A model generated the notes under the pieces. The model was not told the origin of the DNA. It made no database searches and worked only from the letters and a program-made list of their open reading frames with translations. This document shows positions 1-64,000 of a stretch of DNA of 64,000 nucleotides, piece after piece. The stretch spans positions 1,116,001 through 1,180,000 of the forward strand of contig NC_015172.1 in the NCBI RefSeq assembly GCF_000190635.1. The letters run 5' to 3'. The stretch's first letter is position 1, and every line of letters begins with the position of its first letter. The position numbers and the translations under genes were made by a program. This stretch comes from Syntrophobotulus glycolicus DSM 8271 (GTDB taxonomy: Bacteria; Bacillota; Desulfitobacteriia; Desulfitobacteriales; Syntrophobotulaceae).

Positions 1-2
1 TG

Positions 3-527
3 GCCTTTCTGCAGGATACCATCCGCAAGGAATACAACAAGATCCTGGAAAAGGAAGTCACCGCGGCCTTTATCCACAGCTACCAGGAGCAGGCTGAAAC
101 CCTGTTCAATAATTACCTGGATCATGCAGAGGCCTTTGTCAATCAGACCAAGCTCAAGGACCGGTCCACCGGGGAACAGCTGGACCCGGACCTCCCGTTC
201 CTGCGTTCCATTGAAGAGCATATCGGGATTTCGGAAAATTCAGCGGGCGGCTTCCGGACGGATGTGACCTCCTATATGTTTTATCTGATCCGCAAGGGGA
301 GCCGGATTGATTACAGCTCCTATGAACCGCTCAAGGAAGCGATCGAAGGCAAATTAACCGTTTCGGTCAAAGAATTGTCCCGGGTCATTACCCAGTCCCA
401 GGTCAGGGATAAAGAGCAGAATGAGAAATATAACGCCATGGTCCTGCGGATGAAAGAAAACGGCTATTGTGATCATTGCTGCAATGTGATCCTGAAATAC
501 GCCGCCAATAATGTCTGGAAGGAATGA
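3..527 (+). CDS. prkA: PrkA-type serine protein kinase, C-terminal part (cut by window edge)
   Basis: The reading frame is open from the window edge and ends in TGA at 525-527, so only the last 174 or so codons are visible. The residues match the C-terminal part of the PrkA family (for example [16 protein letters not shown] and a Cys/His-containing end, GYCDHCCN). PrkA is a cytoplasmic AAA-plus-kinase protein linked in spore formers to the mother-cell programme. Its N-terminal ATPase part lies outside the window. The identification rests mainly on context: yhbH follows after 4 bases and spoVR comes next, the conserved prkA-yhbH-spoVR order. Confidence 0.85.
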
Positions 528-531
528 GGTC

Positions 532-1728
532 ATGGCCATTTTCAGAGATTTGAGCCCCATAGACCACGACCGCTCGGTGGAGGACCGGAGAAGGCACCGC
601 CGGCTGGTGGAGAACTCGATCAAAAAAAACCTGGCCGACATTATTTCCGAAGAAAGCATCATCGGCGAGAGTAAAAATAAAAAGATCAAGATCCCGGTCA
701 GGGGGGTCAAGGAATATGAATTTATCTACGGCAAAAACAGCGGCGGAGTGGGCAGCGGCGACGGCAGCGAAAAAAGAGGGGATAAAATCGGCAGTGCCCG
801 GGAAAGGCGGCAGGGCGGGGACGGGGGAGCAGGCAATCAGGAAGGGGAGGACATTTACGAGACTGAAGTGACGATCGAGGATGTCATCAACTATTTGTTT
901 GAGGATCTGGACCTGCCCGACCTGAATAAAGCCAAGGCCTCCGAAGAAATCCGCGCAAGCGCCAGGAAAAAATCGGGCTATCAGCGCAAGGGCATCCCGC
1001 CCAGACTGGCCAAAAAGCGCTCCATGGCCGAAAAGATCAAACGCCGGCAGGGCCTGAAAAAAGCGCTGCGGGAGGAAAACCCGGCCGAGGACGACCGGGA
1101 AGGCCGGGAAAACGCCGAAGCCGAAAGGTTCCCCTTTATCGAAGAGGACCTGCGCTATCAGCGGATGAAAGAAACCGTCAGAAAGAAATCCAATGCGGTG
1201 GTGTTCTGCCTGATGGATGTTTCCGGGTCCATGGACCAGACCCGCAAATACCTGGCCCGCTCATTTTTCTTCCTGCTCTGCCAGTTTATCCAAATGAAAT
1301 ATGACGGGGTGGACGTAGTGTTTATCGCCCATACCACGACAGCGGCCGAGGTCAGTGAGAGAGAATTTTTTCACAAAGCGGAATCAGGGGGAACGAATAT
1401 TTCCAGCGCCTACGCAAAAGCCCTGGAAATCATTGAGAAAAGATATCCTGTTGAGCAATGGAATATCTATGCCTTTCATGTCAGTGACGGCGAAAACTGG
1501 GAGCAGGATAATGAGAAGGCCGTGAGGTACGCGCAGGAGCTGTGCCTGCTCTGCAATTTATTTGCCTTCGCCGAGGTCCTGCCGAGCGCGTATTACACGG
1601 ATACCATCATCAAGGTCTTCAGGGCGCGGATCAAAGCGGACCATTATCTGACGGCCTCCATTCAGGAGAAGGAAGACCTGTGGCCGGCCCTGAAAAAAAT
1701 CCTCAAAAAAGAACTGGAGGCGGGATGA
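532..1728 (+). CDS. yhbH: YhbH/DUF444 family sporulation protein
   Basis: This 398-residue protein belongs to the DUF444 (YhbH/YeaH) family, whose genes sit beside prkA in spore formers and in stress operons of other bacteria. The N-terminal half is highly charged and low in complexity (Gly-rich around residues 70-105, Lys/Arg-rich around 140-190). The C-terminal half looks like a von Willebrand A-type fold with the metal-site-like motif DVSGSM, followed by a GGTNISSAY segment. The ATG at 532 is preferred over the in-frame ATG at 511 because GAGGT lies just before it and it falls 4 bases after the prkA stop. The biochemical activity of the family is not known. Confidence 0.9.
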
Positions 1729-1731
1729 GCC

Positions 1732-3072
1732 TTGCAATATACCCTAGCGGAGATCGAAAGCTGGAATGAAAGGATCGAAGAAATCGCCCGGAGCCTGGGT
1801 CTGGATTATTACCCCCAGGAATTTGAGCTGGTCAATTACGAGGATATGCTTTCCTATGAGGCTTATATCGGCATGCCCTCCAGGTACCCGCACTGGAGCT
1901 TCGGCAAGTCCTATGAAAAGCTGAAAACCTTATACCAGTATAATTTAAGCGGCCTGCCCTACGAGATGGTCATCAACTCCGATCCCTGCATCGCCTATTT
2001 GATGAAGGACAATACCCTGCTTTTGCAGATCCTGACCATGGCCCATGTCTATGGGCATAATGATTTTTTCAAAAACAACAGGCTGTTTCAGGCCGAAACC
2101 AGGCCGGAGCTGACCCTGGAAATGTTCAAAAGCCATGCCAGGATGATCAAATCCCTGATCAATGATCCCAGCATCGGCTATGAAAAGGCGGAAAAAATAT
2201 TGGATGCCGCCCATGCCTTGAAGCTCCAGACATCCAGGGCCGTCGGAGTCAAACGCCTCAGCCCGGAAGAACAGAAAACAGCCCTGCTGGAGGAGTATCA
2301 CCGGAAAATGTCCGGGCAGAGCATCCTGGAGCCTTACCGGGAGGAAGAGCCGCCCGATCTGAGCAAAATACCCCTGCAGCCGGAGGAGGACCTCCTGCTT
2401 TTCATCAGACAGTACGGGGAGCTGGAGGAATGGGAAACCAATATTCTGGAAATCGTCCGCAGCGAAACGCGCTACTTTATTCCCCAGATCGAAACCAAAA
2501 TCATCAATGAAGGCTGGGCCAGCTACTGGCATTATGAAATCCTCAAAGCCCTGGACCTGCCCTCCGAGCTGCACCTGGAATTTATCAAGCGGCATAATGA
2601 TGTGATCGCCCCGGCCTCCGGCAGGCTCAATCCCTACTATCTGGGTTTTACGCTTTTTCAGGAGCTCTGCAAGGCCCACGGCAGGGAAAAAATCTTTGAG
2701 GTCAGAGCCTATGAACGGGATGAGTCCTTCCTCAGAAGGTACCTGACCCGGGAGCTTTGCGCCAAGCTCCATCTTTTTGAATATACCGCTGAAGGCAATG
2801 ACTACTTCGTGGAGAATGTCCCGGATGAGGAGGGCTGGCAGAGCGTCCGGGATACACTCTGCCAGTCCGCCGGCATGGGCGGGGTTCCCCTGATCCGGGT
2901 TGCCGATCTGTCCGGGAAGGACGGGACCCTGACCCTGGAGCATGTCTTTGACGGCAGGGAGCTGGAAAGGACCTATGCCGAACGGACCTTGAACTATGTG
3001 GCCGGTCTCTGGAAGAGGAAGGTCGTGCTGATCACCAGGTTCAATCAGACCGAACAGTACCTTGTGGTCTGA
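1732..3072 (+). CDS. spoVR: SpoVR family protein
   Basis: This 446-residue protein matches the SpoVR/YcgB family, which is needed for normal spore cortex formation in Bacillus; its molecular function is unresolved. Family hallmarks are the N-terminal WNERIEEIA segment, the FGKSYEK region, histidine-rich patches such as HVYGHNDFFKNN, and NEGWASYWHYEIL in the middle. It begins with TTG 3 bases after yhbH; GGAGG at about 1714-1718 inside the end of yhbH can serve as its ribosome binding site. It is the last gene of the trio and is followed by a terminator at 3154. Confidence 0.9.
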   Translation: MQYTLAEIESWNERIEEIARSLGLDYYPQEFELVNYEDMLSYEAYIGMPSRYPHWSFGKSYEKLKTLYQYNLSGLPYEMVINSDPCIAYLMKDNTLLLQILTMAHVYGHNDFFKNNRLFQAETRPELTLEMFKSHARMIKSLINDPSIGYEKAEKILDAAHALKLQTSRAVGVKRLSPEEQKTALLEEYHRKMSGQSILEPYREEEPPDLSKIPLQPEEDLLLFIRQYGELEEWETNILEIVRSETRYFIPQIETKIINEGWASYWHYEILKALDLPSELHLEFIKRHNDVIAPASGRLNPYYLGFTLFQELCKAHGREKIFEVRAYERDESFLRRYLTRELCAKLHLFEYTAEGNDYFVENVPDEEGWQSVRDTLCQSAGMGGVPLIRVADLSGKDGTLTLEHVFDGRELERTYAERTLNYVAGLWKRKVVLITRFNQTEQYLVV

Positions 3073-3153
3073 AGCACTTAAAACATCAACACTGCAAGAT
3101 CTGAAATTATTGGAATTTTGTGGGATTAAGAACGCGAAAGTAAACAAATTGAT

Positions 3154-3188
3154 ATCCGTCGCAGAGAAGAGGTGGCGGATTTTTTTTG
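3154..3188 (+). terminator. Rho-independent terminator after spoVR
   Basis: An imperfect stem ATCCGTCGC (3154-3162) pairs with GTGGCGGAT (3172-3180) and is followed by eight T residues. It sits about 80 bases after the spoVR stop and closes the prkA-yhbH-spoVR operon. Confidence 0.75.
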
Positions 3189-3222
3189 ATATTTACTGTT
3201 GTCGGCAATGAGGTGAACAAAA

Positions 3223-3262
3223 AACGTACAAAGATACCCTCGTAAAGGCATCTTTGTACGTT
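3223..3262. repeat. Perfect 13-bp inverted repeat
   Basis: AACGTACAAAGAT (3223-3235) is exactly repeated in inverse orientation at 3250-3262, with a 14-base centre. No long T-run follows, so a simple terminator is less likely than a cruciform or protein site. It lies between the spoVR terminator and the promoter of the next gene pair. Confidence 0.7.
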
Positions 3263-3290
3263 AACTCGTTAGCTGAAACTCGTTAGCTGA
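3263..3290. repeat. Tandem 14-bp direct repeat
   Basis: AACTCGTTAGCTGA occurs twice back to back (3263-3276 and 3277-3290), directly after the inverted repeat and 4 bases before the -35 box of the next promoter. It may be slippage or a tandem regulator site. Confidence 0.8.
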
Positions 3291-3294
3291 ATGA

Positions 3295-3350
3295 TTGACA
3301 TTGAATTGATTTTTGTTATATATTTATATCATAAAGAGATAAATATATAA
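3295..3350 (+). promoter_or_regulatory. Promoter with overlapping inverted repeat for the DUF3796/HTH pair
   Basis: A consensus -35 box TTGACA (3295-3300) is followed after 16-18 bases by a TATATA/TATATT -10 region (3317-3324). A perfect 12-bp inverted repeat, TTATATATTTAT (3316-3327) and its complement at 3339-3350, overlaps the -10 and start region. It would suit repression by the small HTH protein encoded second in the pair (3725); that link is inferred. Confidence 0.6.
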
Positions 3351-3365
3351 CATGGAGGCTTCGTT

Positions 3366-3722
3366 ATGAAAAATAAGCTGGCCTATTTAGGGTTTCTTGG
3401 ATTTATCGGCTTTGGAGGACTGATTGGCGGAAAGGCTAATTTGTTTTCGTTTCTGCCCTTTCTTATATTTTTTTCATACATAAACGTAATTCCTGATGAA
3501 TTATTTTGGGAAAATGTAAAAAATTCTGCATTTTACGCCTTTGTGGTACAAACTATTATTTCAGTAATTGCTTTAACGATTAGCACAATCATAACAGATA
3601 CAAACCTGATTGTTGGTGTTTTGATTGGAGGGCTGTCTTTAAATTATGGAATAGGTATTTTTATCTTCGCATTGAGCTTATCGTACTATGAACATAGAGA
3701 GAAAAAGGGGAAAGCAGAATAG
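3366..3722 (+). CDS. Small integral membrane protein, DUF3796-like
   Basis: The 118-residue protein has four hydrophobic segments (about 7-25, 28-45, 55-80 and 86-108) and a charged tail ([10 protein letters not shown]). Its start and opening sequence ([15 protein letters not shown]) resemble DUF3796 membrane proteins of Firmicutes, which usually sit beside a YozG-like HTH regulator, as here. A ribosome binding site (GGAGG) lies just before the ATG. The function is unknown. The downstream HTH gene starts 2 bases after the stop, so the two are surely co-transcribed. Confidence 0.75.
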
Positions 3723-3724
3723 GC

Positions 3725-3928
3725 ATGATCATAAAAACAAGAATCAAAGAGTACCGTGCAAAGCACAATATGAAACAAGAGGATTTAGCAAGGCTTGTAG
3801 GTGTTAGAAGGGAAACGATATATCATCTTGAAAACGGAAAATACAACCCCTCTCTCGCTCTGGCCTATTTGATTGCAAAAGTATTTAAAGTATCAATAGA
3901 GGAAATTTTTGAGATCACTGAGGAATAG
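3725..3928 (+). CDS. Small HTH_3 (XRE/YozG-like) transcriptional regulator
   Basis: This 67-residue protein consists almost entirely of an HTH_3 domain ([19 protein letters not shown], recognition helix near [17 protein letters not shown]) with the short C-terminal tail [10 protein letters not shown] typical of YozG-like regulators. It is cytoplasmic and DNA-binding. It is translated directly after the membrane protein gene and probably controls the shared promoter at 3295, where an inverted repeat overlaps the -10 box. The signal it responds to is not apparent. Confidence 0.9.
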
Positions 3929-4094
3929 AACTGTTTTCTGCCAATTCGGTTAATAAAAAACTTAGTTGAGGCAGTTAGCTTCAGAAAAAACGAACCAAAT
4001 ACTGTATAATATGGAATAGCTGTCCGGATGTAAGAGATGAAAGACCAGCGAGGAAAAGTCAAGATAAATCTTGAGGAAAAAGGGGAGAAATGAA

Positions 4095-4490
4095 ATGATT
4101 TTCCGGAAAATAAAAGTTTTGTTTGTGGCGGGGGCAATACTGCTCGGCCATTTATTCATCTATGCCGGTGTCTCTTATGGGGATACGGCACAGTCAGCAC
4201 AGCCGCCAATCAATTCAGCGATTCAGGAGAATGAAGAGTTAAAATCCAGACTGGCTGTTTTGCAGGGCGACTTCAGTTCCCTGGAAAATGAAATGAAAAA
4301 TAATGATGGTCAGTTTCGGGCAAGCAATGGATGTCTGATGTTTCTTTTTGGAGCCTTTTGTGCCTTATGGGCACAGAATCATAGAAGGAATGCCCTGGTA
4401 TGGTTCATCGCGGGAGCGGCCTTCACCGTCATTGCAGCTTTAGCTGTTCTCTTGCTCAATCACAGAGAGATTACCCAGAGACCCCGCTGA
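4095..4490 (+). CDS. Small exported or membrane protein of unknown function
   Basis: The protein (131 residues from ATG 4095) has an N-terminal hydrophobic segment (about 8-30, signal peptide or anchor), a short Glu/Leu-rich stretch likely to form a coiled coil (about 44-74), and C-terminal hydrophobic segments (about 78-95 and 102-124). ATG 4095 is chosen over the in-frame TTG at 4071 because GGGGAG lies at 4080-4085. A TATAAT box is seen at 4005-4010. The gene converges with the MFS gene and overlaps its 3' end by 51 bases. I do not recognise the family. Confidence 0.6.
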   Translation: MIFRKIKVLFVAGAILLGHLFIYAGVSYGDTAQSAQPPINSAIQENEELKSRLAVLQGDFSSLENEMKNNDGQFRASNGCLMFLFGAFCALWAQNHRRNALVWFIAGAAFTVIAALAVLLLNHREITQRPR

Positions 4491-5735
4491 GTCAGCGGCG
4501 CAGGGGTCGAAGGTTTTTTCCTTAATCAAGAGTCCAGGGACAAGCCCGCAGATCGTATAAGCAATACCGAGCAGGCCAATGCCGTACCCGATGGAAAATT
4601 CGGTGGCCATATAGCCGATAAACAGGGGGGAAAGGACAGAGCCGATTTTTCCGACCGAGGCCAGGGAAGCCATTGCCGTTCCCCGAATCCTCACGGGAAA
4701 GGTTTCGCTCATGTAGGCCGGAAGCAAAGCCAGAGGCGTCGCATAGAGAAAACCGAATCCGACCATCAGAAAAATGGCGTTGGTTAAGGAAATAGAAGTG
4801 ACGAGGAGAGGCATGGAGACGGCTGTGCTTAAGCCCACGATCAGCCACATCACCCTTCGGCCGAGCTTGTCGGCCAGAAACCCCGCCAGCAGCTTGCCGA
4901 AGACCATGGCGGTATAGGTCCCCGCTACATACAGGCTCATCTCTTTAAAGTTCAGCCCCAACTCGGTATTCAAATAGCTGGGAAGCCAGGTGTTGGCCCC
5001 GTAATAGCCGAATTGGAGGGCGGTATAGGTGATCCCCCAAAGCAAAAATACCTTTCGCACCGCTTTGTCCTTCCAGATGACGACATATTCGTTTTGTTTG
5101 GTCCGGCTGTCTTTTTGGGCGGCGGCGGCGAGAAAGCCGGCCGGTTCCTGGGTTTTCCGCAGAATGAAGAAGGAAATCAAAGCCGGAAAAACGGACAGGA
5201 CAAATAACGGCCGCCAGCCGTAGACAGGCAGGACGGCGGCGGAAATGAGGGCCGCCAGAATATAGCCCACCGACCAGCCCGCGATCAGGAAGCCCATCAC
5301 AGTGCCCCGCTTTTTTGTCGGGACATACTCGGCGACCAGCAGGGTGCCGATGGAATAGAGGGCGGAGATCCCGAAGCCGGAAAAGAATCTGACCAGGGCA
5401 AACTGCCAGTAGGTCTGGACAAAGCCCAGTAGAAATGTGAATACGGTAAAGGTAAGCAGGGAGGCAATGGTCGTTTTGACCCGGCCGATCCGGTCGGAAA
5501 GCAAACCGGCGATTAAACCGCCGATTCCCATCCCGATCAAGGTGTAGCTGGTCAGAGCCCCCGCCTTGATCGGGCTGACGGCAAAATCGGCTCTGATGGC
5601 GGGGAGACATAGGCTCAGCAATTGCAGGTCCATGCCGTCTACGACTAAAGCGATAAAAATGGCGATGAACAGCAGATGCCAGGTTTGCTTGCTTGCGGCC
5701 GGGGGTCTGTTTTGGTTTGAATTTTTCTTTTTCAT
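4440..5735 (-). CDS. MFS transporter, aromatic acid:H+ symporter-like
   Basis: The 431-residue protein has about twelve transmembrane segments and the major facilitator signature between TM2 and TM3 (GLLSDRIGRVKTT), repeated in the second half (GFLADKLGRRVMW). The opening DGMDLQLLSLCLP resembles the acidic TM1 motif of the AAHS group, which takes up benzoate-like and other carboxylates with protons. It sits in the inner membrane and probably imports the acid used by the neighbouring CoA genes. A GGAGGG site precedes the start. The promoter carries the island's 17-bp palindrome (5774-5790). Substrate is not determined. Confidence 0.85.
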   Translation of the reverse strand: MKKKNSNQNRPPAASKQTWHLLFIAIFIALVVDGMDLQLLSLCLPAIRADFAVSPIKAGALTSYTLIGMGIGGLIAGLLSDRIGRVKTTIASLLTFTVFTFLLGFVQTYWQFALVRFFSGFGISALYSIGTLLVAEYVPTKKRGTVMGFLIAGWSVGYILAALISAAVLPVYGWRPLFVLSVFPALISFFILRKTQEPAGFLAAAAQKDSRTKQNEYVVIWKDKAVRKVFLLWGITYTALQFGYYGANTWLPSYLNTELGLNFKEMSLYVAGTYTAMVFGKLLAGFLADKLGRRVMWLIVGLSTAVSMPLLVTSISLTNAIFLMVGFGFLYATPLALLPAYMSETFPVRIRGTAMASLASVGKIGSVLSPLFIGYMATEFSIGYGIGLLGIAYTICGLVPGLLIKEKTFDPCAADSAGSLGNLSVIEQENS

Positions 5736-5770
5736 GGAAAACCCTCCTTCGACCTGATGGCAAAATATTA

Positions 5771-5800
5771 AATATAGAATATCATTCTATGAATACTCAA
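5771..5800 (-). promoter_or_regulatory. Promoter of the MFS gene with 17-bp operator between -35 and -10
   Basis: Read on the minus strand, TTGAGT (5795-5800) and TATATT (5771-5776) are 18 bases apart. The perfect palindrome ATAGAAT-ATC-ATTCTAT (5774-5790) fills the spacer, a position where a bound repressor would block RNA polymerase. The same palindrome occurs at three other promoter regions of the island. Confidence 0.75.
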
Positions 5801-5908
5801 AATCGTGATTTGCAAAACAATCCCCGAAAAAGGGAGCGGGCTTTGGAAACGCCGGGCGTTTAATCAGGGATAACATGCGGTTTCCTGATAAATTCTATCT
5901 GCGGACAA

Positions 5909-5957
5909 TTGACAAGATCAAAACCAGGATGTAATGTAATATATAAATATATTCTAT
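5909..5957 (+). promoter_or_regulatory. Promoter of the MaoC pair with operator-like site at the start region
   Basis: TTGACA (5909-5914) and TAATGT (5932-5937) are 17 bases apart. Directly after lies ATATAAA-TAT-ATTCTAT (5941-5957), which matches the island palindrome ATAGAAT-N3-ATTCTAT in all but two positions and would cover the transcription start. Confidence 0.65.
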
Positions 5958-6005
5958 GAACATGATTATAGGTATTCCAAAACCTCGGAGAAAGGGAGCG
6001 AAAGC

Positions 6006-6467
6006 ATGGCCAAAAAAAATGTGGAAATCGGGAAAGCGACGGTTGCGGTTTCGTATGAAGTGGAACGGGGGAAAATCAAGGAGTTTGCCACAGCCCTGGG
6101 GGACAGCAACCCGGTTTACTTCAGCCGTGAAGAAGCGCGGAAGCAAGGCTATCGGGACATCATCGCGGCGCCGACCTTCGGCCTGCCTGTCAAACGCTGG
6201 GGAAGCGGTGTTTCGGACTACGGAGAGTATTGCAAAATGCTGGACATTGACCCCCAAATGGTTGTGCACGGCGAGCAGGAGTTTTTGTATTTCGGGGAAA
6301 TCAATCCCGGCGATGTCTTGACCGGTCAGGAATACCTGACAGACCTCATTGAAAAGGACACCATGTACCTGCTTGTCTGCGAAACGAAATTTTACAATCA
6401 GGACGGGGCGCATGTCCTGACCAGCCGGTTTACGCAAATCGAACGCAAAAGAAAGGGAGTGTCATAA
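6006..6467 (+). CDS. MaoC-like hydratase/dehydratase, non-catalytic-type subunit
   Basis: The 153-residue protein is a hot-dog-fold MaoC family member of the N-terminal (FAS1-DH/HadA-like) type. In the hydratase-2 motif region it reads GDSNPVYFS: the aspartate is kept but the usual catalytic histidine is replaced by tyrosine, as in the substrate-binding partner subunits of two-subunit hydratases. It overlaps the next gene by one base (ATAATGG), which carries the complete motif, so the two products probably form a heterodimer that hydrates enoyl-CoA or dehydrates (3R)-hydroxyacyl-CoA. The promoter at 5909 links it to the island regulon. An AGAAAGGGAG site precedes the start. Confidence 0.85.
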   Translation: MAKKNVEIGKATVAVSYEVERGKIKEFATALGDSNPVYFSREEARKQGYRDIIAAPTFGLPVKRWGSGVSDYGEYCKMLDIDPQMVVHGEQEFLYFGEINPGDVLTGQEYLTDLIEKDTMYLLVCETKFYNQDGAHVLTSRFTQIERKRKGVS

Positions 6468-6892
6468 TGGCGAACAGCAGTTTTCTTCAATCCGTCCAAG
6501 AGGGGGACACCTGGCCGGAGCTGGTGAAGCCGCCGGTAACCGCGGAGCAATGCGCCCGCTATTGCGGGGCTTCAGGAGATTTCAACCATCTTCATTATTC
6601 CGAGAAAGCGGCCAAGGCCGCCGGGTTCAGCGATGTGATCGTCCAGGGCGCTCTGGTGATGGGGATAATGGGCCAGGCGATCACCGATGTCGTGCCCAAC
6701 AGGCTCCTGCGCCAGTTCAAGGTGCGCTTCGCCAAGGTTACCCGCCTCGGGGATCAAATCACCGTGCGCGGCCGGGTGACGAAAATAGAGCTGGTGGACG
6801 GGGAGCGGGTTTTGTTCGCGACCCTGGAGGCCACGGACCAGAACGGCGAAAAGAAAGCTTCGGGTGAATTTCAGCTCAGCCTGGCCGGTTAA
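6467..6892 (+). CDS. MaoC family (R)-specific enoyl-CoA hydratase, catalytic subunit
   Basis: This 141-residue hot-dog protein has a full hydratase-2 motif (YCGASGDFNHLHYS, with catalytic-type Asp and His) and the downstream VQGALVMGIMG segment. Known members add water to trans-2-enoyl-CoA or remove it from (3R)-3-hydroxyacyl-CoA. It is translationally coupled to the preceding, histidine-lacking MaoC protein. In this island it would take the place of the crotonase-type CaiD of the carnitine pathway; that is inference from context. The gene converges with the CoA-transferase gene downstream. Confidence 0.9.
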   Translation: MANSSFLQSVQEGDTWPELVKPPVTAEQCARYCGASGDFNHLHYSEKAAKAAGFSDVIVQGALVMGIMGQAITDVVPNRLLRQFKVRFAKVTRLGDQITVRGRVTKIELVDGERVLFATLEATDQNGEKKASGEFQLSLAG

Positions 6893-6914
6893 GGCCGGTA
6901 CCGGGGACCGCGCG

Positions 6915-6976
6915 GGGGCGGGAAAGACCGCCCCTTGCGAGCGGCCTCCCTGTCCGGCCCGTTTTTTTTGCGTGGC
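6915..6976. terminator. Possible terminator between convergent MaoC and CoA-transferase genes
   Basis: A GC-rich hairpin (GGGGCGG with CCGCCCC, about 6915-6934) and a T8 run at about 6963-6970 lie between two converging operons. The stem and T-run are not adjacent, so the exact structure is uncertain. Confidence 0.35.
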
Positions 6977-7028
6977 CGCGGCATTTCCGGGTATTCGGCA
7001 CAATCTCCCGCGCAGAGCGCCTTCTCCT

Positions 7029-8249
7029 TTACTGGCTTTTGACCGCTCCCGCCTGGAGCATTTCCGCGATAGCCTGTTCGGAATAGCCCAGCTCCCGCAG
7101 AATTTCCACGGTATGCTCACCGAGCTTGGGGGCGGGATTGTAAGCCGTCTGGCCAAGGTTCCTGGACTGCAGGGGCGGGCGGATCAGACCGACGGTTTTG
7201 CCGCTGGGAAATTCCCTTTTTTCCAGCCAGCCATTGGCCCAAATCTGCTCGTCTGTGGCAATATCCTTAATATGGGCCAGGCGGGTGAAGGGGATGTCCC
7301 GCTCTTTGAGGACACCTGCCCAATGGGCGAAATCCTCTAAGATGAATTTTTCTTCAAAAGCGCGAATGATGGTCTCGCAGTTCCGCATGACCAGCACATC
7401 GCTGCCGAAGCGCTCGTCCCCGGTGAATTCCTCCAGGCCGAGGACCGCAAACAGATTTCCGATATGCTTCATGATCGGCGAGGCCGAGAGGGCAATCCAT
7501 TCCCCGTCCCTGCACTGATAGGGCAGGATGGTGGGATTGGCGTCGGTGTACCTTTTCTTGGGAAGCTGATAGCCGTATTGGGTGGCGACAATCGCCTGCC
7601 CCTGCACCCAGCAGGCCGTACTGTAGAGCGAATTCATCACCCGGTCCCCTTTGCCGGTGCGCAGCTTGTTGATCAGGGCGGCGCAGATCCCGCCGAAGAG
7701 CGCGGTGCCGGTGATGGTGTCGCCCACCGCTCCCGGCGGATAAATGGGATACGAGCCGGGCACGTCAATACGCCAGCTGTTTAAGAAGCCGGAAGCGCTC
7801 CAGAAAGAGGTCTGGTCAAAGCCGGGATCATCGGCCCGGGGCCCGGTATCCCCATAGCCTGTGATGCAGGCGTAAATCAGGCCGGGAAAACGCTCCTTCA
7901 GACTGTCGTAGTCCAGGCCCATCTTCTTCATGGACCTTTCCCGCATATTGCTGATCAGGACATCGGTGTCCGCCAGCAGCCTGAAGAAAATCTCTCTTCC
8001 GGTTTCTGTCTTGATGTCGAGGGCAATATCCCGTTTGTTGGCGTTGAAAATTTCGAAAAGGGGCATTTCATCAGGCTGGACCGGGACATTGACCTGCTTG
8101 CCGAAAGAACGCATAAATTCGCCGTCCACGGTCTCGACCTTGATCACGCTGGCCCCCCAGTCGGCCAGGATACGGGCGCAGCCGGGACCGGCCACCACCT
8201 GCGAGAAGTCGATTACCTTGATCCCGTTTAAAGGCTTGTTGTTTTCCAT
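7029..8249 (-). CDS. CaiB/BaiF family (type III) CoA-transferase
   Basis: The 406-residue protein matches type III CoA-transferases: the N-terminal GIKVIDFSQVVAGPGCARILADWGA nucleotide/CoA segment, a DPGFDQTSFWSASG block containing the aspartate expected to form the acyl-enzyme intermediate, and a C-terminal LGEHTVEILRELGYS end. Such enzymes move CoA between an acyl-CoA donor and a free acid (for example carnitine/crotonobetaine, formate/oxalate). It is the second gene of a minus-strand operon, 17 bases after the acyl-CoA ligase, with a doubled AGGAGGAGG ribosome site. Together they offer both ATP-driven activation and ATP-free CoA recycling of one substrate, as CaiC and CaiB do. Substrate unknown. 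Confidence 0.9.
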   Translation of the reverse strand: MENNKPLNGIKVIDFSQVVAGPGCARILADWGASVIKVETVDGEFMRSFGKQVNVPVQPDEMPLFEIFNANKRDIALDIKTETGREIFFRLLADTDVLISNMRERSMKKMGLDYDSLKERFPGLIYACITGYGDTGPRADDPGFDQTSFWSASGFLNSWRIDVPGSYPIYPPGAVGDTITGTALFGGICAALINKLRTGKGDRVMNSLYSTACWVQGQAIVATQYGYQLPKKRYTDANPTILPYQCRDGEWIALSASPIMKHIGNLFAVLGLEEFTGDERFGSDVLVMRNCETIIRAFEEKFILEDFAHWAGVLKERDIPFTRLAHIKDIATDEQIWANGWLEKREFPSGKTVGLIRPPLQSRNLGQTAYNPAPKLGEHTVEILRELGYSEQAIAEMLQAGAVKSQ

Positions 8250-8266
8250 CGTTTGAAACCTCCTCC

Positions 8267-9790
8267 TTAGGATTGGTTTGATGAGCCGTTCAGATACTTC
8301 TTCAATTCATGCTTCACGACTTTCCCGCTCGGATAATACGGAAGCTTTTCCATGAAAACGATTTTCTTGGGAACCTTATACGCGGCAATGTTGGCGCGGC
8401 AGTAGCGGAGGATCTCCTCTGCGGTAATGTCGGAGCCTTTTGCCCGCACCACAAAGGCGACCGGGACCTCGTTCCATACCGGGTCGCACATGCCGAGCAC
8501 AGCCACCTGGGAAATCCGGCCCGTCAGGCCGCCGATGCAGCTCTCCACCTCCTTGGGGCAAATATTTTCTCCGCCGGAGATGATGAGATCGTATTTCCGG
8601 TCCACCACATAGAGAAAACCGAAGTGATCGAGATAGCCAATGTCTCCGGTATAATACCAGCCGTCGCGCAGGGCGCTCCGCGTGGCGCTTTCGTTGTTGC
8701 TGTAGCCTTTCATGACGGCCGGGGTCCTGACGATGATTTCGCCGAGCTTGCCCGGAGCGCAGCGGGTGCCGTCGCTTCGGATGATCCTGACCTCCATGCC
8801 GGCATTGGGCAGTCCGACGGAGTAGCGTCTCTGCCCTTGAGGGTCCTGGGGGCTGGGAAAGTGCCATTTCCAGGGAAGGATCGTCAGGGAACAGATCTCC
8901 GAGGTGCCGTAGATTTGCTCAAATTCACAGGAAAAGCACTTCAGGGCTTCATCGATGACGGCAGGCGGCATCGGCGCCCCGCCGTAGACGATTTTCCGGA
9001 CCGCGGACAGGTCGTAATCGTTTAAGGCCCCGCTCTCCAGGACGCGGCTGATCAGCACGGGCTGGAGACTGAGGCGGGTGGCCCGGTACAGGGAGGCCGT
9101 GCGTAAAAAATCATGCAGATCAAAGTGGTCTTTTAAGATCAGGGTGCCGCCGGTGAGCAGGCAGATCACGGCGGAAAATCCGGAAATGTGGAAAAGGGGA
9201 GAGGCGGTCTGGTAGATTTCCGAAGCAGTCCAGGCGGCATTGTAGGCCAGGGACAGGGTATAATAAAGCAGCCCGCCGTGCGTGTGCAGAACCCCTTTGG
9301 GCAGTCCGGTGGTGCCTGTGGTAAAAAGCTCCAGGGCGATATCCCCGGGAGCGGCCTCCGCCAGGGGGAAATCCGCCGCCTGTTCCGCCATCAGGCTGCG
9401 CAGGGACGGTCCGTCCTGGGCGTCGTCCAGGGAAACAGATAAACTGCCGGGCGCGGCCGGCGGATTGGCGTTGGCATCGAAGAGAATGAGATGCATATCC
9501 TCACCCCGCACCACCCGGCCCAGCTCCTTCTGGGAAAGCCGGCAGTTCAAGACGCAGGGGATGGCCCCAAGCTTGAGACAGCCCAGCAGGGCCTGCAAAT
9601 ACAAATCGGAATTGCGGGCGGTGATGGCGACCCGTTTTTGCCGGGTGACACCGAGCGCCCGCAGGGCTGAGGCACAGCGGTTGATCCCGGCGTTTAACCG
9701 GGCATAGGTGTAGTGCTCTTCCCCGAAGATCAAAGCGGTCTTGTCCGGCCGCTCCAGGACCTGACGTTCAAACATCGACATCAAATTCAT
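8267..9790 (-). CDS. AMP-forming acyl-CoA synthetase (acid-CoA ligase)
   Basis: This 507-residue protein belongs to the ANL adenylate-forming superfamily. It has the P-loop-like motif TTGTTGLPKGV, the YGTSE A5 motif, GWYYTGDIG, and the C-terminal catalytic lysine region YPSGKVVKHELKKYL. It would activate a free carboxylic acid with ATP and CoA. The ATG at 9790 is preferred over the in-frame ATG at 9835 because GGGGAA lies just before it and because the operator at 9834-9850 would otherwise overlap the coding start. It leads the minus-strand operon with the CoA-transferase and corresponds by position to CaiC of the carnitine pathway. Substrate is not evident. Confidence 0.9.
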   Translation of the reverse strand: MNLMSMFERQVLERPDKTALIFGEEHYTYARLNAGINRCASALRALGVTRQKRVAITARNSDLYLQALLGCLKLGAIPCVLNCRLSQKELGRVVRGEDMHLILFDANANPPAAPGSLSVSLDDAQDGPSLRSLMAEQAADFPLAEAAPGDIALELFTTGTTGLPKGVLHTHGGLLYYTLSLAYNAAWTASEIYQTASPLFHISGFSAVICLLTGGTLILKDHFDLHDFLRTASLYRATRLSLQPVLISRVLESGALNDYDLSAVRKIVYGGAPMPPAVIDEALKCFSCEFEQIYGTSEICSLTILPWKWHFPSPQDPQGQRRYSVGLPNAGMEVRIIRSDGTRCAPGKLGEIIVRTPAVMKGYSNNESATRSALRDGWYYTGDIGYLDHFGFLYVVDRKYDLIISGGENICPKEVESCIGGLTGRISQVAVLGMCDPVWNEVPVAFVVRAKGSDITAEEILRYCRANIAAYKVPKKIVFMEKLPYYPSGKVVKHELKKYLNGSSNQS

Positions 9791-9833
9791 AGCAAATTCC
9801 CCATCTCTGTTTGGAAAAAATATAAGATTATTC

Positions 9834-9850
9834 ATAGAATTGTATTCTAT
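9834..9850. promoter_or_regulatory. 17-bp operator upstream of the acyl-CoA ligase operon
   Basis: A perfect palindrome ATAGAAT-TGT-ATTCTAT lies 43 bases upstream of the ligase start. It has the same arms as the site at the MFS promoter and differs only in the 3-base centre. The exact -10/-35 of this minus-strand promoter could not be assigned with confidence. Confidence 0.8.
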
Positions 9851-10011
9851 CAGTTCTAACCTTATTTTTGGCGATTATGTGTGAATTGTCAAGGGACTTT
9901 TGTTCATTTTCCGACAAATTTATGTCACCGCGGCCGCCGGCCGGGGAAAATTCCCGCCGGAGCGGGAGTTCGCGGCCGGGGAAAAAGTCGCAAAATGTTG
10001 AGAAGGAGAGC

Positions 10012-10039
10012 TTGACACGGGAGGAAATATCATTATGAT
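10012..10039 (+). promoter_or_regulatory. Promoter of the TetR regulator gene
   Basis: TTGACA (10012-10017) and TATGAT (10034-10039) are 16 bases apart, 73 bases before the regulator start. Only a very degenerate version of the island palindrome overlaps the -10 box, so autoregulation through that motif is doubtful. Confidence 0.65.
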
Positions 10040-10111
10040 TGAAGTGTCATCTCATCTGTTTTAAAGAGTAAAATACCGGGAACGGCCGGAGAATTTGGAG
10101 ATTATTAGGAC

Positions 10112-10714
10112 ATGGCGACGAGAAAGGAACAGGCCTACGCCACCAAAACGCGCATTGTGAGGGCCACCCTGCAATTGCTGACGCGTATCCGGTATCAGGA
10201 TCTGAAGGTAGCCGATATTTGCCGGGCTTCGGGTGTTTCCGTAGGGACGTTTTATCATTATTTCCCCACCAAGGACGCGGTATTGCTGGAAGGGGGGCTG
10301 CCGTTTGACCGGTGGCTGGAAAAACAGCTGAACTCCAAGAAAATTTTCAAAAATGTCAGTGATAAGCTGGAGTACTTTTCGGAAATGTACTTTTTCAATA
10401 TGTTCAGCGTCGGCCTGAACGGTGTGGCGGCGACCTTCGTCTACCAGCTCAATGACGAGCGGGGAGATTTTCACAGTCAAAACCGCTATTTGTACACCAA
10501 ATTATCCGAGATTTTGGAAGAGGGCTTTTCTTCCGGGGAATTCCAGAGCGATTATACGCCCAAGGAAATCAAACAGGCCATCATCAGCATGTACCGCGGC
10601 GTGACCTTCGACTGGTGCATAGAAAACGGCAGCTTCGACATCATCAGTGTCGGCAAACTGACAACCAAAATGCTGCTGGACGGTATGCTGAAAAACCGCG
10701 CGTCTTCCCTTTGA
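10112..10714 (+). CDS. TetR family regulator, likely controller of the acyl-CoA island
   Basis: The 200-residue protein has an N-terminal TetR helix-turn-helix (about 10-55; recognition region DICRASGVSVGTFYHYFPTKDAVL) and an alpha-helical ligand-binding C-terminal domain without recognisable sub-family. It is transcribed alone, between the minus-strand ligase/transferase operon and the plus-strand permease/dehydrogenase/fix operon. Since it is the only regulator in the island and all four island promoter regions share a 17-bp palindrome, I infer that it binds that palindrome and is released by an acid or acyl-CoA. The motif itself does not prove which protein binds it. Confidence 0.9.
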   Translation: MATRKEQAYATKTRIVRATLQLLTRIRYQDLKVADICRASGVSVGTFYHYFPTKDAVLLEGGLPFDRWLEKQLNSKKIFKNVSDKLEYFSEMYFFNMFSVGLNGVAATFVYQLNDERGDFHSQNRYLYTKLSEILEEGFSSGEFQSDYTPKEIKQAIISMYRGVTFDWCIENGSFDIISVGKLTTKMLLDGMLKNRASSL

Positions 10715-10780
10715 CGGCTGACGCTTCTGTTCGCTTTCGAAAAACGGGAAGCGGATATGGTTCAGTATTCCGGGGTATCG

Positions 10781-10866
10781 TCGTTGCTATACAACGATCA
10801 CGGCAGGTTCAATTTGAACCCTACTCCTTGAGTGGGAAAAACAGCGGCAATCAGCCGCTGTTTTTT
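10781..10866 (+). other. Structured spacer with successive hairpins (possible small RNA or 3' UTR)
   Basis: After the TetR stop the sequence shows TCGTTG-CTATA-CAACGA (10781-10797), GGTTC-AATTT-GAACC (10806-10820), a CTC/GAG-based stem ending near 10836, and then the terminator hairpin. No coding frame with a ribosome site covers it. A separate promoter was not clear, so it may simply be the regulator's structured 3' untranslated end. Confidence 0.4.
10837..10866 (+). terminator. Rho-independent terminator after the TetR gene
   Basis: AAACAGCGGC and GCCGCTGTTT form a strong stem with the loop AATCA, followed by T6. It separates the TetR unit from the promoter of the permease operon at 10891. 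Confidence 0.9.
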
Positions 10867-10890
10867 CTTTGTCTTTATCTGATAAATCTA

Positions 10891-10946
10891 TTGACATCAG
10901 CAGACAATAAGGGTAATCTAAAATCAATCATCGAATATGATTCTAT
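10891..10946 (+). promoter_or_regulatory. Promoter and operator of the permease/dehydrogenase/fix operon
   Basis: TTGACA (10891-10896) and TAATCT (10914-10919) are 17 bases apart. The site ATCGAAT-ATG-ATTCTAT (10930-10946) matches the island palindrome with one mismatch and lies just past the predicted transcription start, the same geometry as at the MaoC promoter. Confidence 0.75.
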
Positions 10947-11078
10947 GAATTATATTTTATTATTTGTCTGAAACAAAGTGCGGCAAAAAAGGGAGGTGAA
11001 TCGTCGGTACGGCTTGCACTTTGCGGTTTCCTGTCAGCATCAAAACCTTGTAAAGCGAGAAAGGAGAGGGATAAAGAG

Positions 11079-12491
11079 ATGAGTATGAACAAGAAAAAAG
11101 GAATGATCCTGATCATCGCCATTGCGATTGCGGCAATCTTTTTCATGATTTCTCCGTTTAAAGGTCTGGAAGCTCCGGCGATGCGCTACATGGGAATCTT
11201 TATTGGAATGATTATTATTCTTATTGCCAACGCTCTGCCCGACGCGGTGACCATTATTCTGGCCCTGACCGCGCTTACGGTCTTCCGGGTCGATACCCAG
11301 GCCGCGATTTGGAGTTCTTTCGGCGGAACGGTGGTCTGGCTGATGATTCCCGCTTTCGCGATCGGGACGGCGGTAGCCAAAACAGGACTGCTTTCCCGGA
11401 TGGCCCTTTGGATTTTAAAGGCGTTTCCTTCCAAATACGGCGGACAGATTCTGGCCCAGATGATCTCGGGCATCATCATGTCCCCCCTGATTCCCAGCCA
11501 GAACGCCAAGGCCACCATTGTCACGCCTTATGCATTGTCGATGTGCCGGGAATTGGGGTACAAGAAAAGCTCCAAACCGGCGGTGGGCATTTTCCTGGCC
11601 ATGTATACCACGGCGGTCACCCTGGGTGTCTGCTTCCTCAGCGGCTCGATCAATTCTTTTGTCATCCAGGGCTTTTTAACGGATGCCCAGAAGGCGCAGT
11701 TCGGCTGGGGCAACTGGTTCCTGGGCGCGCTGCCGAGCCTTGTCGTGATCCTCGTTTTGTTGTACCTCTATCTGTCCAGGGCCTATCAGCCCGGTAAGGA
11801 CGAAATCAGCTTCAGTGATTCTCAGGAGTATGCCAGAAAACGTTTGGCGGAGATCGGCCCTTTAAGTAAAGACGAAAAAGTTGCCATCGTTGTCCTGGCC
11901 TTCACCCTGATCGGTTGGATGACCACGAAAATACACGGCCTGGACGCCTCCATGGTGGCGATGCTGGCCATGATCGCCTTTTTTGTACTCGGCCAGTTTA
12001 CGATGACCGATTTCCAGAGCAAAATTCCCTGGAGCGCGGTGGTCTTTGTCGGCGGCATCAACGCGGTGGCCGGCATCCTGAGCGCCGTGGGCCTGAATAA
12101 GTGGATTGCCCTCAACCTCCAGCCGCTGACCAACCTGTTTACGACGAATGTGATTCTGGTGATCATCGCGGTCTGTGTGCTGGCCTTCCTGATGCGCATG
12201 GCGATCCTTTCCTTTGTGGTCGTCACAGCGGTGGTGGCTACGATCTTTACGCCGATTTGCGTGGCGATGGGCATCAGCCCCTGGATTCCGCTCTATGCCC
12301 AGATCATCATTGCCATGAACTGGAGTCTGAGCTTCACCAACTCCCAGATGATCACGGCCCTGGCCGCGGGCGGCGGCTCCGACCTGTTGGAATACCGCGA
12401 TACCCAGAAGGCCTCTTATGTCTATTCGGCGATCGCCTTCGCCGGGATTCTGGTCAGCATTCCGTTCTGGAAGATGATGGGATTATGGTAA
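11079..12491 (+). CDS. SLC13/DASS-type anion permease
   Basis: The 470-residue protein has about eleven to twelve transmembrane segments. Asn/Ser-rich re-entrant motifs occur in both halves (SPLIPSQNAKATIV and SFTNSQMITAL), as in the divalent anion:sodium symporter family that carries di- and tricarboxylates or related acids. It is the first gene of a likely operon with the acyl-CoA dehydrogenase and fix genes, and is expressed from a promoter with the island operator. The island therefore holds two carriers, this one and the MFS protein at 4440; one may import the substrate and the other export a reduced product. An AAGGAGAGGG site precedes the start. Confidence 0.85.
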   Translation: MSMNKKKGMILIIAIAIAAIFFMISPFKGLEAPAMRYMGIFIGMIIILIANALPDAVTIILALTALTVFRVDTQAAIWSSFGGTVVWLMIPAFAIGTAVAKTGLLSRMALWILKAFPSKYGGQILAQMISGIIMSPLIPSQNAKATIVTPYALSMCRELGYKKSSKPAVGIFLAMYTTAVTLGVCFLSGSINSFVIQGFLTDAQKAQFGWGNWFLGALPSLVVILVLLYLYLSRAYQPGKDEISFSDSQEYARKRLAEIGPLSKDEKVAIVVLAFTLIGWMTTKIHGLDASMVAMLAMIAFFVLGQFTMTDFQSKIPWSAVVFVGGINAVAGILSAVGLNKWIALNLQPLTNLFTTNVILVIIAVCVLAFLMRMAILSFVVVTAVVATIFTPICVAMGISPWIPLYAQIIIAMNWSLSFTNSQMITALAAGGGSDLLEYRDTQKASYVYSAIAFAGILVSIPFWKMMGLW

Positions 12492-12562
12492 GGTGAACAA
12501 TCCAGAAAATGATGGGGTTAGGGTCAGGTGACCAATCAATATAGAAAAAGGAATGGTGTTCT

Positions 12563-13717
12563 ATGCTTGAACTAAAACGATATCTGCTCAATGAAGACCA
12601 GCAGGGAATCAAAGATCTGATCAATGATTTTGCCGTTAAAGAAATTATGCCCGCCGCCGAAAAGGCGGATATTACCGGGGAATTTCCCCTGGAAACCGTC
12701 AAAAAAGCAGCCAATCTCGGCTTTACTCTCCTCACCCTTCCCGAGGAATACGGCGGACTGGCCTGCAATTATTCCACCATTGCCGTAGCCAAGGAAGAGC
12801 TGGGACACGCCGACGTGGGCTTTGCCGCAACCTTAAGCGGGGCCATGCTGGGCACAATGCCCGTCAAGCTGGCCGGCGGCGAATATCACTGGAAAAAGGT
12901 GGCCGATGTCCTCACCGGCGGCGGCCTTACGGCCTTCGCCCTGACTGAACCGTCCGCGGGTTCCGATGCCGGAGCCTGCCGGACGACAGCGGTGAGATCA
13001 GGCGACGACTATATCCTGAACGGGCGCAAATGCTTTTGCACCAATGCCGCTTACGCCGATATTTTCACGGTGATCGCCTCAACCGACCGCAGCCAGGGGG
13101 CCAAGGGCCTGACCGCGTTTCTGGTCGATGCGGGCACACCGGGACTAACCATCGGCAAGGAAGAAAACAAAATGGGGGCGCGTTCCAGCAACACCTGTGA
13201 TGTGGTGTTTGAGGATGTCAAAGTGCCGGCTAAAAATCGAATCGGCGAAGAAGGCAAGGGCTTTATCATCGCCATGAAAGCGCTCGGGATCGGACGGGCC
13301 TCAGCGGGGGCCACAGCAATCGGCAACGCCCGCTTCGCCCTGGAATACGCTCTGGATTACGCCACCAAACGCGTAACCTTCGGGAAACCGATCGCAGAGC
13401 AGCAAGGAATTCAGCACTTGCTGGCAGACATGTATATGCGCCTGGAAGCGGCCAGATCGCTCACCGCTTACGCCTGCCAGCTTGTGGACAACGGGATCGT
13501 GGACGCCGCCGTCAATTCCAGCGCCAAGGCCTTTGGCAGTGATACCGGAATGTCCGTCACGACGGACGCGGTGCAAATTCTCGGCGGTTATGGCTACAGC
13601 AAAGAGTACCCGCTGGAAAAACGGATGCGGGACGCCAAGATCATGCAAATTTGGGAAGGGACCAATCAGATTCAGCGCAACCTGATTGCCGGAAATCTGA
13701 TTGCGCGGGCCAAATAG
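12563..13717 (+). CDS. Acyl-CoA dehydrogenase (CaiA-like flavoprotein)
   Basis: This 384-residue protein is a complete FAD-dependent acyl-CoA dehydrogenase, with the FALTEPSAGSDAGA signature, the FGKPIAEQQGIQ FAD/tetramer region, the ILGGYGYSKEYPLEKRMRD signature, and the catalytic glutamate in IWEGTNQIQ. Next to FixABCX it would trade electrons with electron-transfer flavoprotein: either oxidising an acyl-CoA or, as CaiA does with crotonobetainyl-CoA, reducing an enoyl-CoA as an electron sink. An AAAGGAATGG site precedes the start. Seventy bases separate it from the permease, and this gap contains a short imperfect duplication but no terminator, so one operon is likely. Confidence 0.95.
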   Translation: MLELKRYLLNEDQQGIKDLINDFAVKEIMPAAEKADITGEFPLETVKKAANLGFTLLTLPEEYGGLACNYSTIAVAKEELGHADVGFAATLSGAMLGTMPVKLAGGEYHWKKVADVLTGGGLTAFALTEPSAGSDAGACRTTAVRSGDDYILNGRKCFCTNAAYADIFTVIASTDRSQGAKGLTAFLVDAGTPGLTIGKEENKMGARSSNTCDVVFEDVKVPAKNRIGEEGKGFIIAMKALGIGRASAGATAIGNARFALEYALDYATKRVTFGKPIAEQQGIQHLLADMYMRLEAARSLTAYACQLVDNGIVDAAVNSSAKAFGSDTGMSVTTDAVQILGGYGYSKEYPLEKRMRDAKIMQIWEGTNQIQRNLIAGNLIARAK

Positions 13718-13748
13718 CCCGGTTCCAGCTCAAGGACGATAGGAGTGA

Positions 13749-15038
13749 ATGACATTGGCAGAAGAAAAATTTCAGGTCATTATTATCGGAGCCGGAATGG
13801 CAGGAGCAGCGGCAGCTTACCGCCTGGCCAAAGCGGGGCGGGAGGTTCTGGTCGTCGACCGGGGAAGTGAACCGGGAGCCAAAAATATGACCGGCGGGCG
13901 GCTCTATACGTACGCTTTGGAGGAGTTAATGCCCGGAGAGTGGCTGAGCGCTCCTTTGGAACGGGAAGTGACACGGGAGATCCTGATGCTGATGACGCCC
14001 CAGGACAGTGTGGCGGTGGATACGATGCTGGGCGGCGCGAGCCGCCAGTCCTACTCCGTTTTAAGAGCCCGTTTCGACCCCTGGCTGGCGGCCAAAGCGG
14101 AAGAGGCCGGGGCGATGCTGATTCCCGGCAGCACGGTGGACGGGCTGATCCTGCGGGACGGAAAGGTCGCCGGCATTAAAACCGGGGGGGAAGAACTGGA
14201 GGCGGATCTGGTGATCAGCGCCGAAGGGGTCAATGCCCTGGTCGCCGAACGGGCCGGGCTGATCCGGCCGGTGCGCGCTCAGGATGTAGCCGTGGCTGCC
14301 AAGCATGTGATCAAACTTTCAGAGGAAATCATCAACGAACGTTTTAATACAGCCCCGGGCCAGGGCGCGGCAATCATGTGCGCCGGAGAATGTACCCGGG
14401 GGATCAGCGGCGGGGCCTTCCTTTACACCAATAAAGACAGCATCTCCCTGGGGCTGGTGGTCGATTCCAAGGGCTGGAAAGAGGCCAAAATGCCCCTGGC
14501 GGAAGTCGCGGAAAATCTGAAGCAGCACCCCGCGCTGGCCAGATATATCGAAGGGGGCGAGCTGGTGGAATACTCGGCTCACCTGGTGCCGGAGGGCGGT
14601 TATCCGTCCCTGCCCCAGCTCTATGGGGACGGGTTCCTCCTGGCCGGGGACGCCGCGGGCCTGGTGGTGAACAGAGGGTTTACGGTGCGCGGGATGGATT
14701 ATGCCATTTTGTCCGGGATCGCGGCGGCCGAAACCGCCAATGAAGCGATCGAAGCGGGAGATTACAGCCGCCGCACCCTGCAAAGCTATGAAGCAAGGCT
14801 GCAAAAACTCGTGCTCAAGGATTTGGAAACCTTAAAGAACAGTCATGATTACCTCGCCCATACCCGGCATTTATTTACCACCTATCCGGCCCTGGCCGCC
14901 GGGCTGATGAAGAATCTTTATCAAGTGGACGGCCAGCCGGCGAAAAAGGTCACCGGCCTGCTCAAGGAAAGCATCCGGGGCAAACTGCCTTATTTTGATG
15001 TCTTCAAAGATATCCTCAAAGGGGGTCGATCGTTGTGA
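13749..15038 (+). CDS. fixC: FixC-like electron transfer flavoprotein:quinone oxidoreductase
   Basis: The 429-residue protein starts with a Rossmann FAD motif (VIIIGAGMAGAAAAYRLAKAG) and has the family's GAKNMTGGRLY, GDAAGLVVN and a C-terminal segment, but no fused ferredoxin domain; that part is supplied by the separate FixX protein that overlaps it by 4 bases. FixC passes electrons between ETF (FixAB) and the quinone pool or a bifurcation acceptor. The start is uncertain: AGGAG at 13741-13745 is too close to ATG 13749, so TTG 13755 (better spacing) may be the true start. Confidence 0.92.
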   Translation: MTLAEEKFQVIIIGAGMAGAAAAYRLAKAGREVLVVDRGSEPGAKNMTGGRLYTYALEELMPGEWLSAPLEREVTREILMLMTPQDSVAVDTMLGGASRQSYSVLRARFDPWLAAKAEEAGAMLIPGSTVDGLILRDGKVAGIKTGGEELEADLVISAEGVNALVAERAGLIRPVRAQDVAVAAKHVIKLSEEIINERFNTAPGQGAAIMCAGECTRGISGGAFLYTNKDSISLGLVVDSKGWKEAKMPLAEVAENLKQHPALARYIEGGELVEYSAHLVPEGGYPSLPQLYGDGFLLAGDAAGLVVNRGFTVRGMDYAILSGIAAAETANEAIEAGDYSRRTLQSYEARLQKLVLKDLETLKNSHDYLAHTRHLFTTYPALAAGLMKNLYQVDGQPAKKVTGLLKESIRGKLPYFDVFKDILKGGRSL

Positions 15039-15337
15039 AAAGCCTAGCGATAGATGACCGTCTGGCCAGGAACCGTTTCGACAGCGACGATCACAATGCC
15101 CATATTCTTGTGGACAGAGAAGCCTGCCGGACCTGCGCCCACCGGGCCTGCACCTACAGCTGTCCGGCTGAGCGGTATAAGTGGGACACGGTCAGCGATA
15201 AGATGAGCTTTGACCATGTCGGCTGTTTGGAATGCGGAAACTGCCGGCTGGTCTGTGAGCGGCTGAACGGGAGCATACCCGGCTATTCCTGGAATTATCC
15301 GGTTCAGGGAATGGGCATTATTTTTCGGGAAGGCTGA
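15035..15337 (+). CDS. fixX: FixX ferredoxin-like protein
   Basis: This 100-residue protein has two cysteine groups: C-x2-C-x4-C-x3-CP near residues 30-45 and CLECGNCRLVC near residues 67-77, consistent with a [4Fe-4S] ferredoxin of the FixX type. It partners FixC and completes the ETF:quinone oxidoreductase-like complex. The start overlaps the fixC stop (GTGA), showing translational coupling. The GTG start codon is preceded by GGGGGTCG. Confidence 0.92.
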   Translation: MKSLAIDDRLARNRFDSDDHNAHILVDREACRTCAHRACTYSCPAERYKWDTVSDKMSFDHVGCLECGNCRLVCERLNGSIPGYSWNYPVQGMGIIFREG

Positions 15338-15370
15338 GCAAGATCACGTGAAAACTGGAGGGATGAAAAT

Positions 15371-16159
15371 ATGGAAATCCTTGTTTGTGTAAAACAGGTG
15401 CCGGATACGGCCGAGCTGAAGGCCGATCCAAGCGGCACCAGTCTGAATAAAGACGGTGTGCCAAACATTGTGAACCCTTTCGATAAAAACGCGCTGGAAG
15501 CGGCTGTCCAGCTGAAGGAAGCGCACGGCGGACGGGTCACGGTCCTCAGTCTGGGACCGGACCAGGCCAAAGCGGCCTTGAAGGAGTGTGTTTCGGTCGG
15601 GGCTGATGAAGCGGTGCTGGTCAATGATCCGGCCTTTGCGGGATCGGATGCCTATGCGACCGCTCATATCCTGGCCGCGGCGGCCGGAGCACTGGGCGCC
15701 TTTGACCTGGTGATTTGCGGGAAACAGACCCTGGACGGCAGCGGGGGCCAAGTCGGTCCTGAATTGGCCGAACAGCTGGGGATTCCCCACGTCACATCCG
15801 TATCCAAAATCGAGGCGGCCGGGGAGACGCTCCGTGTTCACCGGGAAACCGATGAAGGGGACGAAGTTCTTGAAACCGGATTTCCCGCGCTGGTCACGGT
15901 TGGAAAATCCATCAATGAGCCTCGTTTTCCGTCCATTAAGAGTAAAATGGCGGCCAATAAAGCGGTTATCCGGGTTTTGACCGGGGCCGATCTGCCCGGG
16001 CTGGATCAGACCAAGGTCGGGGCGGCAGGCTCTCCGGTCAAGATCCTCAAAGAATACCTGCCGGCCAAGAGACAGGCCGGTCTGAAAATTAAAGAGGCGA
16101 CCAATCAAGACTCGGCACTGAAGCTGGTTGACCATTTAGTGCAGGCAAAGCTTATTTAG
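15371..16159 (+). CDS. fixA: Electron transfer flavoprotein beta subunit (FixA/EtfB)
   Basis: The 262-residue protein matches ETF beta: N-terminal ILVCVKQVPDTAE, the DKNALEAAVQLKE helix, and the ICGKQTLDGSGGQVGPELAEQLG AMP/FAD-binding segment. With FixB it carries electrons from or to the acyl-CoA dehydrogenase encoded 1.6 kb upstream. A GGAGG site precedes the start; 12 bases separate it from fixB. Whether this ETF is of the bifurcating (FixAB) kind cannot be settled by eye, although its pairing with fixCX supports it. Confidence 0.95.
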   Translation: MEILVCVKQVPDTAELKADPSGTSLNKDGVPNIVNPFDKNALEAAVQLKEAHGGRVTVLSLGPDQAKAALKECVSVGADEAVLVNDPAFAGSDAYATAHILAAAAGALGAFDLVICGKQTLDGSGGQVGPELAEQLGIPHVTSVSKIEAAGETLRVHRETDEGDEVLETGFPALVTVGKSINEPRFPSIKSKMAANKAVIRVLTGADLPGLDQTKVGAAGSPVKILKEYLPAKRQAGLKIKEATNQDSALKLVDHLVQAKLI

Positions 16160-16171
16160 GAGGGCCAGAGA

Positions 16172-17176
16172 ATGAGCAATACAGAATATAAAAATATCTG
16201 GGTTCTGATCGAAGCGGCCCAGGGAAAAGTCAGAAATGTCAGCCTGGAGCTGATCGGCCGGGGGAAAACGCTGGCTGCGGCCGGCAATGAAAAGCTCGTG
16301 GCGGTGGTGATCGGTGAAGAGACAGACAGCACAGGCCAAACGGCCGCCGCTTATGGCGCCGATGAAGTGATATTCGTCACCGGTGACGAATATCGGGCCT
16401 ACACCCCGGACGCCTATACCCATGCTCTCGTGAAGCTGGCGGAAAAATATCAGCCCGCGGTGATCCTGATCGGGGCGACCCTGAACGGCAAAGACCTGGC
16501 GGCAAGAACCGCCGCCAGACTGCAAACAGGCTCAGTCGCCGACTGTCTGGCGGTGGAAGCCGGGGAAAGCGGCGAGATCATCTGGACAAGGGAAATCCTG
16601 GGCGGCAAAGCCCTGCAGCAGGCCGTTATCTCCACAAGGCCGCAAATCGGGACGGTCAGGCCCGGCGTCTATCCGAAAGGCCAGCCGGACGACACCCGCT
16701 CCGCCGCGGTCATCAGGGAAGATATCCGGATAGCGGCGGCGGAAATCCGCACCAGGCTGGTTGATTTCATCAAAACAGCGGGGAGCGCCGGCCCTAAACT
16801 GGAAGAAGCCGGGATCGTCGTTTCAGGAGGAGCCGGACTGCAAAAGCCGGAGAATTTCTCCCTGATCAAAGAATTGGCAGAGGCCTTGGGTGCTGCCGTA
16901 GGCGCGTCCAGAGCGGCTGTGGATGCCGGCTGGGCTCCCCCGACCCAACAGGTCGGTCAATCCGGCAAAATCATCGGCCCTGATCTCTATATCGCCTGCG
17001 GGATTTCCGGAGCGGCCCAGCACTTGGCGGGGATACACTCGGCCAAGGTGATTGTGGCGATCAATAAAGACCCCGAGGCCCCGATATTCGAGGTTGCCGA
17101 TTATGGCGTGGTCGGAGATTTATTTGAAGTGCTTCCGGCGCTGACGGAAGAAATCCGGAAAATCAAAACAACCTAA
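16172..17176 (+). CDS. fixB: Electron transfer flavoprotein alpha subunit (FixB/EtfA)
   Basis: The 334-residue protein matches ETF alpha. The C-terminal FAD domain shows VVSGGAGLQKPENF, GASRAAVDAGWAPPTQQVGQSG, and HSAKVIVAINKDPEAPIF with the usual end VADYGVVGDLFEVLP. It forms the FAD-bearing heterodimer with FixA and is the last gene of the dehydrogenase/fix operon. A TTTAGGAGG site precedes the start. No clear terminator follows; about 130 bases downstream the sequence changes to repeats and a gene remnant. Confidence 0.95.
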   Translation: MSNTEYKNIWVLIEAAQGKVRNVSLELIGRGKTLAAAGNEKLVAVVIGEETDSTGQTAAAYGADEVIFVTGDEYRAYTPDAYTHALVKLAEKYQPAVILIGATLNGKDLAARTAARLQTGSVADCLAVEAGESGEIIWTREILGGKALQQAVISTRPQIGTVRPGVYPKGQPDDTRSAAVIREDIRIAAAEIRTRLVDFIKTAGSAGPKLEEAGIVVSGGAGLQKPENFSLIKELAEALGAAVGASRAAVDAGWAPPTQQVGQSGKIIGPDLYIACGISGAAQHLAGIHSAKVIVAINKDPEAPIFEVADYGVVGDLFEVLPALTEEIRKIKTT

Positions 17177-17306
17177 AGCGGGCCGCTGAGCTGAAAAGCT
17201 GGTTTTACACCGGCCGGCGCCCGAAGCGTGATGCGGAAAGAGTTTTTGGAACCCCTGTTCTGAAAACTCTTTTCTAATGGGCTGCGGCCCCGGAAAAGGA
17301 GAATGA

Positions 17307-17360
17307 TTTAGCGGCTGGTTGAAGCATAATTTAGCGGATATCTTTGTTGCGATTTAGCGG
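17307..17360. repeat. Three TTTAGCGG repeats with 23-bp periodicity
   Basis: TTTAGCGG occurs at 17307-17314, 17330-17337 and 17353-17360, each 23 bases after the last. Regularly spaced short repeats of this kind are found at the ends of IS21-like elements; no transposase gene is present, so a solitary element end is one possible reading. Confidence 0.65.
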
Positions 17361-17412
17361 ACGGAGTGGTAAACTTAAGCCATGGCCTGGCATAATCGGG
17401 GAAAACACGATC

Positions 17413-17824
17413 GCCGGGCTTCGTTTTGTATCCGATTATGTATCCCTGATCGCCGAGGTAGATTTGAGCAGGGTTTCCGATAAGCGCCGGGACCCGTACA
17501 AAGTAACGAGGCTGTTACAGTCGCTGGCCCGGAATATCTCGACCGAGGCGACCTTAACGGCGATAGGATCATTACCGTGATTCGCGCGGACTGGAGATCG
17601 ACGCAATCGTGGAGTATCCGGACGGAAGATGGGGAGCGTTCGAAATCAAACTCGGCATGGGCGCGGTCGACGAGGCCGCGAATAATCTTATGAAATTTGC
17701 GGCAAAAATAGATACGGAAAAGACGACAGAGCCTGTTGCGCTTACGGTCATAACAGGAAACGGGTTCGCGTACCGCAGACCGGATGGTGTCAATGTTGTG
17801 CCGGTATCGGTACTGACTGCTTAG
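17413..17824 (+). pseudogene. Remnant of an AAA ATPase/DUF4143 protein
   Basis: Two pieces in different frames match the C-terminal half of ATP-binding DUF4143 proteins. The first (to about 17568) reads SRVSDKRRDPYKVTRLLQSL and NISTEATLTAIG; the second (from about 17579) reads RDSRGLEIDAIVEYPDGRW and continues to the end with VVPVSVLTA. The N-terminal P-loop domain is absent and the part between the two pieces is deleted, so the gene is dead. It lies directly after the TTTAGCGG repeats, which suggests that insertion-element activity removed the 5' end. Confidence 0.8.
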
Positions 17825-17890
17825 CTGTGCGGTACTGGCATAGATTGATCTTCGCCGTTAGGCGTCAGAATGAAAGGGAGTGGGCCGGAC

Positions 17891-19270
17891 GTGACCGAAG
17901 AAGAGATCAGGACAATCTTCAACAGGCAAAGAGCGTTTTTTTCCAGCGGAAAAACGCTGGACCTTGATTTCCGGCGGGAAGCGTTAAGGAAACTCAAGAC
18001 GGCTCTGACAGCGGCGGAAGAGGAGATAATCAGCGCTTTGGGCAAGGATCTCAGAAAGCCGCTGCTGGAGTCCTATAGCATGGAGCTGGGGATCGCCGTC
18101 CAGGAAATTGATTTTGCCCTGAAAAATCTCCGGAAATGGGCCAGGCCGCAAAAGGTCAAATCCCCGCTCCTGCTTTTTCCGGCCAAGAGCGCTGTCCTGG
18201 CCGAGCCTTACGGGCTGTCCCTGATCATCAGCCCCTGGAACTATCCGTTCCAGTTGACCTTTTGCCCGCTGGTCAGCGCCATCGCGGCCGGGAACTGCTG
18301 TATCGTCAAACCGTCCGAATATGCCGGGGCTTCGGAGCAGGTGATCAAAACTGTCATCGCCCGGGCCTTTGACAGCAGTTATATCGCGGTGGTTGAGGGG
18401 GATGCCGGGACCGGGGCTTTTTTGCTGGAGCAGGACTTTGACAAGATTTTCTTTACCGGAAGCCCCGCGGTAGGCCGGATCGTCATGGAAAAGGCCGCCC
18501 GGAATCTGGCTTCGGTAACCCTGGAGCTGGGCGGGAAAAGTCCCTGTATCGTTGACCGGGAGGTAAACCCTGAGCTCACGGCCAGACGGATTTTGTTCGG
18601 CAAGCTGGTCAATACGGGGCAGACCTGCATCGCTCCGGACTATCTGATTGTGCACCGGGAAATCAAGGAAAGTTTGTATGCCGCGCTGGGCAAGGGGCTG
18701 CGAGACTTTTTCGGGGAGAACCCGCAGAACAGCCCCGATCTGGGAAGAATCATCAACAAAAGGCATTTTGACAGGCTCAAAGGTTATCTGAGCCAGGGCA
18801 GGATCATCCTCGGCGGCGGTTCAGACGAGAAGGAGCTTTATCTGGAGCCCACGGTCATCGAGGTCGCCGATCTGGAGGCACCCCTGATGCGGGAAGAAAT
18901 CTTCGGGCCGGTCCTGCCGGTCGTCCCATATACCGGTCTGGAAGAGATTGAAGGGATCATTGCCCGCAATCCCAATCCCCTGGCCTTATACTTGTTCACC
19001 CGAAATAAGGAGACAGCCCGGACTCTGACGGCCAGAATTCCATTTGGCGGCGGCTGTGTCAATGATACCCTGTTCCAGGCCGCCAACCAGCACCTGCCGT
19101 TCGGTGGCAGGGGAGGGAGCGGCAGCGGCAGTTATCACGGCAGGTACGGCTTTGAGGCTTTTTCCCATAAAAAAGCGCTGGTGCGCAACCGCTTTGGCTT
19201 TGACCTGTCCCTGAAATATCCGCCTTATCAGGACCGCCACAAATACCTCAGAAAATATTTGATCAGATAG
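17891..19270 (+). CDS. NAD(P)-dependent aldehyde dehydrogenase (class 3/YwdH-like)
   Basis: The protein (459 residues from GTG 17891) is a complete aldehyde dehydrogenase of the shorter class 3 type: ISPWNYPFQLT, FTGSPAVGRIV, the glutamate motif VTLELGGKSP, the catalytic cysteine in NTGQTCIAPDY, and EEIFGPVLPV. A hydrophobic-aromatic C-terminal tail resembles fatty aldehyde dehydrogenases. It would oxidise medium- or long-chain or aromatic aldehydes to acids. GTG 17891 is preferred to the in-frame ATG 17870 because AAAGGGAG sits 10 bases before it. It is transcribed alone after the DUF4143 remnant. Confidence 0.92.
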   Translation: MTEEEIRTIFNRQRAFFSSGKTLDLDFRREALRKLKTALTAAEEEIISALGKDLRKPLLESYSMELGIAVQEIDFALKNLRKWARPQKVKSPLLLFPAKSAVLAEPYGLSLIISPWNYPFQLTFCPLVSAIAAGNCCIVKPSEYAGASEQVIKTVIARAFDSSYIAVVEGDAGTGAFLLEQDFDKIFFTGSPAVGRIVMEKAARNLASVTLELGGKSPCIVDREVNPELTARRILFGKLVNTGQTCIAPDYLIVHREIKESLYAALGKGLRDFFGENPQNSPDLGRIINKRHFDRLKGYLSQGRIILGGGSDEKELYLEPTVIEVADLEAPLMREEIFGPVLPVVPYTGLEEIEGIIARNPNPLALYLFTRNKETARTLTARIPFGGGCVNDTLFQAANQHLPFGGRGGSGSGSYHGRYGFEAFSHKKALVRNRFGFDLSLKYPPYQDRHKYLRKYLIR

Positions 19271-19321
19271 CGGGGGAATGAAGGGGCCAAGGTAAAATTT
19301 TCCCTCTCGGTCCGCCCTGAT

Positions 19322-19450
19322 TTGCTTTATTGATTAAGGTGTGTTATACTCTAATGCGTAATTTTGTTTTGCGACTGCTTGACTCCGATATGTATGGGAT
19401 TTTGGGATTATTGAGCGGGAACTCAATGTTATGAGTTGACTGCTTTTTTT
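19322..19450 (+). promoter_or_regulatory. Promoter and possible attenuator leader of the DEAD-box helicase
   Basis: TTGCTT (19322-19327) and TATACT (19345-19350) are 17 bases apart, about 250 bases before the helicase start. In the long leader, AACTCA (19420-19425) and TGAGTT (19432-19437) form a hairpin, followed by GACTGC and then T7 (19443-19449), a terminator-like structure upstream of the coding region. Long regulated leaders are common for cold-shock helicases. Confidence 0.5.
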
Positions 19451-19602
19451 ATTTCTGAGCAAAGAAAAGAAGAGCTGGCGTCTGTCAAGGGACCGGGCAG
19501 GCGGCTGAAGGATGAATAGGCAGATCAGTTCTCCGGAAGCAGACAGCGAAATGAATACAATATTGTAAATAGTGGTTGTCCACTAAAGAATGGAGAAAAC
19601 AA

Positions 19603-20751
19603 TTGAAATTTGAAGAACTGAACATCATCACCCCGATCATGAAAGCCTTAAAGGCTGAAGGATATGAAGCGCCTACCCCGATCCAGGAACGGGCCATACC
19701 TGCCGTACTGAAGGGGAGGGACCTTCTGGGGTGCGCGCAAACCGGAACGGGAAAGACAGCGGCATTTTCAATCCCCTTGCTGCAGATACTCAGCAGGGAG
19801 AGAATCAACGAGAGGGCGCCCCGTACAATCAGGGCCCTGATTTTAGCCCCGACCCGGGAACTGGCGCTCCAGACCGGAGAGAATCTCCGGGCATATGGGA
19901 AATATCTGGGAATCAAGCATACGGTGATTTTCGGGGGGGTATCGCAGGATGCCCAGACAAGGGCGATGAAAGCGGGAGTGGATATTCTCGTTGCTACCCC
20001 GGGCAGATTGCTTGACCTGATGGGCCAGGGATACGTCAGACTGGATCACATCAAGCTTCTGGTGCTGGATGAGGCGGACCGCATGCTGGACATGGGATTT
20101 GCCCATGATATGAAAAGAATCCTGGCAAAGCTGCCCGCGGCAAAGCAGACCCTGCTGTTCTCCGCTACCATGCCTCCGGAAATGAAAGCCATGGCAGGGG
20201 CGATTTTGTCCAACCCTGTCAAGATCGAGGTGGCTCCGGTGTCATCCACCGCGGACACGATCGACCAGTCGGTTTATTTTGTGGAAAAAAGCGGCAAGAA
20301 AGCGCTGCTCATCGAACTGCTGAGAAATCAATCCGTTGATTCGGCTTTGGTGTTTACCCGGACAAAGCATGGAGCGGATAATGTCGTCAGGGCTCTGGAG
20401 AAAGCCAGGATAAAGGCTCAGGCCATCCATGGCAACAAATCACAGGCAGCCAGGCAGACTGCCTTGAACAATTTCAAGGCGAAGCGCACCAGGGTGCTTG
20501 TGGCGACCGATATTGCGGCCAGAGGGATCGATGTGCAGGAGCTGTCCCACGTCATCAATTTTGACCTGCCCAATATACCCGAAACCTATGTGCACCGCAT
20601 CGGAAGGACCGGAAGAGCGGGGATGGGCGGAACGGCATTATCCTTTTGCGATGATGAGGAGAAGACCTATCTGAGGGATATCCAGAAGCTCATCGCAAGG
20701 GAAATCGCGGTGATCAGGGAGCAGCCTTGCTTACCGGGCGCTGGCAGGTAA
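19603..20751 (+). CDS. DEAD-box ATP-dependent RNA helicase
   Basis: The 382-residue protein carries all core helicase motifs in order: Q-motif (PTPIQERAIP), motif I AQTGTGKTAAF, PTRELA, TPGRLLDL, DEAD in VLDEADRMLDMGF, SATMP, and HRIGRTGRAG. It ends soon after the second RecA-like domain, with no long basic extension, like the short RhlE-type helicases. It would unwind structured RNA in ribosome assembly or mRNA turnover, often at low temperature. TTG 19603 is preferred to TTG 19576 because GGAG lies 7 bases before it and the protein then begins at the conserved KFEELNI. A terminator follows at 20797. Confidence 0.93.
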   Translation: MKFEELNIITPIMKALKAEGYEAPTPIQERAIPAVLKGRDLLGCAQTGTGKTAAFSIPLLQILSRERINERAPRTIRALILAPTRELALQTGENLRAYGKYLGIKHTVIFGGVSQDAQTRAMKAGVDILVATPGRLLDLMGQGYVRLDHIKLLVLDEADRMLDMGFAHDMKRILAKLPAAKQTLLFSATMPPEMKAMAGAILSNPVKIEVAPVSSTADTIDQSVYFVEKSGKKALLIELLRNQSVDSALVFTRTKHGADNVVRALEKARIKAQAIHGNKSQAARQTALNNFKAKRTRVLVATDIAARGIDVQELSHVINFDLPNIPETYVHRIGRTGRAGMGGTALSFCDDEEKTYLRDIQKLIAREIAVIREQPCLPGAGR

Positions 20752-20796
20752 GCGGTCAGGATGATCTGATTAATAGACCGATCTATGGTGGGATAT

Positions 20797-20829
20797 TCCC
20801 GTGGACAAGTGTTTCACGGGATTTTTTTT
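20797..20829 (+). terminator. Rho-independent terminator after the helicase gene
   Basis: TCCCGTG (20797-20803) pairs with CACGGGA (20815-20821), followed by T8. The structure ends transcription of the helicase gene and isolates the sigma factor gene downstream. Confidence 0.85.
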
Positions 20830-20916
20830 ATCAATTTACGGGAAGGGGAACCATTTGGCCCTTCAATCACTCTAATAGGTGTAACAGGTTACAATATCAA
20901 GCACCGGAGGTTGTTT

Positions 20917-21477
20917 ATGGAGATCGTAAACAGGTCGGCTGATCTTTGCCGGGAGGAGAACATCAAGGTCAAGCTGGCCAAGGCAGGCGACAAAGCGGCA
21001 TTCTGCACGTTGATCGACGGCCACAGGCTGGCGCTTTACCGGGTCGCCAGGGGCATTTTAGATTCGGATTTTGACGCGGCCGATGCCATTCAGGAAACCG
21101 TCATTTCGGCGTATACCCATATCGGCGCCTTGAATAAGGACGAGTATTTCAAGACCTGGCTGATCCGGATACTGATCAATGAATGCAAAAAGATTTTGCG
21201 CAAGTCCCGTCAAACGATTTTTATGGAAACCGTAACTGATCAGGCTGTGCTGGATCATTATCCTTCCGACAATGCCGCGTCAGATTTTGTCAACAGGCTG
21301 GATTGGGAGCTCAGACAAGTCATTGTTCTCTACTATTACGAAGATTTTCGGGTCAGCGAGATTGCCCGGATCCTGAGAATCCCCCAGGGCACCGTGAAAT
21401 CCCGTTTGGCCAGGGCCAGAGGCAAGCTTTTAAACTTAATGTCTGTCAAGGGAGAGGAAAAAGATGAAAAGAGATGA
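20917..21477 (+). CDS. ECF-type RNA polymerase sigma factor
   Basis: The 186-residue protein has sigma region 2 (FCTLIDGHRLALYRVARGIL, with DAADAIQETVISAYTHI) and region 4 (VIVLYYYEDFRVSEIARIL then PQGTVKSRLARARGKL). It directs RNA polymerase to alternative promoters. ATG 20917 is chosen because GGAGG lies at 20906-20910. It overlaps the next gene by 14 bases, and that gene encodes a membrane-anchored DUF4179 protein, the usual partner arrangement of such sigma factors. The triggering signal is unknown. Confidence 0.92.
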   Translation: MEIVNRSADLCREENIKVKLAKAGDKAAFCTLIDGHRLALYRVARGILDSDFDAADAIQETVISAYTHIGALNKDEYFKTWLIRILINECKKILRKSRQTIFMETVTDQAVLDHYPSDNAASDFVNRLDWELRQVIVLYYYEDFRVSEIARILRIPQGTVKSRLARARGKLLNLMSVKGEEKDEKR

Positions 21478-22897
21478 GAAACAGCAGGATCTGGCCTCCA
21501 GGCTGGAGATTCCTTCGGTTGTGCCGGACCTGGTCAATGCCAGGATTGATCATACTCTGCAAAATCTTGAACAAAGGAAGAGAAGCCGCAGGCTCACCAA
21601 AAAGAGTATCCTGGTTCTGGCGGCCTGTCTGACCATCATCAGTCTGGGAACATTGGCTGCTTTTGGGCAAAACCTGCCCTTGCTCAATTCTCTGGTCAAG
21701 ATGGTCAATCCGGCGGCAGCGCAAAATTATGAACGTGTCAAGGTCGACATCAGTGGAGGGAAGGCAGGGTCAGCAGGCGGTGCGGGAAAAACCGCAGTCC
21801 ATAAAACGGCAACCGATCAGGGGATAACCCTGACGGTGAACGATTTGGCCTATGACGGAGCTTCCCTTATCATCGGCTTTGAGCTGAGTAAAGCCGGCGG
21901 GTTCGGCAATGATGTGGTGGAAATCGATACGGACCTGCTGCCTTCTTTTCAAAACCCTGAAGACGGCAGGCCTGCAAACTCGGAGAGCCTGGTTGCCGAT
22001 TCCTATTTAACCCCCAAGGACAACGGCGATTATCAGGGGTATGCGGCATTTCATTTTGGTGATCCTGCTCCCAATATCGAAGATAACGGCACGCTGACCT
22101 TAACGGCCTCCAATATTGGGGTAGTGGACAGCACGGGTTTTAAGGAGGTGAACGGGCTGTGGAAGATCGAAACGGGCCTTACGGGAAAAGACATTTACAC
22201 CGCTGCCCAGATCACGGAATCCGGCCTTGAGCATCCGCTGAAGAACGGCAAGGTGGAGTCCGTCAAACTCATCAGAAGCGCCCTCAACAATATGATCAGC
22301 CTGAAAGGCTATGCGACCCCATCTACCGGTTTTCCGGCGGTGCTGCAGGGTTTCTTCATTCTGGACGACCGGGGCAATTGCCTCAACTACAGGTATATTT
22401 TGCGGGAATTCCCGAGGCAAACTGGCCTTGCGGAAGAGGGGAGCTTCAATACCGTCATCAGTCTGATGAGAATACCGGCAGATACGCAAAGGCTGACGGT
22501 AATCCCTTATACATCCGTGAAAGGAAAGGAATCTAAGGTTTATGCGGCAGAGCTTCAACAATTGCCGGTTTCCATTCCCATGCAGGATCAGGAAATGACC
22601 ATTTCCGCTGTGGAGCGCGGTCAGGAGAAACTGACCATCCATTACACGGTGAGCGGGTTTGAGGACAATAAGGCCTATCCCAGCTTCGAGTTTGTCGAAC
22701 AAAACGGGGGCAAAATACCGGCGGCCGCCCAGACCGGAAGAAGAATGAACCCCATGGACTATGAAACCGGCCTCGGGATCTATGAATGGAAAACGGACCG
22801 CGCTCAGGACATCGCCAAAGTGCTGATTCACAGCCAGGAGTATGACCTTCAGAAGGATTTGGCGTTTGACCTTGATCTGACGGAGGATAAAAAGTAA
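21464..22897 (+). CDS. DUF4179 domain membrane protein, likely anti-sigma factor
   Basis: The 477-residue protein has a short charged cytoplasmic N-terminus (about 45 residues), one transmembrane helix (SILVLAACLTIISLGTLAAF) and a long extracellular part with DUF4179-type sequence (TLTVNDLAYDGASLIIGFEL). Proteins of this build, encoded after an ECF sigma factor, hold the sigma factor at the membrane until a signal arrives. The coding overlap with the sigma gene supports 1:1 production. A strong AGGGAGAGG site lies in the end of the sigma gene. A clear terminator follows at 22915. Confidence 0.85.
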   Translation: MKRDEKQQDLASRLEIPSVVPDLVNARIDHTLQNLEQRKRSRRLTKKSILVLAACLTIISLGTLAAFGQNLPLLNSLVKMVNPAAAQNYERVKVDISGGKAGSAGGAGKTAVHKTATDQGITLTVNDLAYDGASLIIGFELSKAGGFGNDVVEIDTDLLPSFQNPEDGRPANSESLVADSYLTPKDNGDYQGYAAFHFGDPAPNIEDNGTLTLTASNIGVVDSTGFKEVNGLWKIETGLTGKDIYTAAQITESGLEHPLKNGKVESVKLIRSALNNMISLKGYATPSTGFPAVLQGFFILDDRGNCLNYRYILREFPRQTGLAEEGSFNTVISLMRIPADTQRLTVIPYTSVKGKESKVYAAELQQLPVSIPMQDQEMTISAVERGQEKLTIHYTVSGFEDNKAYPSFEFVEQNGGKIPAAAQTGRRMNPMDYETGLGIYEWKTDRAQDIAKVLIHSQEYDLQKDLAFDLDLTEDKK

Positions 22898-22914
22898 CCC
22901 TGGATGAAACCTTT

Positions 22915-22966
22915 AGCCCGTGACCGGGAGCGTGAACCCTTTCCACGTCCCCGGTCACGGGCTTTT
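22915..22966 (+). terminator. Rho-independent terminator after the sigma/DUF4179 operon
   Basis: AGCCCGTGACCGGG (22915-22928) pairs with CCCGGTCACGGGCT near 22949-22962 and is followed by TTTT. This is a long, near-perfect stem. Confidence 0.9.
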
Positions 22967-23079
22967 CTATGTGAGGAACTGCCATTAAGAAATTTCTGAA
23001 AAGAAAACGCCGCAGCTCCGCGGCTTACAGCGTCTTTCAATTTTGTTTTATTCAGGTGTACCGGCATAAATGAGTGCTG

Positions 23080-23210
23080 CTATGAACATTCAAGGTGCGC
23101 TTGTTTACAGGGAAGATGGACGGTAAAGGCAGTCCCCTCACTCGCTTTGCTGTCAACAGATAGCTCACCGTGATGAGCGTCAACAATGGGGATGTTTGCA
23201 AGGATTGTGA
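23080..23210 (-). pseudogene. 3' remnant of a histidine kinase gene
   Basis: On the minus strand the sequence reads VDAHHGELSVDSKASEGTAF followed by TVHLP and a short tail to a stop, the typical end of a histidine kinase ATPase domain (G2-box side). Upstream of it the kinase sequence stops and a plus-strand permease-like sequence begins, so no complete gene exists here. Confidence 0.7.
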
Positions 23211-23224
23211 TGCTGTCCGCATGG

Positions 23225-23499
23225 AGCCATCTCGTGCCCTGGCTGGCGGGTATGGTTTTCATCCCTACACTGGCGCGCTGGTGCTTGGCGATCTCAGCGG
23301 CAGCCGCAGGCCGTTTGAAGCTGTCTTGATCGCCCTGATGTATTTTGGCCCGATCAATGATATGTGGAAGTTTGATTTTATGGGCCTGACAAGCAACAAT
23401 GCCACGGTATATCTGACCGTTGCCGCAATTCTGTTCGGCCTGGGAGCGGGGACACAAAGGGGAAAAGAAAAACGCCTGATTGGCGCAAGGAGGCAGTAG
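23225..23499 (+). pseudogene. 3' remnant of a membrane (ABC-2-like) permease gene
   Basis: The plus-strand frame reads FHPYTGALVLGDLSGSRRPF, then VLIALMYFGPIND, a hydrophobic stretch (about 23400-23450), and a basic tail, like the end of an ABC-type export permease. Its upstream part is replaced by the antisense of the kinase remnant at 23080, so both are leftovers joined at about 23215. The exact permease family is uncertain. Confidence 0.5.
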
Positions 23500-23584
23500 T
23501 TTGAAATGAAAAAACCTTGAATATCAACCGTTTTCTGTGTTTTTTCTAAAGTGGATATCAAAAGATGAGAGCCCCTTGTGCCGG

Positions 23585-24355
23585 TTAGCATTTGCCGGTC
23601 AAAAACTCCAGGCTCAGCTGATAAAAGCCATCTTGATTTGTAAGCAGGGCCGGGTGGCCGCCGGTATCAAACAAATGCATTTTACCGTGGCCGATTTTGG
23701 CAAGCAGTTCGCCATAAACCTTTTCAAAATAATCAGGGGCCAGGGCACTGGCGAATTCATCTTCTAAACTGCCGGTCAGAAGAATGTCCGGCTGAAAAGA
23801 GCCCAGGTCCTTGTGGAAAAATCCGCCGATTTCCTTCTGGTGTCTGATCATGGCCCTTGTATCATTATCGACGACCTGTTCCCAGTCCGAACCGTGCATA
23901 GAGGAATAAAACATTCTTGTCTCTGCATCAAGCTTGGAGGCTTCCCTGTCTTCCGTGATATTCTCTGTCAATGCGATAATTGGTTTTTCTCCCTCAAAGC
24001 TGTCGGCGATTACTTTATTGACCAGCTCAGGTGCTTCCAACCCGATATTGACAGCAACCAGAGCACCGCCGCTGCTGCCGATAATATTTGCCTTCGGATA
24101 TTGCTTTTCTCTTAAGAAAGCGATTACCTGTTCAGCTTGATGAAACCATAAATCGGCAGGGAATTCATCAAGCCTGTCTGATTTTCCATGCCCTAAAAAA
24201 TCAATCAGGACAACTTGGAAATCTTTCCGGTACCTTTGTGCAATTTCGGCAAACAGATTGGAGGAAGCCGTATTCCCATGAAGGAGGAGCAACGGCGCGC
24301 CGGCACCAAATTCCGTATAATATATTCTTTGGTTATGAAAATAAAAATGACTCAT
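23585..24355 (-). CDS. Alpha/beta hydrolase
   Basis: The protein (256 residues from ATG 24355) is an alpha/beta-hydrolase fold enzyme. It has the oxyanion motif LLLLHGNTASS, the nucleophile elbow IIGSSGGALVAV, an acidic position in the GSLEDEF region and a histidine in FDTGGHPALL, which together form a full Ser-Asp-His triad. It would hydrolyse an ester, lactone or similar small molecule in the cytoplasm. ATG 24355 is preferred to the more upstream start at 24418 because GGAGGG precedes it. Substrate cannot be inferred. Confidence 0.88.
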   Translation of the reverse strand: MSHFYFHNQRIYYTEFGAGAPLLLLHGNTASSNLFAEIAQRYRKDFQVVLIDFLGHGKSDRLDEFPADLWFHQAEQVIAFLREKQYPKANIIGSSGGALVAVNIGLEAPELVNKVIADSFEGEKPIIALTENITEDREASKLDAETRMFYSSMHGSDWEQVVDNDTRAMIRHQKEIGGFFHKDLGSFQPDILLTGSLEDEFASALAPDYFEKVYGELLAKIGHGKMHLFDTGGHPALLTNQDGFYQLSLEFLTGKC

Positions 24356-24432
24356 CAACCCTCCGCAAGGACCGGTTATTGCGCATTGCGAGGACAACAG
24401 GAACGCTTTATCACTCAAGGATGCAGTTTTTA

Positions 24433-24723
24433 CTATATTTGGGTATCAATGGTGGGATCAGGCGGTGCCGGAATTTTATCATTCGGCAGCGCAATGAGCT
24501 TCCTTGTTGTCGACATTGTTTCTGCGGTTATACAATTTTTAATCATGAAGAGTGTTTCCTCTGGTGACCTGTAACAGTATATTCCAAACCCGCCTGAATA
24601 GGTATAGACATTTTTTTCAGGTGATTGTTTGGGAGCATACACTTCAGCCTGTTCAAGACTGCTTAAATCCAGCCTATTGTTTATGGTAGGAACATAGAAA
24701 TGAGATAGTCCGGCAATTCTCAT
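24433..24723 (-). CDS. Small protein of unknown function
   Basis: An open frame of 96 codons with AGGAGG 10 bases before its ATG. The product (MRIAGLSHFYVPTINNRLDL at the start) is soluble, has several Cys and Tyr residues (GGFGIYCYRSPEETLFMIKN) and a proline-rich end. It is upstream of, and in the same direction as, the hydrolase gene with 77 bases between them. I do not recognise it, and it could be a chance frame, although the ribosome site argues for translation. Confidence 0.45.
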   Translation of the reverse strand: MRIAGLSHFYVPTINNRLDLSSLEQAEVYAPKQSPEKNVYTYSGGFGIYCYRSPEETLFMIKNCITAETMSTTRKLIALPNDKIPAPPDPTIDTQI

Positions 24724-24917
24724 CCAGGATCTCCCTCCTTTATTTCAATAGAGATTAAACCTGAGCAACTAAAATATTTTATTGATGGTTAAGGTGCAAC
24801 GACATTACATATTTAGACAAATTTCGTTCTGTATTCATGTTATATTTCAAGTGTATGTCAAAATGGAAGATCCTGCAGATCATGATCCCCGTTAAGGAAG
24901 GTTGATCGGAAGGCCAC

Positions 24918-24945
24918 GCCCCTGCACAAAAAGCAGGTGCTTTTA
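24918..24945 (+). terminator. Small hairpin with T-run before the lipoprotein gene
   Basis: GCCCCTGC (24918-24925) pairs with GCAGGTGC (24933-24940), one mismatch, followed by TTTTA. It stands 43 bases before the lipoprotein start, so it ends an upstream transcript or acts in the leader. Confidence 0.5.
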
Positions 24946-24987
24946 TGATACAACTACTGGGGATATTTGTAAAGGGAGGAAAAAATC

Positions 24988-26253
24988 TTGAAACGATTAT
25001 TTACAGTTCTATTATTAACCGGCAGTTTGCTCATCTCCGGCTGCAGTAACCCTTTGTTAAATACAGCTTCTGATACCCAGGAGCCACTGGCAGAACCTTC
25101 AGAAAACGAAAGTACTGTGGTTGACACGGATCAATCACCGGCATTTTTAGGCAATAAACCTTTTACCAAAAAAACAACTCCCAAAACTTCCCCCCAAGGC
25201 TATTCTTTGGAAAACATCGCTTATCCCCAATTATCAGATGAGTCTTCCAGCTATGTGACCAAAAGGTTTCCTGATCTGGACGGCTTGTTTAAGGATAACC
25301 AGTGGTCTCCCCTTTGTTTTATCGACAATGACACTTTTGTTTTTTCGGCCGTACAGCTGCAAGGGGCTGAAGAGAAAGTTTATAAGTATAACATGAAATC
25401 GAAGACCCTAAAGGAACTTTTTCAAGTTTCTTGTACAGGGAGGCCCAGTTTCTTCATTCAAAGCAGTACCAGTTTTTATCTCTGTTACGATAACATGGCT
25501 GTTTTGATCGATAACGATAAAGTCTCCAAAAAAATTCTGCTCAGCAGCTTTCAGCAAGAATATAAGGATTTAGACATCCCCCAATTTGCTGTAAACCCTG
25601 AAGCAGGAAAAGTGCTGCTCTTAGATTATGATAAGAAAAGAGGTTATTTAGCCGATCTCAACATGCAGCAAATTACAGAATTACCCGTCCAAGGCGTTGT
25701 CACGGGCGGTTGGCTTGATGCCAAAAACGTTCTCCTGGGAACTGTCGATAAAATTGACGAGCGTCGTCGTTTCGAAGGAAGTGCAGTTGTCAAATATAAC
25801 ATCGAAAGTAAGTCTTCTACGAAAACCTATCTGGGAACCAAGTCGGGAATACCAGCGGTATTTGGAGGTCTTTACCGTAACAGTAATGAATATTGCGGTT
25901 TCAATTATCTTGCTGAAAACATACCACCCTCAGGCCTGGTTGGTATAATTGATCAGATCCATAGCAAAATGATATTCCTTGAGCTTGAGAATGCAGTGGG
26001 CAATTTGACCTTATATCATAACAAGGTAATTACGGTAATTGCCAACAAGCCTGTTGATTGGGAAGTCTGGGGGCGGGCTGAAGATGATCAGGTTTATTTG
26101 GTCGTTTATGACGTAGACACAGAGAACTATAGCATCAGAGCTAAGAATTTGCCAAAGCCTCCAATGTATCTACCGGATTTAATCATATCACCGGACGCAA
26201 GAACAATGATCTATCATGCCGAGGCCATGTCTTATATCAACCGGCCCAAGTAG
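24988..26253 (+). CDS. Lipoprotein of unknown function
   Basis: The 421-residue protein has a lipoprotein signal (hydrophobic LFTVLLLTGSLL and lipobox LISGC, Cys at about 19), then a Ser/Thr/Pro-rich linker and a long extracellular domain with repeated Tyr/Asp-rich strands (for example KVYKYNMKSKTLKELF) that suggests a beta-propeller-like fold. It is anchored on the outer side of the membrane. A GGAGG site precedes the TTG/ATG region. Its last 36 codons are duplicated at 33131-33241. The Bce-type module follows; a functional link is possible but unproven. Confidence 0.75.
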   Translation: MKRLFTVLLLTGSLLISGCSNPLLNTASDTQEPLAEPSENESTVVDTDQSPAFLGNKPFTKKTTPKTSPQGYSLENIAYPQLSDESSSYVTKRFPDLDGLFKDNQWSPLCFIDNDTFVFSAVQLQGAEEKVYKYNMKSKTLKELFQVSCTGRPSFFIQSSTSFYLCYDNMAVLIDNDKVSKKILLSSFQQEYKDLDIPQFAVNPEAGKVLLLDYDKKRGYLADLNMQQITELPVQGVVTGGWLDAKNVLLGTVDKIDERRRFEGSAVVKYNIESKSSTKTYLGTKSGIPAVFGGLYRNSNEYCGFNYLAENIPPSGLVGIIDQIHSKMIFLELENAVGNLTLYHNKVITVIANKPVDWEVWGRAEDDQVYLVVYDVDTENYSIRAKNLPKPPMYLPDLIISPDARTMIYHAEAMSYINRPK

Positions 26254-26382
26254 GAGGAAAACCGTATACCGGGAGTTGCAAAGTTTAGCGGTATGTGGTT
26301 AATACCAAAAGACGCTGAAAAACCTGCTGATGGAAGAAGAAAAGAAAAAAGACGGGGAACCGTTTGAAAGGAGTGTAGCCTT

Positions 26383-27087
26383 ATGGAACATAGAATTATG
26401 CTGATTGAAGACGATACGTCAATCGCAAAGCTGCTTGCCGCCCATATTGAGAAATACGGATATGAATGCGTTATAATAAATAATTTTGATAAGGTATTGG
26501 ATATTTTCATTAAAGCAGACCCGCATGTGGTTTTGCTTGATATTAACCTGCCAAAGTATGACGGGTATTATTGGTGCGGAAAAATCAGGCAGATATCCAA
26601 TCATCCCATCATTTTAATTTCGGCCCGTGACAGTGAGATGGATCAGGTGATGGGGATAGAAAGCGGCGCTGACGATTATATTACAAAGCCTTTTTATTAT
26701 GATGTTGTCATAGCGAAAATAAAGAGCCAAATCCGGCGTTGTTTTGGGGCGCTTGCTCCAGATGGTTCAGAAGAACGGAAAGTAGGATGTGAAGGACTTT
26801 TTCTATACCTCGAAAGGCCGGAACTGCGTTTCCGGGATGCTTCCGTCACCCTGACAAAAAAAGAAGCGGTATTGGCTGAAATTCTAATGAGTAAATCACC
26901 TAAAGCGGTGAGCCGTGATGTGCTGTTGGAAAGACTATGGGATGATGTACACTTCGTAGACGAAAATACCCTGAATGTAAACGTGGCACGTCTTAGAAAA
27001 AAGCTGCAAGAGCTTGGTATTGAAGAAGCGATTGAAACCGTGAGAGGTCAGGGATACCGCTTGAACGCTCTCTGGAGGGAACTGTGA
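26383..27087 (+). CDS. Response regulator, OmpR family (BceR-like)
   Basis: The 234-residue protein has a receiver domain (acidic pair LIEDDTSI, phospho-Asp in VVLLDINLPKYDG, Thr/Ser in LISARDS, Lys in ITKPFYYD) and a C-terminal winged-helix domain (VSRDVLLERLWDD and LNVNVARLRKKL). It overlaps the sensor kinase gene by 4 bases. With the kinase and the ABC genes it forms a Bce-type antimicrobial-peptide sensing and detoxification unit; its expected binding site TTACA-N4-TGTAA is present before the ABC genes at 28075. AAAGGAG precedes the start. Confidence 0.92.
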   Translation: MEHRIMLIEDDTSIAKLLAAHIEKYGYECVIINNFDKVLDIFIKADPHVVLLDINLPKYDGYYWCGKIRQISNHPIILISARDSEMDQVMGIESGADDYITKPFYYDVVIAKIKSQIRRCFGALAPDGSEERKVGCEGLFLYLERPELRFRDASVTLTKKEAVLAEILMSKSPKAVSRDVLLERLWDDVHFVDENTLNVNVARLRKKLQELGIEEAIETVRGQGYRLNALWREL

Positions 27088-28067
27088 TGAGATTATTCTG
27101 GCGTGACCATGTTCCGTTTATATTGTTATACGTTTTCAATATGTTGATTTTATTCGTCATTTATGGAAAGCTCGGCGGATTTGAGAATTTAGGGAACATC
27201 TATTATTTTTTGTTTTTGAGTGGCTTCCTCTTGGGAGTCTTTTTGATATACCGCTTCTTTTCCTATCGAAAGCTATACCACAAATTGAGTGAAATGCCCT
27301 CAAATATAGAGGATACTCTGATTTCGGCAGGAACGGCACCACTTTCAACAGGCATCGATCAATTGATTTTGACCCAATACCATTTATACCAAAGCCAAAT
27401 TGAACGGTACAAGCGCAAGCAAAAGGAGCATTTGGAATTTATCTACCAATGGGCGCATCAAATGAAAACGCCGATTTCCGTCATTCACCTGATTCTTCAA
27501 GAAAATGAGGGTGAGGCTTTTGAAAACATCCGGTTGGAAATGGAGCGGCTCAACAGCGGGCTGAACATGGCGCTCAACTTCGCAAGAATGGAGGAATTTG
27601 AAAAGGATTTTTCCGTTGAAACAATTTTATTGTCCTCTTTTGTGCCGGAGGTAATCAGTGAGGAAAAAAGGTATTTCATCAAAAAACGTATTTATCCCGA
27701 AGTGCGGATAGATTCTGATTTTACGGTAATATCCGATAGGAAGTGGCTCAAACTCATATTAAAGCAATTACTGATCAATGCTGTAAAATACACGGTCGAA
27801 GAGGATAAAACGGTTACCGTGGCGGCTTATCGCCGTGGAAACAGCAAGGTGTTAGAAGTAAGCGATCAGGGCATCGGCATTTCTCCCCAGGATATTCGCC
27901 GTGTCTTTGAGCCTTTTTATACAGGTGTAAATGGGAGGGAGTTCGGAGAATCCACGGGCATGGGGCTATATCTTGTCAATGAAGCCTGCAAGAACTTACA
28001 GCATGAGATTGAGATAGATTCAAAAATATCAGAGGGTACTTCTATCCGGATTGTTTTTTCCGCTTGA
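27084..28067 (+). CDS. Intramembrane-sensing histidine kinase (BceS-like)
   Basis: The 327-residue protein has two closely spaced transmembrane helices at the N-terminus (about 11-30 and 38-58) with almost no extracellular loop. Its H-box reads YQWAHQMKTPISVIH, followed by N, G1 and G2 boxes (LLINAVKYT, VSDQGIGIS, GMGLYLV). Such kinases do not sense ligand directly; they read the state of the partner ABC transporter. The gene overlaps the response regulator gene and lies just before the ABC genes. Confidence 0.92.
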   Translation: MMRLFWRDHVPFILLYVFNMLILFVIYGKLGGFENLGNIYYFLFLSGFLLGVFLIYRFFSYRKLYHKLSEMPSNIEDTLISAGTAPLSTGIDQLILTQYHLYQSQIERYKRKQKEHLEFIYQWAHQMKTPISVIHLILQENEGEAFENIRLEMERLNSGLNMALNFARMEEFEKDFSVETILLSSFVPEVISEEKRYFIKKRIYPEVRIDSDFTVISDRKWLKLILKQLLINAVKYTVEEDKTVTVAAYRRGNSKVLEVSDQGIGISPQDIRRVFEPFYTGVNGREFGESTGMGLYLVNEACKNLQHEIEIDSKISEGTSIRIVFSA

Positions 28068-28074
28068 TGATTTA

Positions 28075-28088
28075 TTACACGGATGTAA
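28075..28088. promoter_or_regulatory. BceR-type operator before the ABC transporter genes
   Basis: TTACA-CGGA-TGTAA matches exactly the TNACA-N4-TGTAA consensus known for BceR-like regulators. A further TGTAA half-site follows at 28095-28099. It lies 93 bases before the proposed ABC ATPase start. Confidence 0.7.
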
Positions 28089-28167
28089 GGTTGATGTAAT
28101 TTGAATCGATAGCAAGCTATACGAAAAGCCGATATGATTGACTTGTAAATTATATCAAGCCAGAAAG

Positions 28168-28929
28168 ATGTGTGTAATATTGGAGCTATTAAACGTAAGT
28201 CATGTTTCCAAAGTATACGGGAATAAGGTGCTGTATAAAGCACTTGACAATGTCAGCCTAAGCATCGAACAGGGAGATTTTGTCGGAATCATGGGGGCTT
28301 CGGGGAGCGGTAAAACAACGCTCTTAAACGCAATTTCCACCATTGACCCTCCCACTTCCGGCGAGGTTCTCATAAACGGAGAAAATCCCTATCAAATCGA
28401 TAGCGCAAATCTTGCGCTTTTCAGAAGAAGAAAAATCGGCTTTGTGTTTCAGGACTTCAATTTGATTGACACTTTGACCGTTGGGGAAAACATCATACTC
28501 CCGTTGACATTGGACGGTGAAAAAGTATCCGTAATGAATAAGAAGCTGAAAGCCGTTGCAAAGAGTCTGGATATTGAAGAAATTCTCGGTAAAAGGAGTT
28601 TTGAAATATCAGGAGGACAAGCACAAAGGTCGGCGGTTGCCCGTGCAATTATCCACTCTCCCTTGCTTCTTTTAGCAGATGAACCTACGGGAAATCTTGA
28701 CTCTAAGTCGGCAAAAGATGTCATGGAATTATTTGAAAGCGTAAACCGTGAAACAGATGTCACAACGGTAATGGTAACGCATGACGCTCAATCTGCAAGT
28801 TTTTGTAACCGCATTGTTTTGATCAAAGACGGACGGATATTCAATGAAATACACCGTGGGAACAGCCGGAAGGAATTTTATCAGCAGATTATTGATGTCC
28901 TCTCCCTATTGGGGGGTGACGCAAAATGA
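28168..28929 (+). CDS. ABC transporter ATP-binding protein (BceA-like)
   Basis: The protein (253 residues from ATG 28168) has Walker A GASGSGKTT, the Q-loop FVFQDFNLID, the signature ISGGQAQRSAVARAI and Walker B LLLADEPTGNLDS. It powers the FtsX-type permease encoded with a 4-base overlap downstream, and belongs to the peptide-detoxifying BceAB group. The start is unsure: ATG 28138 is far upstream, while ATG 28168 and TTG 28180 both fit the family start (LLNVSHVSKVYG); no strong ribosome site decides it. Confidence 0.92.
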   Translation: MCVILELLNVSHVSKVYGNKVLYKALDNVSLSIEQGDFVGIMGASGSGKTTLLNAISTIDPPTSGEVLINGENPYQIDSANLALFRRRKIGFVFQDFNLIDTLTVGENIILPLTLDGEKVSVMNKKLKAVAKSLDIEEILGKRSFEISGGQAQRSAVARAIIHSPLLLLADEPTGNLDSKSAKDVMELFESVNRETDVTTVMVTHDAQSASFCNRIVLIKDGRIFNEIHRGNSRKEFYQQIIDVLSLLGGDAK

Positions 28930-30860
28930 CATTCCGCCAATTTGCATTTAATAATGTAAAGCGCAATATCCGTGTCTATTTGGCCTACTTTTTGAGCAGC
29001 GTTTTTACGATTATCGTTTTTTTCTCCTTTGCGACCAACCTGTTTCATCCTGTCATAGCAAGTCAAAAAGGCGGGGCAATCGAGGAAATAATGGGGCTTG
29101 CCGAGGGAGCTATCTTTGTATTTGCCTTTTTCTTCATTCTGATTTCAGTAAATGCTTTCTTGAAAATCAGGCAGAAAGAATTTGGCGTTCTCACGATTTT
29201 GGGCATGTCAAAAAAGCAGTTTAACCGCATGATTTTTCTGGAAAATATGCTGATTGGCTGCGTCGCCATTCTAACGGGGATTACAATCGGATTGGTGTTC
29301 TCTAAACTTTTGCTGATGGTCACGGCTCATATATTATCATTTGAAGCCCTTTCGTTTTACTTTCCGATTCAGGCCGCACTTCTGACCATTGCTTTTTTCT
29401 TAATCATATTCATCGGTATATCAACGATTGCGCCTAAGATTATACGAACAAATGACGTTGTTCAGTTGTTGAAAGGAGCCCAAAAAGACAATAAGGAAAT
29501 TACATTTTCCAAAACGCTGTCCTTTGTTTCTGTTTTATGTTTATTTCTTGGGTACTTCATGTCCGTATCCTCAAAAATATACGGCTTGCATCCGTTCTTA
29601 AATAAAATCATTTTATTTGTGGAAAACCTGCCGTTCCGCGAGGTTATCCTAATCGCTTTAATTGCGGTCGGCACGTATTTGTTTTTCACACAGTTAAGCA
29701 TCTTTGTATTGCATAGATTAAGGAAAAACAAGAGTTATTATATGCGTAAGACGAATATGCTGTGGATTTCCGAGCTGTTTTCACGCATCAGAGATAATGC
29801 GCGAATGCTGTTTTTGGTTACTATGATTTCAACGGCTGCATATGTCGCTATAACGAGTGTCTATGCCTTAAATTCGGTAGTTAAGGACGAGGCGTTAAAG
29901 GATAATCCCTTTGCGCTTACCTATACTTCTATCGGTGACAATGCAAATGAAGTGCAAAATATCAAAGCGATTGATGATATGCTTACAAGCTCCGGCGTCG
30001 CTTATAAGACCTATAAAACAGAAGTAATCAAGCAGGTTTCGAGTTCGGGATATAGCGTTCATATTATTAGGGTATCGGAGTATAATACCCGTGCGGCCGC
30101 ATTGGGCTTGGCGCAGGTAAGCATTGATGAAAGCCAGGCACTTTTAGTCCCTGCCGATGTACGATACGACCCCGTGAGGGACAAGACCTTAAATCAGAAA
30201 AATATTCCGCTTGACGACGGAAAGATCAATCTGACGGTAAAAGAAGTGGCGCCTCAAGTTATCGTCTATTCAGGGCTGTTTCGGAATCTAATCGCGGTTA
30301 ATGACAGCACCTATGACAAAATATCGGATATGAATGAGAGATATGTTTCTTATTCCTATGAAATACCCGACTGGCTAAACACGCGTAATGCGATGAAGAG
30401 CCTAAGGAGTACCCTTGGCGATGGCGAATACGGCTCATCCTTTTGGTCGAATAGAATAGAAATATATGACCTTGAAAATCAGACAAAGAAGCTGTTTCTA
30501 TATGCGGGATTCTTTCTTGGCGCAATATTCTTCATGGGAGCAAGCAGCTTTCTGTATTTCAGGCTGTATACCGACTTAAATCGGGACAAGAGCAAATATT
30601 TAGCTATATCAAAATTGGGGCTGACCTTTAAGGAATTGAAAAAAGTGGCAAGCAGACAAATTTCCGTTCTGTTTTTCGTACCCTACCTACTTGCCGCCAT
30701 TCATACCTCTTTTGCCACGGCGCTTTTGCAGAGCATGTTATACACCTCGGTATGGCAATACTTTTTAGTGGTCATGGCGGTATTTTTGATACTGGAAGTC
30801 ATTTATTACAGCGTCGTCCGTTCGCGCTATATCAAATATTTAGCGCAGTATACCGTATAG
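28926..30860 (+). CDS. FtsX-type ABC permease (BceB-like)
   Basis: The 644-residue protein has the FtsX/MacB-type layout of BceB: one N-terminal helix, a cluster of helices (about 45-330), a large extracellular domain of about 200 residues (from about 335 to 530), and a C-terminal helix pair. It begins FRQFAFNNVKRN, typical of the family. With the ATPase it removes or inactivates cell-wall-directed peptides and signals to the kinase at 27084. Stop codon is followed by an AT-rich gap before a minus-strand regulator. Confidence 0.9.
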   Translation: MTFRQFAFNNVKRNIRVYLAYFLSSVFTIIVFFSFATNLFHPVIASQKGGAIEEIMGLAEGAIFVFAFFFILISVNAFLKIRQKEFGVLTILGMSKKQFNRMIFLENMLIGCVAILTGITIGLVFSKLLLMVTAHILSFEALSFYFPIQAALLTIAFFLIIFIGISTIAPKIIRTNDVVQLLKGAQKDNKEITFSKTLSFVSVLCLFLGYFMSVSSKIYGLHPFLNKIILFVENLPFREVILIALIAVGTYLFFTQLSIFVLHRLRKNKSYYMRKTNMLWISELFSRIRDNARMLFLVTMISTAAYVAITSVYALNSVVKDEALKDNPFALTYTSIGDNANEVQNIKAIDDMLTSSGVAYKTYKTEVIKQVSSSGYSVHIIRVSEYNTRAAALGLAQVSIDESQALLVPADVRYDPVRDKTLNQKNIPLDDGKINLTVKEVAPQVIVYSGLFRNLIAVNDSTYDKISDMNERYVSYSYEIPDWLNTRNAMKSLRSTLGDGEYGSSFWSNRIEIYDLENQTKKLFLYAGFFLGAIFFMGASSFLYFRLYTDLNRDKSKYLAISKLGLTFKELKKVASRQISVLFFVPYLLAAIHTSFATALLQSMLYTSVWQYFLVVMAVFLILEVIYYSVVRSRYIKYLAQYTV

Positions 30861-30979
30861 CATAAACATTCTTATACTTAGTTAAATTTGAATAGATATA
30901 TCAAAGCGCTATGCATTTTTCTTACTTAGGAAGCTAGAGCGTGGTGCGAATCACTTTTGCCAATCAAAGATCAAGCTTG

Positions 30980-31612
30980 TTATTTCAAAGCGTTCGCAAG
31001 TAAATCAAAACCGAACTCCAAAAACTCTCCCTCATCAATCGACAGTGTGTTCCAGACGCTTTTGTCCATGAAGCCGGCGGTATAAAGGAGGCTGAAGGCA
31101 GAAAAAAAGCCGAAAAATACCGCTTTTTTCATATCCAGGTTGGGATTTATACTGCTGTCCGAAGCGCCGGCAATCGCCAGAGAACCGAGGTATTCCATCC
31201 GGGCGGCATCCAAGTGCCGGATTTCTTGATAATGGGGACTGGCTTCGATGTTTTGCCTGTTTGCCGGGAGGTAATTCAAGATCCGAAACAAATCTGGATA
31301 ATCGCGAAAAAATGTCAGATGGGCAAGATTCGCCAGGCGAATCTTCTCACGTGTGTTTTCACCAAGCCTAAGGGCATTTATAGAGGCTTCATAAAGCTGA
31401 CGGGCACCTTTCAGCGCAACGGCGTAGAAAAGATCCTCCTTGCTCTGAAAATATTGATATAGTGTCCGTTTGGTGAGACCGGCATGTTTGACCACCTCAT
31501 CAATGGAAGTGTTCTCAAAGCCCTTTTCCGCGAACAGCTTTTCAGCCGCCCCCAGAAAGGCTTCTTTTTTTTGAATTTTATTTGCTTCCCGTTTGGATTG
31601 TACTTCTTTCAT
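30980..31612 (-). CDS. TetR family repressor
   Basis: The 210-residue protein has an N-terminal TetR HTH (FAEKGFENTSIDEVVKHAGL then TKRTLYQYFQSKEDLF) and a helical C-terminal ligand-binding domain. It is divergent from a 62-residue membrane protein; two identical operator-like palindromes lie in the 129 bases between them. Local control of the membrane protein gene and of itself is therefore the simplest model. The inducer is unknown. Confidence 0.9.
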   Translation of the reverse strand: MKEVQSKREANKIQKKEAFLGAAEKLFAEKGFENTSIDEVVKHAGLTKRTLYQYFQSKEDLFYAVALKGARQLYEASINALRLGENTREKIRLANLAHLTFFRDYPDLFRILNYLPANRQNIEASPHYQEIRHLDAARMEYLGSLAIAGASDSSINPNLDMKKAVFFGFFSAFSLLYTAGFMDKSVWNTLSIDEGEFLEFGFDLLANALK

Positions 31613-31629
31613 TTTTTAGTCTTCTCCTA

Positions 31630-31689
31630 TTGACAAATAAAGTAGACTGAAGGTATACTTGAATAAAAAAAGTAGACCGCTGGTATACT
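31630..31689. promoter_or_regulatory. Two tandem 19-bp operators over tandem promoters
   Basis: AGTAGAC-N5-GTATACT occurs at 31641-31659 and again at 31671-31689, exactly 30 bases apart (about three helical turns). The first covers the region between TTGACA (31630-31635) and TATACT (31654-31659), spacer 18; the second similarly lies between TTGAAT (31659-31664) and TATACT (31684-31689), spacer 19. Confidence 0.8.
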
Positions 31690-31741
31690 GTTTAAAAAAA
31701 GAATACCATGGGATTAGGAAAATGTAAAGGAGGACTGTAGC

Positions 31742-31930
31742 ATGAGAGGATTTCAATTAATTTTGGCAGTTGTCACGATGCTGATGATGTTCGGCATGTT
31801 TGGTTTTAATCTGTGGATCGACGCTAATTTTTCCAAAGGATTACAACTGCCCCAATGCTATATCCCGTTGAATTATATCACCGCCGGGCTTGTCCTGCTC
31901 ACGGTTATATTGATATTTGTACGTAAATAG
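31742..31930 (+). CDS. Small two-helix membrane protein
   Basis: The 62-residue product has two hydrophobic helices (about 4-24 and 41-59), a short polar loop (WIDANFSKGLQLPQCYIP) and a basic end (FVRK). AAAGGAGG stands 8 bases before the ATG, an excellent ribosome site, so translation is very likely. It is the only gene of its unit, divergent from a TetR repressor and under tandem operators, and so is probably induced by a specific compound. No family recognised. Confidence 0.7.
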   Translation: MRGFQLILAVVTMLMMFGMFGFNLWIDANFSKGLQLPQCYIPLNYITAGLVLLTVILIFVRK

Positions 31931-32007
31931 CGGTAAACAGGAAAATGAAGAGAATGGTTAAGTTCCTGTGCAGGTAAGATCATGAATGGCCAGTACGGTA
32001 ATTGGAC

Positions 32008-32057
32008 AAAAAACGCCGGACCAACGAGTTCCACTATGTTGAGCCGGCATTTTTTTC
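32008..32057 (+). terminator. Terminator between the small membrane protein and HxlR genes
   Basis: AAAAAACGCCGG (32008-32019) pairs with CCGGCATTTTTT (32044-32055), with a loop of about 24 bases and a T-run. Confidence 0.65.
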
Positions 32058-32122
32058 AGGAACCATGGAATCCGGGATACTGGAGCAACGATCAGGAGAG
32101 GTCGGGAAATGGGGGAATGAGA

Positions 32123-32506
32123 ATGAAAATCCGCGAAAACTATACTTGTCCGCTGGAAATTGTACATGATTTTATTAAAGGCAAATGGAAAACAATTTTG
32201 ATCTTTCAACTGAGACTTGGGACACAGACATTTTCAGAATTAAAGCATGGAATTGAAGGCATTTCAGAAAAAATGCTGCTTCAGCAATTAAAAGAGTTAC
32301 AGGAATTTGGAGTGATTAATAAAACAAGTTATGAGGGGTATCCTCTTCACGTAGAATATTTTCTGACGGATAGGGGGACTCAATTATTAGAAGCTGTTCT
32401 GATTATGCAGAATATTGGTGTGGCTTATATGATGGAACATGGACAGAAAGAGCTGCTTGAGAAAAAAGGCATTATCTGTTTGAATTCAATACCTACCGAA
32501 AAGTAA
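32123..32506 (+). CDS. HxlR family transcriptional regulator
   Basis: The protein (127 residues from ATG 32123) is a MarR-like winged helix of the HxlR group: CPLEIVHDFIKGKWKTILIF, the SELKHGIEGISEKMLLQQL recognition region, and the wing with VEYFLTDRG. HxlR proteins often respond to reactive aldehydes or oxidants through a conserved N-terminal cysteine, present here in YTCPLE. The start at 32123 fits GGGGG at 32111-32115; the longer frame from 31982 runs through a terminator hairpin and is rejected. An isochorismatase-family gene follows in the same direction. Confidence 0.9.
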   Translation: MKIRENYTCPLEIVHDFIKGKWKTILIFQLRLGTQTFSELKHGIEGISEKMLLQQLKELQEFGVINKTSYEGYPLHVEYFLTDRGTQLLEAVLIMQNIGVAYMMEHGQKELLEKKGIICLNSIPTEK

Positions 32507-32582
32507 GTAATTTACTTTTTCCTTTATCCGACTTAAACTTTCCTTGAAACGGCAAATAATTAGGGGAAAGAGGTAATGGCCA

Positions 32583-33131
32583 ATGAAACAGGGTTTGATT
32601 TTAGTGGATATTCAAAACGATTATTTTAAAGGCGGAAAATATGAATTGGTTAACCCGGAGCAGGCGGCCATGCAGGCCAATAAAATCCTGACTTTTTTTC
32701 GGAGAGAAGGATGGCCGATATATCATGTGCGCCACATAAGTACAAATCCAGGCGCCGGTTTTTTTATACCGGATACTGAGGGTGCTGATTTTTATAGAGC
32801 GTGTTGTCCTTTGGAAGGGGAAGAAATCATCATCAAGCATAGACCCGACAGTTTCCTGAGGACAACCCTGAAAGAGAAATTGGAAGAAACGGGTGTCGCC
32901 GCATTGGTGGTATGCGGGATGATGACGCATATGTGCATAGATTCAACCGTCAGAACCGCCGGCAATTATGGATACGCTGTCACCCTAATCGAAGACGCAT
33001 GCGCAACAAGAGATTTGGTATGGGGAGGAATCCCGGTTTTAGCGGACCAGGTCCGGAACGCATATATGGCCGCTCTTGACGGGACTTTTGCCAGGGTAGT
33101 GCAGGCCGATGTATGGATTAAGGAGAATTGA
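32583..33131 (+). CDS. Isochorismatase-family cysteine hydrolase
   Basis: The 182-residue protein has the family triad: Asp in LVDIQNDYF, Lys in IIKHRPDSF and Cys in VCGMMTHMCIDST. Members hydrolyse amides or vinyl ethers (for example nicotinamide, N-carbamoyl compounds, isochorismate). The HxlR regulator 76 bases upstream is probably co-transcribed or controls it. An AAGAGGT site lies 12 bases before the ATG. Substrate cannot be told from sequence. Its stop codon coincides with the start of a duplicated lipoprotein fragment. Confidence 0.9.
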   Translation: MKQGLILVDIQNDYFKGGKYELVNPEQAAMQANKILTFFRREGWPIYHVRHISTNPGAGFFIPDTEGADFYRACCPLEGEEIIIKHRPDSFLRTTLKEKLEETGVAALVVCGMMTHMCIDSTVRTAGNYGYAVTLIEDACATRDLVWGGIPVLADQVRNAYMAALDGTFARVVQADVWIKEN

Positions 33132-33241
33132 ATTTGCCAAAGGCCCGAAAGATGTATCCCGCAGATTCAATCATATCACCGGACGCAAGAACAATGATCT
33201 ATCAGGCCGAGGCCATGTGTTATATCAACCGGCCCAAATGA
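33131..33241 (+). pseudogene. Duplicated 3' end of the lipoprotein gene
   Basis: The last 36 codons and stop are homologous to the end of the lipoprotein gene at 24988: ISPDARTMIY is identical, followed by QAEAMCYINRPK against HAEAMSYINRPK. The DNA match includes a 36-base identical stretch (26181-26216 and 33166-33201). The frame is kept but no start or 5' part is present. It begins exactly at the isochorismatase stop codon, which marks a recombination junction. Confidence 0.85.
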
Positions 33242-33274
33242 AGGTCAATCAATTTTCTCCACAAAAAACACAAC

Positions 33275-33302
33275 AAATCGGTCACACGAAATCGGTCACA
33301 CG
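33275..33302. repeat. Tandem 14-bp direct repeat
   Basis: AAATCGGTCACACG occurs twice in direct succession (33275-33288 and 33289-33302) in a non-coding stretch. Nothing else recognisable is seen between 33242 and 33454. Confidence 0.75.
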
Positions 33303-33454
33303 ATGTGGCGGCCTCTCGCGCGATTTGATATAACGGACGGGTGTTACCGGTGCGCCCTAACCGCATTAATGGGGTTATCTAATCAGTATATCCCTATCCC
33401 ACCATTAAAAATTACCATGCGATCCATATATCCGAAAATATTTTTAGATAAATT

Positions 33455-33494
33455 AAAAGCCAATCCCTCAAAATGAACTGGCTTTTGTTTTTTT
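33455..33494. terminator. Terminator-like hairpin
   Basis: AAAAGCCA (33455-33462) and TGGCTTTT (33479-33486) form a stem followed by GTTTTTTT on the plus strand; the arms also give a T-run in the other direction, so it could act both ways. Confidence 0.65.
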
Positions 33495-33566
33495 ATCCAC
33501 ACTATTCTCTTTTGGAATATCAGGGAGAGTTAAAGTGAAAATCGTTCCTTGTTTTCGGGTAACCTT
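33468..33566 (-). pseudogene. Probable 3' remnant of a histidine kinase gene
   Basis: The minus-strand frame ends with VTRKQGTIFTLTLPDIPK and a lysine-rich tail, like the end of a histidine kinase ATPase domain (G-T-x-F-x-x-x-L-P). Nothing upstream in the same frame looks like the rest of a kinase. The stop codon lies inside the hairpin at 33455, which would have served as its terminator. Confidence 0.4.
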
Positions 33567-33715
33567 TTGATTCCATTGTTTTTGATATGCTAATAGAATA
33601 AAATTTTTTTGAAAATGTCTTCTAAAAACCACTTTCCGATATCGCGGTTTCAATACCCACGTGGAACTTATAATCACAATTCTTACATCGAACTCCAAAC
33701 ACGGTACCCATAATG

Positions 33716-34357
33716 CTATACTCCAAACCCGGCGGACGTGGCGTTTTTGGCGTCCCTATTTAGTCGCAGGTTAAGATTATTATACGAGACGTTAAAAAAT
33801 CTTAAGTCTTCGAAACCATTTATGTAACAGGCGGTAAGTTCTGTGACGCAACCGTTAGCCCAATTGTTCGTTTGCTTTTTACCGAGGAAAGTAAGTTCAG
33901 AAGTATCAAACCATGATTCATAAATGCCGCATAAATAATACTGACAGTTACGATATCTATCTTGTTGTATTAAATGTTTGAGTTTCTCTACATCGTAGAA
34001 GCCTGCGTCAATACCGGCTTGTCGCGCGGCTTTATACTTAAATTCAATAATAGCGAGAATATCTTCTTCTTTTATTGCTTCTCCCATATATCCCGTGAAA
34101 TGTTTTGGGACTTTGACAATAGCCATATCCACACAGAAACGACTTTTTTTAATATCGGCGTCATTAAATTCAGTAAAAATCCTTAGGTCGTTCTCATCCA
34201 GAATTTCAGCAAGTGAGGATGACCTTAGATGATGATAAAATGCACTTTTAAGTGAATCTTCTTTCATCAGATATTTCCCTGCATAGTCTTTAGGAATTTC
34301 ATTAAGCCATATGGATTTTATAGCTACATCTATCTGCTTCATTATCTCTTTACCCAT
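33716..34357 (-). CDS. Unknown protein with PD-(D/E)XK nuclease-like core
   Basis: The 213-residue protein is not recognised by name. It contains a possible PD-(D/E)XK-type core: RFCVDMAIVKVP (acidic residue in a hydrophobic strand) followed after about 25 residues by ILAIIEFKYKAA (E-x-K in the next strand), then a helix and a YYLCGIYES strand. This spacing suits restriction-endonuclease-like folds found in defence and repair proteins. It ends in an odd low-similarity tail (RDAKNATSAGFGV), which may be an extension caused by truncation. It stands alone, with AGGAGG before the ATG. Confidence 0.6.
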   Translation of the reverse strand: MGKEIMKQIDVAIKSIWLNEIPKDYAGKYLMKEDSLKSAFYHHLRSSSLAEILDENDLRIFTEFNDADIKKSRFCVDMAIVKVPKHFTGYMGEAIKEEDILAIIEFKYKAARQAGIDAGFYDVEKLKHLIQQDRYRNCQYYLCGIYESWFDTSELTFLGKKQTNNWANGCVTELTACYINGFEDLRFFNVSYNNLNLRLNRDAKNATSAGFGV

Positions 34358-34552
34358 TATGATTACCTCCTATAAATAAAAAGTGCATATTTTCATTATA
34401 TCAGACAGGTTATATCTAGATAAAGATAATAGAGAACCTTCTTATTTACTTAAGACCCAGGAGTGTGAAAATAAGGTTTATAAAGAATTTAGAGGAAAAT
34501 ATCCTAACTCAAATCCCCCAAGGCTTTTTAAAAGGATAAGGAGAGTTTCTTG

Positions 34553-34613
34553 TTGTCTTTCTCCACATTGTATGTTAGTATAGCTGTAAACTTACTTACT
34601 AGTAGGTAAGTTT
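34553..34613 (+). promoter_or_regulatory. Promoter and palindromic operator of the TetR-fabF unit
   Basis: TTGTCT (34553-34558) and TAGTAT (34576-34581) are 17 bases apart. A near-perfect 26-bp palindrome with outer arms AAACTTAC and GTAAGTTT around TACTAGTA spans 34588-34613, at the transcription start and 18 bases before the regulator ATG. Confidence 0.8.
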
Positions 34614-34631
34614 GTCCGGGAGGTTTGAATA

Positions 34632-35198
34632 ATGTCGACGAAAAGAGAAGAGATTATCGGGCATGCGTTGCGCCTGATAAAGCACAGAAGTTTTTCATCT
34701 TTTAGTTATGAAGATATTTCCAAAGAGTTGAAAATGACAAAAGCCGCTGTTCATTATCACTTTGGAAAAAAAGACGGTTTGGGTTTGGCGGTCTGTGATG
34801 TGCTGCAAACAGGACTAATCAGAAGCTATGAGAAATGCCAGAATGAAATCAAACAGCACAAGGGACATCCATGGTTTTTTATTGAAAGCAGAATCAGTAC
34901 AATTGCGCCGGATGAAATCTGTCCTATATTGAGTATGCAGGCTGATTATGAAAATTTGTCGGTCAGACTGAGAGAAAAAATTGAAAAATTAAGCATGAGT
35001 GAGCTAGAGCTGCTGGAACGATTGGTAAAAGAATATGCTCCTTGCAGCAGAGCGGATAAAACTGTGATGTCAACGCTAATGAGTGTAAAAGGTGCCCTCC
35101 AATGCCGCAGAGTTCTTGGGGAAAAAATCTTTATTAATGCCATAGAGGATGTAAAAAACCGATTCTATGCCTTTGTGGATGAAGAGGAGAAAAATTAA
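34632..35198 (+). CDS. TetR family regulator, likely autoregulator of the fabF unit
   Basis: The 188-residue protein has a TetR HTH (FSSFSYEDISKELKMTKAAV then HYHFGKKDGLG) and a helical ligand domain that includes cysteines (EICPIL, EYAPCSRA). The gene lies 1 base before fabF (stop at 35196-35198, fabF ATG at 35200), so the two are co-translated. The 26-bp palindrome at 34588 is the probable binding site. A fatty-acid or acyl-ACP signal is plausible because of the neighbour, but unproven. Confidence 0.9.
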   Translation: MSTKREEIIGHALRLIKHRSFSSFSYEDISKELKMTKAAVHYHFGKKDGLGLAVCDVLQTGLIRSYEKCQNEIKQHKGHPWFFIESRISTIAPDEICPILSMQADYENLSVRLREKIEKLSMSELELLERLVKEYAPCSRADKTVMSTLMSVKGALQCRRVLGEKIFINAIEDVKNRFYAFVDEEEKN

Positions 35199-35199
35199 A

Positions 35200-36435
35200 A
35201 TGAAAAGAGTTGTGGTTACTGGATATGGAGTAATTTCTTCTTTGGGAAATGAGATCAATCCTTTTTGGGATAATATTCTGGGCGGAAGGAGTGGGATAAA
35301 GAGCATTCAAGATTCATCTTTTTCGGAGATCCCCTCGCGAATTGCCGGTTATATTGAAGATTTCCCTGGTAAAGATTATTTTAACGGGAAAGAATTAAAC
35401 AAATATGATTTGTTTGTTCAATATGCCTATGCTGCGGCCAAGCAGGCAGTGGAGATGGCAAATGTGCAGGAAACAAGTTTTGACCAAGATAGAGTTGGTA
35501 TTTATGTAGGATCAGGTATTGGCGGCATAAAAAACATGATTAAGAATCATGAAGAATTCATGGCCAGAGGAAACAAAAGAGTTTCTCCCTTTATGGTGCC
35601 AATGATGATTAGTAATATGGCCGCAGGCATTATCGCGATTAAGACCGGCTTTAAAGGCCCTAGCTTTTCTCCGGTAGCGGCTTGCGCGACATCCAATCAG
35701 GCTATCGGGGAAGGGTTCTTAAGTATCAGGCATGGATATACTGATGCAGTAATCGCAGGTGGTGCTGAAGCATCGATTAATGCATTCGCATTTTCGGGAT
35801 TTACTAATATGCGTGCAATGTCTACAAATAATGAGCATCCACAACAGGCATCCCGTCCATTCGATAAGCTGCGGGATGGCTTTGTGATGTCCGAGGGCTC
35901 AGGAATTTTATTCCTGGAAGAGCTAGAGCATGCCCAAAATCGCGGAGCTGAGATACTCGGAGAAATTGTCGGATACGGGTCGACGACAGATGCCTGTCAT
36001 ATTACAAATCCCGATTATCACGGAGCGGAAAGATCAATGAAACTGGCCATCGAAATGGCAGGAATAACCCCTAAACAGGTGGATTATATTAATGCACATG
36101 CCACAGGTACCGCGGAGGGAGATAAATCTGAAACAAAGGCGATTAAAGCAGTATTTAAAGAAGATGCTTACCAGATTAAAATCAATGCGACAAAGTCCAT
36201 GACAGGTCATTTATTTGGTGCAGCCGGGGGAATAGAAGCTATTATCACATTAAAGGTTCTAAAGGAAGGCATGATACCGCCGACGATCAATTTGACCGTA
36301 CCAGATGAGGATTGCGATTTGGATTATGTGCCAAACAAGGCAATCAAACATGAAGTAAATTATGCTGTCTCAAATGGTTTTGGCTTTGGCGGACATAACG
36401 CTTCCTTGCTTTTCAAAAAATATCAGATCAAGTAG
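35200..36435 (+). CDS. Beta-ketoacyl-ACP synthase II-like (FabF-type) condensing enzyme
   Basis: The 411-residue protein carries the condensing-enzyme triad: Cys in SPVAACATSNQAIG, His in NAHATGTAEGD and His in KSMTGHLFGAAGG. It begins RVVVTGYGVISSLG and ends NGFGFGGHNASLLF, a complete FabF. It elongates acyl-ACP with malonyl-ACP. It stands outside any fatty-acid gene cluster and is paired with its own TetR regulator, so it may adjust chain length or supply a special acyl chain. ATG 35200 is chosen over 35167 because AGGAG lies 10 bases before it and the family start follows. Confidence 0.93.
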   Translation: MKRVVVTGYGVISSLGNEINPFWDNILGGRSGIKSIQDSSFSEIPSRIAGYIEDFPGKDYFNGKELNKYDLFVQYAYAAAKQAVEMANVQETSFDQDRVGIYVGSGIGGIKNMIKNHEEFMARGNKRVSPFMVPMMISNMAAGIIAIKTGFKGPSFSPVAACATSNQAIGEGFLSIRHGYTDAVIAGGAEASINAFAFSGFTNMRAMSTNNEHPQQASRPFDKLRDGFVMSEGSGILFLEELEHAQNRGAEILGEIVGYGSTTDACHITNPDYHGAERSMKLAIEMAGITPKQVDYINAHATGTAEGDKSETKAIKAVFKEDAYQIKINATKSMTGHLFGAAGGIEAIITLKVLKEGMIPPTINLTVPDEDCDLDYVPNKAIKHEVNYAVSNGFGFGGHNASLLFKKYQIK

Positions 36436-36539
36436 ACATCACAATTTTGAGGTGCTGCTTTTCATGGCAATGAGCTTTGCGCAATGAGAGATCAGTCCTC
36501 TTTGCAATCTCGAATTGATTTTTAGGCCCTTGCGATCAA

Positions 36540-37298
36540 TCAAGGACCAAACAATAAATATCCGATATCCAGAAAAAACCAAAGCCAGAAAAACATCAGG
36601 ATCCCGATACATAAGCAGATTTTTGCCGATGAATGTTTTCTTTTCCGGTATTCCAGGATTGTGAAAGGAAGGACAAGCAGAGAAAATGGGGTAGGAGAAA
36701 GAAGCAGCATCCCGTATAACTTGGTCTGATGGGTTGGAATAATCTGTATAAACTCATTGAGCAGAACGATAAAACTAATCGCGATAATCACCAGATAGAT
36801 GAGTTCAAACAGGTGATATTGTCTTTGCCGGATCGTCTGAAGCATGTTCCTGGAATTCTCGTGAATACTCTTGGACAGCGTGGTGAAAACGGATAAACCC
36901 ACACAAATGCTTAATCCGATGTAAAGCGCTAAGAGTATCAAATGAAGGTAGTCTTTGAACGTAAATAAAACAATGTAAGGAGTAACATTGTGATTACTAT
37001 AATAAAGGATAAAATATCCGATAAAAAGACCGAAAAATAAACCGACTGTAAAATTGATGATCATTTGATTCCGGGGATTATAGAATTGATGAAAGGCCCC
37101 TTTGAGGGTATAAATTGCCGATAGGACCAGAACAAGGGACAAACCCGCAATCAGCTCCGGCAATACTTGGGAAAACGGAACCTTAAAAAATAAGGTGCTG
37201 AGATAAACATAAGCAAGAACTAAAAATGCGATTAAATTTAAGGAATAAAAAATAGATTTGTTCCGTTTAAAGTCATGTTCAGAAGGGGATTGATTCAT
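36540..37298 (-). CDS. Polytopic membrane protein of unknown function
   Basis: The 252-residue protein has about seven hydrophobic segments and short charged loops (KSIHENSRNMLQTIRQRQ between segments 4 and 5). A GAGG ribosome site lies just before the ATG. No catalytic motif is recognised. It converges with the fabF gene and is divergent from degV. Confidence 0.7.
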   Translation of the reverse strand: MNQSPSEHDFKRNKSIFYSLNLIAFLVLAYVYLSTLFFKVPFSQVLPELIAGLSLVLVLSAIYTLKGAFHQFYNPRNQMIINFTVGLFFGLFIGYFILYYSNHNVTPYIVLFTFKDYLHLILLALYIGLSICVGLSVFTTLSKSIHENSRNMLQTIRQRQYHLFELIYLVIIAISFIVLLNEFIQIIPTHQTKLYGMLLLSPTPFSLLVLPFTILEYRKRKHSSAKICLCIGILMFFWLWFFLDIGYLLFGP

Positions 37299-37492
37299 GG
37301 TTCCTCATCTCCCAACCAGCGATATGGCTTGAGGGGTATCTGTAATGATGGTAATCGAAAACTGCTCTGAGGTCAAAAAAATTTTGCGCGTAAAGGATTT
37401 CCTTGAATTCTTAACGAATTCTCATCAATATGCAGCTGCAATCATGAACCATTCAAATGTTGCAAATCGTTCTCTTCTATGGAGGCCTGGAC

Positions 37493-38374
37493 ATGAACAA
37501 AACGATCTGTCAAATCGTTGATTCTTCAGGGAGCCTGCCGCGGGATTTGATCAAGGAGTACAACATCAGCGAGGTTCCGTTCTATTTCAAATTCGATAAC
37601 CCTGAGTATTACTGCGAAAATGTTGATTATGGAAGGGCGGATTTTTATCAGCATATGAGGGAATATCCGGAAAAGATTCCTCAGACATCCGCCCCCAATG
37701 TGTATGACTGGCTGAAGGTGTTTGAGCAGCAGTATGCCAGGGGTCTGAGAGAGTTTATTGTGACGACGATTTCCGAAAAATTGTCCGCCAGCTTTCAAAC
37801 GGCTCTCTTAGCCAAGGAAATGTTTGAAAAGGAAAAAGATGATGTGCGCATGGAAGTGATCAGTTCCAATACATGCGCCTGCGGGCAGGCCGCCCTGGAA
37901 ATCGGGATAGCCAAAATGATTGATCATCACAGGGGATTTGGGGAGATCGTCAGAACAATACAAAAGCTGGTCACCAATATCAGCACACTTTTTGTCGTCG
38001 ACAGCTTAACCTATATGAAGGCCGGAGGCCGAATCGGGGGAGCGGCCGCTTTCCTGGGGAAACTGATCAACCTGAAACCAATCTGTGAATTTGTGGATGG
38101 TGCTGTTCGGCCGATTAAAACAGTGCGGGGAAGAAATCATTCCCTGAAAACCATGATAGATATCGCGGTTTCGCGGTTTGTGGATATTAATCAAACCCTG
38201 ATTATTATCCAAAACGCGGACTGCGCGGAAGATGCCGAGGATATGGTCAATTATCTGAGAGAAAAAACCAATGATCCCGGTCAAATATTTCAAAGCGATC
38301 TGGGGATTACGGTAGGGGCACATTCGGGTCCGGGCGCCATCGGGATTGGTTTTGTGGAAAATCCGGTTGTGTAG
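37493..38374 (+). CDS. DegV family fatty acid-binding protein
   Basis: The 293-residue protein has the DegV pattern: an N-terminal VDSSGSLP, the QTSAPNVYDW segment, TISEKLSASFQTA, LTYMKAGGRIGGAAAFLG and the C-terminal HSGPGAIGIGF. DegV (FakB-like) proteins bind a fatty acid for a partner kinase. No FakA partner is seen here. ATG 37493 is preferred to 37457 because GGAGG lies 7 bases before it. A broken second DegV copy follows directly downstream. Confidence 0.92.
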   Translation: MNKTICQIVDSSGSLPRDLIKEYNISEVPFYFKFDNPEYYCENVDYGRADFYQHMREYPEKIPQTSAPNVYDWLKVFEQQYARGLREFIVTTISEKLSASFQTALLAKEMFEKEKDDVRMEVISSNTCACGQAALEIGIAKMIDHHRGFGEIVRTIQKLVTNISTLFVVDSLTYMKAGGRIGGAAAFLGKLINLKPICEFVDGAVRPIKTVRGRNHSLKTMIDIAVSRFVDINQTLIIIQNADCAEDAEDMVNYLREKTNDPGQIFQSDLGITVGAHSGPGAIGIGFVENPVV

Positions 38375-38404
38375 AAATCAATCTGGGAAATTGGAGTAAA
38401 TAAA

Positions 38405-38756
38405 ATGGGCAGAATTATTCTGAGCGCCGACAGTACTTGTGATTTGGATGAACGGTTACAAGAACGTTATGGGATTCATTCCTCTGCACATCATTTTAGG
38501 GGAGAAGAAATACCGGGGCAAGCTGGATTCGGTTTTTAAGCAATATACGAAGGATAAGCTCAGTGACCGTCCGGATCTTAAATTGGACAGGGTCTTTATC
38601 GTGCACTCGGGGGTATCCGCCGGCGATATCGGCTTGGTGCGGGAGGCAATCAGCGGATACGCCGACTTTAAAGAAATTCTGGTTGCCCGGGCCGGCTGTA
38701 CAATTTCTTCCCATTGCGGACCGAATACCCTCGGAGTGATGTTTATGACTGAATAG
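38405..38756 (+). pseudogene. Broken second DegV gene
   Basis: The frame from ATG 38405 encodes a DegV start (GRIILSADSTCDLDERLQER) and is then shifted: the continuation IPLHIILGEKKYRGKL is in the +1 frame. From there it jumps to the DegV end (LDRVFIVHSGVSAGDIGLVR and CTISSHCGPNTLGVMFM). About 170 central codons are missing. GGAG precedes the start, so it was once an expressed gene next to the intact degV. Confidence 0.85.
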
Positions 38757-39192
38757 CAGCGTTTGGCGGCTCTCCTCCAGGTTCCTCCGAACATATCCTG
38801 ACTTCAGACAAAAAAGTCCGAAACGGCAGCGGTTTGTGGCTAGCTCCAACAAGCGTTTAGACACTGACCTGACCGGCCGTTTTTTTATTATGGGGAGGAA
38901 TAGAGAGGACCGGAATACCTGGCGGAACAAGCAAAACCGCTTCGTGTTTACAGGCAAGTGTGCAAAAATCGAAGTAATGCGGTAAATCATTGCCATTTAT
39001 TGCACACAAGTTAAATTTTTGCACAGAATTGGCAGGGAAATTGGTTTTTGACCTGAGAAAATCGTGCATAAGTTAAATTTTTGCACACCACGCAATAGAA
39101 TTCTTACTGGAAAGAGGATTTGTGCCATTTTTGTTGCCGCAAAATTGAAACGTTTTGGCACAAGGGGAGTCTTATCTATAGGAGGTGAGAAA
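38757..39192. other. Non-coding stretch with TTGCACA-type repeats
   Basis: No gene is supported here. AAGTTAAATTTTTGCACA is present at 39008-39025 and 39070-39087. A further GTGTGCAAAAATC at 38958-38970 is the inverse of the GATTTTTGCACAC pattern. A long-loop hairpin AAACGGC/GCCGTTT before a T-run at about 38880 could be a terminator of the degV unit. Confidence 0.6.
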
Positions 39193-39675
39193 GTGAGAGA
39201 CTTGGATTTCGGAGAAATTTATTCAGAATACTTTTCTGATGTATATAAATATGTGCTGATTCTGTGTCACAGTGAGGCCATTGCGGAAGAAGTGACACAG
39301 GAAACTTTTTTCAAAGCCCTGCGGCAGATCGACCAGTTCAATGGGAGTTGCAAATTATCCGTGTGGCTTTGTCAAATTGCAAAAAACACGTACTTCTCAC
39401 TTTCTAAGAAGCGAAAACTGACGGTTCCGGATTTAGATGCAGATTTACCGGCGATAACATCAGGTTTGGAGGACCACTTCTTTGATCAGGAAGCAGCAAG
39501 ACAACTGCATGTTTTACTTCATAGGCTGAATGAGCCATATAAAGAAGTCTTTACCTTACGGGTTTTTGGAGAACTGCCATTTTCTCAAATCGGCGAGCTG
39601 TTCGGGAAAACCGATAGCTGGGCAAGACTGATTTTTTACAGGGCCAAAAAACAATTACAGGAGGCAATGAAATGA
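39193..39675 (+). CDS. ECF-type sigma factor
   Basis: The 160-residue protein starts with GTG preceded by AGGAGGTGAG. It has region 2 (FSDVYKYVLILCHSEAIAEE with VTQETFFKALRQI) and region 4 (EVFTLRVFGELPFSQIGELF with DSWARLIFYRAKKQL). The next gene, overlapping by 4 bases, encodes a zf-HC2 protein with a membrane helix, the typical anti-sigma partner. Longer frames upstream run through the repeat region and are rejected. Confidence 0.9.
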   Translation: MRDLDFGEIYSEYFSDVYKYVLILCHSEAIAEEVTQETFFKALRQIDQFNGSCKLSVWLCQIAKNTYFSLSKKRKLTVPDLDADLPAITSGLEDHFFDQEAARQLHVLLHRLNEPYKEVFTLRVFGELPFSQIGELFGKTDSWARLIFYRAKKQLQEAMK

Positions 39676-40001
39676 AAATATCTTGTGAAATCATCAAAGA
39701 TTTGCTGCCCTTGTACCATGATGGGGTTTGCAGCAACGACAGCAGGACGATGGTCGAGGAACATCTTGCTTATTGTGATCTCTGCAAAGCCGAGCTTCAG
39801 GCAATGGAGGATGAATTGCCCATTAATCAGGCGGAGCAGAATTTGAACGAAGCGGAAGCGGTAAAGAAACTGTCAAGGAGGTGGAAGCAAGGACGGATAA
39901 AATCGCTGCTGGAGGGTATTTTACTGACCGGCGTGACCGTTGCCCTGGTGGCCCTTGTTCTTTATAGCGTTATGGGGTTCAGAGTCATGCCAAGACCTTA
40001 A
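39672..40001 (+). CDS. Zinc-finger (zf-HC2) membrane protein, probable anti-sigma factor
   Basis: The 109-residue protein has an N-terminal zf-HC2 motif (EIIKDLLPLYHDGVCS and VEEHLAYCDLCKAEL, H-x3-C-x2-C) and one transmembrane helix near the end (ILLTGVTVALVALVLYSV). It is short: the extracellular part is nearly absent. It overlaps the sigma gene, which supports the anti-sigma role. The ABC gene that follows 19 bases later is cut off. Confidence 0.85.
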   Translation: MKISCEIIKDLLPLYHDGVCSNDSRTMVEEHLAYCDLCKAELQAMEDELPINQAEQNLNEAEAVKKLSRRWKQGRIKSLLEGILLTGVTVALVALVLYSVMGFRVMPRP

Positions 40002-40020
40002 AGGATTGGAGGAAATCAGA

Positions 40021-40208
40021 TGAGCGGTTACATGTTAACGGCAGAGCAGATCAGAAAAGAGTACAGCGGGAATCCCGTTTTACGGGATGTTTCTCTTCAC
40101 ATACAGAAAGGCCAAATTTACGGATTGGTTGGTAAAAACGGCTCTGGGAAAACGACATTGTTTCGTATTCTGACAGGACTTATTCAAAAATATTATCTTT
40201 GTTATTGA
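40021..40208 (+). pseudogene. Truncated ABC transporter ATP-binding gene
   Basis: The first about 55 codons match an ABC ATPase up to and past Walker A (YGLVGKNGSGKTTLFRILTG, then L). The frame ends soon after (IQKYYLCY), without Q-loop, signature or Walker B. A GGAGG site precedes the ATG. The break at about 40190 is just before the RloA/RloB pair, so insertion of that DNA is the likely cause. The original operon was sigma - anti-sigma - ABC transporter. Confidence 0.85.
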
Positions 40209-40234
40209 TAGTTTGAGATTTTTTCTCAAAACCC

Positions 40235-40263
40235 TTGTGTTATATGTGGAAATTGGGCATAAT
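40235..40263 (+). promoter_or_regulatory. Possible promoter of the RloA/RloB pair
   Basis: TTGTGT (40235-40240) and CATAAT (40258-40263) are 17 bases apart, 48 bases before the rloA start. A 7-bp hairpin TTTGAGA/TCTCAAA (40212-40230) lies just upstream. Confidence 0.45.
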
Positions 40264-40311
40264 ATAGAAGATGAACTGGGAAATTATAGTGATTCTTAAG
40301 GAGAATGCTTT

Positions 40312-41613
40312 ATGCTGATAAAGTATGTATTTCAAAACTTCCGTTCCTTCAAGGGGAAGACCCAATTGGAGATGAGAGCAGGAGCACAGCGAACTTTGGA
40401 TGAAAATCTTATCCGAGAAAACGGACTGCGTATTCTTCCCTCTGCCGTTATATATGGTGCAAACGCCAGCGGAAAGTCCAATATAATGATGTCTCTGGCG
40501 CTGATGAGGGAGATCGTCTTACAAGGTTCTCTGGAGGCTTCATCTTCGGATCTGAACAATCTTGAATTATACCCGTTTGCCCATGATTCGGAACAAAATC
40601 CCATGTTGTTTGAAGTGGAGTTTACAAATGAAGGTTCTCATTTTTTATATTCCTTTGAAGTCATGACCAAGCAGTTTGACAAGGAAAAACGCCAGATTAT
40701 ATCGGAACAGCTATGGATAAACAGCAATAAGGGAATGATTCGGATTTTTGAACGGGACCGGCAGCGAGTTGAGATCAAACGGGATAAGAAGGTTCTTTCC
40801 CTTATCCAGTATGATGAAAAGCTTCTGGGGGAATTTGAAAACAAAATCAATAAAAACCTTGACCCGTCTGAGCTATTTTTAACACATGCGTTTAAGACGG
40901 TTGTCAGCAGCGAAATTGCCGATAAAGTAATTGATTTTTTTAAAAACAAGCTGATCGTAGTGAGTGATTTTACTCTGAAGAAAACGAATCTTACATTTTC
41001 TGCGGCCGAAATGCCGGATAAGGATTTTCTCGCGTGGAACAAAACGCTTGACGGTTTTGTAAAAAACGCGGATTTCGGCCCTCAGAGAATCCTATTCAAA
41101 TCCCAAAAATCGGAGGATGAGCATTCTGCCGATATGCAGCTTGTCTCGATCTACAAGTCCAGTAAGCGGGATATGATGGTTTCTGCGGAATTGATGGAAT
41201 CGAGAGGGACCTTGAAGCTTCTGGATTTTGCGATTCCCTTTGAAACCTTTTTCGCCAAGGGAGGCGTTTTTGTACTGGACGAATTTGATGCGGCAATTCA
41301 TCCCGAATTGATTAAAGGCATCATAGCTCTGTTCAATGATCAGGCGGTGAATAAAAAAGGGGCGCAGCTTATCTTTACTACCCATAACCCGATTTATCTG
41401 AGCAACAAGATATTCCGGCGTGATCAAATCAAATTTGTCGAAAGGGATAAGGACACCTTTGAAAGCACCATTTATTCACTTGCCGATTTCGGTTCCACGG
41501 ATGTTAGGAATGACCAAAACTATCTGTTAAACTATTTTAAAGGAAAATATGGTACACTTCCGTATATTGATTTTTCCAAACTTTTCACCGGAGAAGCAGA
41601 GGAGGAAGGATAA
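40312..41613 (+). CDS. AAA ATPase of the RloA/AbiLi type (phage defence)
   Basis: The 433-residue protein starts with the AAA_15/RloA-like pattern MLIKYVFQNFRSFKGKTQLE, has Walker A GANASGKSN, a long middle region, and the ABC-like Walker B GVFVLDEFDAAIHPEL with IIFTTHNP-type sensor sequence (LIFTTHNPIYLSN). It is cytoplasmic and would use ATP to control the RloB effector encoded one base downstream (TAATG overlap). Pairs of this kind occur in AbiL and related abortive-infection systems. A GGAG site precedes the ATG. Confidence 0.88.
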   Translation: MLIKYVFQNFRSFKGKTQLEMRAGAQRTLDENLIRENGLRILPSAVIYGANASGKSNIMMSLALMREIVLQGSLEASSSDLNNLELYPFAHDSEQNPMLFEVEFTNEGSHFLYSFEVMTKQFDKEKRQIISEQLWINSNKGMIRIFERDRQRVEIKRDKKVLSLIQYDEKLLGEFENKINKNLDPSELFLTHAFKTVVSSEIADKVIDFFKNKLIVVSDFTLKKTNLTFSAAEMPDKDFLAWNKTLDGFVKNADFGPQRILFKSQKSEDEHSADMQLVSIYKSSKRDMMVSAELMESRGTLKLLDFAIPFETFFAKGGVFVLDEFDAAIHPELIKGIIALFNDQAVNKKGAQLIFTTHNPIYLSNKIFRRDQIKFVERDKDTFESTIYSLADFGSTDVRNDQNYLLNYFKGKYGTLPYIDFSKLFTGEAEEEG

Positions 41614-42224
41614 TGTATCGTAAAACTTACTTCTGCGTTTGTGAAGGGCAACAGGAAGAAATGTATTTAAAGCGTGTGGCATTTCTTTTGAAAAAATTCC
41701 CCGAACGTGTTGTGACGTTCAACACAGCCTGCGGTTTACCCGAAAAGTTGAAAAAGAATTACACGGAGTATGATAATGCCGCTCTGTTCGATTATGATTT
41801 CAAGGACACGGAGTTTCGTCATAACATAAATATTTGTGAACAGCTTCAGCGAAAAAGCCGGAGAAAAAACGGGAAAAATGTTTATCACGCATACAGCAAT
41901 GCAAACATAGATTTGTGGTTTATTCTTCATAAGGAGGATTTCAACAGGCCGGTTGCCGCAAATGATGCTTATATAGCTGATGTACGAAGAATCTATGGAT
42001 TTAATCAAGAAGCTGACATAAAAGAAAAGACTAATCTTGAAAGGATACTGAAGCAAATCACCCTTGAGGATGTAAGAAATGCAATCAGACGTGCAGATCA
42101 AATCCGGGCTGGAAAATTAGAATCGGACTGCTTTATGGTAAGTACTGTCACCTGCTATGGCAATCCGGACTTCTCTCTTCATGAGTTTTTGAAGATTGTC
42201 TTAAGGGATTGTGGCGAATTGTAG
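41613..42224 (+). CDS. RloB-domain (TOPRIM-like) protein, AbiLii type
   Basis: The 203-residue protein matches the RloB family: an N-terminal CEGQQEEMY acidic motif, an acidic DYDFKD segment that may give the DxD metal site, and the conserved SNANIDLWFILHKEDF block. These look like a TOPRIM-type nuclease core. Its start codon overlaps the RloA stop, so both are made together. Expected role: toxic effector, set free when infection is sensed by the ATPase. The cellular target is not known. Confidence 0.87.
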   Translation: MYRKTYFCVCEGQQEEMYLKRVAFLLKKFPERVVTFNTACGLPEKLKKNYTEYDNAALFDYDFKDTEFRHNINICEQLQRKSRRKNGKNVYHAYSNANIDLWFILHKEDFNRPVAANDAYIADVRRIYGFNQEADIKEKTNLERILKQITLEDVRNAIRRADQIRAGKLESDCFMVSTVTCYGNPDFSLHEFLKIVLRDCGEL

Positions 42225-42429
42225 AAACATATCAGCAGTATAGAATTGGTTCTATTTCACCACAACTGTTCCCAGTCCAGAATTTTTAACCTCAATAGAT
42301 TATGTTATGCTTAAAAGTGTAGTAGATGAGGAGAAAAGCTTTGGGATGAAGATAAAGAAAATAACGTCGGACCGCAATGAAATTGCGATTGTAAAGAGCA
42401 GCGGGCACAGAGAAAGCGAGAACTTTGAT

Positions 42430-43017
42430 ATGGAAGACAAACGACGGAAATATGCGGTGTTATTTCGGGGAATCAATGCCGGCGGCAAAAATATTGTAAA
42501 AATGAACGACTTGAAACAATTTTTGCTTGGACTGGAATTGCAAAATGTTCAAACCTATATTCAAAGCGGCAATGCGGTTTTGGAGTCTGACCTTGACGAG
42601 ACTGCTTTACAGGATAAGATTCACGATGGGTTTATCGGGCGGTTTGGATTTGAAAGCGGTGTGATAATCAGGAATATTGAGGAGATGCGGGCTCTTATCG
42701 GGCAGCTTCCGTTTACGCGAGATGAGATCGCTGCGGCCGAAGCAGCCGACTCTCAAGTGGAACACCTATACGTCTATTTTTTAGATAGTCCCCCGGAACA
42801 GATCAGGATTGACCTCATCTGCGAAGGCGATGACGGCCCTGACCGGCTGAGCGCCGGAAAAAGGGAACTGTATCTTCTTTGCCATCAAAGCGTACGAAAA
42901 TCGAAGCTGGCTGTTCGCATGTCCAAGACCTTTGACATGGCTACGGGACGAAATTGGAAAAGTGTTTGCAAGCTATATCAGATGATGGCAGGCATCCCGG
43001 TGAGCTGTACCGTGTAA
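42430..43017 (+). CDS. DUF1697 family protein
   Basis: The protein (195 residues from ATG 42430) matches DUF1697: YAVLFRGINAGGKNIVKMND, then YIQSGNAVLES in the first third and RNWKSVCKLYQM at the end. The fold is ferredoxin-like and the function unknown. The frame is open from 42307, but the extra 41 residues do not resemble the family and no good ribosome site supports the earlier start. The gene stands between the defence pair and ppnP. Confidence 0.85.
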   Translation: MEDKRRKYAVLFRGINAGGKNIVKMNDLKQFLLGLELQNVQTYIQSGNAVLESDLDETALQDKIHDGFIGRFGFESGVIIRNIEEMRALIGQLPFTRDEIAAAEAADSQVEHLYVYFLDSPPEQIRIDLICEGDDGPDRLSAGKRELYLLCHQSVRKSKLAVRMSKTFDMATGRNWKSVCKLYQMMAGIPVSCTV

Positions 43018-43223
43018 ACAATCTTCATCCTGTTATCGCCGATTTTACCGGTAAGGCTGTCGGCTATTCAAACGCTTCATTGCTTAGGCAGGAGCGAGGT
43101 CAAAGGAGCAGACTGCTTGCTCTGAAATGAGAAGCATAAAGCCTGGGATTCAGAATCGCCCAAAAGACGAACGGAAAAGGATCGCAGGGAAAAGACGAAA
43201 GCAAACAATATGGAGGTTAAAGT

Positions 43224-43544
43224 ATGGACAGGTTTGAAAAGGTAACCGTGATCAAAAAAGCAAATGTGTATTTTGAAGGGAATGTGACCAGCCGGACCAT
43301 TATACTGGCGGATGGGACAAGAAAAACTCTGGGGATCATCCTCCCGGGTACATATGAGTTCGGAACCGGAGATCGGGAGATCATGGAAGTCCTGGCGGGT
43401 GTCATCAAGGTCTTGCTGCCGGGAAGCGAGACTTGGACACCGTATGCGGCCGGACAAAGCTTCGAGGTGCCGGCCAACAGTGTTTTCCAGGTTTCCGTTG
43501 ATCAGGCCGCGGACTATTGCTGCTCATATCTCAAAGAGGGATAA
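43224..43544 (+). CDS. ppnP: Pyrimidine/purine nucleoside phosphorylase
   Basis: The 106-residue protein is a single cupin domain of the PpnP (DUF1255) family: [40 protein letters not shown], a glycine/glutamate-rich cupin strand and the ending [18 protein letters not shown]. It splits nucleosides with phosphate into base and ribose-1-phosphate. Length matches the family (about 95-105). A TGGAGG site lies 10 bases before the ATG. Confidence 0.92.
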
Positions 43545-43683
43545 GCTTTGCGGAATGGGAACATTGCCGCAGGGAAGGACGCCATTACCTTGTGACATCT
43601 TTTTTCCCTTCTCACGGAGGGGAGAGGATACTCAATCTGGGATGTATCCCAAACAGCAGGGTGAAGAAAGGGGCGGGGACGGG

Positions 43684-44010
43684 ATGGCAACAACGGCAGA
43701 TTTTATCGAATATGTTTGTGAGCAGATCACCGGTGTCGGTGCTGTTCGATATCAAAAAATGTTTGGAGAGTATATGGTTTATGTGAATGAGAAACCGATA
43801 CTTCTCGTCTGCGATAATACGGTTTTTGTCAAAATGCTTGACTGTATCCGGGAAAAGATGAGAGACGCAGAGAAGGGCTTTCCTTATGGCGGAGCAAAGG
43901 AACATTATATCCTAGACATAGACAATTCTGAATTCAGTAAAGAAGTGGCGGCGTTACTGGAGCCGGTTATTCCCATTCCAAAACCCAGGAAGAACAGCCT
44001 GCGGAGGTGA
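43684..44010 (+). CDS. TfoX N-terminal domain protein
   Basis: The 108-residue protein (TADFIEYVCEQITGVGAVRY start, then KMFGEYMVYVNEKPI and CDNTVFVKML) is a stand-alone TfoX_N domain. Such small proteins are widespread in Firmicutes, and their role is unknown. ATG 43684 has AAGGGG upstream. Its stop is 5 bases before the next start, so the following gene is co-transcribed. Confidence 0.85.
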   Translation: MATTADFIEYVCEQITGVGAVRYQKMFGEYMVYVNEKPILLVCDNTVFVKMLDCIREKMRDAEKGFPYGGAKEHYILDIDNSEFSKEVAALLEPVIPIPKPRKNSLRR

Positions 44011-44015
44011 AAGAG

Positions 44016-44891
44016 ATGGCGGTTCAAAAGCAATACTTATCGGATGTTGAAGAGATATTGTCCCATAGACAGGATAATGGGGGCGACCTTTGGACCACAC
44101 CGGACAGGCGGATTCTGAAAGGCTCCCCTTTCTCAACGCTGGGGAGCGCGCTTCTCTTGCTGGAATTGGGGATGGAGCCGGGAGAACCTCTGATGAAAGA
44201 AATCTCTGATTTGATTTTCAGTACCTGGCAGGAGGACGGTCGTTTCAAGGTGTACCCGAAGGGTGGTATTTATCCCTGTCAAACCGCGCATGCGGCCAAT
44301 GCACTTTGCCACATGGGCTATGCTTCTGACCCCAGACTGCAGAAAACTTACCGTCACCTATTGGAAATTCAGTATGCGGACGGCGGCTGGCGGTGCAATA
44401 AATTCAGCTTTGGCCGAGGTCCGGAAACAGAGTATTCGAACCCCTTCCCAACCCTCATTGTTCTGAATGCGTTTCGCTTCAGCGACTATCTCAACAAAGA
44501 ACCGGCGCTTGACAGGGCGGTGGACTTCCTGCTTGAGCACTGGACGATCCGAAAACCAATCGGGCCGTGCCATTATGGCATAGGCACGCTGTTTATGCAG
44601 GTCGAATATCCTTTCAGCAATTATAATCTTTTTATCTATGTGTATGTTTTATCATTTTACAATACGGCCAAGAAGGATAGCCGGTTCCTTGACGCTTGGA
44701 AAACGCTGGAATCAAAAATGACCGCCGGGCAGATTGTGGTTGAGCGCGTCAACCGGAAGCTGGCCGGTCTTTCCTTCTGCAAGCTGGGCGAACCCAGTAT
44801 ACTGGCAACAAAACGCTATCAGGAGATCCTAAAAAACCTTGGCTGTCCACACTCTTCTGCTGCAGAAGGAAGAGAGGAAAACCCTGAATGA
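44016..44891 (+). CDS. Prenyltransferase/terpenoid cyclase-like alpha-toroid protein
   Basis: The 291-residue protein shows repeated alpha-hairpin units of the terpenoid cyclase/prenyltransferase toroid type: TLGSALLLLELG, CQTAHAANALCHMGYA, IQYADGGWRCNKF, NPFPTLIVLNAFRF. The classic DxDD and metal-ligand motifs are not obvious, so it is probably a non-enzymatic or divergent family member. GGAGG lies at 44003-44007, which selects ATG 44016 over 44007. It is the last gene before a non-coding gap. Confidence 0.7.
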   Translation: MAVQKQYLSDVEEILSHRQDNGGDLWTTPDRRILKGSPFSTLGSALLLLELGMEPGEPLMKEISDLIFSTWQEDGRFKVYPKGGIYPCQTAHAANALCHMGYASDPRLQKTYRHLLEIQYADGGWRCNKFSFGRGPETEYSNPFPTLIVLNAFRFSDYLNKEPALDRAVDFLLEHWTIRKPIGPCHYGIGTLFMQVEYPFSNYNLFIYVYVLSFYNTAKKDSRFLDAWKTLESKMTAGQIVVERVNRKLAGLSFCKLGEPSILATKRYQEILKNLGCPHSSAAEGREENPE

Positions 44892-45031
44892 TCCAATGCG
44901 CGGACATTCACTCTTCCCAGGTCTGACCGGTATCCAGAACCACCTGTCTGGCGGCGATACGATTCATCAGCCCTTGGCGTGCTGCCATATCACCTGGATT
45001 TGCTCTGCTTCCGTTTTCCGGTTTTGAATAG
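44892..45031. other. Non-coding gap, nothing recognised
   Basis: No frame with a ribosome site and no palindrome or terminator is seen between the toroid protein gene and the SRPBCC remnant. Confidence 0.5.
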
Positions 45032-45268
45032 GGAAGCGCGCCGGATATCGAATATTACAGACAAGTCGACCCGGAAAATGATAAGATAAAGGGTCATTGG
45101 ACGGGCATCTTCACTCAAAAAAATGGACAAGCAGAAATTGATTTTACAGAAAATGTAACGACAAAAAAAGTATTGATGAGGCCTTTGGTTAAATTCTATT
45201 TGAAAAAACAACAAGCAATTTATATACAAGATTTATCAAAGGCATTGGGAAATTGCGATGAACAGTAA
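45032..45268 (+). pseudogene. 3' remnant of an SRPBCC-like gene
   Basis: A frame open from 45032 to the TAA at 45266 encodes DIEYYRQVDPENDKIKGHWT, GIFTQKNGQAEIDFTENVT and an end helix (LVKFYLKKQQAIYIQDLSKA), which fits the C-terminal half of a polyketide cyclase/SRPBCC domain. A TAG stops the frame upstream and no start is present, so only a fragment remains. Confidence 0.65.
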
Positions 45269-45338
45269 CGAAATTATTGAACAATGAAAATCGGAAGTAA
45301 ATCTGGCTGTTTGATCTAAAATCAAAACAGGAAACACC

Positions 45339-45382
45339 AAAATCGGGCGAAAAAGGAGGATCTTTTCAGTCCGATTTTTTTT
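45339..45382. terminator. Bidirectional terminator
   Basis: AAAATCGGGC (about 45339-45348) pairs with GTCCGATTTT (45369-45378) and T8 follows. The A-run on the left gives a T-run for the minus-strand XRE gene that ends at 45481. Confidence 0.75.
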
Positions 45383-45480
45383 GCTGCTCTTTTCGCGGAT
45401 ACCGGAGATAGAATACTGAGGGATTGGAACATATTCAGGAGCTTGTCCCGGGACATTGTCCGCGCCTGCCGGGCCTGTGG

Positions 45481-45813
45481 TTAAGACAGCTTTGTGTTGT
45501 CCCCGTGATCCAGCAGGCGGTTGATCAGGCCCAGGATCATGAGAACATCGCTGTCGTTGAGGTTGCTCAGGCCTTCGACAGCTTTTTGAATCAGCTGGGG
45601 GTTTTCCTGCTTATCATCAAAAAATTGGGCGGGCGTAATGCCGAAATAGGCGCATATAGCAAAAAACTCCGGCAATGGGGGGAGAGATTTGCCGGAAGAG
45701 ATGTTATAGAGATAACCCCTGCTATGTCCTAAATCGTAACTCATTTGATACTCCGATACGCCCTTATGCAGTCTCAATTGCGTAATTCTGTCGCGAACAA
45801 ACTTATCATACAT
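45481..45813 (-). CDS. XRE family transcriptional regulator
   Basis: The protein (110 residues from ATG 45813) has an N-terminal HTH (RITQLRLHKGVSEYQMSYDL then GHSRGYLYNISSGKSLP) and a C-terminal helical part (LIQKAVEGLSNLNDSDVLMI). ATG 45813 is preferred to 45894 because GAGGTGA lies 7 bases before it. It is divergent from the large LuxR-type regulator and may bind the inverted repeat at 45880. Confidence 0.9.
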   Translation of the reverse strand: MYDKFVRDRITQLRLHKGVSEYQMSYDLGHSRGYLYNISSGKSLPPLPEFFAICAYFGITPAQFFDDKQENPQLIQKAVEGLSNLNDSDVLMILGLINRLLDHGDNTKLS

Positions 45814-45879
45814 TTTAATCACCTCGTCCTCATCATAATTTGAAAAAAGCGTGATTACTCTAATAAGATATGTTGTTCT

Positions 45880-45911
45880 GGTTGGAATATACAACCCATA
45901 TATGTTATAAT
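45880..45911 (+). promoter_or_regulatory. Promoter of the LAL regulator with an inverted repeat on the -35 box
   Basis: TTGGAA (45882-45887) and TATAAT (45906-45911) are 18 bases apart. GGTTG-GAATATA-CAACC (45880-45896) overlaps the -35 box and could be the binding site of the divergent XRE protein or of the LAL regulator itself. Confidence 0.6.
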
Positions 45912-46051
45912 AGCGAATAATATGTCAAAATATAGATATTTTTAGCAAAAATCAAGGATAATTGGATGAAAACATCACTGATTTGACAGCGCGGAAATCA
46001 GGCTTGATATCGGAAAGGAACAGTCCCTCAAGGTATACTGGAGGAAGTGGA

Positions 46052-48535
46052 ATGAGTAAAGTCAGCAGGCTAAACAGGTACTTTTTTTCCGACAGGCTGA
46101 GAAAACAGCTTGCCCAGATCCCGCGTTATCCATTAACTGTTGTTGAAGCGCCGTCCGGCTTTGGCAAAACCACGGCCGTCAAAAAATATTTGAAAGAAAA
46201 CCTTCCTCCCGGAGCCCGGGAATACTGGTACACCTGCCTGGGGGAGCCGGCAGCTCTGGCCTGGAAGAGGATTTGCGGCCTGGTGGCCAATGTGAATGAG
46301 GAAATCGCCGGCAATCTGCGCAAACTGGAGATGCCGACGGTGGATACTTTGCTGTATATGACAGCGTTTTTCAGGGATTTCCACTGCCGGGCGGAAACGT
46401 ATCTGGTGATTGATGATTATCAGCTCGTGAACTGCGCTATCCCGCGTGAGTTAATGAATGTTTTTTCTCTGCACGGAAATCCAAATTTACACATGATCTT
46501 CATCACCCAGCACCTTGCGGCCAGACAGCTGTTTTCCATGCACAACACCGATATCCATACCATTGACGCCTCGGCTTTTTTCTTTGACCGGGAAGGGACT
46601 GACGCCCTGTTCAGAATGGAAAGCATCCGCCTGGCTGACGAGGAACTGGAAAACGTATTCATGACGACAGATGGCTGGGTATCGGCCATCCGCCTGCAAA
46701 TCATCAATTTCAAGGAAACTGGGTCTCTGGATTATACGGCCGATATTGAGCAGCTGGTGGAAAACGCGATCTGGAAGAGGCTGAGCACGGAAGAAAAAGA
46801 ATTTCTCCTTGCGGTTTCGGTGCTGGACAGCTTTGACGCCCGCCAGGCGGCAAGCATGCTGGATCAAGATACCTTGCCCGGTCATCTTGAAGATCTGCTG
46901 AAGGAAAATGACTTCATTAAATATTTCCCTGACAGCAACCTCTATACCTTGCACAGCATTTTGCGGGATTACCTGCACAACCGCTTTTATCACCATCAGT
47001 CCGGGGATTTTCGGGAAAAAATATGGCGTTTGGCGGGGCAGTCCTATGCCGCTGTTTCTCAGTTTTATCCCGCCGCCCAGTGTTTTCTCCAGGCCAGGGA
47101 TTTCGACAAAATTCTGGCCATGCCTTTCGACAGGGAATACCTCGCCAATCGAAAAGAAAATGATTTGCGGGGGTATCTGGAGGCCCTTGTCAAGGAATGC
47201 CCGGAAGAAACGCTCTGCAAATATCCCGCCGCCCTCTTGAATTTTGCCTATCCGATGCTGTTTGAACAGCAAACGGACATCTTCCGGGAGCTATGCCGGC
47301 TGATCAGCCTGGCCATCGACAAAAACCAGGCCGGGCTCAGTGCGGAAAAGATGCGCCGGTTAAAAGGAGAATTCACCCTCCTGACCTCTTACACCGCATA
47401 CAATGATCTCGGGAAAATGAGCAAAGGCCACAAGGCGGCCCTGGAGATTTTAGGCGGACCGGGCAGGATCATGGGGAAGGATCTGCCGTGGACATTCGGG
47501 GGCGCTTCTGTTCTCCTGATGTTCTGGCGGGAATCCGGAAAGCTCGAGGAGACCCTCCGCAGTATGGATGAATGCCTGCCGCTCTATCTCAGGCTGACCC
47601 GCGGGCAGGGAGCGGGGGCCAACAGCGTGATCAGGGCCGAGGCCATGCTGATGCGGGGCCGGGACAGTGAGGCGGAAATCCTGTGCCATAAAGCGCTCTA
47701 CGATGCCGGGAATCATCAGCAGGACAGCATCTGCATCTGCGCTGAATTGGTCCTGGCCCGGATTGCCATTCTGCGTGGAGACGCGGACGGCTACTTTACC
47801 GCCGTGAAAAACATCCAAAGCTACGAACGGGAAACCGCCCGTCCGCATGTCTCGCGCATGGTGGATCTGGCCCTGGCGGCCCTGAGTCTGATCCTGGGAA
47901 GCACAGACAATGTGGCCAGATGGTTTTGTGATATGAAAAGCATCCGGCAGGCTCTCTATGCGCCCGCCATTCCCTATGCCCAGACCCTCTATTCGCGGCT
48001 GTTGCTGCTGGAGAAGCGGTACAGTGAATTTCTGGGAATTTCCGGGGAAATGATGGAGACGGCGAAAAGCATGCACTGCCTGATGCCGCAGATCTATCAA
48101 GGCAAATACCTGGCGGCGGTCAAGCTGATGGACGGGAATAAATGGGAGGCTATGGCATACTTGGAACAAGCCCTGGCCCTGGCCCTGCCCGATCAGATTT
48201 ATCTTCCCTTTGCCCAGCAGATGGATTCGCTCGATGTTCTTTTGAAATCAGCGGGCAGAGCTGTCCTGGATGAAGAGAGCCTGAACGCGATCGTGACCTT
48301 GAGCGGCCGTCAGGAAAAAGGAGTAAATCTGATTAAAAAGGCAATCCAGCGGGCCAAATCGCCCTTGACGCCCAGGGAAACAGAAATTGCCCGGCTGGCC
48401 CGGGGCCGGCTGAGCGCCAAAGAAATTGCCGATAAGCTGTACATCTCGGAAACGACCGTCAGAACGATCCTCAGGAGCGTCTACAGCAAGCTGGATATTC
48501 ATTCCAAGACCGAGCTGAATTTCAAGGAATTTTGA
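46052..48535 (+). CDS. Large LuxR-type (MalT/LAL-like) ATP-dependent regulator
   Basis: The 827-residue protein has an N-terminal STAND-type NTPase (Walker A APSGFGKTT, Walker B TYLVIDDYQLV), a central region of helical repeats of TPR/MalT type, and a C-terminal LuxR HTH (about residues 765-825: LTPRETEIARLARGRLSAKE then TTVRTILRSVYSKL). Such proteins are ATP- and inducer-dependent activators. ATG 46052 is preferred to 45962 because GGAGG lies 7 bases before it. A strong terminator follows, then the chemosensory cluster; control of that cluster is possible but unproven. Confidence 0.9.
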   Translation: MSKVSRLNRYFFSDRLRKQLAQIPRYPLTVVEAPSGFGKTTAVKKYLKENLPPGAREYWYTCLGEPAALAWKRICGLVANVNEEIAGNLRKLEMPTVDTLLYMTAFFRDFHCRAETYLVIDDYQLVNCAIPRELMNVFSLHGNPNLHMIFITQHLAARQLFSMHNTDIHTIDASAFFFDREGTDALFRMESIRLADEELENVFMTTDGWVSAIRLQIINFKETGSLDYTADIEQLVENAIWKRLSTEEKEFLLAVSVLDSFDARQAASMLDQDTLPGHLEDLLKENDFIKYFPDSNLYTLHSILRDYLHNRFYHHQSGDFREKIWRLAGQSYAAVSQFYPAAQCFLQARDFDKILAMPFDREYLANRKENDLRGYLEALVKECPEETLCKYPAALLNFAYPMLFEQQTDIFRELCRLISLAIDKNQAGLSAEKMRRLKGEFTLLTSYTAYNDLGKMSKGHKAALEILGGPGRIMGKDLPWTFGGASVLLMFWRESGKLEETLRSMDECLPLYLRLTRGQGAGANSVIRAEAMLMRGRDSEAEILCHKALYDAGNHQQDSICICAELVLARIAILRGDADGYFTAVKNIQSYERETARPHVSRMVDLALAALSLILGSTDNVARWFCDMKSIRQALYAPAIPYAQTLYSRLLLLEKRYSEFLGISGEMMETAKSMHCLMPQIYQGKYLAAVKLMDGNKWEAMAYLEQALALALPDQIYLPFAQQMDSLDVLLKSAGRAVLDEESLNAIVTLSGRQEKGVNLIKKAIQRAKSPLTPRETEIARLARGRLSAKEIADKLYISETTVRTILRSVYSKLDIHSKTELNFKEF

Positions 48536-48574
48536 CCAAAAATGAAAAATACTACAAAATAGACGATGTGAGAA

Positions 48575-48617
48575 AAAATCACCTGCTGTATTCTTCTAGA
48601 CAGCAGGTGATTTTTTT
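48575..48617 (+). terminator. Rho-independent terminator after the LAL regulator
   Basis: AATCACCTGCTGT (48578-48590) pairs with ACAGCAGGTGATT (48600-48612), 13 bp perfect, followed by a T-run. Confidence 0.92.
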
Positions 48618-48683
48618 GTGGGCTTCGGAGGCAGGGGAACAAGGAGCAAAGAACAGAGGGTGAGAGGTTAAGGAGGAAGCAGA

Positions 48684-50753
48684 TTGGGCAACGGATTTTC
48701 AAATGAGTCCATGCTGGAGATCTACATCTATGAAACTACGCAAAATATTGAACAGCTTGAAGAGGCGATTCTGAGCGGGGAAAAGGCAAGCTGTTTTGCC
48801 CTGGACACGGTCAACCAGATTTTCCGGATCATGCATACCATCAAGGGATCTTCCGCCATGATGATGTATAACAACATCTCCCTGCTTTCCCATAGCATGG
48901 AGGACCTTTTTTATTTTATCCGGGAAGAAAAGCCGGAGAACATGGACTGTGCCCTGCTCTCGGACCTGGTGCTGGAGGGTGTGGATTTCATCAAGCTGGA
49001 GCTGGAGAAGGTGAAAAACGCTGATCACCTGGATGGGAATCCCGCCGGCCTGATTGAACATATCGGAAAGTTCTTGTCCGCCATCAAGGGGGAAAAGGGC
49101 GGGGCGGACAGCCCCGGGAAAAAGCAGGCGGCTCCCGGCCCGCAGCAGTATTACCTGGCGCCCGGCAAGAGCGGCGGAAAGATCGAGCTGAAATGCTATG
49201 AAGCGGTCATTTATTTTGAGGATGGCTGTGAGATGGAAAACATCCGGGCCTTCAGCATCATCCATAATTTAAAAGAGATCGCGGAGGATTTCCGCTGCTT
49301 TCCCGAGGATATCATCGAAAATAACGAAAGCGTGCGGGTGATCCGGGAACAGGGCTTCAGGATCACCCTCAGAAGTAACAAAAGCTTCGGCGATCTGCAG
49401 GATTTTTTTACAGGGACCGCTTTTATCCGGGACCTGGAGCTGAGGGAGCGCCCGGACGGCTCCGGGCAGTTCGCGCGGCCGCGGGAGATGAAGATCGAGC
49501 AGTCCCCCGTGCAAAGACCGAGCCTGCGGGACCACCGTGATCCGGGAGAGCGCGGGGAGCCGGGACAGGCTGAAAGCAGAGGCCTTCAGCAGGGGATGAT
49601 CAGCGTCGATGTGCTGAAGCTGGATAAGCTGATGGATCTGATGGGGGAAATGGTGATCGCCGAAGCGATGGTCACGCAAAACCCCGAGCTTAAGGAGCTG
49701 CAGCTGAACAGTTTTCATAAAGCGGCGCGCCAGCTGCAGAAGATTACCGGTGAGCTGCAGGATATGGTCATGTCCATCCGCATGGTGCCCCTGGCGGCCA
49801 CCTTCCGGAAGATGCAGCGCATCGTGCGCGACATGGGAAGAAAGCTCCATAAAGAGGTGGAACTGATTCTGATCGGGGAACACACCGAGGTGGACAAAAA
49901 GATCATCGAACAGATTTCCGACCCTCTGATGCACTTGGTCCGCAATGCCGTAGACCACGGTATTGAAACACCGGAGGAGAGGATAGCGGCAGGCAAGCGG
50001 AAAGCGGGGCAGGTGATCCTGGAGGCGAAGAATGCCGGGAGCGAGGTTCTGGTCATTGTCCGTGACGACGGCAGGGGCCTGGATAAAGAAAAGATCCTGC
50101 AAAAAGCCCTGGACGCCGGCCTGCTGGGTAAGCTGGAAAGGGAGATGACGGATAAAGAAATTTACAACCTGATTTTTCTGCCCGGCTTTTCCACCAATGA
50201 TCAGGTGACGGAGTTTTCCGGGCGGGGCGTGGGTATGGATGTGGTGACCAAAAATCTGGAAGCGGCAGGAGGCTCGGTATCCACAGACAGCACGGAAGGG
50301 GCGGGAACGGCGACCACGCTGAAAATACCGCTCACCCTGGCGATCATCGACGGGATGAATATCCGGGTGGGCCGGGCGAAATATACTCTCCCCACCACCT
50401 CGATCCAGGAAACCTTCCGGGCCCGGAAAAAGGATCTGGTCAAGGACCCCCACGGCAATGAGATGATCATGGTGCGGGGAGAATGTTATCCCATTCTCCG
50501 TCTCCATGAGCTGTTCGCGGCAGAAACAGAGGTTACCGACCTGACGAGAGGGATCATGCTCATGATCGGTCAGGACGGCAGGAGCCTCTGTCTTTTTGCT
50601 GATGAGCTGCTGGGCCAGCAGCAGGTGGTGGTCAAGGCTCTGCCGGCCTATATGAAAAACATCGGCAGACTGGAAGGGCTTGCCGGCTGTACACTTCTGG
50701 GGGACGGCAGCATCAGCCTGATTCTGAATATCAGCGGATTGGTCAGCCTGTGA
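48684..50753 (+). CDS. cheA: Chemotaxis-type histidine kinase CheA
   Basis: The 689-residue protein has the full CheA layout: P1/HPt (phospho-His 51 in MHTIKGSS), a P2-like domain (about 165-255), P3 dimerisation (VLKLDKLMDLMGEMVIAEAM), P4 kinase (LVRNAVDHGIETPEERI, DDGRGLDKEKI, FSGRGVGMDVV) and P5 CheW-like (from about 560). It would be clustered with CheW and the chemoreceptor encoded nearby. The start is TTG with AGGAGG 7 bases before it. No CheY gene is seen near it; the receiver at 55254 is the only candidate target in the cluster. Confidence 0.95.
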   Translation: MGNGFSNESMLEIYIYETTQNIEQLEEAILSGEKASCFALDTVNQIFRIMHTIKGSSAMMMYNNISLLSHSMEDLFYFIREEKPENMDCALLSDLVLEGVDFIKLELEKVKNADHLDGNPAGLIEHIGKFLSAIKGEKGGADSPGKKQAAPGPQQYYLAPGKSGGKIELKCYEAVIYFEDGCEMENIRAFSIIHNLKEIAEDFRCFPEDIIENNESVRVIREQGFRITLRSNKSFGDLQDFFTGTAFIRDLELRERPDGSGQFARPREMKIEQSPVQRPSLRDHRDPGERGEPGQAESRGLQQGMISVDVLKLDKLMDLMGEMVIAEAMVTQNPELKELQLNSFHKAARQLQKITGELQDMVMSIRMVPLAATFRKMQRIVRDMGRKLHKEVELILIGEHTEVDKKIIEQISDPLMHLVRNAVDHGIETPEERIAAGKRKAGQVILEAKNAGSEVLVIVRDDGRGLDKEKILQKALDAGLLGKLEREMTDKEIYNLIFLPGFSTNDQVTEFSGRGVGMDVVTKNLEAAGGSVSTDSTEGAGTATTLKIPLTLAIIDGMNIRVGRAKYTLPTTSIQETFRARKKDLVKDPHGNEMIMVRGECYPILRLHELFAAETEVTDLTRGIMLMIGQDGRSLCLFADELLGQQQVVVKALPAYMKNIGRLEGLAGCTLLGDGSISLILNISGLVSL

Positions 50754-50805
50754 AACAGGATAGGACGGATATCGGCAGGGAAAAAGAGCGAAGGAGGGGG
50801 TAAAC

Positions 50806-51300
50806 ATGGCAGAAACTGAAGTACTGAACCTGACGGAGGAAGAAGAAGATACCCTGAGGGGGAAATACCTGATCTTCTCGATGGGCGAGGAGCTCTATGG
50901 GATGGAAATCCGCTATATTACGGAAATCATAGGGATTCAGCCCATAACAGAGGTTCCGGAGATGCCCGCATATGTCAAAGGGATCACCAATTTGCGGGGG
51001 AAGATCATTCCCGTTATGGACGCCCGCCTGCGGTTTAGAAAGGCGGTCCGGGAATACGACGACAGAACTTGTATTATCGTGCTGGAGACCAACGAGCTGT
51101 CCATTGGCCTGATCGTGGACAGTGTTTCAGAGGTGATCGCCATGGCGGAGGAGGACATCGCGCCTCCTCCGGAGATCAGCAAGGGGGGCCACAACTATAT
51201 CAAGGGCATCGGCAAGGCCGGCGGAAGCGTCAAGCTGCTTTTGGACTGCCATAAGCTGCTGACGGACGATGAGGCCGGGGCCCTGATCAGCATGGCCTGA
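50806..51300 (+). CDS. cheW: Chemotaxis adaptor CheW
   Basis: The 164-residue protein is one CheW domain (KYLIFSMGEELYGMEIRYIT, then YVKGITNLRGKIIPVMDARL and IGLIVDSVSEV). It couples the chemoreceptor to CheA at the membrane. GGAGGGGG precedes the ATG. It is followed 14 bases later by cheR. Confidence 0.95.
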   Translation: MAETEVLNLTEEEEDTLRGKYLIFSMGEELYGMEIRYITEIIGIQPITEVPEMPAYVKGITNLRGKIIPVMDARLRFRKAVREYDDRTCIIVLETNELSIGLIVDSVSEVIAMAEEDIAPPPEISKGGHNYIKGIGKAGGSVKLLLDCHKLLTDDEAGALISMA

Positions 51301-51314
51301 AGGCGGGAAATTTT

Positions 51315-52130
51315 ATGATAGGGATCAAAGAACGGGAATTCAGGGAGTTTGCCGATTATATCAAAACCAATTACGGCATTCATTTCAAGGATGAGAAGAA
51401 AACGTTAATCGAGGGAAGGCTCGGTCAGGTCCTGGCAAACCTCAATTTGGCCAGCCTGACTGAGTACATGGACTATGTGGCGGCGGATCAAAGCGGGCAG
51501 GCCGCGGACCTGATGCTGGATAAGATCACGACCAATCATACCTTTTTCATGAGGGAGCCGGCCCATTTTGAGTATTTTCGGGAGACCGTGCTGCCCTATC
51601 TGATCAGAGCGGTGAGGGACCGCGATCTGCGGATCTGGAGCGCGGCCTGTTCCTCAGGAGAAGAGCCCTATACTCTGGCGATGATCCTGGACGAATTTTT
51701 CGGTCCCCACAAAACCGGATGGGATACGAAAATCCTGGCTACGGATATCTCTCAGGGCATTCTGGCCGCCGCCCAGGCCGGTGTTTACAGCAGGGAAAAA
51801 ATGGAGGGCCTGCCGGAAAGCTGGAAAAGGCGGTATTTCAAAGAAGACCGGGCCGGGCAGTACCTTTTGGCTGAGAAAATCAGGAAGGAAGTGATTTTCA
51901 GCAGAATCAACCTGATGGACCCGGTGTTCCCCTTCAGAAAGAAAATGCACGTCATCTTCTGCCGCAATGTCATGATCTATTTTGATCAGGAGACAAAGGA
52001 CCGGCTGGCCGAGCGCTTCTATGAGATTACCGAGCCCGGAGGCTTCCTGTTCATCGGGCATTCGGAGGGCCTGGACCGGGAAAAAACGCGGTACAGATAT
52101 GTCATGCCCGCTGTTTACAGGAAGGAGTAG
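51315..52130 (+). CDS. cheR: Chemoreceptor methyltransferase CheR
   Basis: The 271-residue protein has the CheR N-terminal helical domain and SAM-binding motifs (TNHTFFMREPAHFEYF, WSAACSSGEEPYTLAMIL, LATDISQGIL, IFCRNVMIYFD). It methylates glutamates of chemoreceptors with S-adenosylmethionine. With CheB and CheD it shows that this system adapts. The next gene starts 5 bases after its stop. Confidence 0.95.
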   Translation: MIGIKEREFREFADYIKTNYGIHFKDEKKTLIEGRLGQVLANLNLASLTEYMDYVAADQSGQAADLMLDKITTNHTFFMREPAHFEYFRETVLPYLIRAVRDRDLRIWSAACSSGEEPYTLAMILDEFFGPHKTGWDTKILATDISQGILAAAQAGVYSREKMEGLPESWKRRYFKEDRAGQYLLAEKIRKEVIFSRINLMDPVFPFRKKMHVIFCRNVMIYFDQETKDRLAERFYEITEPGGFLFIGHSEGLDREKTRYRYVMPAVYRKE

Positions 52131-52135
52131 GGGCA

Positions 52136-52729
52136 ATGGAGACAGGCACTCAGGACCGGAAAGCAGACAGGATTATCGCCATCGGGGCGTCCACCGGGGG
52201 AACCGAAGCCATTTTCAGCATTTTGCGCGCTCTTTCCCCCGCCATTCCGGGGATAGTGGTCGTCCAGCATATCCCGCCCGTTTTTTCCAGGATGTTTGCG
52301 GAAAGGCTGGACAGCCAGACCGCTCTGCAGGTCAAGGAAGCTCAAACCGGAGATTACGCTGATGCGGGCCGGGTGCTGATCGCCCCGGGGGACCGCCATA
52401 TGCGAGTGAAGAGGATCGGCAGCCGCTACCGGGTGGAGTGTTTTGACGGGAACAAGGTCAGCGGCCACTGCCCTTCCGTGGATGTTTTGTTTGAATCCTT
52501 AGCCCGGGAAGCGGGCAGAAGGGCGGTAGGAATCCTCCTGACCGGGATGGGCTATGACGGAGCGAGAGGGCTTCTCGCCATGCGGCGCCAGGGCAGCCGG
52601 ACCATCGGCCAGGATGAGGCCTCCTCCGTCGTGTATGGGATGCCCAAAGCAGCCTTTGAGATCGGGGCCGTGGAAAGACAGGCGGCCTTGGGGCGCATTC
52701 CCCAGGTCCTGGCCGAGCTGATCGGGTAG
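52136..52729 (+). CDS. cheB: CheB methylesterase domain without receiver
   Basis: The 197-residue protein holds only the CheB methylesterase/amidase domain. The triad is visible: Ser19 in GASTGG, His45 in VVQHIPP and Asp in LTGMGYDGARG. Typical CheB is about 350 residues with an N-terminal receiver; here the receiver is missing, so CheA cannot regulate it by phosphorylation in the usual way. It removes methyl groups set by CheR. AAGGAG precedes the ATG. Confidence 0.95.
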   Translation: METGTQDRKADRIIAIGASTGGTEAIFSILRALSPAIPGIVVVQHIPPVFSRMFAERLDSQTALQVKEAQTGDYADAGRVLIAPGDRHMRVKRIGSRYRVECFDGNKVSGHCPSVDVLFESLAREAGRRAVGILLTGMGYDGARGLLAMRRQGSRTIGQDEASSVVYGMPKAAFEIGAVERQAALGRIPQVLAELIG

Positions 52730-52738
52730 GCGGCCGCG

Positions 52739-53203
52739 ATGGACCTGATCGTAGGCATGGGGGAATACAAGGTATCGAACAGAGCGGACGACATCCTGCG
52801 GACCTTTTCCCTGGCAACCTGTGTGGCCGTCACCGTCTACAGCCCGCTGAAAAAAGCGGCCGGGATGATCCATGTGGTCCTTCCTTTCCCCTTTGACCGG
52901 AAGGACAGAGCGGAGCGTCCGGGCTATTTCGCGGAAACCGGCGTCCCATTGCTGATCAATACGGTTTGCCGGACATACGGCTGCAAGCAAGAAGAGCTTT
53001 TGATCCAAATCTACGGCGGAGCGGACTCCCGGCTGGAGCAGGATATCTATAATGTGGGAAAAAAGAACATTGACGCGGTTAAAGCGGCCCTGATCGGGAT
53101 GGGGCTGACCATTGTCAAGGCAGACCTGCGGGGAAAGGAAAGCAGGACCGTATCCATGGAAGTGAAAACCGGCAGGGTGGAGATCCACCGCCGGCCGATC
53201 TGA
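52739..53203 (+). CDS. cheD: Chemoreceptor glutamine deamidase CheD
   Basis: The 154-residue protein has the CheD active-site pattern: Cys in LATCVAVTVYSP and His in AGMIHVVLPF, then GGADS and the C-terminal DLRGKESRTV. It converts receptor glutamines to glutamates and can respond to a phosphorylated CheY or CheC; neither is encoded here. The start follows the cheB stop by 9 bases. Confidence 0.93.
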   Translation: MDLIVGMGEYKVSNRADDILRTFSLATCVAVTVYSPLKKAAGMIHVVLPFPFDRKDRAERPGYFAETGVPLLINTVCRTYGCKQEELLIQIYGGADSRLEQDIYNVGKKNIDAVKAALIGMGLTIVKADLRGKESRTVSMEVKTGRVEIHRRPI

Positions 53204-53222
53204 AAAGAAGAAGGTGATGGGA

Positions 53223-55250
53223 TTGCCGCAAAACACAGACCAATCAGAGCGCCTGGAATTTATCGCCGCTGCCATGGCCGGCATGGGAGATGGTGTGATC
53301 CTGACGGATCGGGCCGGCCGGATTTTGGATATCAATCGCTCGGCAGAGCAGCTGACGGGCTGGACGGAAAAAGAAGCGGCGGGAAAGCCCTGCGGTGAAG
53401 TGTTTGTTTTGGTCGATACCGTCACCGGCAAGCGCCTGGAGAGTCCCGTTTTCATTTCCCTGAGGGATGAGGCGCCGGTGGGCCTGCCGAAGCACTCCGC
53501 TCTCATGACCAGGGAAGGAAAAACGTTTTTTATTTCAGCGAGCTGTTCCCCGGTCCGCGCTTCGGACGGCAAAGCGCAAGGCGCGGTGCTGGTGTTCCGC
53601 GATATTGATCGGCTGAAACAGATCGAGGAAGAGCTGAAAAAGGAAAGAAACAATCTGAACAATGTGCTGGAGGCCCTGCCCGCGGGAATCGCCCTGGTCG
53701 GGGAAGACGCTGTGGTCAGGTGGGTGAACAGGCCCCTGCTGGAGCTCTTTCAGATCCGGGAGGAAAACATCCTCGGCCAGCGTTTCGGAAACGGGGCCCA
53801 TTGTATCTACAGCAGGGAAAAAGGGTGCGGGGAAGGCGAAAAATGCCGCTTTTGTGAAATCCGCCAAAACATTGGGCTGGTCCTCCGGGAAAAGGTGAGC
53901 CTCAAGGACGTGATGCTCCAGCGTTCTTTCCACAGAGCGGAGGAGGAGAACTGCCGCTGGCTGAACATCAGCTTCATCCCGCTGGCCGCGGCCGGGGAAA
54001 AGCGGATCGTGCTCGCCATTGAGGACATTACGGAACAAAAGAATTATGAAGAAGCGTTGCAGAAGAGCCGTGATGAGGCTGAATCGGCCAACAGGGTGAA
54101 GAGTGAGTTTTTGGCCAATATGAGTCATGAAATCAGGACCCCTTTAAACGGATTGGTGGGGATGATGGACTTGCTCTCCCGGACCGATCCTGATGAGGAA
54201 CAGCAGGAATGTATCCGGATGGCGAAATTCAGTGCCAATACCCTTTTTAAGGTCATCGACGGCATTCTGGATTTTTCCAGGATCGAGGCCGGCAAGATCG
54301 CCATTGCCAAGATTTCCTTTGATCTGAAGGCCCTGCTGGAGGAGGTCATAAAAATCCACACCGTCCTTGCCGAACAGAAAGGCCTGGCCCTGGAACACGA
54401 CATTCCCCCGGACCTCCCTCCCTATCTGACCGGCGATCCTGACCACCTGCGCCAGATCTTAAACAACCTGATTGGAAATGCCCTCAAGTTTACGGACAGA
54501 GGACAGATCAAGGTCAGTGTCCGGGAAATCAGGCATCAAGGACAACAGGTGGAGCTGGAGTTCTGTGTAGCCGATTCGGGGGTCGGCATTTCTCCCGGGA
54601 AAATGGACCTGCTGTTCAAACGCTTCAGCCAGGTGGACAGCTCCGTCACCCGAAGGTACAGCGGGACAGGGCTGGGGCTGGCCATCTGCAAGCAGCTGGC
54701 GGAGCTGATGGGCGGCGCGATCCGCGCGGAAAGTGAAATGGGAAAAGGGAGCGTCTTCCGCTTTACCCTGGTATTCACAGCGGCCCCCGGCCCGGGGCCC
54801 GCGGAGAGGGAGCAGGCCTTGTCCCCGGTCATCATCAGCGGCAGTGAGCTCAGCCGGCTGGTGGGGGAGGAACCGGCGGCCGGAGCCGAACAAATCATGA
54901 TTCTGGACAACCAGGCCGGGGCCGAAAAGTGCAGCCGGGTCAGACTGGGAGAGCATGGAGAAATCATCTTCGGGAAGGCGGCAGATACCGGGGAGAAGAG
55001 GTCCGCTGAGCTGGACATCCTGCGCCGGGCCTTGGGGGAGCTGCGGAAGATCATTGCGGAGAACCGGTTTCCCCTGCTGGAAGAAGCGGCCCATCAGGTC
55101 AAAAAGAGCGCCCTTCGGCTGGGAGAGGACGAACTGGCCGATCTCTCGTTCAAAACCGAGCTTGCCGCAAGAAAGAAGAAATGGGACAGCGCCGCGCAAT
55201 ACTGCCTGGAGATGACGGCGGAATTGCGCCGGCGCGATAAGGAGGCCTAG
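53223..55250 (+). CDS. PAS-PAS histidine kinase with C-terminal HPt-like segment
   Basis: The protein (about 675 residues) has two PAS domains (about 12-135 and 140-270, the second with cysteines CIYSREKGCGEGEKCRFCEI that could bind a metal or haem-like group), a HisKA H-box (NMSHEIRTPLNGL), an ATPase domain (NLIGNALKFTD, DSGVGISPGK, GTGLGLAICKQL), and an HPt-like end with a histidine in EEAAHQVKKSALRLGE. It has no receiver domain of its own. The likely start is TTG 53223 after AAGGTGA; ATG 53217 is too close to that site. It lies 4 bases before the receiver gene, so it is the best candidate partner of that receiver. Confidence 0.88.
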   Translation: MPQNTDQSERLEFIAAAMAGMGDGVILTDRAGRILDINRSAEQLTGWTEKEAAGKPCGEVFVLVDTVTGKRLESPVFISLRDEAPVGLPKHSALMTREGKTFFISASCSPVRASDGKAQGAVLVFRDIDRLKQIEEELKKERNNLNNVLEALPAGIALVGEDAVVRWVNRPLLELFQIREENILGQRFGNGAHCIYSREKGCGEGEKCRFCEIRQNIGLVLREKVSLKDVMLQRSFHRAEEENCRWLNISFIPLAAAGEKRIVLAIEDITEQKNYEEALQKSRDEAESANRVKSEFLANMSHEIRTPLNGLVGMMDLLSRTDPDEEQQECIRMAKFSANTLFKVIDGILDFSRIEAGKIAIAKISFDLKALLEEVIKIHTVLAEQKGLALEHDIPPDLPPYLTGDPDHLRQILNNLIGNALKFTDRGQIKVSVREIRHQGQQVELEFCVADSGVGISPGKMDLLFKRFSQVDSSVTRRYSGTGLGLAICKQLAELMGGAIRAESEMGKGSVFRFTLVFTAAPGPGPAEREQALSPVIISGSELSRLVGEEPAAGAEQIMILDNQAGAEKCSRVRLGEHGEIIFGKAADTGEKRSAELDILRRALGELRKIIAENRFPLLEEAAHQVKKSALRLGEDELADLSFKTELAARKKKWDSAAQYCLEMTAELRRRDKEA

Positions 55251-55253
55251 AAC

Positions 55254-55943
55254 ATGAAAATTTTGATTGCCGAGGATGATCTGATCAGCAGAAGTTTTCT
55301 GGGCAAATTTTTGGAGAAGTACGGAGAATGTGATCTGGTGGTGGACGGTCTGGAAACCCTGGATGCTTTTCTGATGGCCCTCAAGGATCAGGAGCCCTAC
55401 CAGCTGATCTGTCTCGATATCATGATGCCGAAAGTGGATGGGGTAAAAACCTTAAAAGCCATCAGAGATCTGGAAAAACAGTATGGGGTGGCTCCGGAAA
55501 ACAGGGTCAAGATCATCATGACCACGGCCCTTGCCGAAGCCCAGCTCGTGCGGACGGCTTTTGACTATGGCTGCGAGGCCTATGCGACCAAACCGATCGA
55601 CACCAAGAGGCTGGTGGAGGTCATGGAAAAGATCGGGCTGGTGAAGGAGAGCGGGGGGGAAGAGCGGAGCTTATCCGAGCCAAAGGGAGAACGATATTTC
55701 CAGAAGGTCCGGGCCCGCCCCGGCTATCAGCTGGAAGTGACGATGGAGACCGGGACGGCGATTCATTTTGATTTCCGTTCCAGGCTCAATACCGCGCGCT
55801 TCGGGATGCTCAAGGATGAAGAATTATTCCGGAGTGTGCGCACTGACGGGTATGACCTGATTTTTGCCAAGGCCGGCCGGATGCCGGTGAAAATCGCCGC
55901 GGCTGATTTTATGGATCTTGTTCTGATTGACCGCAGAAGATGA
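55254..55943 (+). CDS. Receiver protein with DUF2442-like C-terminal domain
   Basis: The 229-residue protein has an N-terminal receiver (acidic EDD near residue 8, phospho-Asp55 in LDIMMPKVDG, Thr in IIMTTAL, Lys in ATKPID). The C-terminal part (about 145-229: YQLEVTMETGTAIHFDFRSR and DEELFRSVRTDGYDLIF) resembles DUF2442, a small unknown fold, not a DNA-binding domain. It overlaps neither neighbour but starts 4 bases after the kinase gene. As the only receiver protein in the che cluster it may receive phosphate from CheA and/or the PAS kinase. Confidence 0.85.
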   Translation: MKILIAEDDLISRSFLGKFLEKYGECDLVVDGLETLDAFLMALKDQEPYQLICLDIMMPKVDGVKTLKAIRDLEKQYGVAPENRVKIIMTTALAEAQLVRTAFDYGCEAYATKPIDTKRLVEVMEKIGLVKESGGEERSLSEPKGERYFQKVRARPGYQLEVTMETGTAIHFDFRSRLNTARFGMLKDEELFRSVRTDGYDLIFAKAGRMPVKIAAADFMDLVLIDRRR

Positions 55944-56065
55944 AGAGCGCTGACGGGCATGAGGAGGCGAAGGGAAACGGAGCGGCAATCGCATCACGGA
56001 AAGGAAAGTGAACAATGTCAGAGCAAAGCAAAAGGGCCGAAAAGAAAAGGGAAAGAGGAGACGTG

Positions 56066-57856
56066 ATGAAAAATCTATCCATCAGCAAAAAGTTAATTGT
56101 GGGCTTCGGGATCGTCCTTGCACTAATGATTATGTCCATTGTGCTGTCCATCGTCAGCATCAGCAGTGTCGGCACCCAAACCGAGAAATATGGGAGCATG
56201 ACCGTTCCCAACGTCTCCAGCACCTGGGAGATGAGGCGGGACCTGGTTTCGGCCCAGCGTTACATGCTGCGGGCCTTTGTCGCCACAGACCGCCAGGCGA
56301 TCCAGAAGGAGCTGGACAAGTCGGCGGCCGATGCCCAGAACATCCTGGTCAATCTGGAAAAATACGCGGCGAATCAACCCGATTCAAGTCAAAATGAGAA
56401 GGTAAGCGAATTTAAAACAGTGCTGGCAAACGCCGCCACGGCCCGGGAGGATATTGTCGGCAAGCTCCTGCTCGGCACCGATCAGGCTCTGGCGGACGCC
56501 GAGAAAAAATTTAACGAGGTGTATGTACCGTATTTCGACCAGGCGGCGGCAATCATTGTCGAGCTGTCCGACGCGGAGGCGGTGCGGGCCGATCAGCAGA
56601 GCGCGGCGGCCAAGAGCGCTCAAACGACGGCCTGGGTGATGCTTCTGGTCATCGCCGCAGGATCTCTGGCCATCACCGTGATCGTGATCAGCGCGATCCG
56701 CAAATCGATATTGAATCCGGTCAGGGAGATTGTTGATGTGTATGAGGAAATGGCCAAGGGCAATATGCAGGTCGATATCCAATATGAAAGCCGTGATGAG
56801 ATGGGGAAAATGGCCCAGAGCATCAAAAAAACCAATGCCCTGCTCTCCGGCTATATCGGCGATATTTCCGACAAGCTGGGGCAGATGTCCCACGGCGATA
56901 TGCGGATCAGGGTGGATATGGATTACATCGGCGATTTTGCGGCGATCAAGCAGGCGATGCAAAATACAACGTCAGCCTTGAATGATACCTTATCCATCAT
57001 CAATACCGCGGCCGAACAGGTCAGCACAGGGGCGGCCCAGGTTTCCAGCGGAGCCCAGGCTCTGGCGTCAGGCTCGACGGAACAGGCTTCATCTGTGGAG
57101 GAATTGACCGTTTCCATCGGAAAAATCGCTGAACAGGCCACGGAAAATTCGGAAAATGTCAAAACAGCAACCCAATATGTGGAAGAGGCCGTGGCGGGAG
57201 TCGGTACGGGCAATGAACATATGGAGCAGCTCACGGAAGCAATGGCGGAAATCGGTTCGGCGTCCGATCAGATCACCAATATCACAAAGGTTATCGAGGA
57301 TATCGCCTTCCAGACCAATATTCTCGCCCTGAACGCCGCGATTGAAGCGGCCCGGGCCGGCAACGCCGGCAAAGGCTTCGCGGTGGTGGCCGATGAAGTC
57401 CGCAATCTGGCGGCCAAATCGGCGGAAGCGGCCAAGCAGACGGCAGAGCTGATCCAGGCCTCTGTGGTCACGGTAAACAAGGGGACGCAGACAACGGCTC
57501 AGACCGCGCAAATCCTGCATGAGGTCGGAGAAAAGGCCAAAATGGTCAATGACAGCATCATCAAGATCGAACAGGCGTCGGCTGAGCAGGCCGGGGCGAT
57601 TGAACAGATCAAGGAGGGACTGGCCCAGGTCTCCTCTGTTGTGCAGACCAACGCGGCCACAGCGGAAGAAAACTCCGCGACCAGTGAGGAAATGTCCGCC
57701 CAGGCCGCCACGCTGCAAGAAGAGGTCGGGAAGTTCAAGCTGAGTGACGGATATGAGCAGGACAGGCCGGTTTCCAGTTCCTTGTTCCGGGAGCTGCCCG
57801 AGACGAGGTCCGGTTTGCTTCAGGCCGCGGCCTCCTCTGATCTGGGCAAGTATTAA
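56066..57856 (+). CDS. Methyl-accepting chemotaxis protein (4-helix-bundle sensor)
   Basis: The 596-residue chemoreceptor has TM1 (about 10-34), an extracellular four-helix-bundle ligand domain (about 35-187), TM2 (about 188-211), HAMP and the cytoplasmic signalling coiled coil with its hairpin tip ([20 protein letters not shown] and [15 protein letters not shown]). ATG 56066 is preferred to 56015 because GAGGAG lies 7 bases before it. It is the only chemoreceptor in the cluster and is expected to form an array with CheA and CheW. Confidence 0.92.
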
Positions 57857-58035
57857 GGCTGGCCGGAGCAAGCCCAAAACTCTGATCGTGATCCTGGATA
57901 ACCGGCGGCATTTTTGCGGCAGCACAGGCATTGCGGGAAGGCATGCGGTGTTCCCGGATAAGGAAAGCCCTTTTTCCAAGCAAGGAGCCGGACTCTTCCC
58001 GCCGGTGCCTTGCCCGCAAAGAAAGGATGGTAAAA

Positions 58036-60612
58036 ATGAATCAAGACCTGTATGTGAATATCCTGAATACCCTGCCTTTCGGCATGGGATACCTGCGGCT
58101 GCTTACGGACAGTCAGGGCGGGGCGGAGGACTACCTGTACCTGGAGGTCAACCCGGCCTTTGAACAGCTTACCGGCTTGCGCCGCGAGGACATCCTGGGC
58201 AAAAAGGCATCGGAGATTTTCGGGGAGAACAAATTGGGGGCCTTTGACTGGATCGACTACTGCTCAAGGGCCGCCCGCTCGGGTAAGGTGCAGGAGACGA
58301 CACAGTGGATTAAAGAGCGGAAGCGCTATGATAAGGTCATGGTCATTCCCTTGAGCCGGGAGGATTTTGTCGTTGTGATCCGCGATGCCACCGCGGAAAT
58401 CATTTCCGCCGTTCAAAAGGAAGGAAATTCCCCCTTGCCGGACGACCTGGAGGCGGTGTTCAATCATACCCACGACGCGATAAGCCTTGTAGAATACCTC
58501 AATGGCGGGTTCCGCTATATCAGGAACAATGCCGTACATAAAAGAATGACCGGGTTCAGTGACATCAGCGGTCTGGGGCCTGTCGAGCTTCTGGGAGAGG
58601 AAACCGGCGGGACGATTGAGAAATATTACGAACGCTGCATGAAGACCGGCCGCCCGCTCACCTATGAACAGGTCTTTCACTTCGCTCCGGGCAAATGTGA
58701 ATGGCAGACCGAGGTGACGCCGATCCTGGGGGACGGCACAATCCGTTATTTACTGTGCACCAGCCAGGATGTCACCGATCTGAAAGCGGCCCAGAAGGAA
58801 AGAGACATCCTGGCCCGCAGGCTGCAGTCCACCTTCGACCAGCATAACGCCGTCATGCTGGTCATTGATCCTGACTCAGGCCGGATCGTGGACGCCAACC
58901 CCGCGGCCTGCACCTTTTACGGGTACACCAAGGAAGAGCTGCTCAGCCTCAATATCGACCAGATCAATATGCTGCCCTCTGAGCAGGTCAGCGCCATGTA
59001 CAGGCAGGCCAACGGGAAAAAACGGAACTATTTTCTTTTCCCGCACCGCCTGAAAAACGGGGAGATCCGGCCTGTGGACGTCTTTTCCTGTCCGATAGAG
59101 GACGGGGAGAAGACCCTGCTTTCTTCGATTATTTTTGATGTGAGCGACCGGGAGGAATACCGGGGCGAGCTGTACCGGGAAAAAGAGCTCCTGCGCACGA
59201 CCTTGCAGTCCATCGGGGACGGAGTGGTGACCACAGACAGCGCCGGGAGAATCACCAGTCTCAATAGTGTGGCCCAGGAGCTTACAGGCTGGAAGAACAG
59301 CGAGGCCAAGGGCAAATACTTTTCCGAGGTGTTCATTTTGCAGAATGAAGAAACGGGAGCGCCGGCGGAAAATCTCGTGCGCAAGGTTTTGGAAACCGGC
59401 CGGATCATCGGCCTGGCCAACCACACCGAGCTGATCGACCGCAAAGGGCGGCCGGTCCCCATTGCGGACAGCGCCGCCCCCATCAAAACAGAGGACGGGG
59501 AAATCTCGGGTGTCGTCATGGTTTTCCGCGATATCAGCAATGAGCGGGACCAAAACAGACAAATTCGTTTTTTAAGCTACCACGATTACCTGACGGGGCT
59601 GTATAATAGAAGATATATGGAAGAAGCGATGATTCTGCTGGATACGGACAGGAACCTGCCCCTCTCTGTGGTGATGGGCGATGTGAACGGCCTGAAGATT
59701 ACCAACGATGTATTCGGACATGAGGCCGGGGACAATCTGCTCCGGCACATCGCCAGGCTGTTTGAGAAAAACTGCCGCCGGGAGGACATCATTGCCCGCT
59801 GGGGCGGTGATGAATTTGTCGTGATCATGCCCCGCACCGGGTTGGACGAAGCGGATCAGATCATCCGCAGGATCAAGCGGGATCATGTCGAGATGGACGA
59901 GAGCGGTCTGCGCCTGAGCCTGTCCCTCGGCTGCGCGGTCAGGGACACGATGGACAGGAGTATCCGGGCCGTTTTGCGAGAAGCGGAAGGCAATATGTAT
60001 CAACAGAAGCTTCTGGACGGGAAAAGCAGCCGCAACGCCATCATCAATACCCTGCTGGCGACGCTTTATGAAAAAAGCATGGAGACGGAGGGTCACGCCA
60101 AGCGGATGGAGACCCAGTGCCATTGTATCGGCAGAAGTCTTCAGCTGTCCTCCAAGGAGCTGGATGAATTGTCCTTGCTGGCCGTCCTGCACGATATCGG
60201 GAAAGTGGCGGTCAACCCGGCTATTCTGAAAAAGCCGGGCCAGCTGACGGCGGAGGAATGGGCCGAGATGAAGCGCCATCCGGAGATCGGGTACCGGATC
60301 GCCCAGGCGACGCCGGAGCTGGCCAATGTGGCTGACTTTATCCTCTCCCATCATGAAAGATGGGATGGAAAGGGATATCCGCGGGGGCTCCGGGAAAAAG
60401 AGATCCCGCTGCTCTGCCGCATTCTGGCCGTGACGGACGCTTATGACGCCATGACCAATGACAGAGTATACCGGAAGGCGAAAAGCAGTGAAGAAGCGCT
60501 CAGCGAGCTGGAGGGAAACGCCGGAACCCAGTTCGATCCTGAAATTGTCAGGTTGTTTATCCAATCTCTGCAGACCGAGGGAGCGGGGCGCGCCAGCGAA
60601 AGTCCGGACTAA
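58036..60612 (+). CDS. Multi-PAS diguanylate cyclase/HD-GYP phosphodiesterase
   Basis: The 858-residue soluble protein has about four PAS domains (1-125, 135-255, 260-375, 380-505), a GGDEF domain (GGDEF at about 590, preceded by the inhibitory I-site RRED) and an HD-GYP domain (HDIGK at about 719, GYP at about 780). All catalytic motifs are kept, so it may both make and degrade cyclic-di-GMP. ATG 58036 is chosen because AAAGGATG lies before it. Its neighbour downstream has the same output domains. Confidence 0.92.
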   Translation: MNQDLYVNILNTLPFGMGYLRLLTDSQGGAEDYLYLEVNPAFEQLTGLRREDILGKKASEIFGENKLGAFDWIDYCSRAARSGKVQETTQWIKERKRYDKVMVIPLSREDFVVVIRDATAEIISAVQKEGNSPLPDDLEAVFNHTHDAISLVEYLNGGFRYIRNNAVHKRMTGFSDISGLGPVELLGEETGGTIEKYYERCMKTGRPLTYEQVFHFAPGKCEWQTEVTPILGDGTIRYLLCTSQDVTDLKAAQKERDILARRLQSTFDQHNAVMLVIDPDSGRIVDANPAACTFYGYTKEELLSLNIDQINMLPSEQVSAMYRQANGKKRNYFLFPHRLKNGEIRPVDVFSCPIEDGEKTLLSSIIFDVSDREEYRGELYREKELLRTTLQSIGDGVVTTDSAGRITSLNSVAQELTGWKNSEAKGKYFSEVFILQNEETGAPAENLVRKVLETGRIIGLANHTELIDRKGRPVPIADSAAPIKTEDGEISGVVMVFRDISNERDQNRQIRFLSYHDYLTGLYNRRYMEEAMILLDTDRNLPLSVVMGDVNGLKITNDVFGHEAGDNLLRHIARLFEKNCRREDIIARWGGDEFVVIMPRTGLDEADQIIRRIKRDHVEMDESGLRLSLSLGCAVRDTMDRSIRAVLREAEGNMYQQKLLDGKSSRNAIINTLLATLYEKSMETEGHAKRMETQCHCIGRSLQLSSKELDELSLLAVLHDIGKVAVNPAILKKPGQLTAEEWAEMKRHPEIGYRIAQATPELANVADFILSHHERWDGKGYPRGLREKEIPLLCRILAVTDAYDAMTNDRVYRKAKSSEEALSELEGNAGTQFDPEIVRLFIQSLQTEGAGRASESPD

Positions 60613-60633
60613 ACAAAGGGTGGTGCAGATGTG

Positions 60634-63225
60634 ATGAAAACCTTTCTCCTGATCGCGCTCATCATGATAACAGGACTGATCTTCCCGCTTGCGGTCCAAG
60701 CGGCGCCGGACAGTCCGGGAACGGAGCTCGGCGCGAGGGATGACGGCGGGGGGCCGGGCGGGAGCGGTGAGGACGGGCCCGGGAAAACGGAGCCGGCGGC
60801 CGGACGGGAAAAGCTGCTCAGCGCGGCCGCCCTGGCCGGCGCTGTCCTCCTGGTCCTGACGGCGGTGCTCCTGAGGATGCTCCGGAAAAACAATCAGGCC
60901 CTCGCGGCCGCCCAAAAGGAGCTGGAGAACAGCCGCCGCCTGATGCAGACCTTTATCGACGCCGATGACACCATGGTCTACCTTAAGGACGAGCATCTGA
61001 ACTATATCCTGCTCAATCAGGCTTTCGCCGATTTTTACGGCTGTTCGCCGGAAACCATCCTCGGACGTGACGAGTTTGCGCTGTCTGCCCCGGAATTCGC
61101 GGAAGGCCGCAGGAAGCAGGATCTGGCCGCGTTAGAGCGAGGGGCGCTGGTGATCGAGGAGATCGCGGTCAAGGGCAGAACCTACACGGCGCGAAAATTC
61201 CCCGTGCGCATGCCCGGCGGAGAGTACGGTGTCGGCGCTTATATCCGGGATATCACGGAAGAACACTTCCGGCAGCGCAGCCGGGAACGCATGCTCAGAC
61301 AGAACAAGCTGCTTCTGGAGGTGCTGGGCCGCAGCTTCGGCAGCAGGCAGGAGCAGCTTGATTATGCCCTGCATGAGCTTCTGAAATTAGCGGAGAGCCG
61401 CTATGGCTGCATCTGCTTTTATGATGAGGAAAAAGAGGAATTTACCCTCCAGGCCTGGGCAAAGAGTATCCCCGGGGAAGGCGGAGTGCCGGGCCGGGGA
61501 GAGGGGCCCGCGGAAATCGGAATCTGGGGGGAGGCGGTCAGGCAGCGCCGCCCGCTGATCGTCAATGCGTTCACCCCACCCGGTCTCCGGAAAGAGGGAG
61601 ACCTCAAAGGGCATCCCGGACTGCAAAAGTTGATGGCGGTTCCCCTTTTCATTGAGGGTAAAATCGTGGCCGTCGCCGGCTTCGGCAACCGGCCGGCCGA
61701 TTATGGCCAGGCGGACGCCGGGGAAATGACCATGCTGCTGAGCGGGGTATGGAACGCCGTACAGCGCAGAGCATCGGTGGAAACCCTGGCCTACGAGCGC
61801 AACAAATACCGCCAGACCCTGCTGTCCATCGGGGACGGGGTCATGGTGATCGACAGGGATAAAAAGATTGAGATGCTCAACGCGGTGGCCTGCAGGCTGA
61901 CGGGCTGTTCGCCGGAAGCGGCGGTCGGTGTGAATTACAAGGAGGTCTTCTCTCTGTCCCATGAGCAGGAGGGGTTCACCATAGACGACCCCATCGAAAA
62001 AGTGTTTTTGACGGGAGAAGTCCAGGAGCTGGGAAACCACGCCATCCTCACGGCCAGGGACGGAACCGAGTACAATCTGGAGGACAGCGCCGCCCCCATT
62101 AAGGATGACAAAGGGGCGCTGGCCGGTGTGGTCCTCGTGTTCAGAGATGTCACGGAGAAAAAGGAACAGAGAAAGAAAATTGAATATATCAGCTTCCACG
62201 ATTCCCTGACCGGCCTGTACAACCGGCGCTTTTTTGAGGAAGAGCTGCACCGGATCGATACCGGGCGCAATCTGCCGATTTCCATCATAATGGGCGATGT
62301 CAACAGCCTGAAGCTGACCAACGATATTTTCGGCCACGCTTTCGGCGATATGCTGCTGGAAAGAGTGGCCGAGGTGATGACCAGCATCTGCCGGGCCGAT
62401 GATATCATAGCCCGCTGGGGCGGCGACGAATTCATCATCCTGCTGCCGCGAACAGACTCCGCACAAGCCGAGTCCATCGCCGGGAGGATAAAAGAAGAGG
62501 TGAGCGCCCAGCAAATCCGCGCCATCAGAAGCAGCATTTCCATAGGCCATGCCACCAAGGTGAGGATGTCTCAGGATATCATGCAGGTCCTGGGCAGCGC
62601 GGAAACGAAAATGTATTCCGTCAAAACCCTGGAGCGCAGTGATGTGCAGAGCCGGGAGCTGGCCGCCATCATCAATTCCCTCTCCGCAAACAGCGAGCTG
62701 GAAAGCCGGCACGCCATGCGGGTGAGCGCGCTGTGCCGGGAGTTCGGCAGGGCGCTGGAGCTGCCGGAATCGGAGATCCAGAAGCTCACGGAAGCGGCGC
62801 GGCTTCACGATATCGGGAAAATTGTCCTGGAGCCGGGCTTTCTAAAAAAAGGGGACAATCTCAGTCCGTCAGAATGGAGCGAGATGTACCGGCATCCCGT
62901 AATCGGCTACAGGATCCTGAATTCGTTCGACCATACGCTGGAATTGGCGGAGGTGGTGCTGGCTCATCATGAGAACTGGGACGGCTCCGGCTATCCCAAG
63001 GGGCTCAAAGGGGAGAAAATACCGCTTCTGGCCCGGATCATCTCAATCGCCGGGGTGTATGACCGCCTGAGGCATGACCCGGCCCAAGCCGGGACGAGAA
63101 GCCGGGAGGAGGCGCTCCGGGAGATCAGGCACTACGCGGGGACGCAATTAGACCCGGGGCTCGTGGACGCCTTTGTGGAAATGCTGGAAAACGGCCGGCT
63201 TGCGGAACCGGACCACTCAGTCTGA
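60634..63225 (+). CDS. Membrane PAS-GAF-PAS-GGDEF-HD-GYP protein
   Basis: The 863-residue protein has a signal-like N-terminus (FLLIALIMITGLIFPLAVQA), a second transmembrane helix (LAGAVLLVLTAVLLRML, about 70-87), PAS (about 95-215), GAF (about 225-380), PAS (about 385-510), GGDEF (at about 596, with I-site RADD) and HD-GYP (HDIGK at about 725, GYP at about 786). Both cyclase and phosphodiesterase motifs are intact. ATG 60634 is likely; GTG 60631 is one codon upstream. It follows the preceding cyclase by 21 bases and is the last gene of the cluster. Confidence 0.92.
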   Translation: MKTFLLIALIMITGLIFPLAVQAAPDSPGTELGARDDGGGPGGSGEDGPGKTEPAAGREKLLSAAALAGAVLLVLTAVLLRMLRKNNQALAAAQKELENSRRLMQTFIDADDTMVYLKDEHLNYILLNQAFADFYGCSPETILGRDEFALSAPEFAEGRRKQDLAALERGALVIEEIAVKGRTYTARKFPVRMPGGEYGVGAYIRDITEEHFRQRSRERMLRQNKLLLEVLGRSFGSRQEQLDYALHELLKLAESRYGCICFYDEEKEEFTLQAWAKSIPGEGGVPGRGEGPAEIGIWGEAVRQRRPLIVNAFTPPGLRKEGDLKGHPGLQKLMAVPLFIEGKIVAVAGFGNRPADYGQADAGEMTMLLSGVWNAVQRRASVETLAYERNKYRQTLLSIGDGVMVIDRDKKIEMLNAVACRLTGCSPEAAVGVNYKEVFSLSHEQEGFTIDDPIEKVFLTGEVQELGNHAILTARDGTEYNLEDSAAPIKDDKGALAGVVLVFRDVTEKKEQRKKIEYISFHDSLTGLYNRRFFEEELHRIDTGRNLPISIIMGDVNSLKLTNDIFGHAFGDMLLERVAEVMTSICRADDIIARWGGDEFIILLPRTDSAQAESIAGRIKEEVSAQQIRAIRSSISIGHATKVRMSQDIMQVLGSAETKMYSVKTLERSDVQSRELAAIINSLSANSELESRHAMRVSALCREFGRALELPESEIQKLTEAARLHDIGKIVLEPGFLKKGDNLSPSEWSEMYRHPVIGYRILNSFDHTLELAEVVLAHHENWDGSGYPKGLKGEKIPLLARIISIAGVYDRLRHDPAQAGTRSREEALREIRHYAGTQLDPGLVDAFVEMLENGRLAEPDHSV

Positions 63226-63429
63226 TGGGCAATGCAGGAAGGTTGTAAAAGGACCGCACCAATACATAAAATAAGGCCCGACCAGGGAGGTTGAATGAAA
63301 CGTTAAATTCTGGCAGATGAAAAGGCCGGGGATGCAAAAGAAAGAGCCGGAGGCATTTTATTAGGATTGCAGCGCCTAGAAGAGCTTAAAAGGCTGTAAC
63401 CGAATGATTGGTTGATTGTCTCCAACCGC

Positions 63430-63450
63430 GCCCGTCAGATGCTGACGGGC
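63430..63450. repeat. Perfect hairpin after the signalling cluster
   Basis: GCCCGTCAG-ATG-CTGACGGGC is a perfect 9-bp stem with a 3-base loop. No T-run follows, so it is not a classic terminator; it lies between converging genes. Confidence 0.6.
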
Positions 63451-63496
63451 CATGTTCGTTTCCTGGCGCAGAAAAGCCCTGCTGCTTGCTTCCACA

Positions 63497-64000
63497 TTAT
63501 TGCCATGAAACCTGCAAGGGTTCCCTGTCCACTAATCGTTTAAAAGTATAGGCCAGATATCCAACGAGCAACGCACCTGTGACGCTTTTGTTCTCGGGAA
63601 GCTGGAGAAGTTGCAGCAGAGGTTCATATCCCGCTGCAGCGCAATATTCGAATAACCCTGACCAGCAAGTGCCGAGCCCAAGCGCCGGTGCATAGAGCTG
63701 GGCATAGGCAAGCGCAAAATGAGTGTTGTCCCGGCCGAGAGCGAAACGCTCTTTCTGTGCCGTGGCGATGATCACACAGGGCGCATCCCTTAAAATCGTA
63801 TCCTTACCATTTTCACGATATCCGCGTATGGTATTGACGGTGTTTTTCGACCATGGGGATTTCCCCAAAGCACCGTGTCTTAAATCATCCTCTGCCCAAT
63901 CCGCAACCGCAGCTGCGATTGCTTTTAAGGTCGCAGGGTCATCCACAACAAGATAGGATACTCCTTGTGAATTGCAGGCTGTTGGTGCGAAACGGGCAAT
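63497..64000 (-). CDS. Nitroreductase family protein (N-terminus outside window)
   Basis: The minus-strand frame runs from the window edge to 63497 and reads ARFAPTACNSQGVSYLVVDD, then DAPCVIIATAQK, ALAYAQLYAPALGLGTCWSG and a C-terminal LVGYLAYTFKRL. This is the FMN-binding nitroreductase fold (NfsB/nitroreductase-type), with the end of the protein complete. Family members reduce nitro compounds, quinones or act as dehydrogenases. The start is beyond base 64000. Confidence 0.88.
   Translation of the reverse strand: MARFAPTACNSQGVSYLVVDDPATLKAIAAAVADWAEDDLRHGALGKSPWSKNTVNTIRGYRENGKDTILRDAPCVIIATAQKERFALGRDNTHFALAYAQLYAPALGLGTCWSGLFEYCAAAGYEPLLQLLQLPENKSVTGALLVGYLAYTFKRLVDREPLQVSWQ

Follow-up and report, generated by a model that had tools for sequence, protein, structure and literature searches.

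A shared operator-like element at four predicted promoters of an acyl-CoA gene island in Syntrophobotulus glycolicus

The genome of Syntrophobotulus glycolicus is a single contig of 3,406,739 bp. The stretch analysed here (the window, 64,000 nucleotides, contig positions 1116001-1180000; coordinates below refer to the window unless marked otherwise) contains an island of acyl-CoA genes with the following members:

4440-5735, minus strand: MFS transporter, aromatic-acid/H+ symporter-like (family matches)
6006-6892, plus strand: pair of MaoC/HadA-HadB-like hydratase subunits (family matches)
7029-8249, minus strand: CoA-transferase of family III, CaiB-like (domain scan)
8267-9790, minus strand: acyl-CoA ligase (domain scan on 8267-9799)
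10112-10714, plus strand: TetR-family regulator of 200 aa, candidate repressor (domain matches, nearest solved relatives)
11079-12491, plus strand: DASS-type sodium/anion symporter (family matches)
12563-13717, plus strand: acyl-CoA dehydrogenase/reductase (best NCBIfam model acryloyl-CoA reductase AcrC, 381 bits against a cut-off of 640)
13749-17176, plus strand: fixC, fixX and two ETF subunits, fixA and fixB (family matches)

The ATG at 9790 is preferred as the ligase start over the one at 9835, because a ribosome-binding-like GGGGA precedes it and 9835 would fall at the edge of an operator. Two uptake systems, a ligase, a CoA-transferase, a hydratase pair, an acryloyl-CoA-reductase-like dehydrogenase and FixCXAB together suggest a pathway in which an acid is activated and then reduced or oxidised as its CoA thioester, on a logic like that of the E. 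coli cai/fix system. No tRNA is found in window positions 1-20000. Outside the island, 41613-42224 encodes an RloB-like protein, of a family often seen with restriction or defence genes.

The inverted repeat ATAGAAT-N3-ATTCTAT occurs in the island just as the first-pass annotation of this DNA had described it: perfect at 5774-5790 and 9834-9850, with one mismatch at 10930-10946 and with two at 5941-5957. At the slightly greater length adopted here, the predicted operators are:

5774-5793, plus strand: predicted operator 1, ATAGAATATCATTCTATGAA; perfect 17-mer, MFS promoter
5941-5960, plus strand: predicted operator 2, ATATAAATATATTCTATGAA; two mismatches, promoter region of the MaoC pair
9831-9850, minus strand: predicted operator 3, ATAGAATACAATTCTATGAA as read on the minus strand; perfect, ligase/CoA-transferase operon
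10930-10949, plus strand: predicted operator 4, ATCGAATATGATTCTATGAA; one mismatch, permease/dehydrogenase/fix operon

The 17-bp palindrome originally proposed survives as the core of a longer element, which carries a one-sided GAA extension at every site. With the sites oriented so that the stronger half is on the right, ATTCTATGAA is perfect on one side of all four, and this 10-mer has exactly four occurrences in the window, one per site. The probability of a one-sided GAA extension at 4/4 sites by chance is about 4e-6 (a post-hoc estimate from base composition). The predicted operator is thus better written ATAGAAT-N3-ATTC-TAT-GAA, that is, as a core palindrome with an extra outer arm on one side. 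The segment ATTC-TAT-GAA(T) is itself dyad-symmetric, so that every site has two dyads with axes 7 bp apart, and at sites 10930 and 5941 the symmetry about the second equals or exceeds that about the first. Two interleaved TetR dimers per site are possible on this geometry. No earlier description of the operator sequence was found in the literature.

Site 1 is located in the promoter-like sequence TTGAGT-N18-TATATT of the MFS gene (5800-5771, minus strand; promoter scan). It had been assigned to the -35/-10 spacer, most of which it does cover, but it also takes in the first three bases of the -10 element. The promoter scan also returns TTGACA-N17-AAAAAT for the ligase operon (9892-9864, minus strand), with site 3 beginning 13 nt past the -10. 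The other two promoters come from reading the sequence: TTGACA at 5909-5914, N17 and TAATGT at 5932-5937 for the MaoC pair, with site 2 beginning 3 nt past the -10; and TTGACA at 10891-10896, N17 and TAATCT at 10914-10919 for the permease operon, with site 4 beginning 10 nt past the -10. (Their -10 elements match at only 3/6 positions, and they are for this reason missing from the promoter scan.) A lone half-site-like AATTCTAT is also present at 5893-5899, between operators 1 and 2; the likely -35 of the MaoC pair follows ~10 bp further on.

All four sites overlap or follow a predicted σ70-type -10, and the earlier suggestion that their position fits repression holds for these predicted promoters. 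The same arrangement bears on whether TetR might instead be an activator or dual regulator of the four promoters. Some members of the family do activate (FasR and AtrA; PMC7382501, PMC3511530), but protein bound over or just beyond the -10 usually blocks polymerase, and a positive role is improbable. Still less probable is a role other than protein binding, with the repeats acting as RNA hairpins or terminators or being left over from duplicated promoter DNA. Near-identical 23-mers in two relatives of the same order form the stems of long hairpins; the stems at the four island sites, however, are short and AT-rich, no Rfam family is found in the window, and site 1, being inside a promoter spacer, would not be transcribed with its gene. 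Moreover, the flanks and N3 centres differ among the sites, which are therefore not copies of one segment.

The motif had been said to mark all four promoter regions of the island. Four predicted promoters do carry it, but a fifth, that of tetR, does not:

10012-10039, plus strand: likely tetR promoter, TTGACA-N16-TATGAT, 11/12 consensus bases; without operator
10834-10868, plus strand: likely tetR terminator, before the permease promoter; 15-pair stem with a T run

The tetR promoter region (10013-10050) has a different inverted repeat, TGACAC...GTGTCA, together with ATCATTATGAT over the -10; these are possibly the site of another regulator.

Specificity was analysed by pattern searches of the whole genome and by matrix scans of the window and of simulated sequence. 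With up to 3 mismatches allowed, the window has 10 matches, whereas shuffling gives an expectation of 3.0 (0/100 shuffles reach 10), and the motif is the sole perfect 7+7 palindrome (with any spacer of 0-8) that recurs there; simulated windows give a mean of 0.03 recurrences. The genome-wide search proposed in the first-pass annotation finds the only two perfect copies and the only one-mismatch copy of the genome all within one 5.2-kb stretch. Matches with two mismatches occur at 7 places besides, and these look like background. The 23-mer TTCATAGAATN3ATTCTATGAA, at up to 3 mismatches, has exactly three matches in the genome, all of them in the island. The pattern ATANAAN4ATTCTATGAA is perfect genome-wide only at sites 5774, 5941 and 9834; allowing one mismatch adds site 10930 and one place elsewhere, the latter within a coding frame.

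With a matrix derived from the three better sites alone, the held-out fourth (5941) scores 19.6, compared with a best score of 18.2 in 3 Mb of simulated sequence; in simulated intergenic sequence, which is AT-richer, 5 places in 2 Mb reach 19.6. The best score in the window outside the four sites is 12.5. Site 5941 is weak by mismatch count, yet it is supported by this held-out score above the simulated background. Among the rejected candidates, a weak one precedes the dehydrogenase gene (12548-12564; matrix score 9.8, which is background); another, a perfect GAATN3ATTCN3GAAT ahead of a nitrogenase-like gene (genome position 977171), reaches no more than 12.9 and is put down to chance.

That the four sites are themselves chance AT-rich palindromes is scarcely conceivable. 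Two-mismatch copies are indeed found at other places, but confinement of the strong copies to the island, the held-out score and the one-sided extension all speak against chance, which the genome-wide search refutes for three of the sites; 5941 stays the weakest. The motif is specific, common to every member promoter and rare elsewhere. The proposal of one regulon spanning four operons is thus upheld by genome-wide confinement, by the held-out site and by position at predicted promoters.

The protein encoded at 10112-10714 matches TetR_N (1.4e-10) and, weakly, TetR_C_4 (YsiA-like; 3.9e-5). Its N-terminal helix-turn-helix scores 41 bits with PF00440, above the cut-off of 24, and its best NCBIfam model is FadR, at 47 bits, which is below the cut-off of 200 for the curated family. 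(A single-sequence structure model has a pLDDT of 43.) The nearest solved chains by sequence are 5gp9/5gpa, 3ang, 4uds (MbdR), 1vi0 and 3whb. The structure table itself calls only 3whb a regulator of fatty acid metabolism; 5gp9, 3ang, 1vi0 and 3whb are presumably all FadR proteins that bind acyl-CoA, and most of the nearest chains are taken to be acyl-CoA-responsive repressors. For this reason an acyl-CoA would be the likeliest signal for the island TetR.

The claim that this is the only regulator holds between 4440 and 17176, while the window as a whole has more, among them a second TetR-family gene (30980-31612, minus strand). The latter adjoins an HxlR-type regulator gene (31982-32506) and is not linked to the motif. 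As the sole regulator among the island genes, and with a perfect site at the divergent neighbouring ligase operon, the island TetR is the likely binder of the motif, an assignment that is plausible but circumstantial. TetR-family regulators bind palindromic operators as dimers and control genes next to their own, often divergent ones. Many TetR proteins regulate themselves, and a tetR promoter without the motif argues against simple autoregulation as well as against TetR as the binder. A further point against it is the 321-bp gap between ligase and tetR, which exceeds the rule-of-thumb distance of 200 bp for TetR targets (exceptions are listed; PMC3511530).

In the alternative view, the motif serves a regulator whose gene lies elsewhere in the genome (for instance the second TetR, 30980-31612, or one not seen), and the island TetR acts at other places. 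The motif-free tetR promoter, the further regulators of the window and weak TetR matches elsewhere in the genome are all compatible with this. On the other hand, a regulator with strong sites only in the island should be dedicated to it, and the island has one regulator gene; the alternative is accordingly unlikely.

Comparison with relatives identifies no genome that carries both TetR and motif. The best TetR match has about 30% identity, whether sought in 100 relatives, across the GTDB collection or among 398 genomes of the phylum, and this is too distant for footprinting. In the order, represented by 73 genomes, there is no enrichment of the motif: outside this genome there are scattered 3-mismatch matches, 16 against 14 for a reversed control. 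The two best matches in the order (G059 and G072) form the stems of long hairpins that have no connection with acyl-CoA genes, and were set aside. In two metagenome-assembled genomes of the order, near-identical TTCATAGAAAT-N3-TTCTATGAA-like stems lie inside long hairpins, perhaps terminators (L102:2826-2848 and L103:4102-4124).

Parts of the island do occur in relatives (CoA-transferase; FixC/FixX at 76/75%; MFS at 60%; or MaoC pair with dehydrogenase and ligase), without a matching TetR and without a site above matrix background. Relatives thus hold pieces of the island but neither motif nor matching TetR, a distribution that points to assembly or acquisition of the regulon within this lineage. 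The MaoC/HadA-like pair in particular is absent or only distantly matched in the 100 relatives, its best matches (about 50%) being in remote members of the phylum, and may therefore have been acquired.

The favoured reading, at a probability of about 0.75, takes the four sites as the operators at which the island TetR binds and represses the four operons, as a single local regulon induced by substrate. One TetR dimer, or two interleaved ones, would occupy ATAGAAT-N3-ATTC-TAT-GAA. Bound over the -10 or the region of the transcription start, or just downstream, TetR would repress four units: the MFS gene, the MaoC pair, the ligase/CoA-transferase operon and the permease/acyl-CoA dehydrogenase/fixCXAB operon. 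A CoA thioester made by the ligase or CoA-transferase would probably release TetR from DNA, and genes for uptake, activation, hydration and electron transfer would then switch on together. (The sites, their restriction to the island, their placement at predicted promoters and the genes present are observed; TetR binding, its repressive effect and acyl-CoA as ligand are inferred.) A FadR-like local regulon with an operator of its own is regarded as real and well supported, and as ordinary in kind. Much more doubtful is an extended version, in which GAAT-N3-ATTC-N3-GAA(T) is a three-part array, its two overlapping dyads 7 bp apart, read cooperatively by two dimers of an undescribed TetR branch that governs a cai/fix-like acid-reducing pathway.

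The analysis puts forward a specific operator and regulator, both open to testing, for an acyl-CoA/Fix cluster of a syntrophic bacterium. The only substrates reported for S. glycolicus are glyoxylate and, in co-culture, glycolate (PMC3156405); this published range does not explain why acyl-CoA/Fix genes are kept. Knowing which ligand releases the repressor would give a lead to the substrate of the pathway; were the two-dimer array and cai/fix-like pathway real, the inducer would disclose a substrate or electron acceptor not yet known.

Among known systems, FadR (YsiA) of Bacillus subtilis is a TetR-family repressor of fatty-acid degradation whose targets include ligase, acyl-CoA dehydrogenase and ETF genes and which long-chain acyl-CoA releases from DNA. 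The island resembles it in its regulator (TetR family, with the YsiA-like TetR_C_4 domain) and in the ligase, acyl-CoA dehydrogenase and ETF genes, and differs in that the island TetR falls well short of the NCBIfam FadR cut-off and that the regulon is one local cluster. The B. subtilis FadR box, TGAATGANTANTCATTCA, has 0 matches in the window at up to 3 mismatches. FadR of Thermus thermophilus (TTHA0101, presumably the protein of 3ang) is comparable as a TetR-family repressor of acyl-CoA genes that is among the nearest structures and has an odd-length pseudo-palindromic operator. The E. coli cai/fix genes, a carnitine gene set used anaerobically, correspond by family matches in CoA-transferase III, CoA ligase, acyl-CoA dehydrogenase-type reductase and FixABCX. 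The published T. thermophilus operator, 15 bp, TTRNACYNRGTNYAA (PMC5597230), differs from the island element in sequence and spacing, a point against the island TetR as binder of the motif. With respect to cai/fix, the island has the MaoC pair in place of CaiD, the MFS and DASS transporters in place of CaiT, and TetR in place of CaiF.

Follow-up and report, generated by a model that had tools for sequence, protein, structure and literature searches.

A probable decayed lipoprotein gene tail behind a 7-kb gene block in Syntrophobotulus glycolicus

Introduction

The chromosome of Syntrophobotulus glycolicus carries a lipoprotein gene whose 3′ end occurs twice in the same orientation, on either side of a block of about 7 kb. 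Gene 3′ ends repeated directly on both sides of a block are a layout typical of integrating elements, and the locus raises the question of how the second copy came to stand where it does. A preliminary description of the region had offered three possibilities, namely that the block was inserted next to the lipoprotein gene, that it arose by duplication of this gene, or that a second lipoprotein gene was mostly deleted. We analysed the surrounding 64,000 nucleotides, hereafter the window (positions 1116001-1180000 of the single 3,406,739-bp contig), and all coordinates without a locus label refer to it.

Extent of the direct repeat

A repeat search and a gapped alignment matched the end of the lipoprotein gene (Table 1) to positions 33130-33237 with 88% overall identity, the copies differing at 11 positions and by one codon, an extra AAG after codon 6 of the match in the second copy. 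The core of the repeat (26164-26249 and 33152-33237) is 92% identical over 86 nt, and a separate 20-nt piece (26145-26164 and 33130-33149) is 85% identical in nearly the same register, its spacing of 6985 differing from that of the 86-nt piece (6988) by the inserted codon. Uninterrupted identity extends over at most 36 nt, starting at 26181 and 33169, respectively. These results confirmed the recurrence of the gene end about 7 kb downstream, with a 36-nt identity and one inserted codon, as the preliminary description had it. Its placing of the second copy directly at the isochorismatase stop codon is off by no more than two bases, since the match starts at 33130 and includes the GA of the TGA stop (33129-33131), and the genes that it named between the copies agree with the open reading frames and their Pfam matches.

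When 161 bp around the first copy were searched against the whole genome, only these two places were found, and the E value of the second (1.3e-32) excludes chance; a 661-bp search from the side of the second copy returned the same two copies only. The similarity between the copies stops at the lipoprotein stop codon, and the 3′ flank of the second copy (33242-33760) occurs once in the genome.

Table 1. Predicted genes and repeat copies at the lipoprotein locus (window coordinates)
Feature	Coordinates	Strand	Basis
Intact lipoprotein gene, 421 aa, SGC lipobox, Cys19	24988..26253	+	
First repeat copy, last 35 lipoprotein-gene codons	26145..26249	+	Repeat search, genome search, alignment
Response regulator, Bce-like module	26383..27087	+	Pfam; 74% identical homologue in G007
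Sensor histidine kinase, Bce-like module	27084..28067	+	HATPase_c; 68% in G007
ABC transporter ATPase, BceA-like	28138..28929	+	Pfam; 74% in G007
FtsX-type permease, BceB-like	28926..30860	+	Pfam; 65% in G007
TetR-family regulator	30980..31612	-	Pfam
62-aa hydrophobic (putative membrane) protein	31742..31930	+	ORF; no Pfam match
HxlR-family regulator	31982..32506	+	Pfam
Isochorismatase-family hydrolase	32583..33131	+	Pfam; C-terminus at about homologue length, intact
Second repeat copy, probable 5′-truncated 3′-end relic, 36 codons + stop	33130..33241	+	

State of the second copy

The second copy matches only residues 386-421 of the 421 residues of the lipoprotein and lacks about the first 385 codons. 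As judged from its sequence, the segment 33130-33241 is very probably (probability about 0.85) a non-functional relic of a lipoprotein-gene 3′ end. Among the 35 aligned codons, 8 are changed relative to the first copy, 7 nonsynonymously and 1 synonymously, while a neutral simulation (20,000 trials, of which the 12,266 without stop codons were retained) gave a mean of 2.1 synonymously changed codons and a probability of 0.37 for one or fewer. The codon changes fit neutral drift, although such small numbers would also allow weak selection. Furthermore, the hydrophobic residue before IxSPD is L, M or V in all five full-length proteins and Ser in the relic.

The changes are uneven along the repeat: the first 36 nt (12 codons) carry 8 of them and the remaining 69 nt carry 3 (Fisher p = 0.007). 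This suggests that the tails come from different alleles, or that they were partially homogenised, or it may simply reflect a variable loop at that place; residues in this part are missing from all four homologues compared. The protein itself is predicted to be all-beta and propeller-like by a low-confidence model, built from two sequences, with a mean pLDDT of 52. Its best fold matches include many propellers at TM scores of 0.25-0.41 by query length, which gives only a hint of a propeller fold, and a sequence search of the PDB with the lipoprotein returned no match.

The second copy might also be read as a working short gene, in which a TTG codon (33134-33136) starts a 35-aa peptide, the frame is open through to its own stop, and AAGGAG (33120-33125), 8 nt before the TTG, resembles a ribosome-binding site at the usual spacing; nearly all of the changes are nonsynonymous, however, a codon has been inserted, and the remaining piece is the mere end of a predicted all-beta protein, so that we consider this very improbable. 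The duplication of an RNA element was rejected as well, as an Rfam search of the window gave no match and neither copy folds better than its shuffles (z = 1.96 and -0.04).

Gene content of the block

By Pfam, the first four genes of the block encode, side by side, a response regulator, a kinase, an ABC ATPase and an FtsX-type permease, with the HisKA domain of the kinase just under the cut-off and HATPase_c above it, and we take this set to be a Bce-like module with a putative role in sensing and resistance. It shares the gene order of Bce-type modules and differs from them in the unrelated regulator pairs that follow. Among the 73 genomes of the order, permease homologues outside the genome of the window (E <= 1e-40) comprised two proteins at 27-32% and a close one at 65%, in genome G007, a member of the bacterial family. 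There the four-gene set lies in the same order within a 17-kb stretch in which neither the lipoprotein gene nor any other gene of the block occurs. Of 397 other genomes in a phylum sample, 5 contain isochorismatase homologues of 46-53% identity (E <= 1e-45), and in the 3.5-kb loci around all five none of the remaining block or flank proteins was found. Since the block genes do not occur together either in G007 or at the isochorismatase loci, a patchwork is a likelier reading of the block than a conserved element, and its three unrelated gene groups may have arrived separately.

We also tested the right junction for a truncated isochorismatase. One homologue (at locus L053) ends at the same place as the window protein, and the others end within a few residues of it; the isochorismatase is thus complete, and truncation at the junction is ruled out.

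The lipoprotein family and a locus of similar layout

The searches indicate that the lipoprotein family is rare. Within the 25 genomes of the bacterial family, close full-length members occur in the genome of the window (three), in G002 (one) and in G008 (one), with an extra distant full-length paralogue at 1245 kb in the genome of the window and distant matches only in G009 and G015. In a class-wide search (82 genomes, E <= 1e-8), 7 genomes had any match; G009, G015, G076 and G077 gave distant ones, and the close full-length members were those of the same three genomes. Plasmid searches with DNA and protein queries gave no match, and a scan of genome contigs for close relatives returned a single locus, the already known G008 contig. 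The neighbours of the lipoprotein gene in G002 and G008 are other than those in the window.

A layout similar to that of the window is present in G002, where an intact lipoprotein gene (L011:4293-5474) is followed about 5 kb downstream, on the same strand, by a C-terminal relic in an 88-codon frame (L011:10467-10733). The cargo between them encodes a small protein of secreted type, a permease resembling DUF1430, though with a match below the Pfam threshold, and an ABC ATPase. The similarity between the two G002 copies, interrupted by gaps, extends beyond the stop codon into the c-di-GMP-I riboswitch that each copy carries there, and their tails differ by 22 synonymous and 18 nonsynonymous changes in 80 codons, a pattern that points to two alleles diverged at least partly as genes. 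A downstream relic thus accompanies two of the five close full-length genes (window and G002, the others being that of G008, whose contig ends soon after the gene, and two in the genome of the window). A search for further C-terminal relics in 7 genomes (E <= 1) gave no clear one, with three weak matches at E 0.15-0.3.

As to gene neighbourhoods, family members in two other genomes (L011:4293-10868 and L004:1369-2687) have c-di-GMP-I riboswitches downstream and an M23 peptidase-like gene upstream, the latter assigned by Pfam at L011 only. In the genome of the window near 1246.8 kb, a C-terminal piece of an aldo/keto reductase gene (L010:2651-3145), covering profile positions 172-284 of 291, adjoins the distant lipoprotein paralogue.

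Origin of the second copy

The window combines an intact homologue upstream, other genes between, and a tail in the same orientation, the layout of an orphan 3′ tail. Our preferred explanation, to which we give slightly less than an even chance, is that the tail was left by foreign DNA recombining into an ancestral lipoprotein gene through homology-facilitated illegitimate recombination. The incoming DNA would have matched the lipoprotein gene on the left side, and an illegitimate event would have joined its right side to the old gene within the terminal portion of the latter. A complete lipoprotein gene would thereby have been rebuilt on the left, the Bce, TetR and HxlR/isochorismatase genes, or some of them, would have come in as cargo, and the old 3′ end would have been pushed downstream as an orphan and then decayed.

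Such recombination has been measured in E. coli, where it was rare (PMC3240628); one homologous and one illegitimate junction of this kind would yield the window layout, whereas here we infer the process from one genome. Sequential displacement leaving orphan 3′ ends has been proposed for Vibrio T6SS arrays, and Rhs loci and T6SS immunity arrays likewise have an intact gene, new cargo and a same-orientation 3′ tail downstream (PMC5361080). In contrast to those arrays, the window has one small decayed tail and no array, and no effector-immunity genes were seen. Literature searches for fragment displacement with lipoproteins gave nothing of use, and one for Dehalobacter restrictus with lactococcin found none.

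Several features argue for displacement: the direct orientation and the repeat of the 3′ end only, the mostly nonsynonymous changes, the Ser before IxSPD and the uneven divergence of the relic, the right junction at an intact isochorismatase gene, the single-copy 3′ flank of the relic, the same layout with other cargo in G002, and the Bce module without the rest of the block in G007. Composition fails to mark the block as foreign, which counts against displacement, as do the three unrelated gene groups of the block, the rarity of the process in experiments and the chance that the uneven divergence reflects only a variable loop. No empty site or donor for the block was found in the 25 family genomes, the 82 class genomes or the contig scan, which yielded no close relative either with or without the block, and in none of the genomes searched does the tail form part of an intact gene at this position.

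The tail may instead be what is left of a tandem paralogue, if genes were gained between two nearby lipoprotein genes and the second then lost its 5′ part by deletion; we hold this to be a serious possibility, with the odds against it. The genome has three further full-length members, one of them distant, so that the family does multiply, and the similarity past the stop codon into the riboswitch in G002 is as a tandem segment duplication would give. In the window, however, the similarity ends at the stop codon, so no duplicated flank is seen, and this history requires a duplication plus an insertion or deletion. With no duplicated flank, the window taken alone would slightly favour displacement over a paralogue remnant, and the G002 locus is compatible with both. 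The data do not tell the two histories apart, and the tail is most likely a trace of ordinary gene gain or loss in a region of patchwork character. The earlier proposals therefore stand in so far as the truncated relic fits a displaced tail or a remnant paralogue; there is no sign that the block moves or excises.

Site-specific integration at the gene 3′ end, with the tails as attachment sites of a 7-kb element, would account for the direct repeat around the block, but a Pfam search found no recombinase among all 8 predicted block proteins (the 62-aa protein being without a match), the copies are too diverged for near-identical attachment repeats, and the genes of the block do not stay together in relatives, so this reading is scarcely credible. 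When a gene end recurs directly on both sides of a block, the layout can thus mimic an inserted element; here a decayed gene tail would explain it.

If the G002 locus reflects the same process as preferred for the window, namely displacement of an old 3′ end, such tails would mark sites of gene-set gain in the family. It is conceivable, although unlikely, that Peptococcaceae have repeatedly gained genes with the 3′ half of this little-known, propeller-like lipoprotein gene as the anchor, gene sets with ABC transporters being spliced in behind it and one orphan tail being left per event. This would resemble the Rhs and T6SS arrays, with the lipoprotein as the constant part.

Low-GC surroundings and other gene ends

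The genome report gives 46.4% GC and 119 pseudogenes for the chromosome of S. glycolicus FlGlyR (PMC3156405). Between about 24 and 46 kb, the GC content of the window ranges over 0.38-0.46, except for 0.495 near 44 kb, and in most of the rest it is 0.50-0.60. Since the lipoprotein gene, the block and the right flank, at a similar 0.37-0.47 per gene, lie in one low-GC stretch, composition cannot single out the block, and we discarded it as an uninformative mark of insertion.

Further likely gene-end relics lie in the same stretch, so that a relic is not unusual here. Just behind an intact DegV gene (37457-38374), positions 38439-38756 (+) likely hold a DegV C-terminal relic, which covers positions 221-279 of 280 of the Pfam profile, just under the cut-off. 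At the left edge of the stretch, positions 23080-23457 (-) gave a weak match to a histidine-kinase ATPase C-terminus (E = 0.01, under the cut-off) and are possibly another gene-end relic. Finally, positions 40312-42224 (+) encode an AAA_21 ATPase followed by an RloB-like protein, which together resemble a phage-defence pair.
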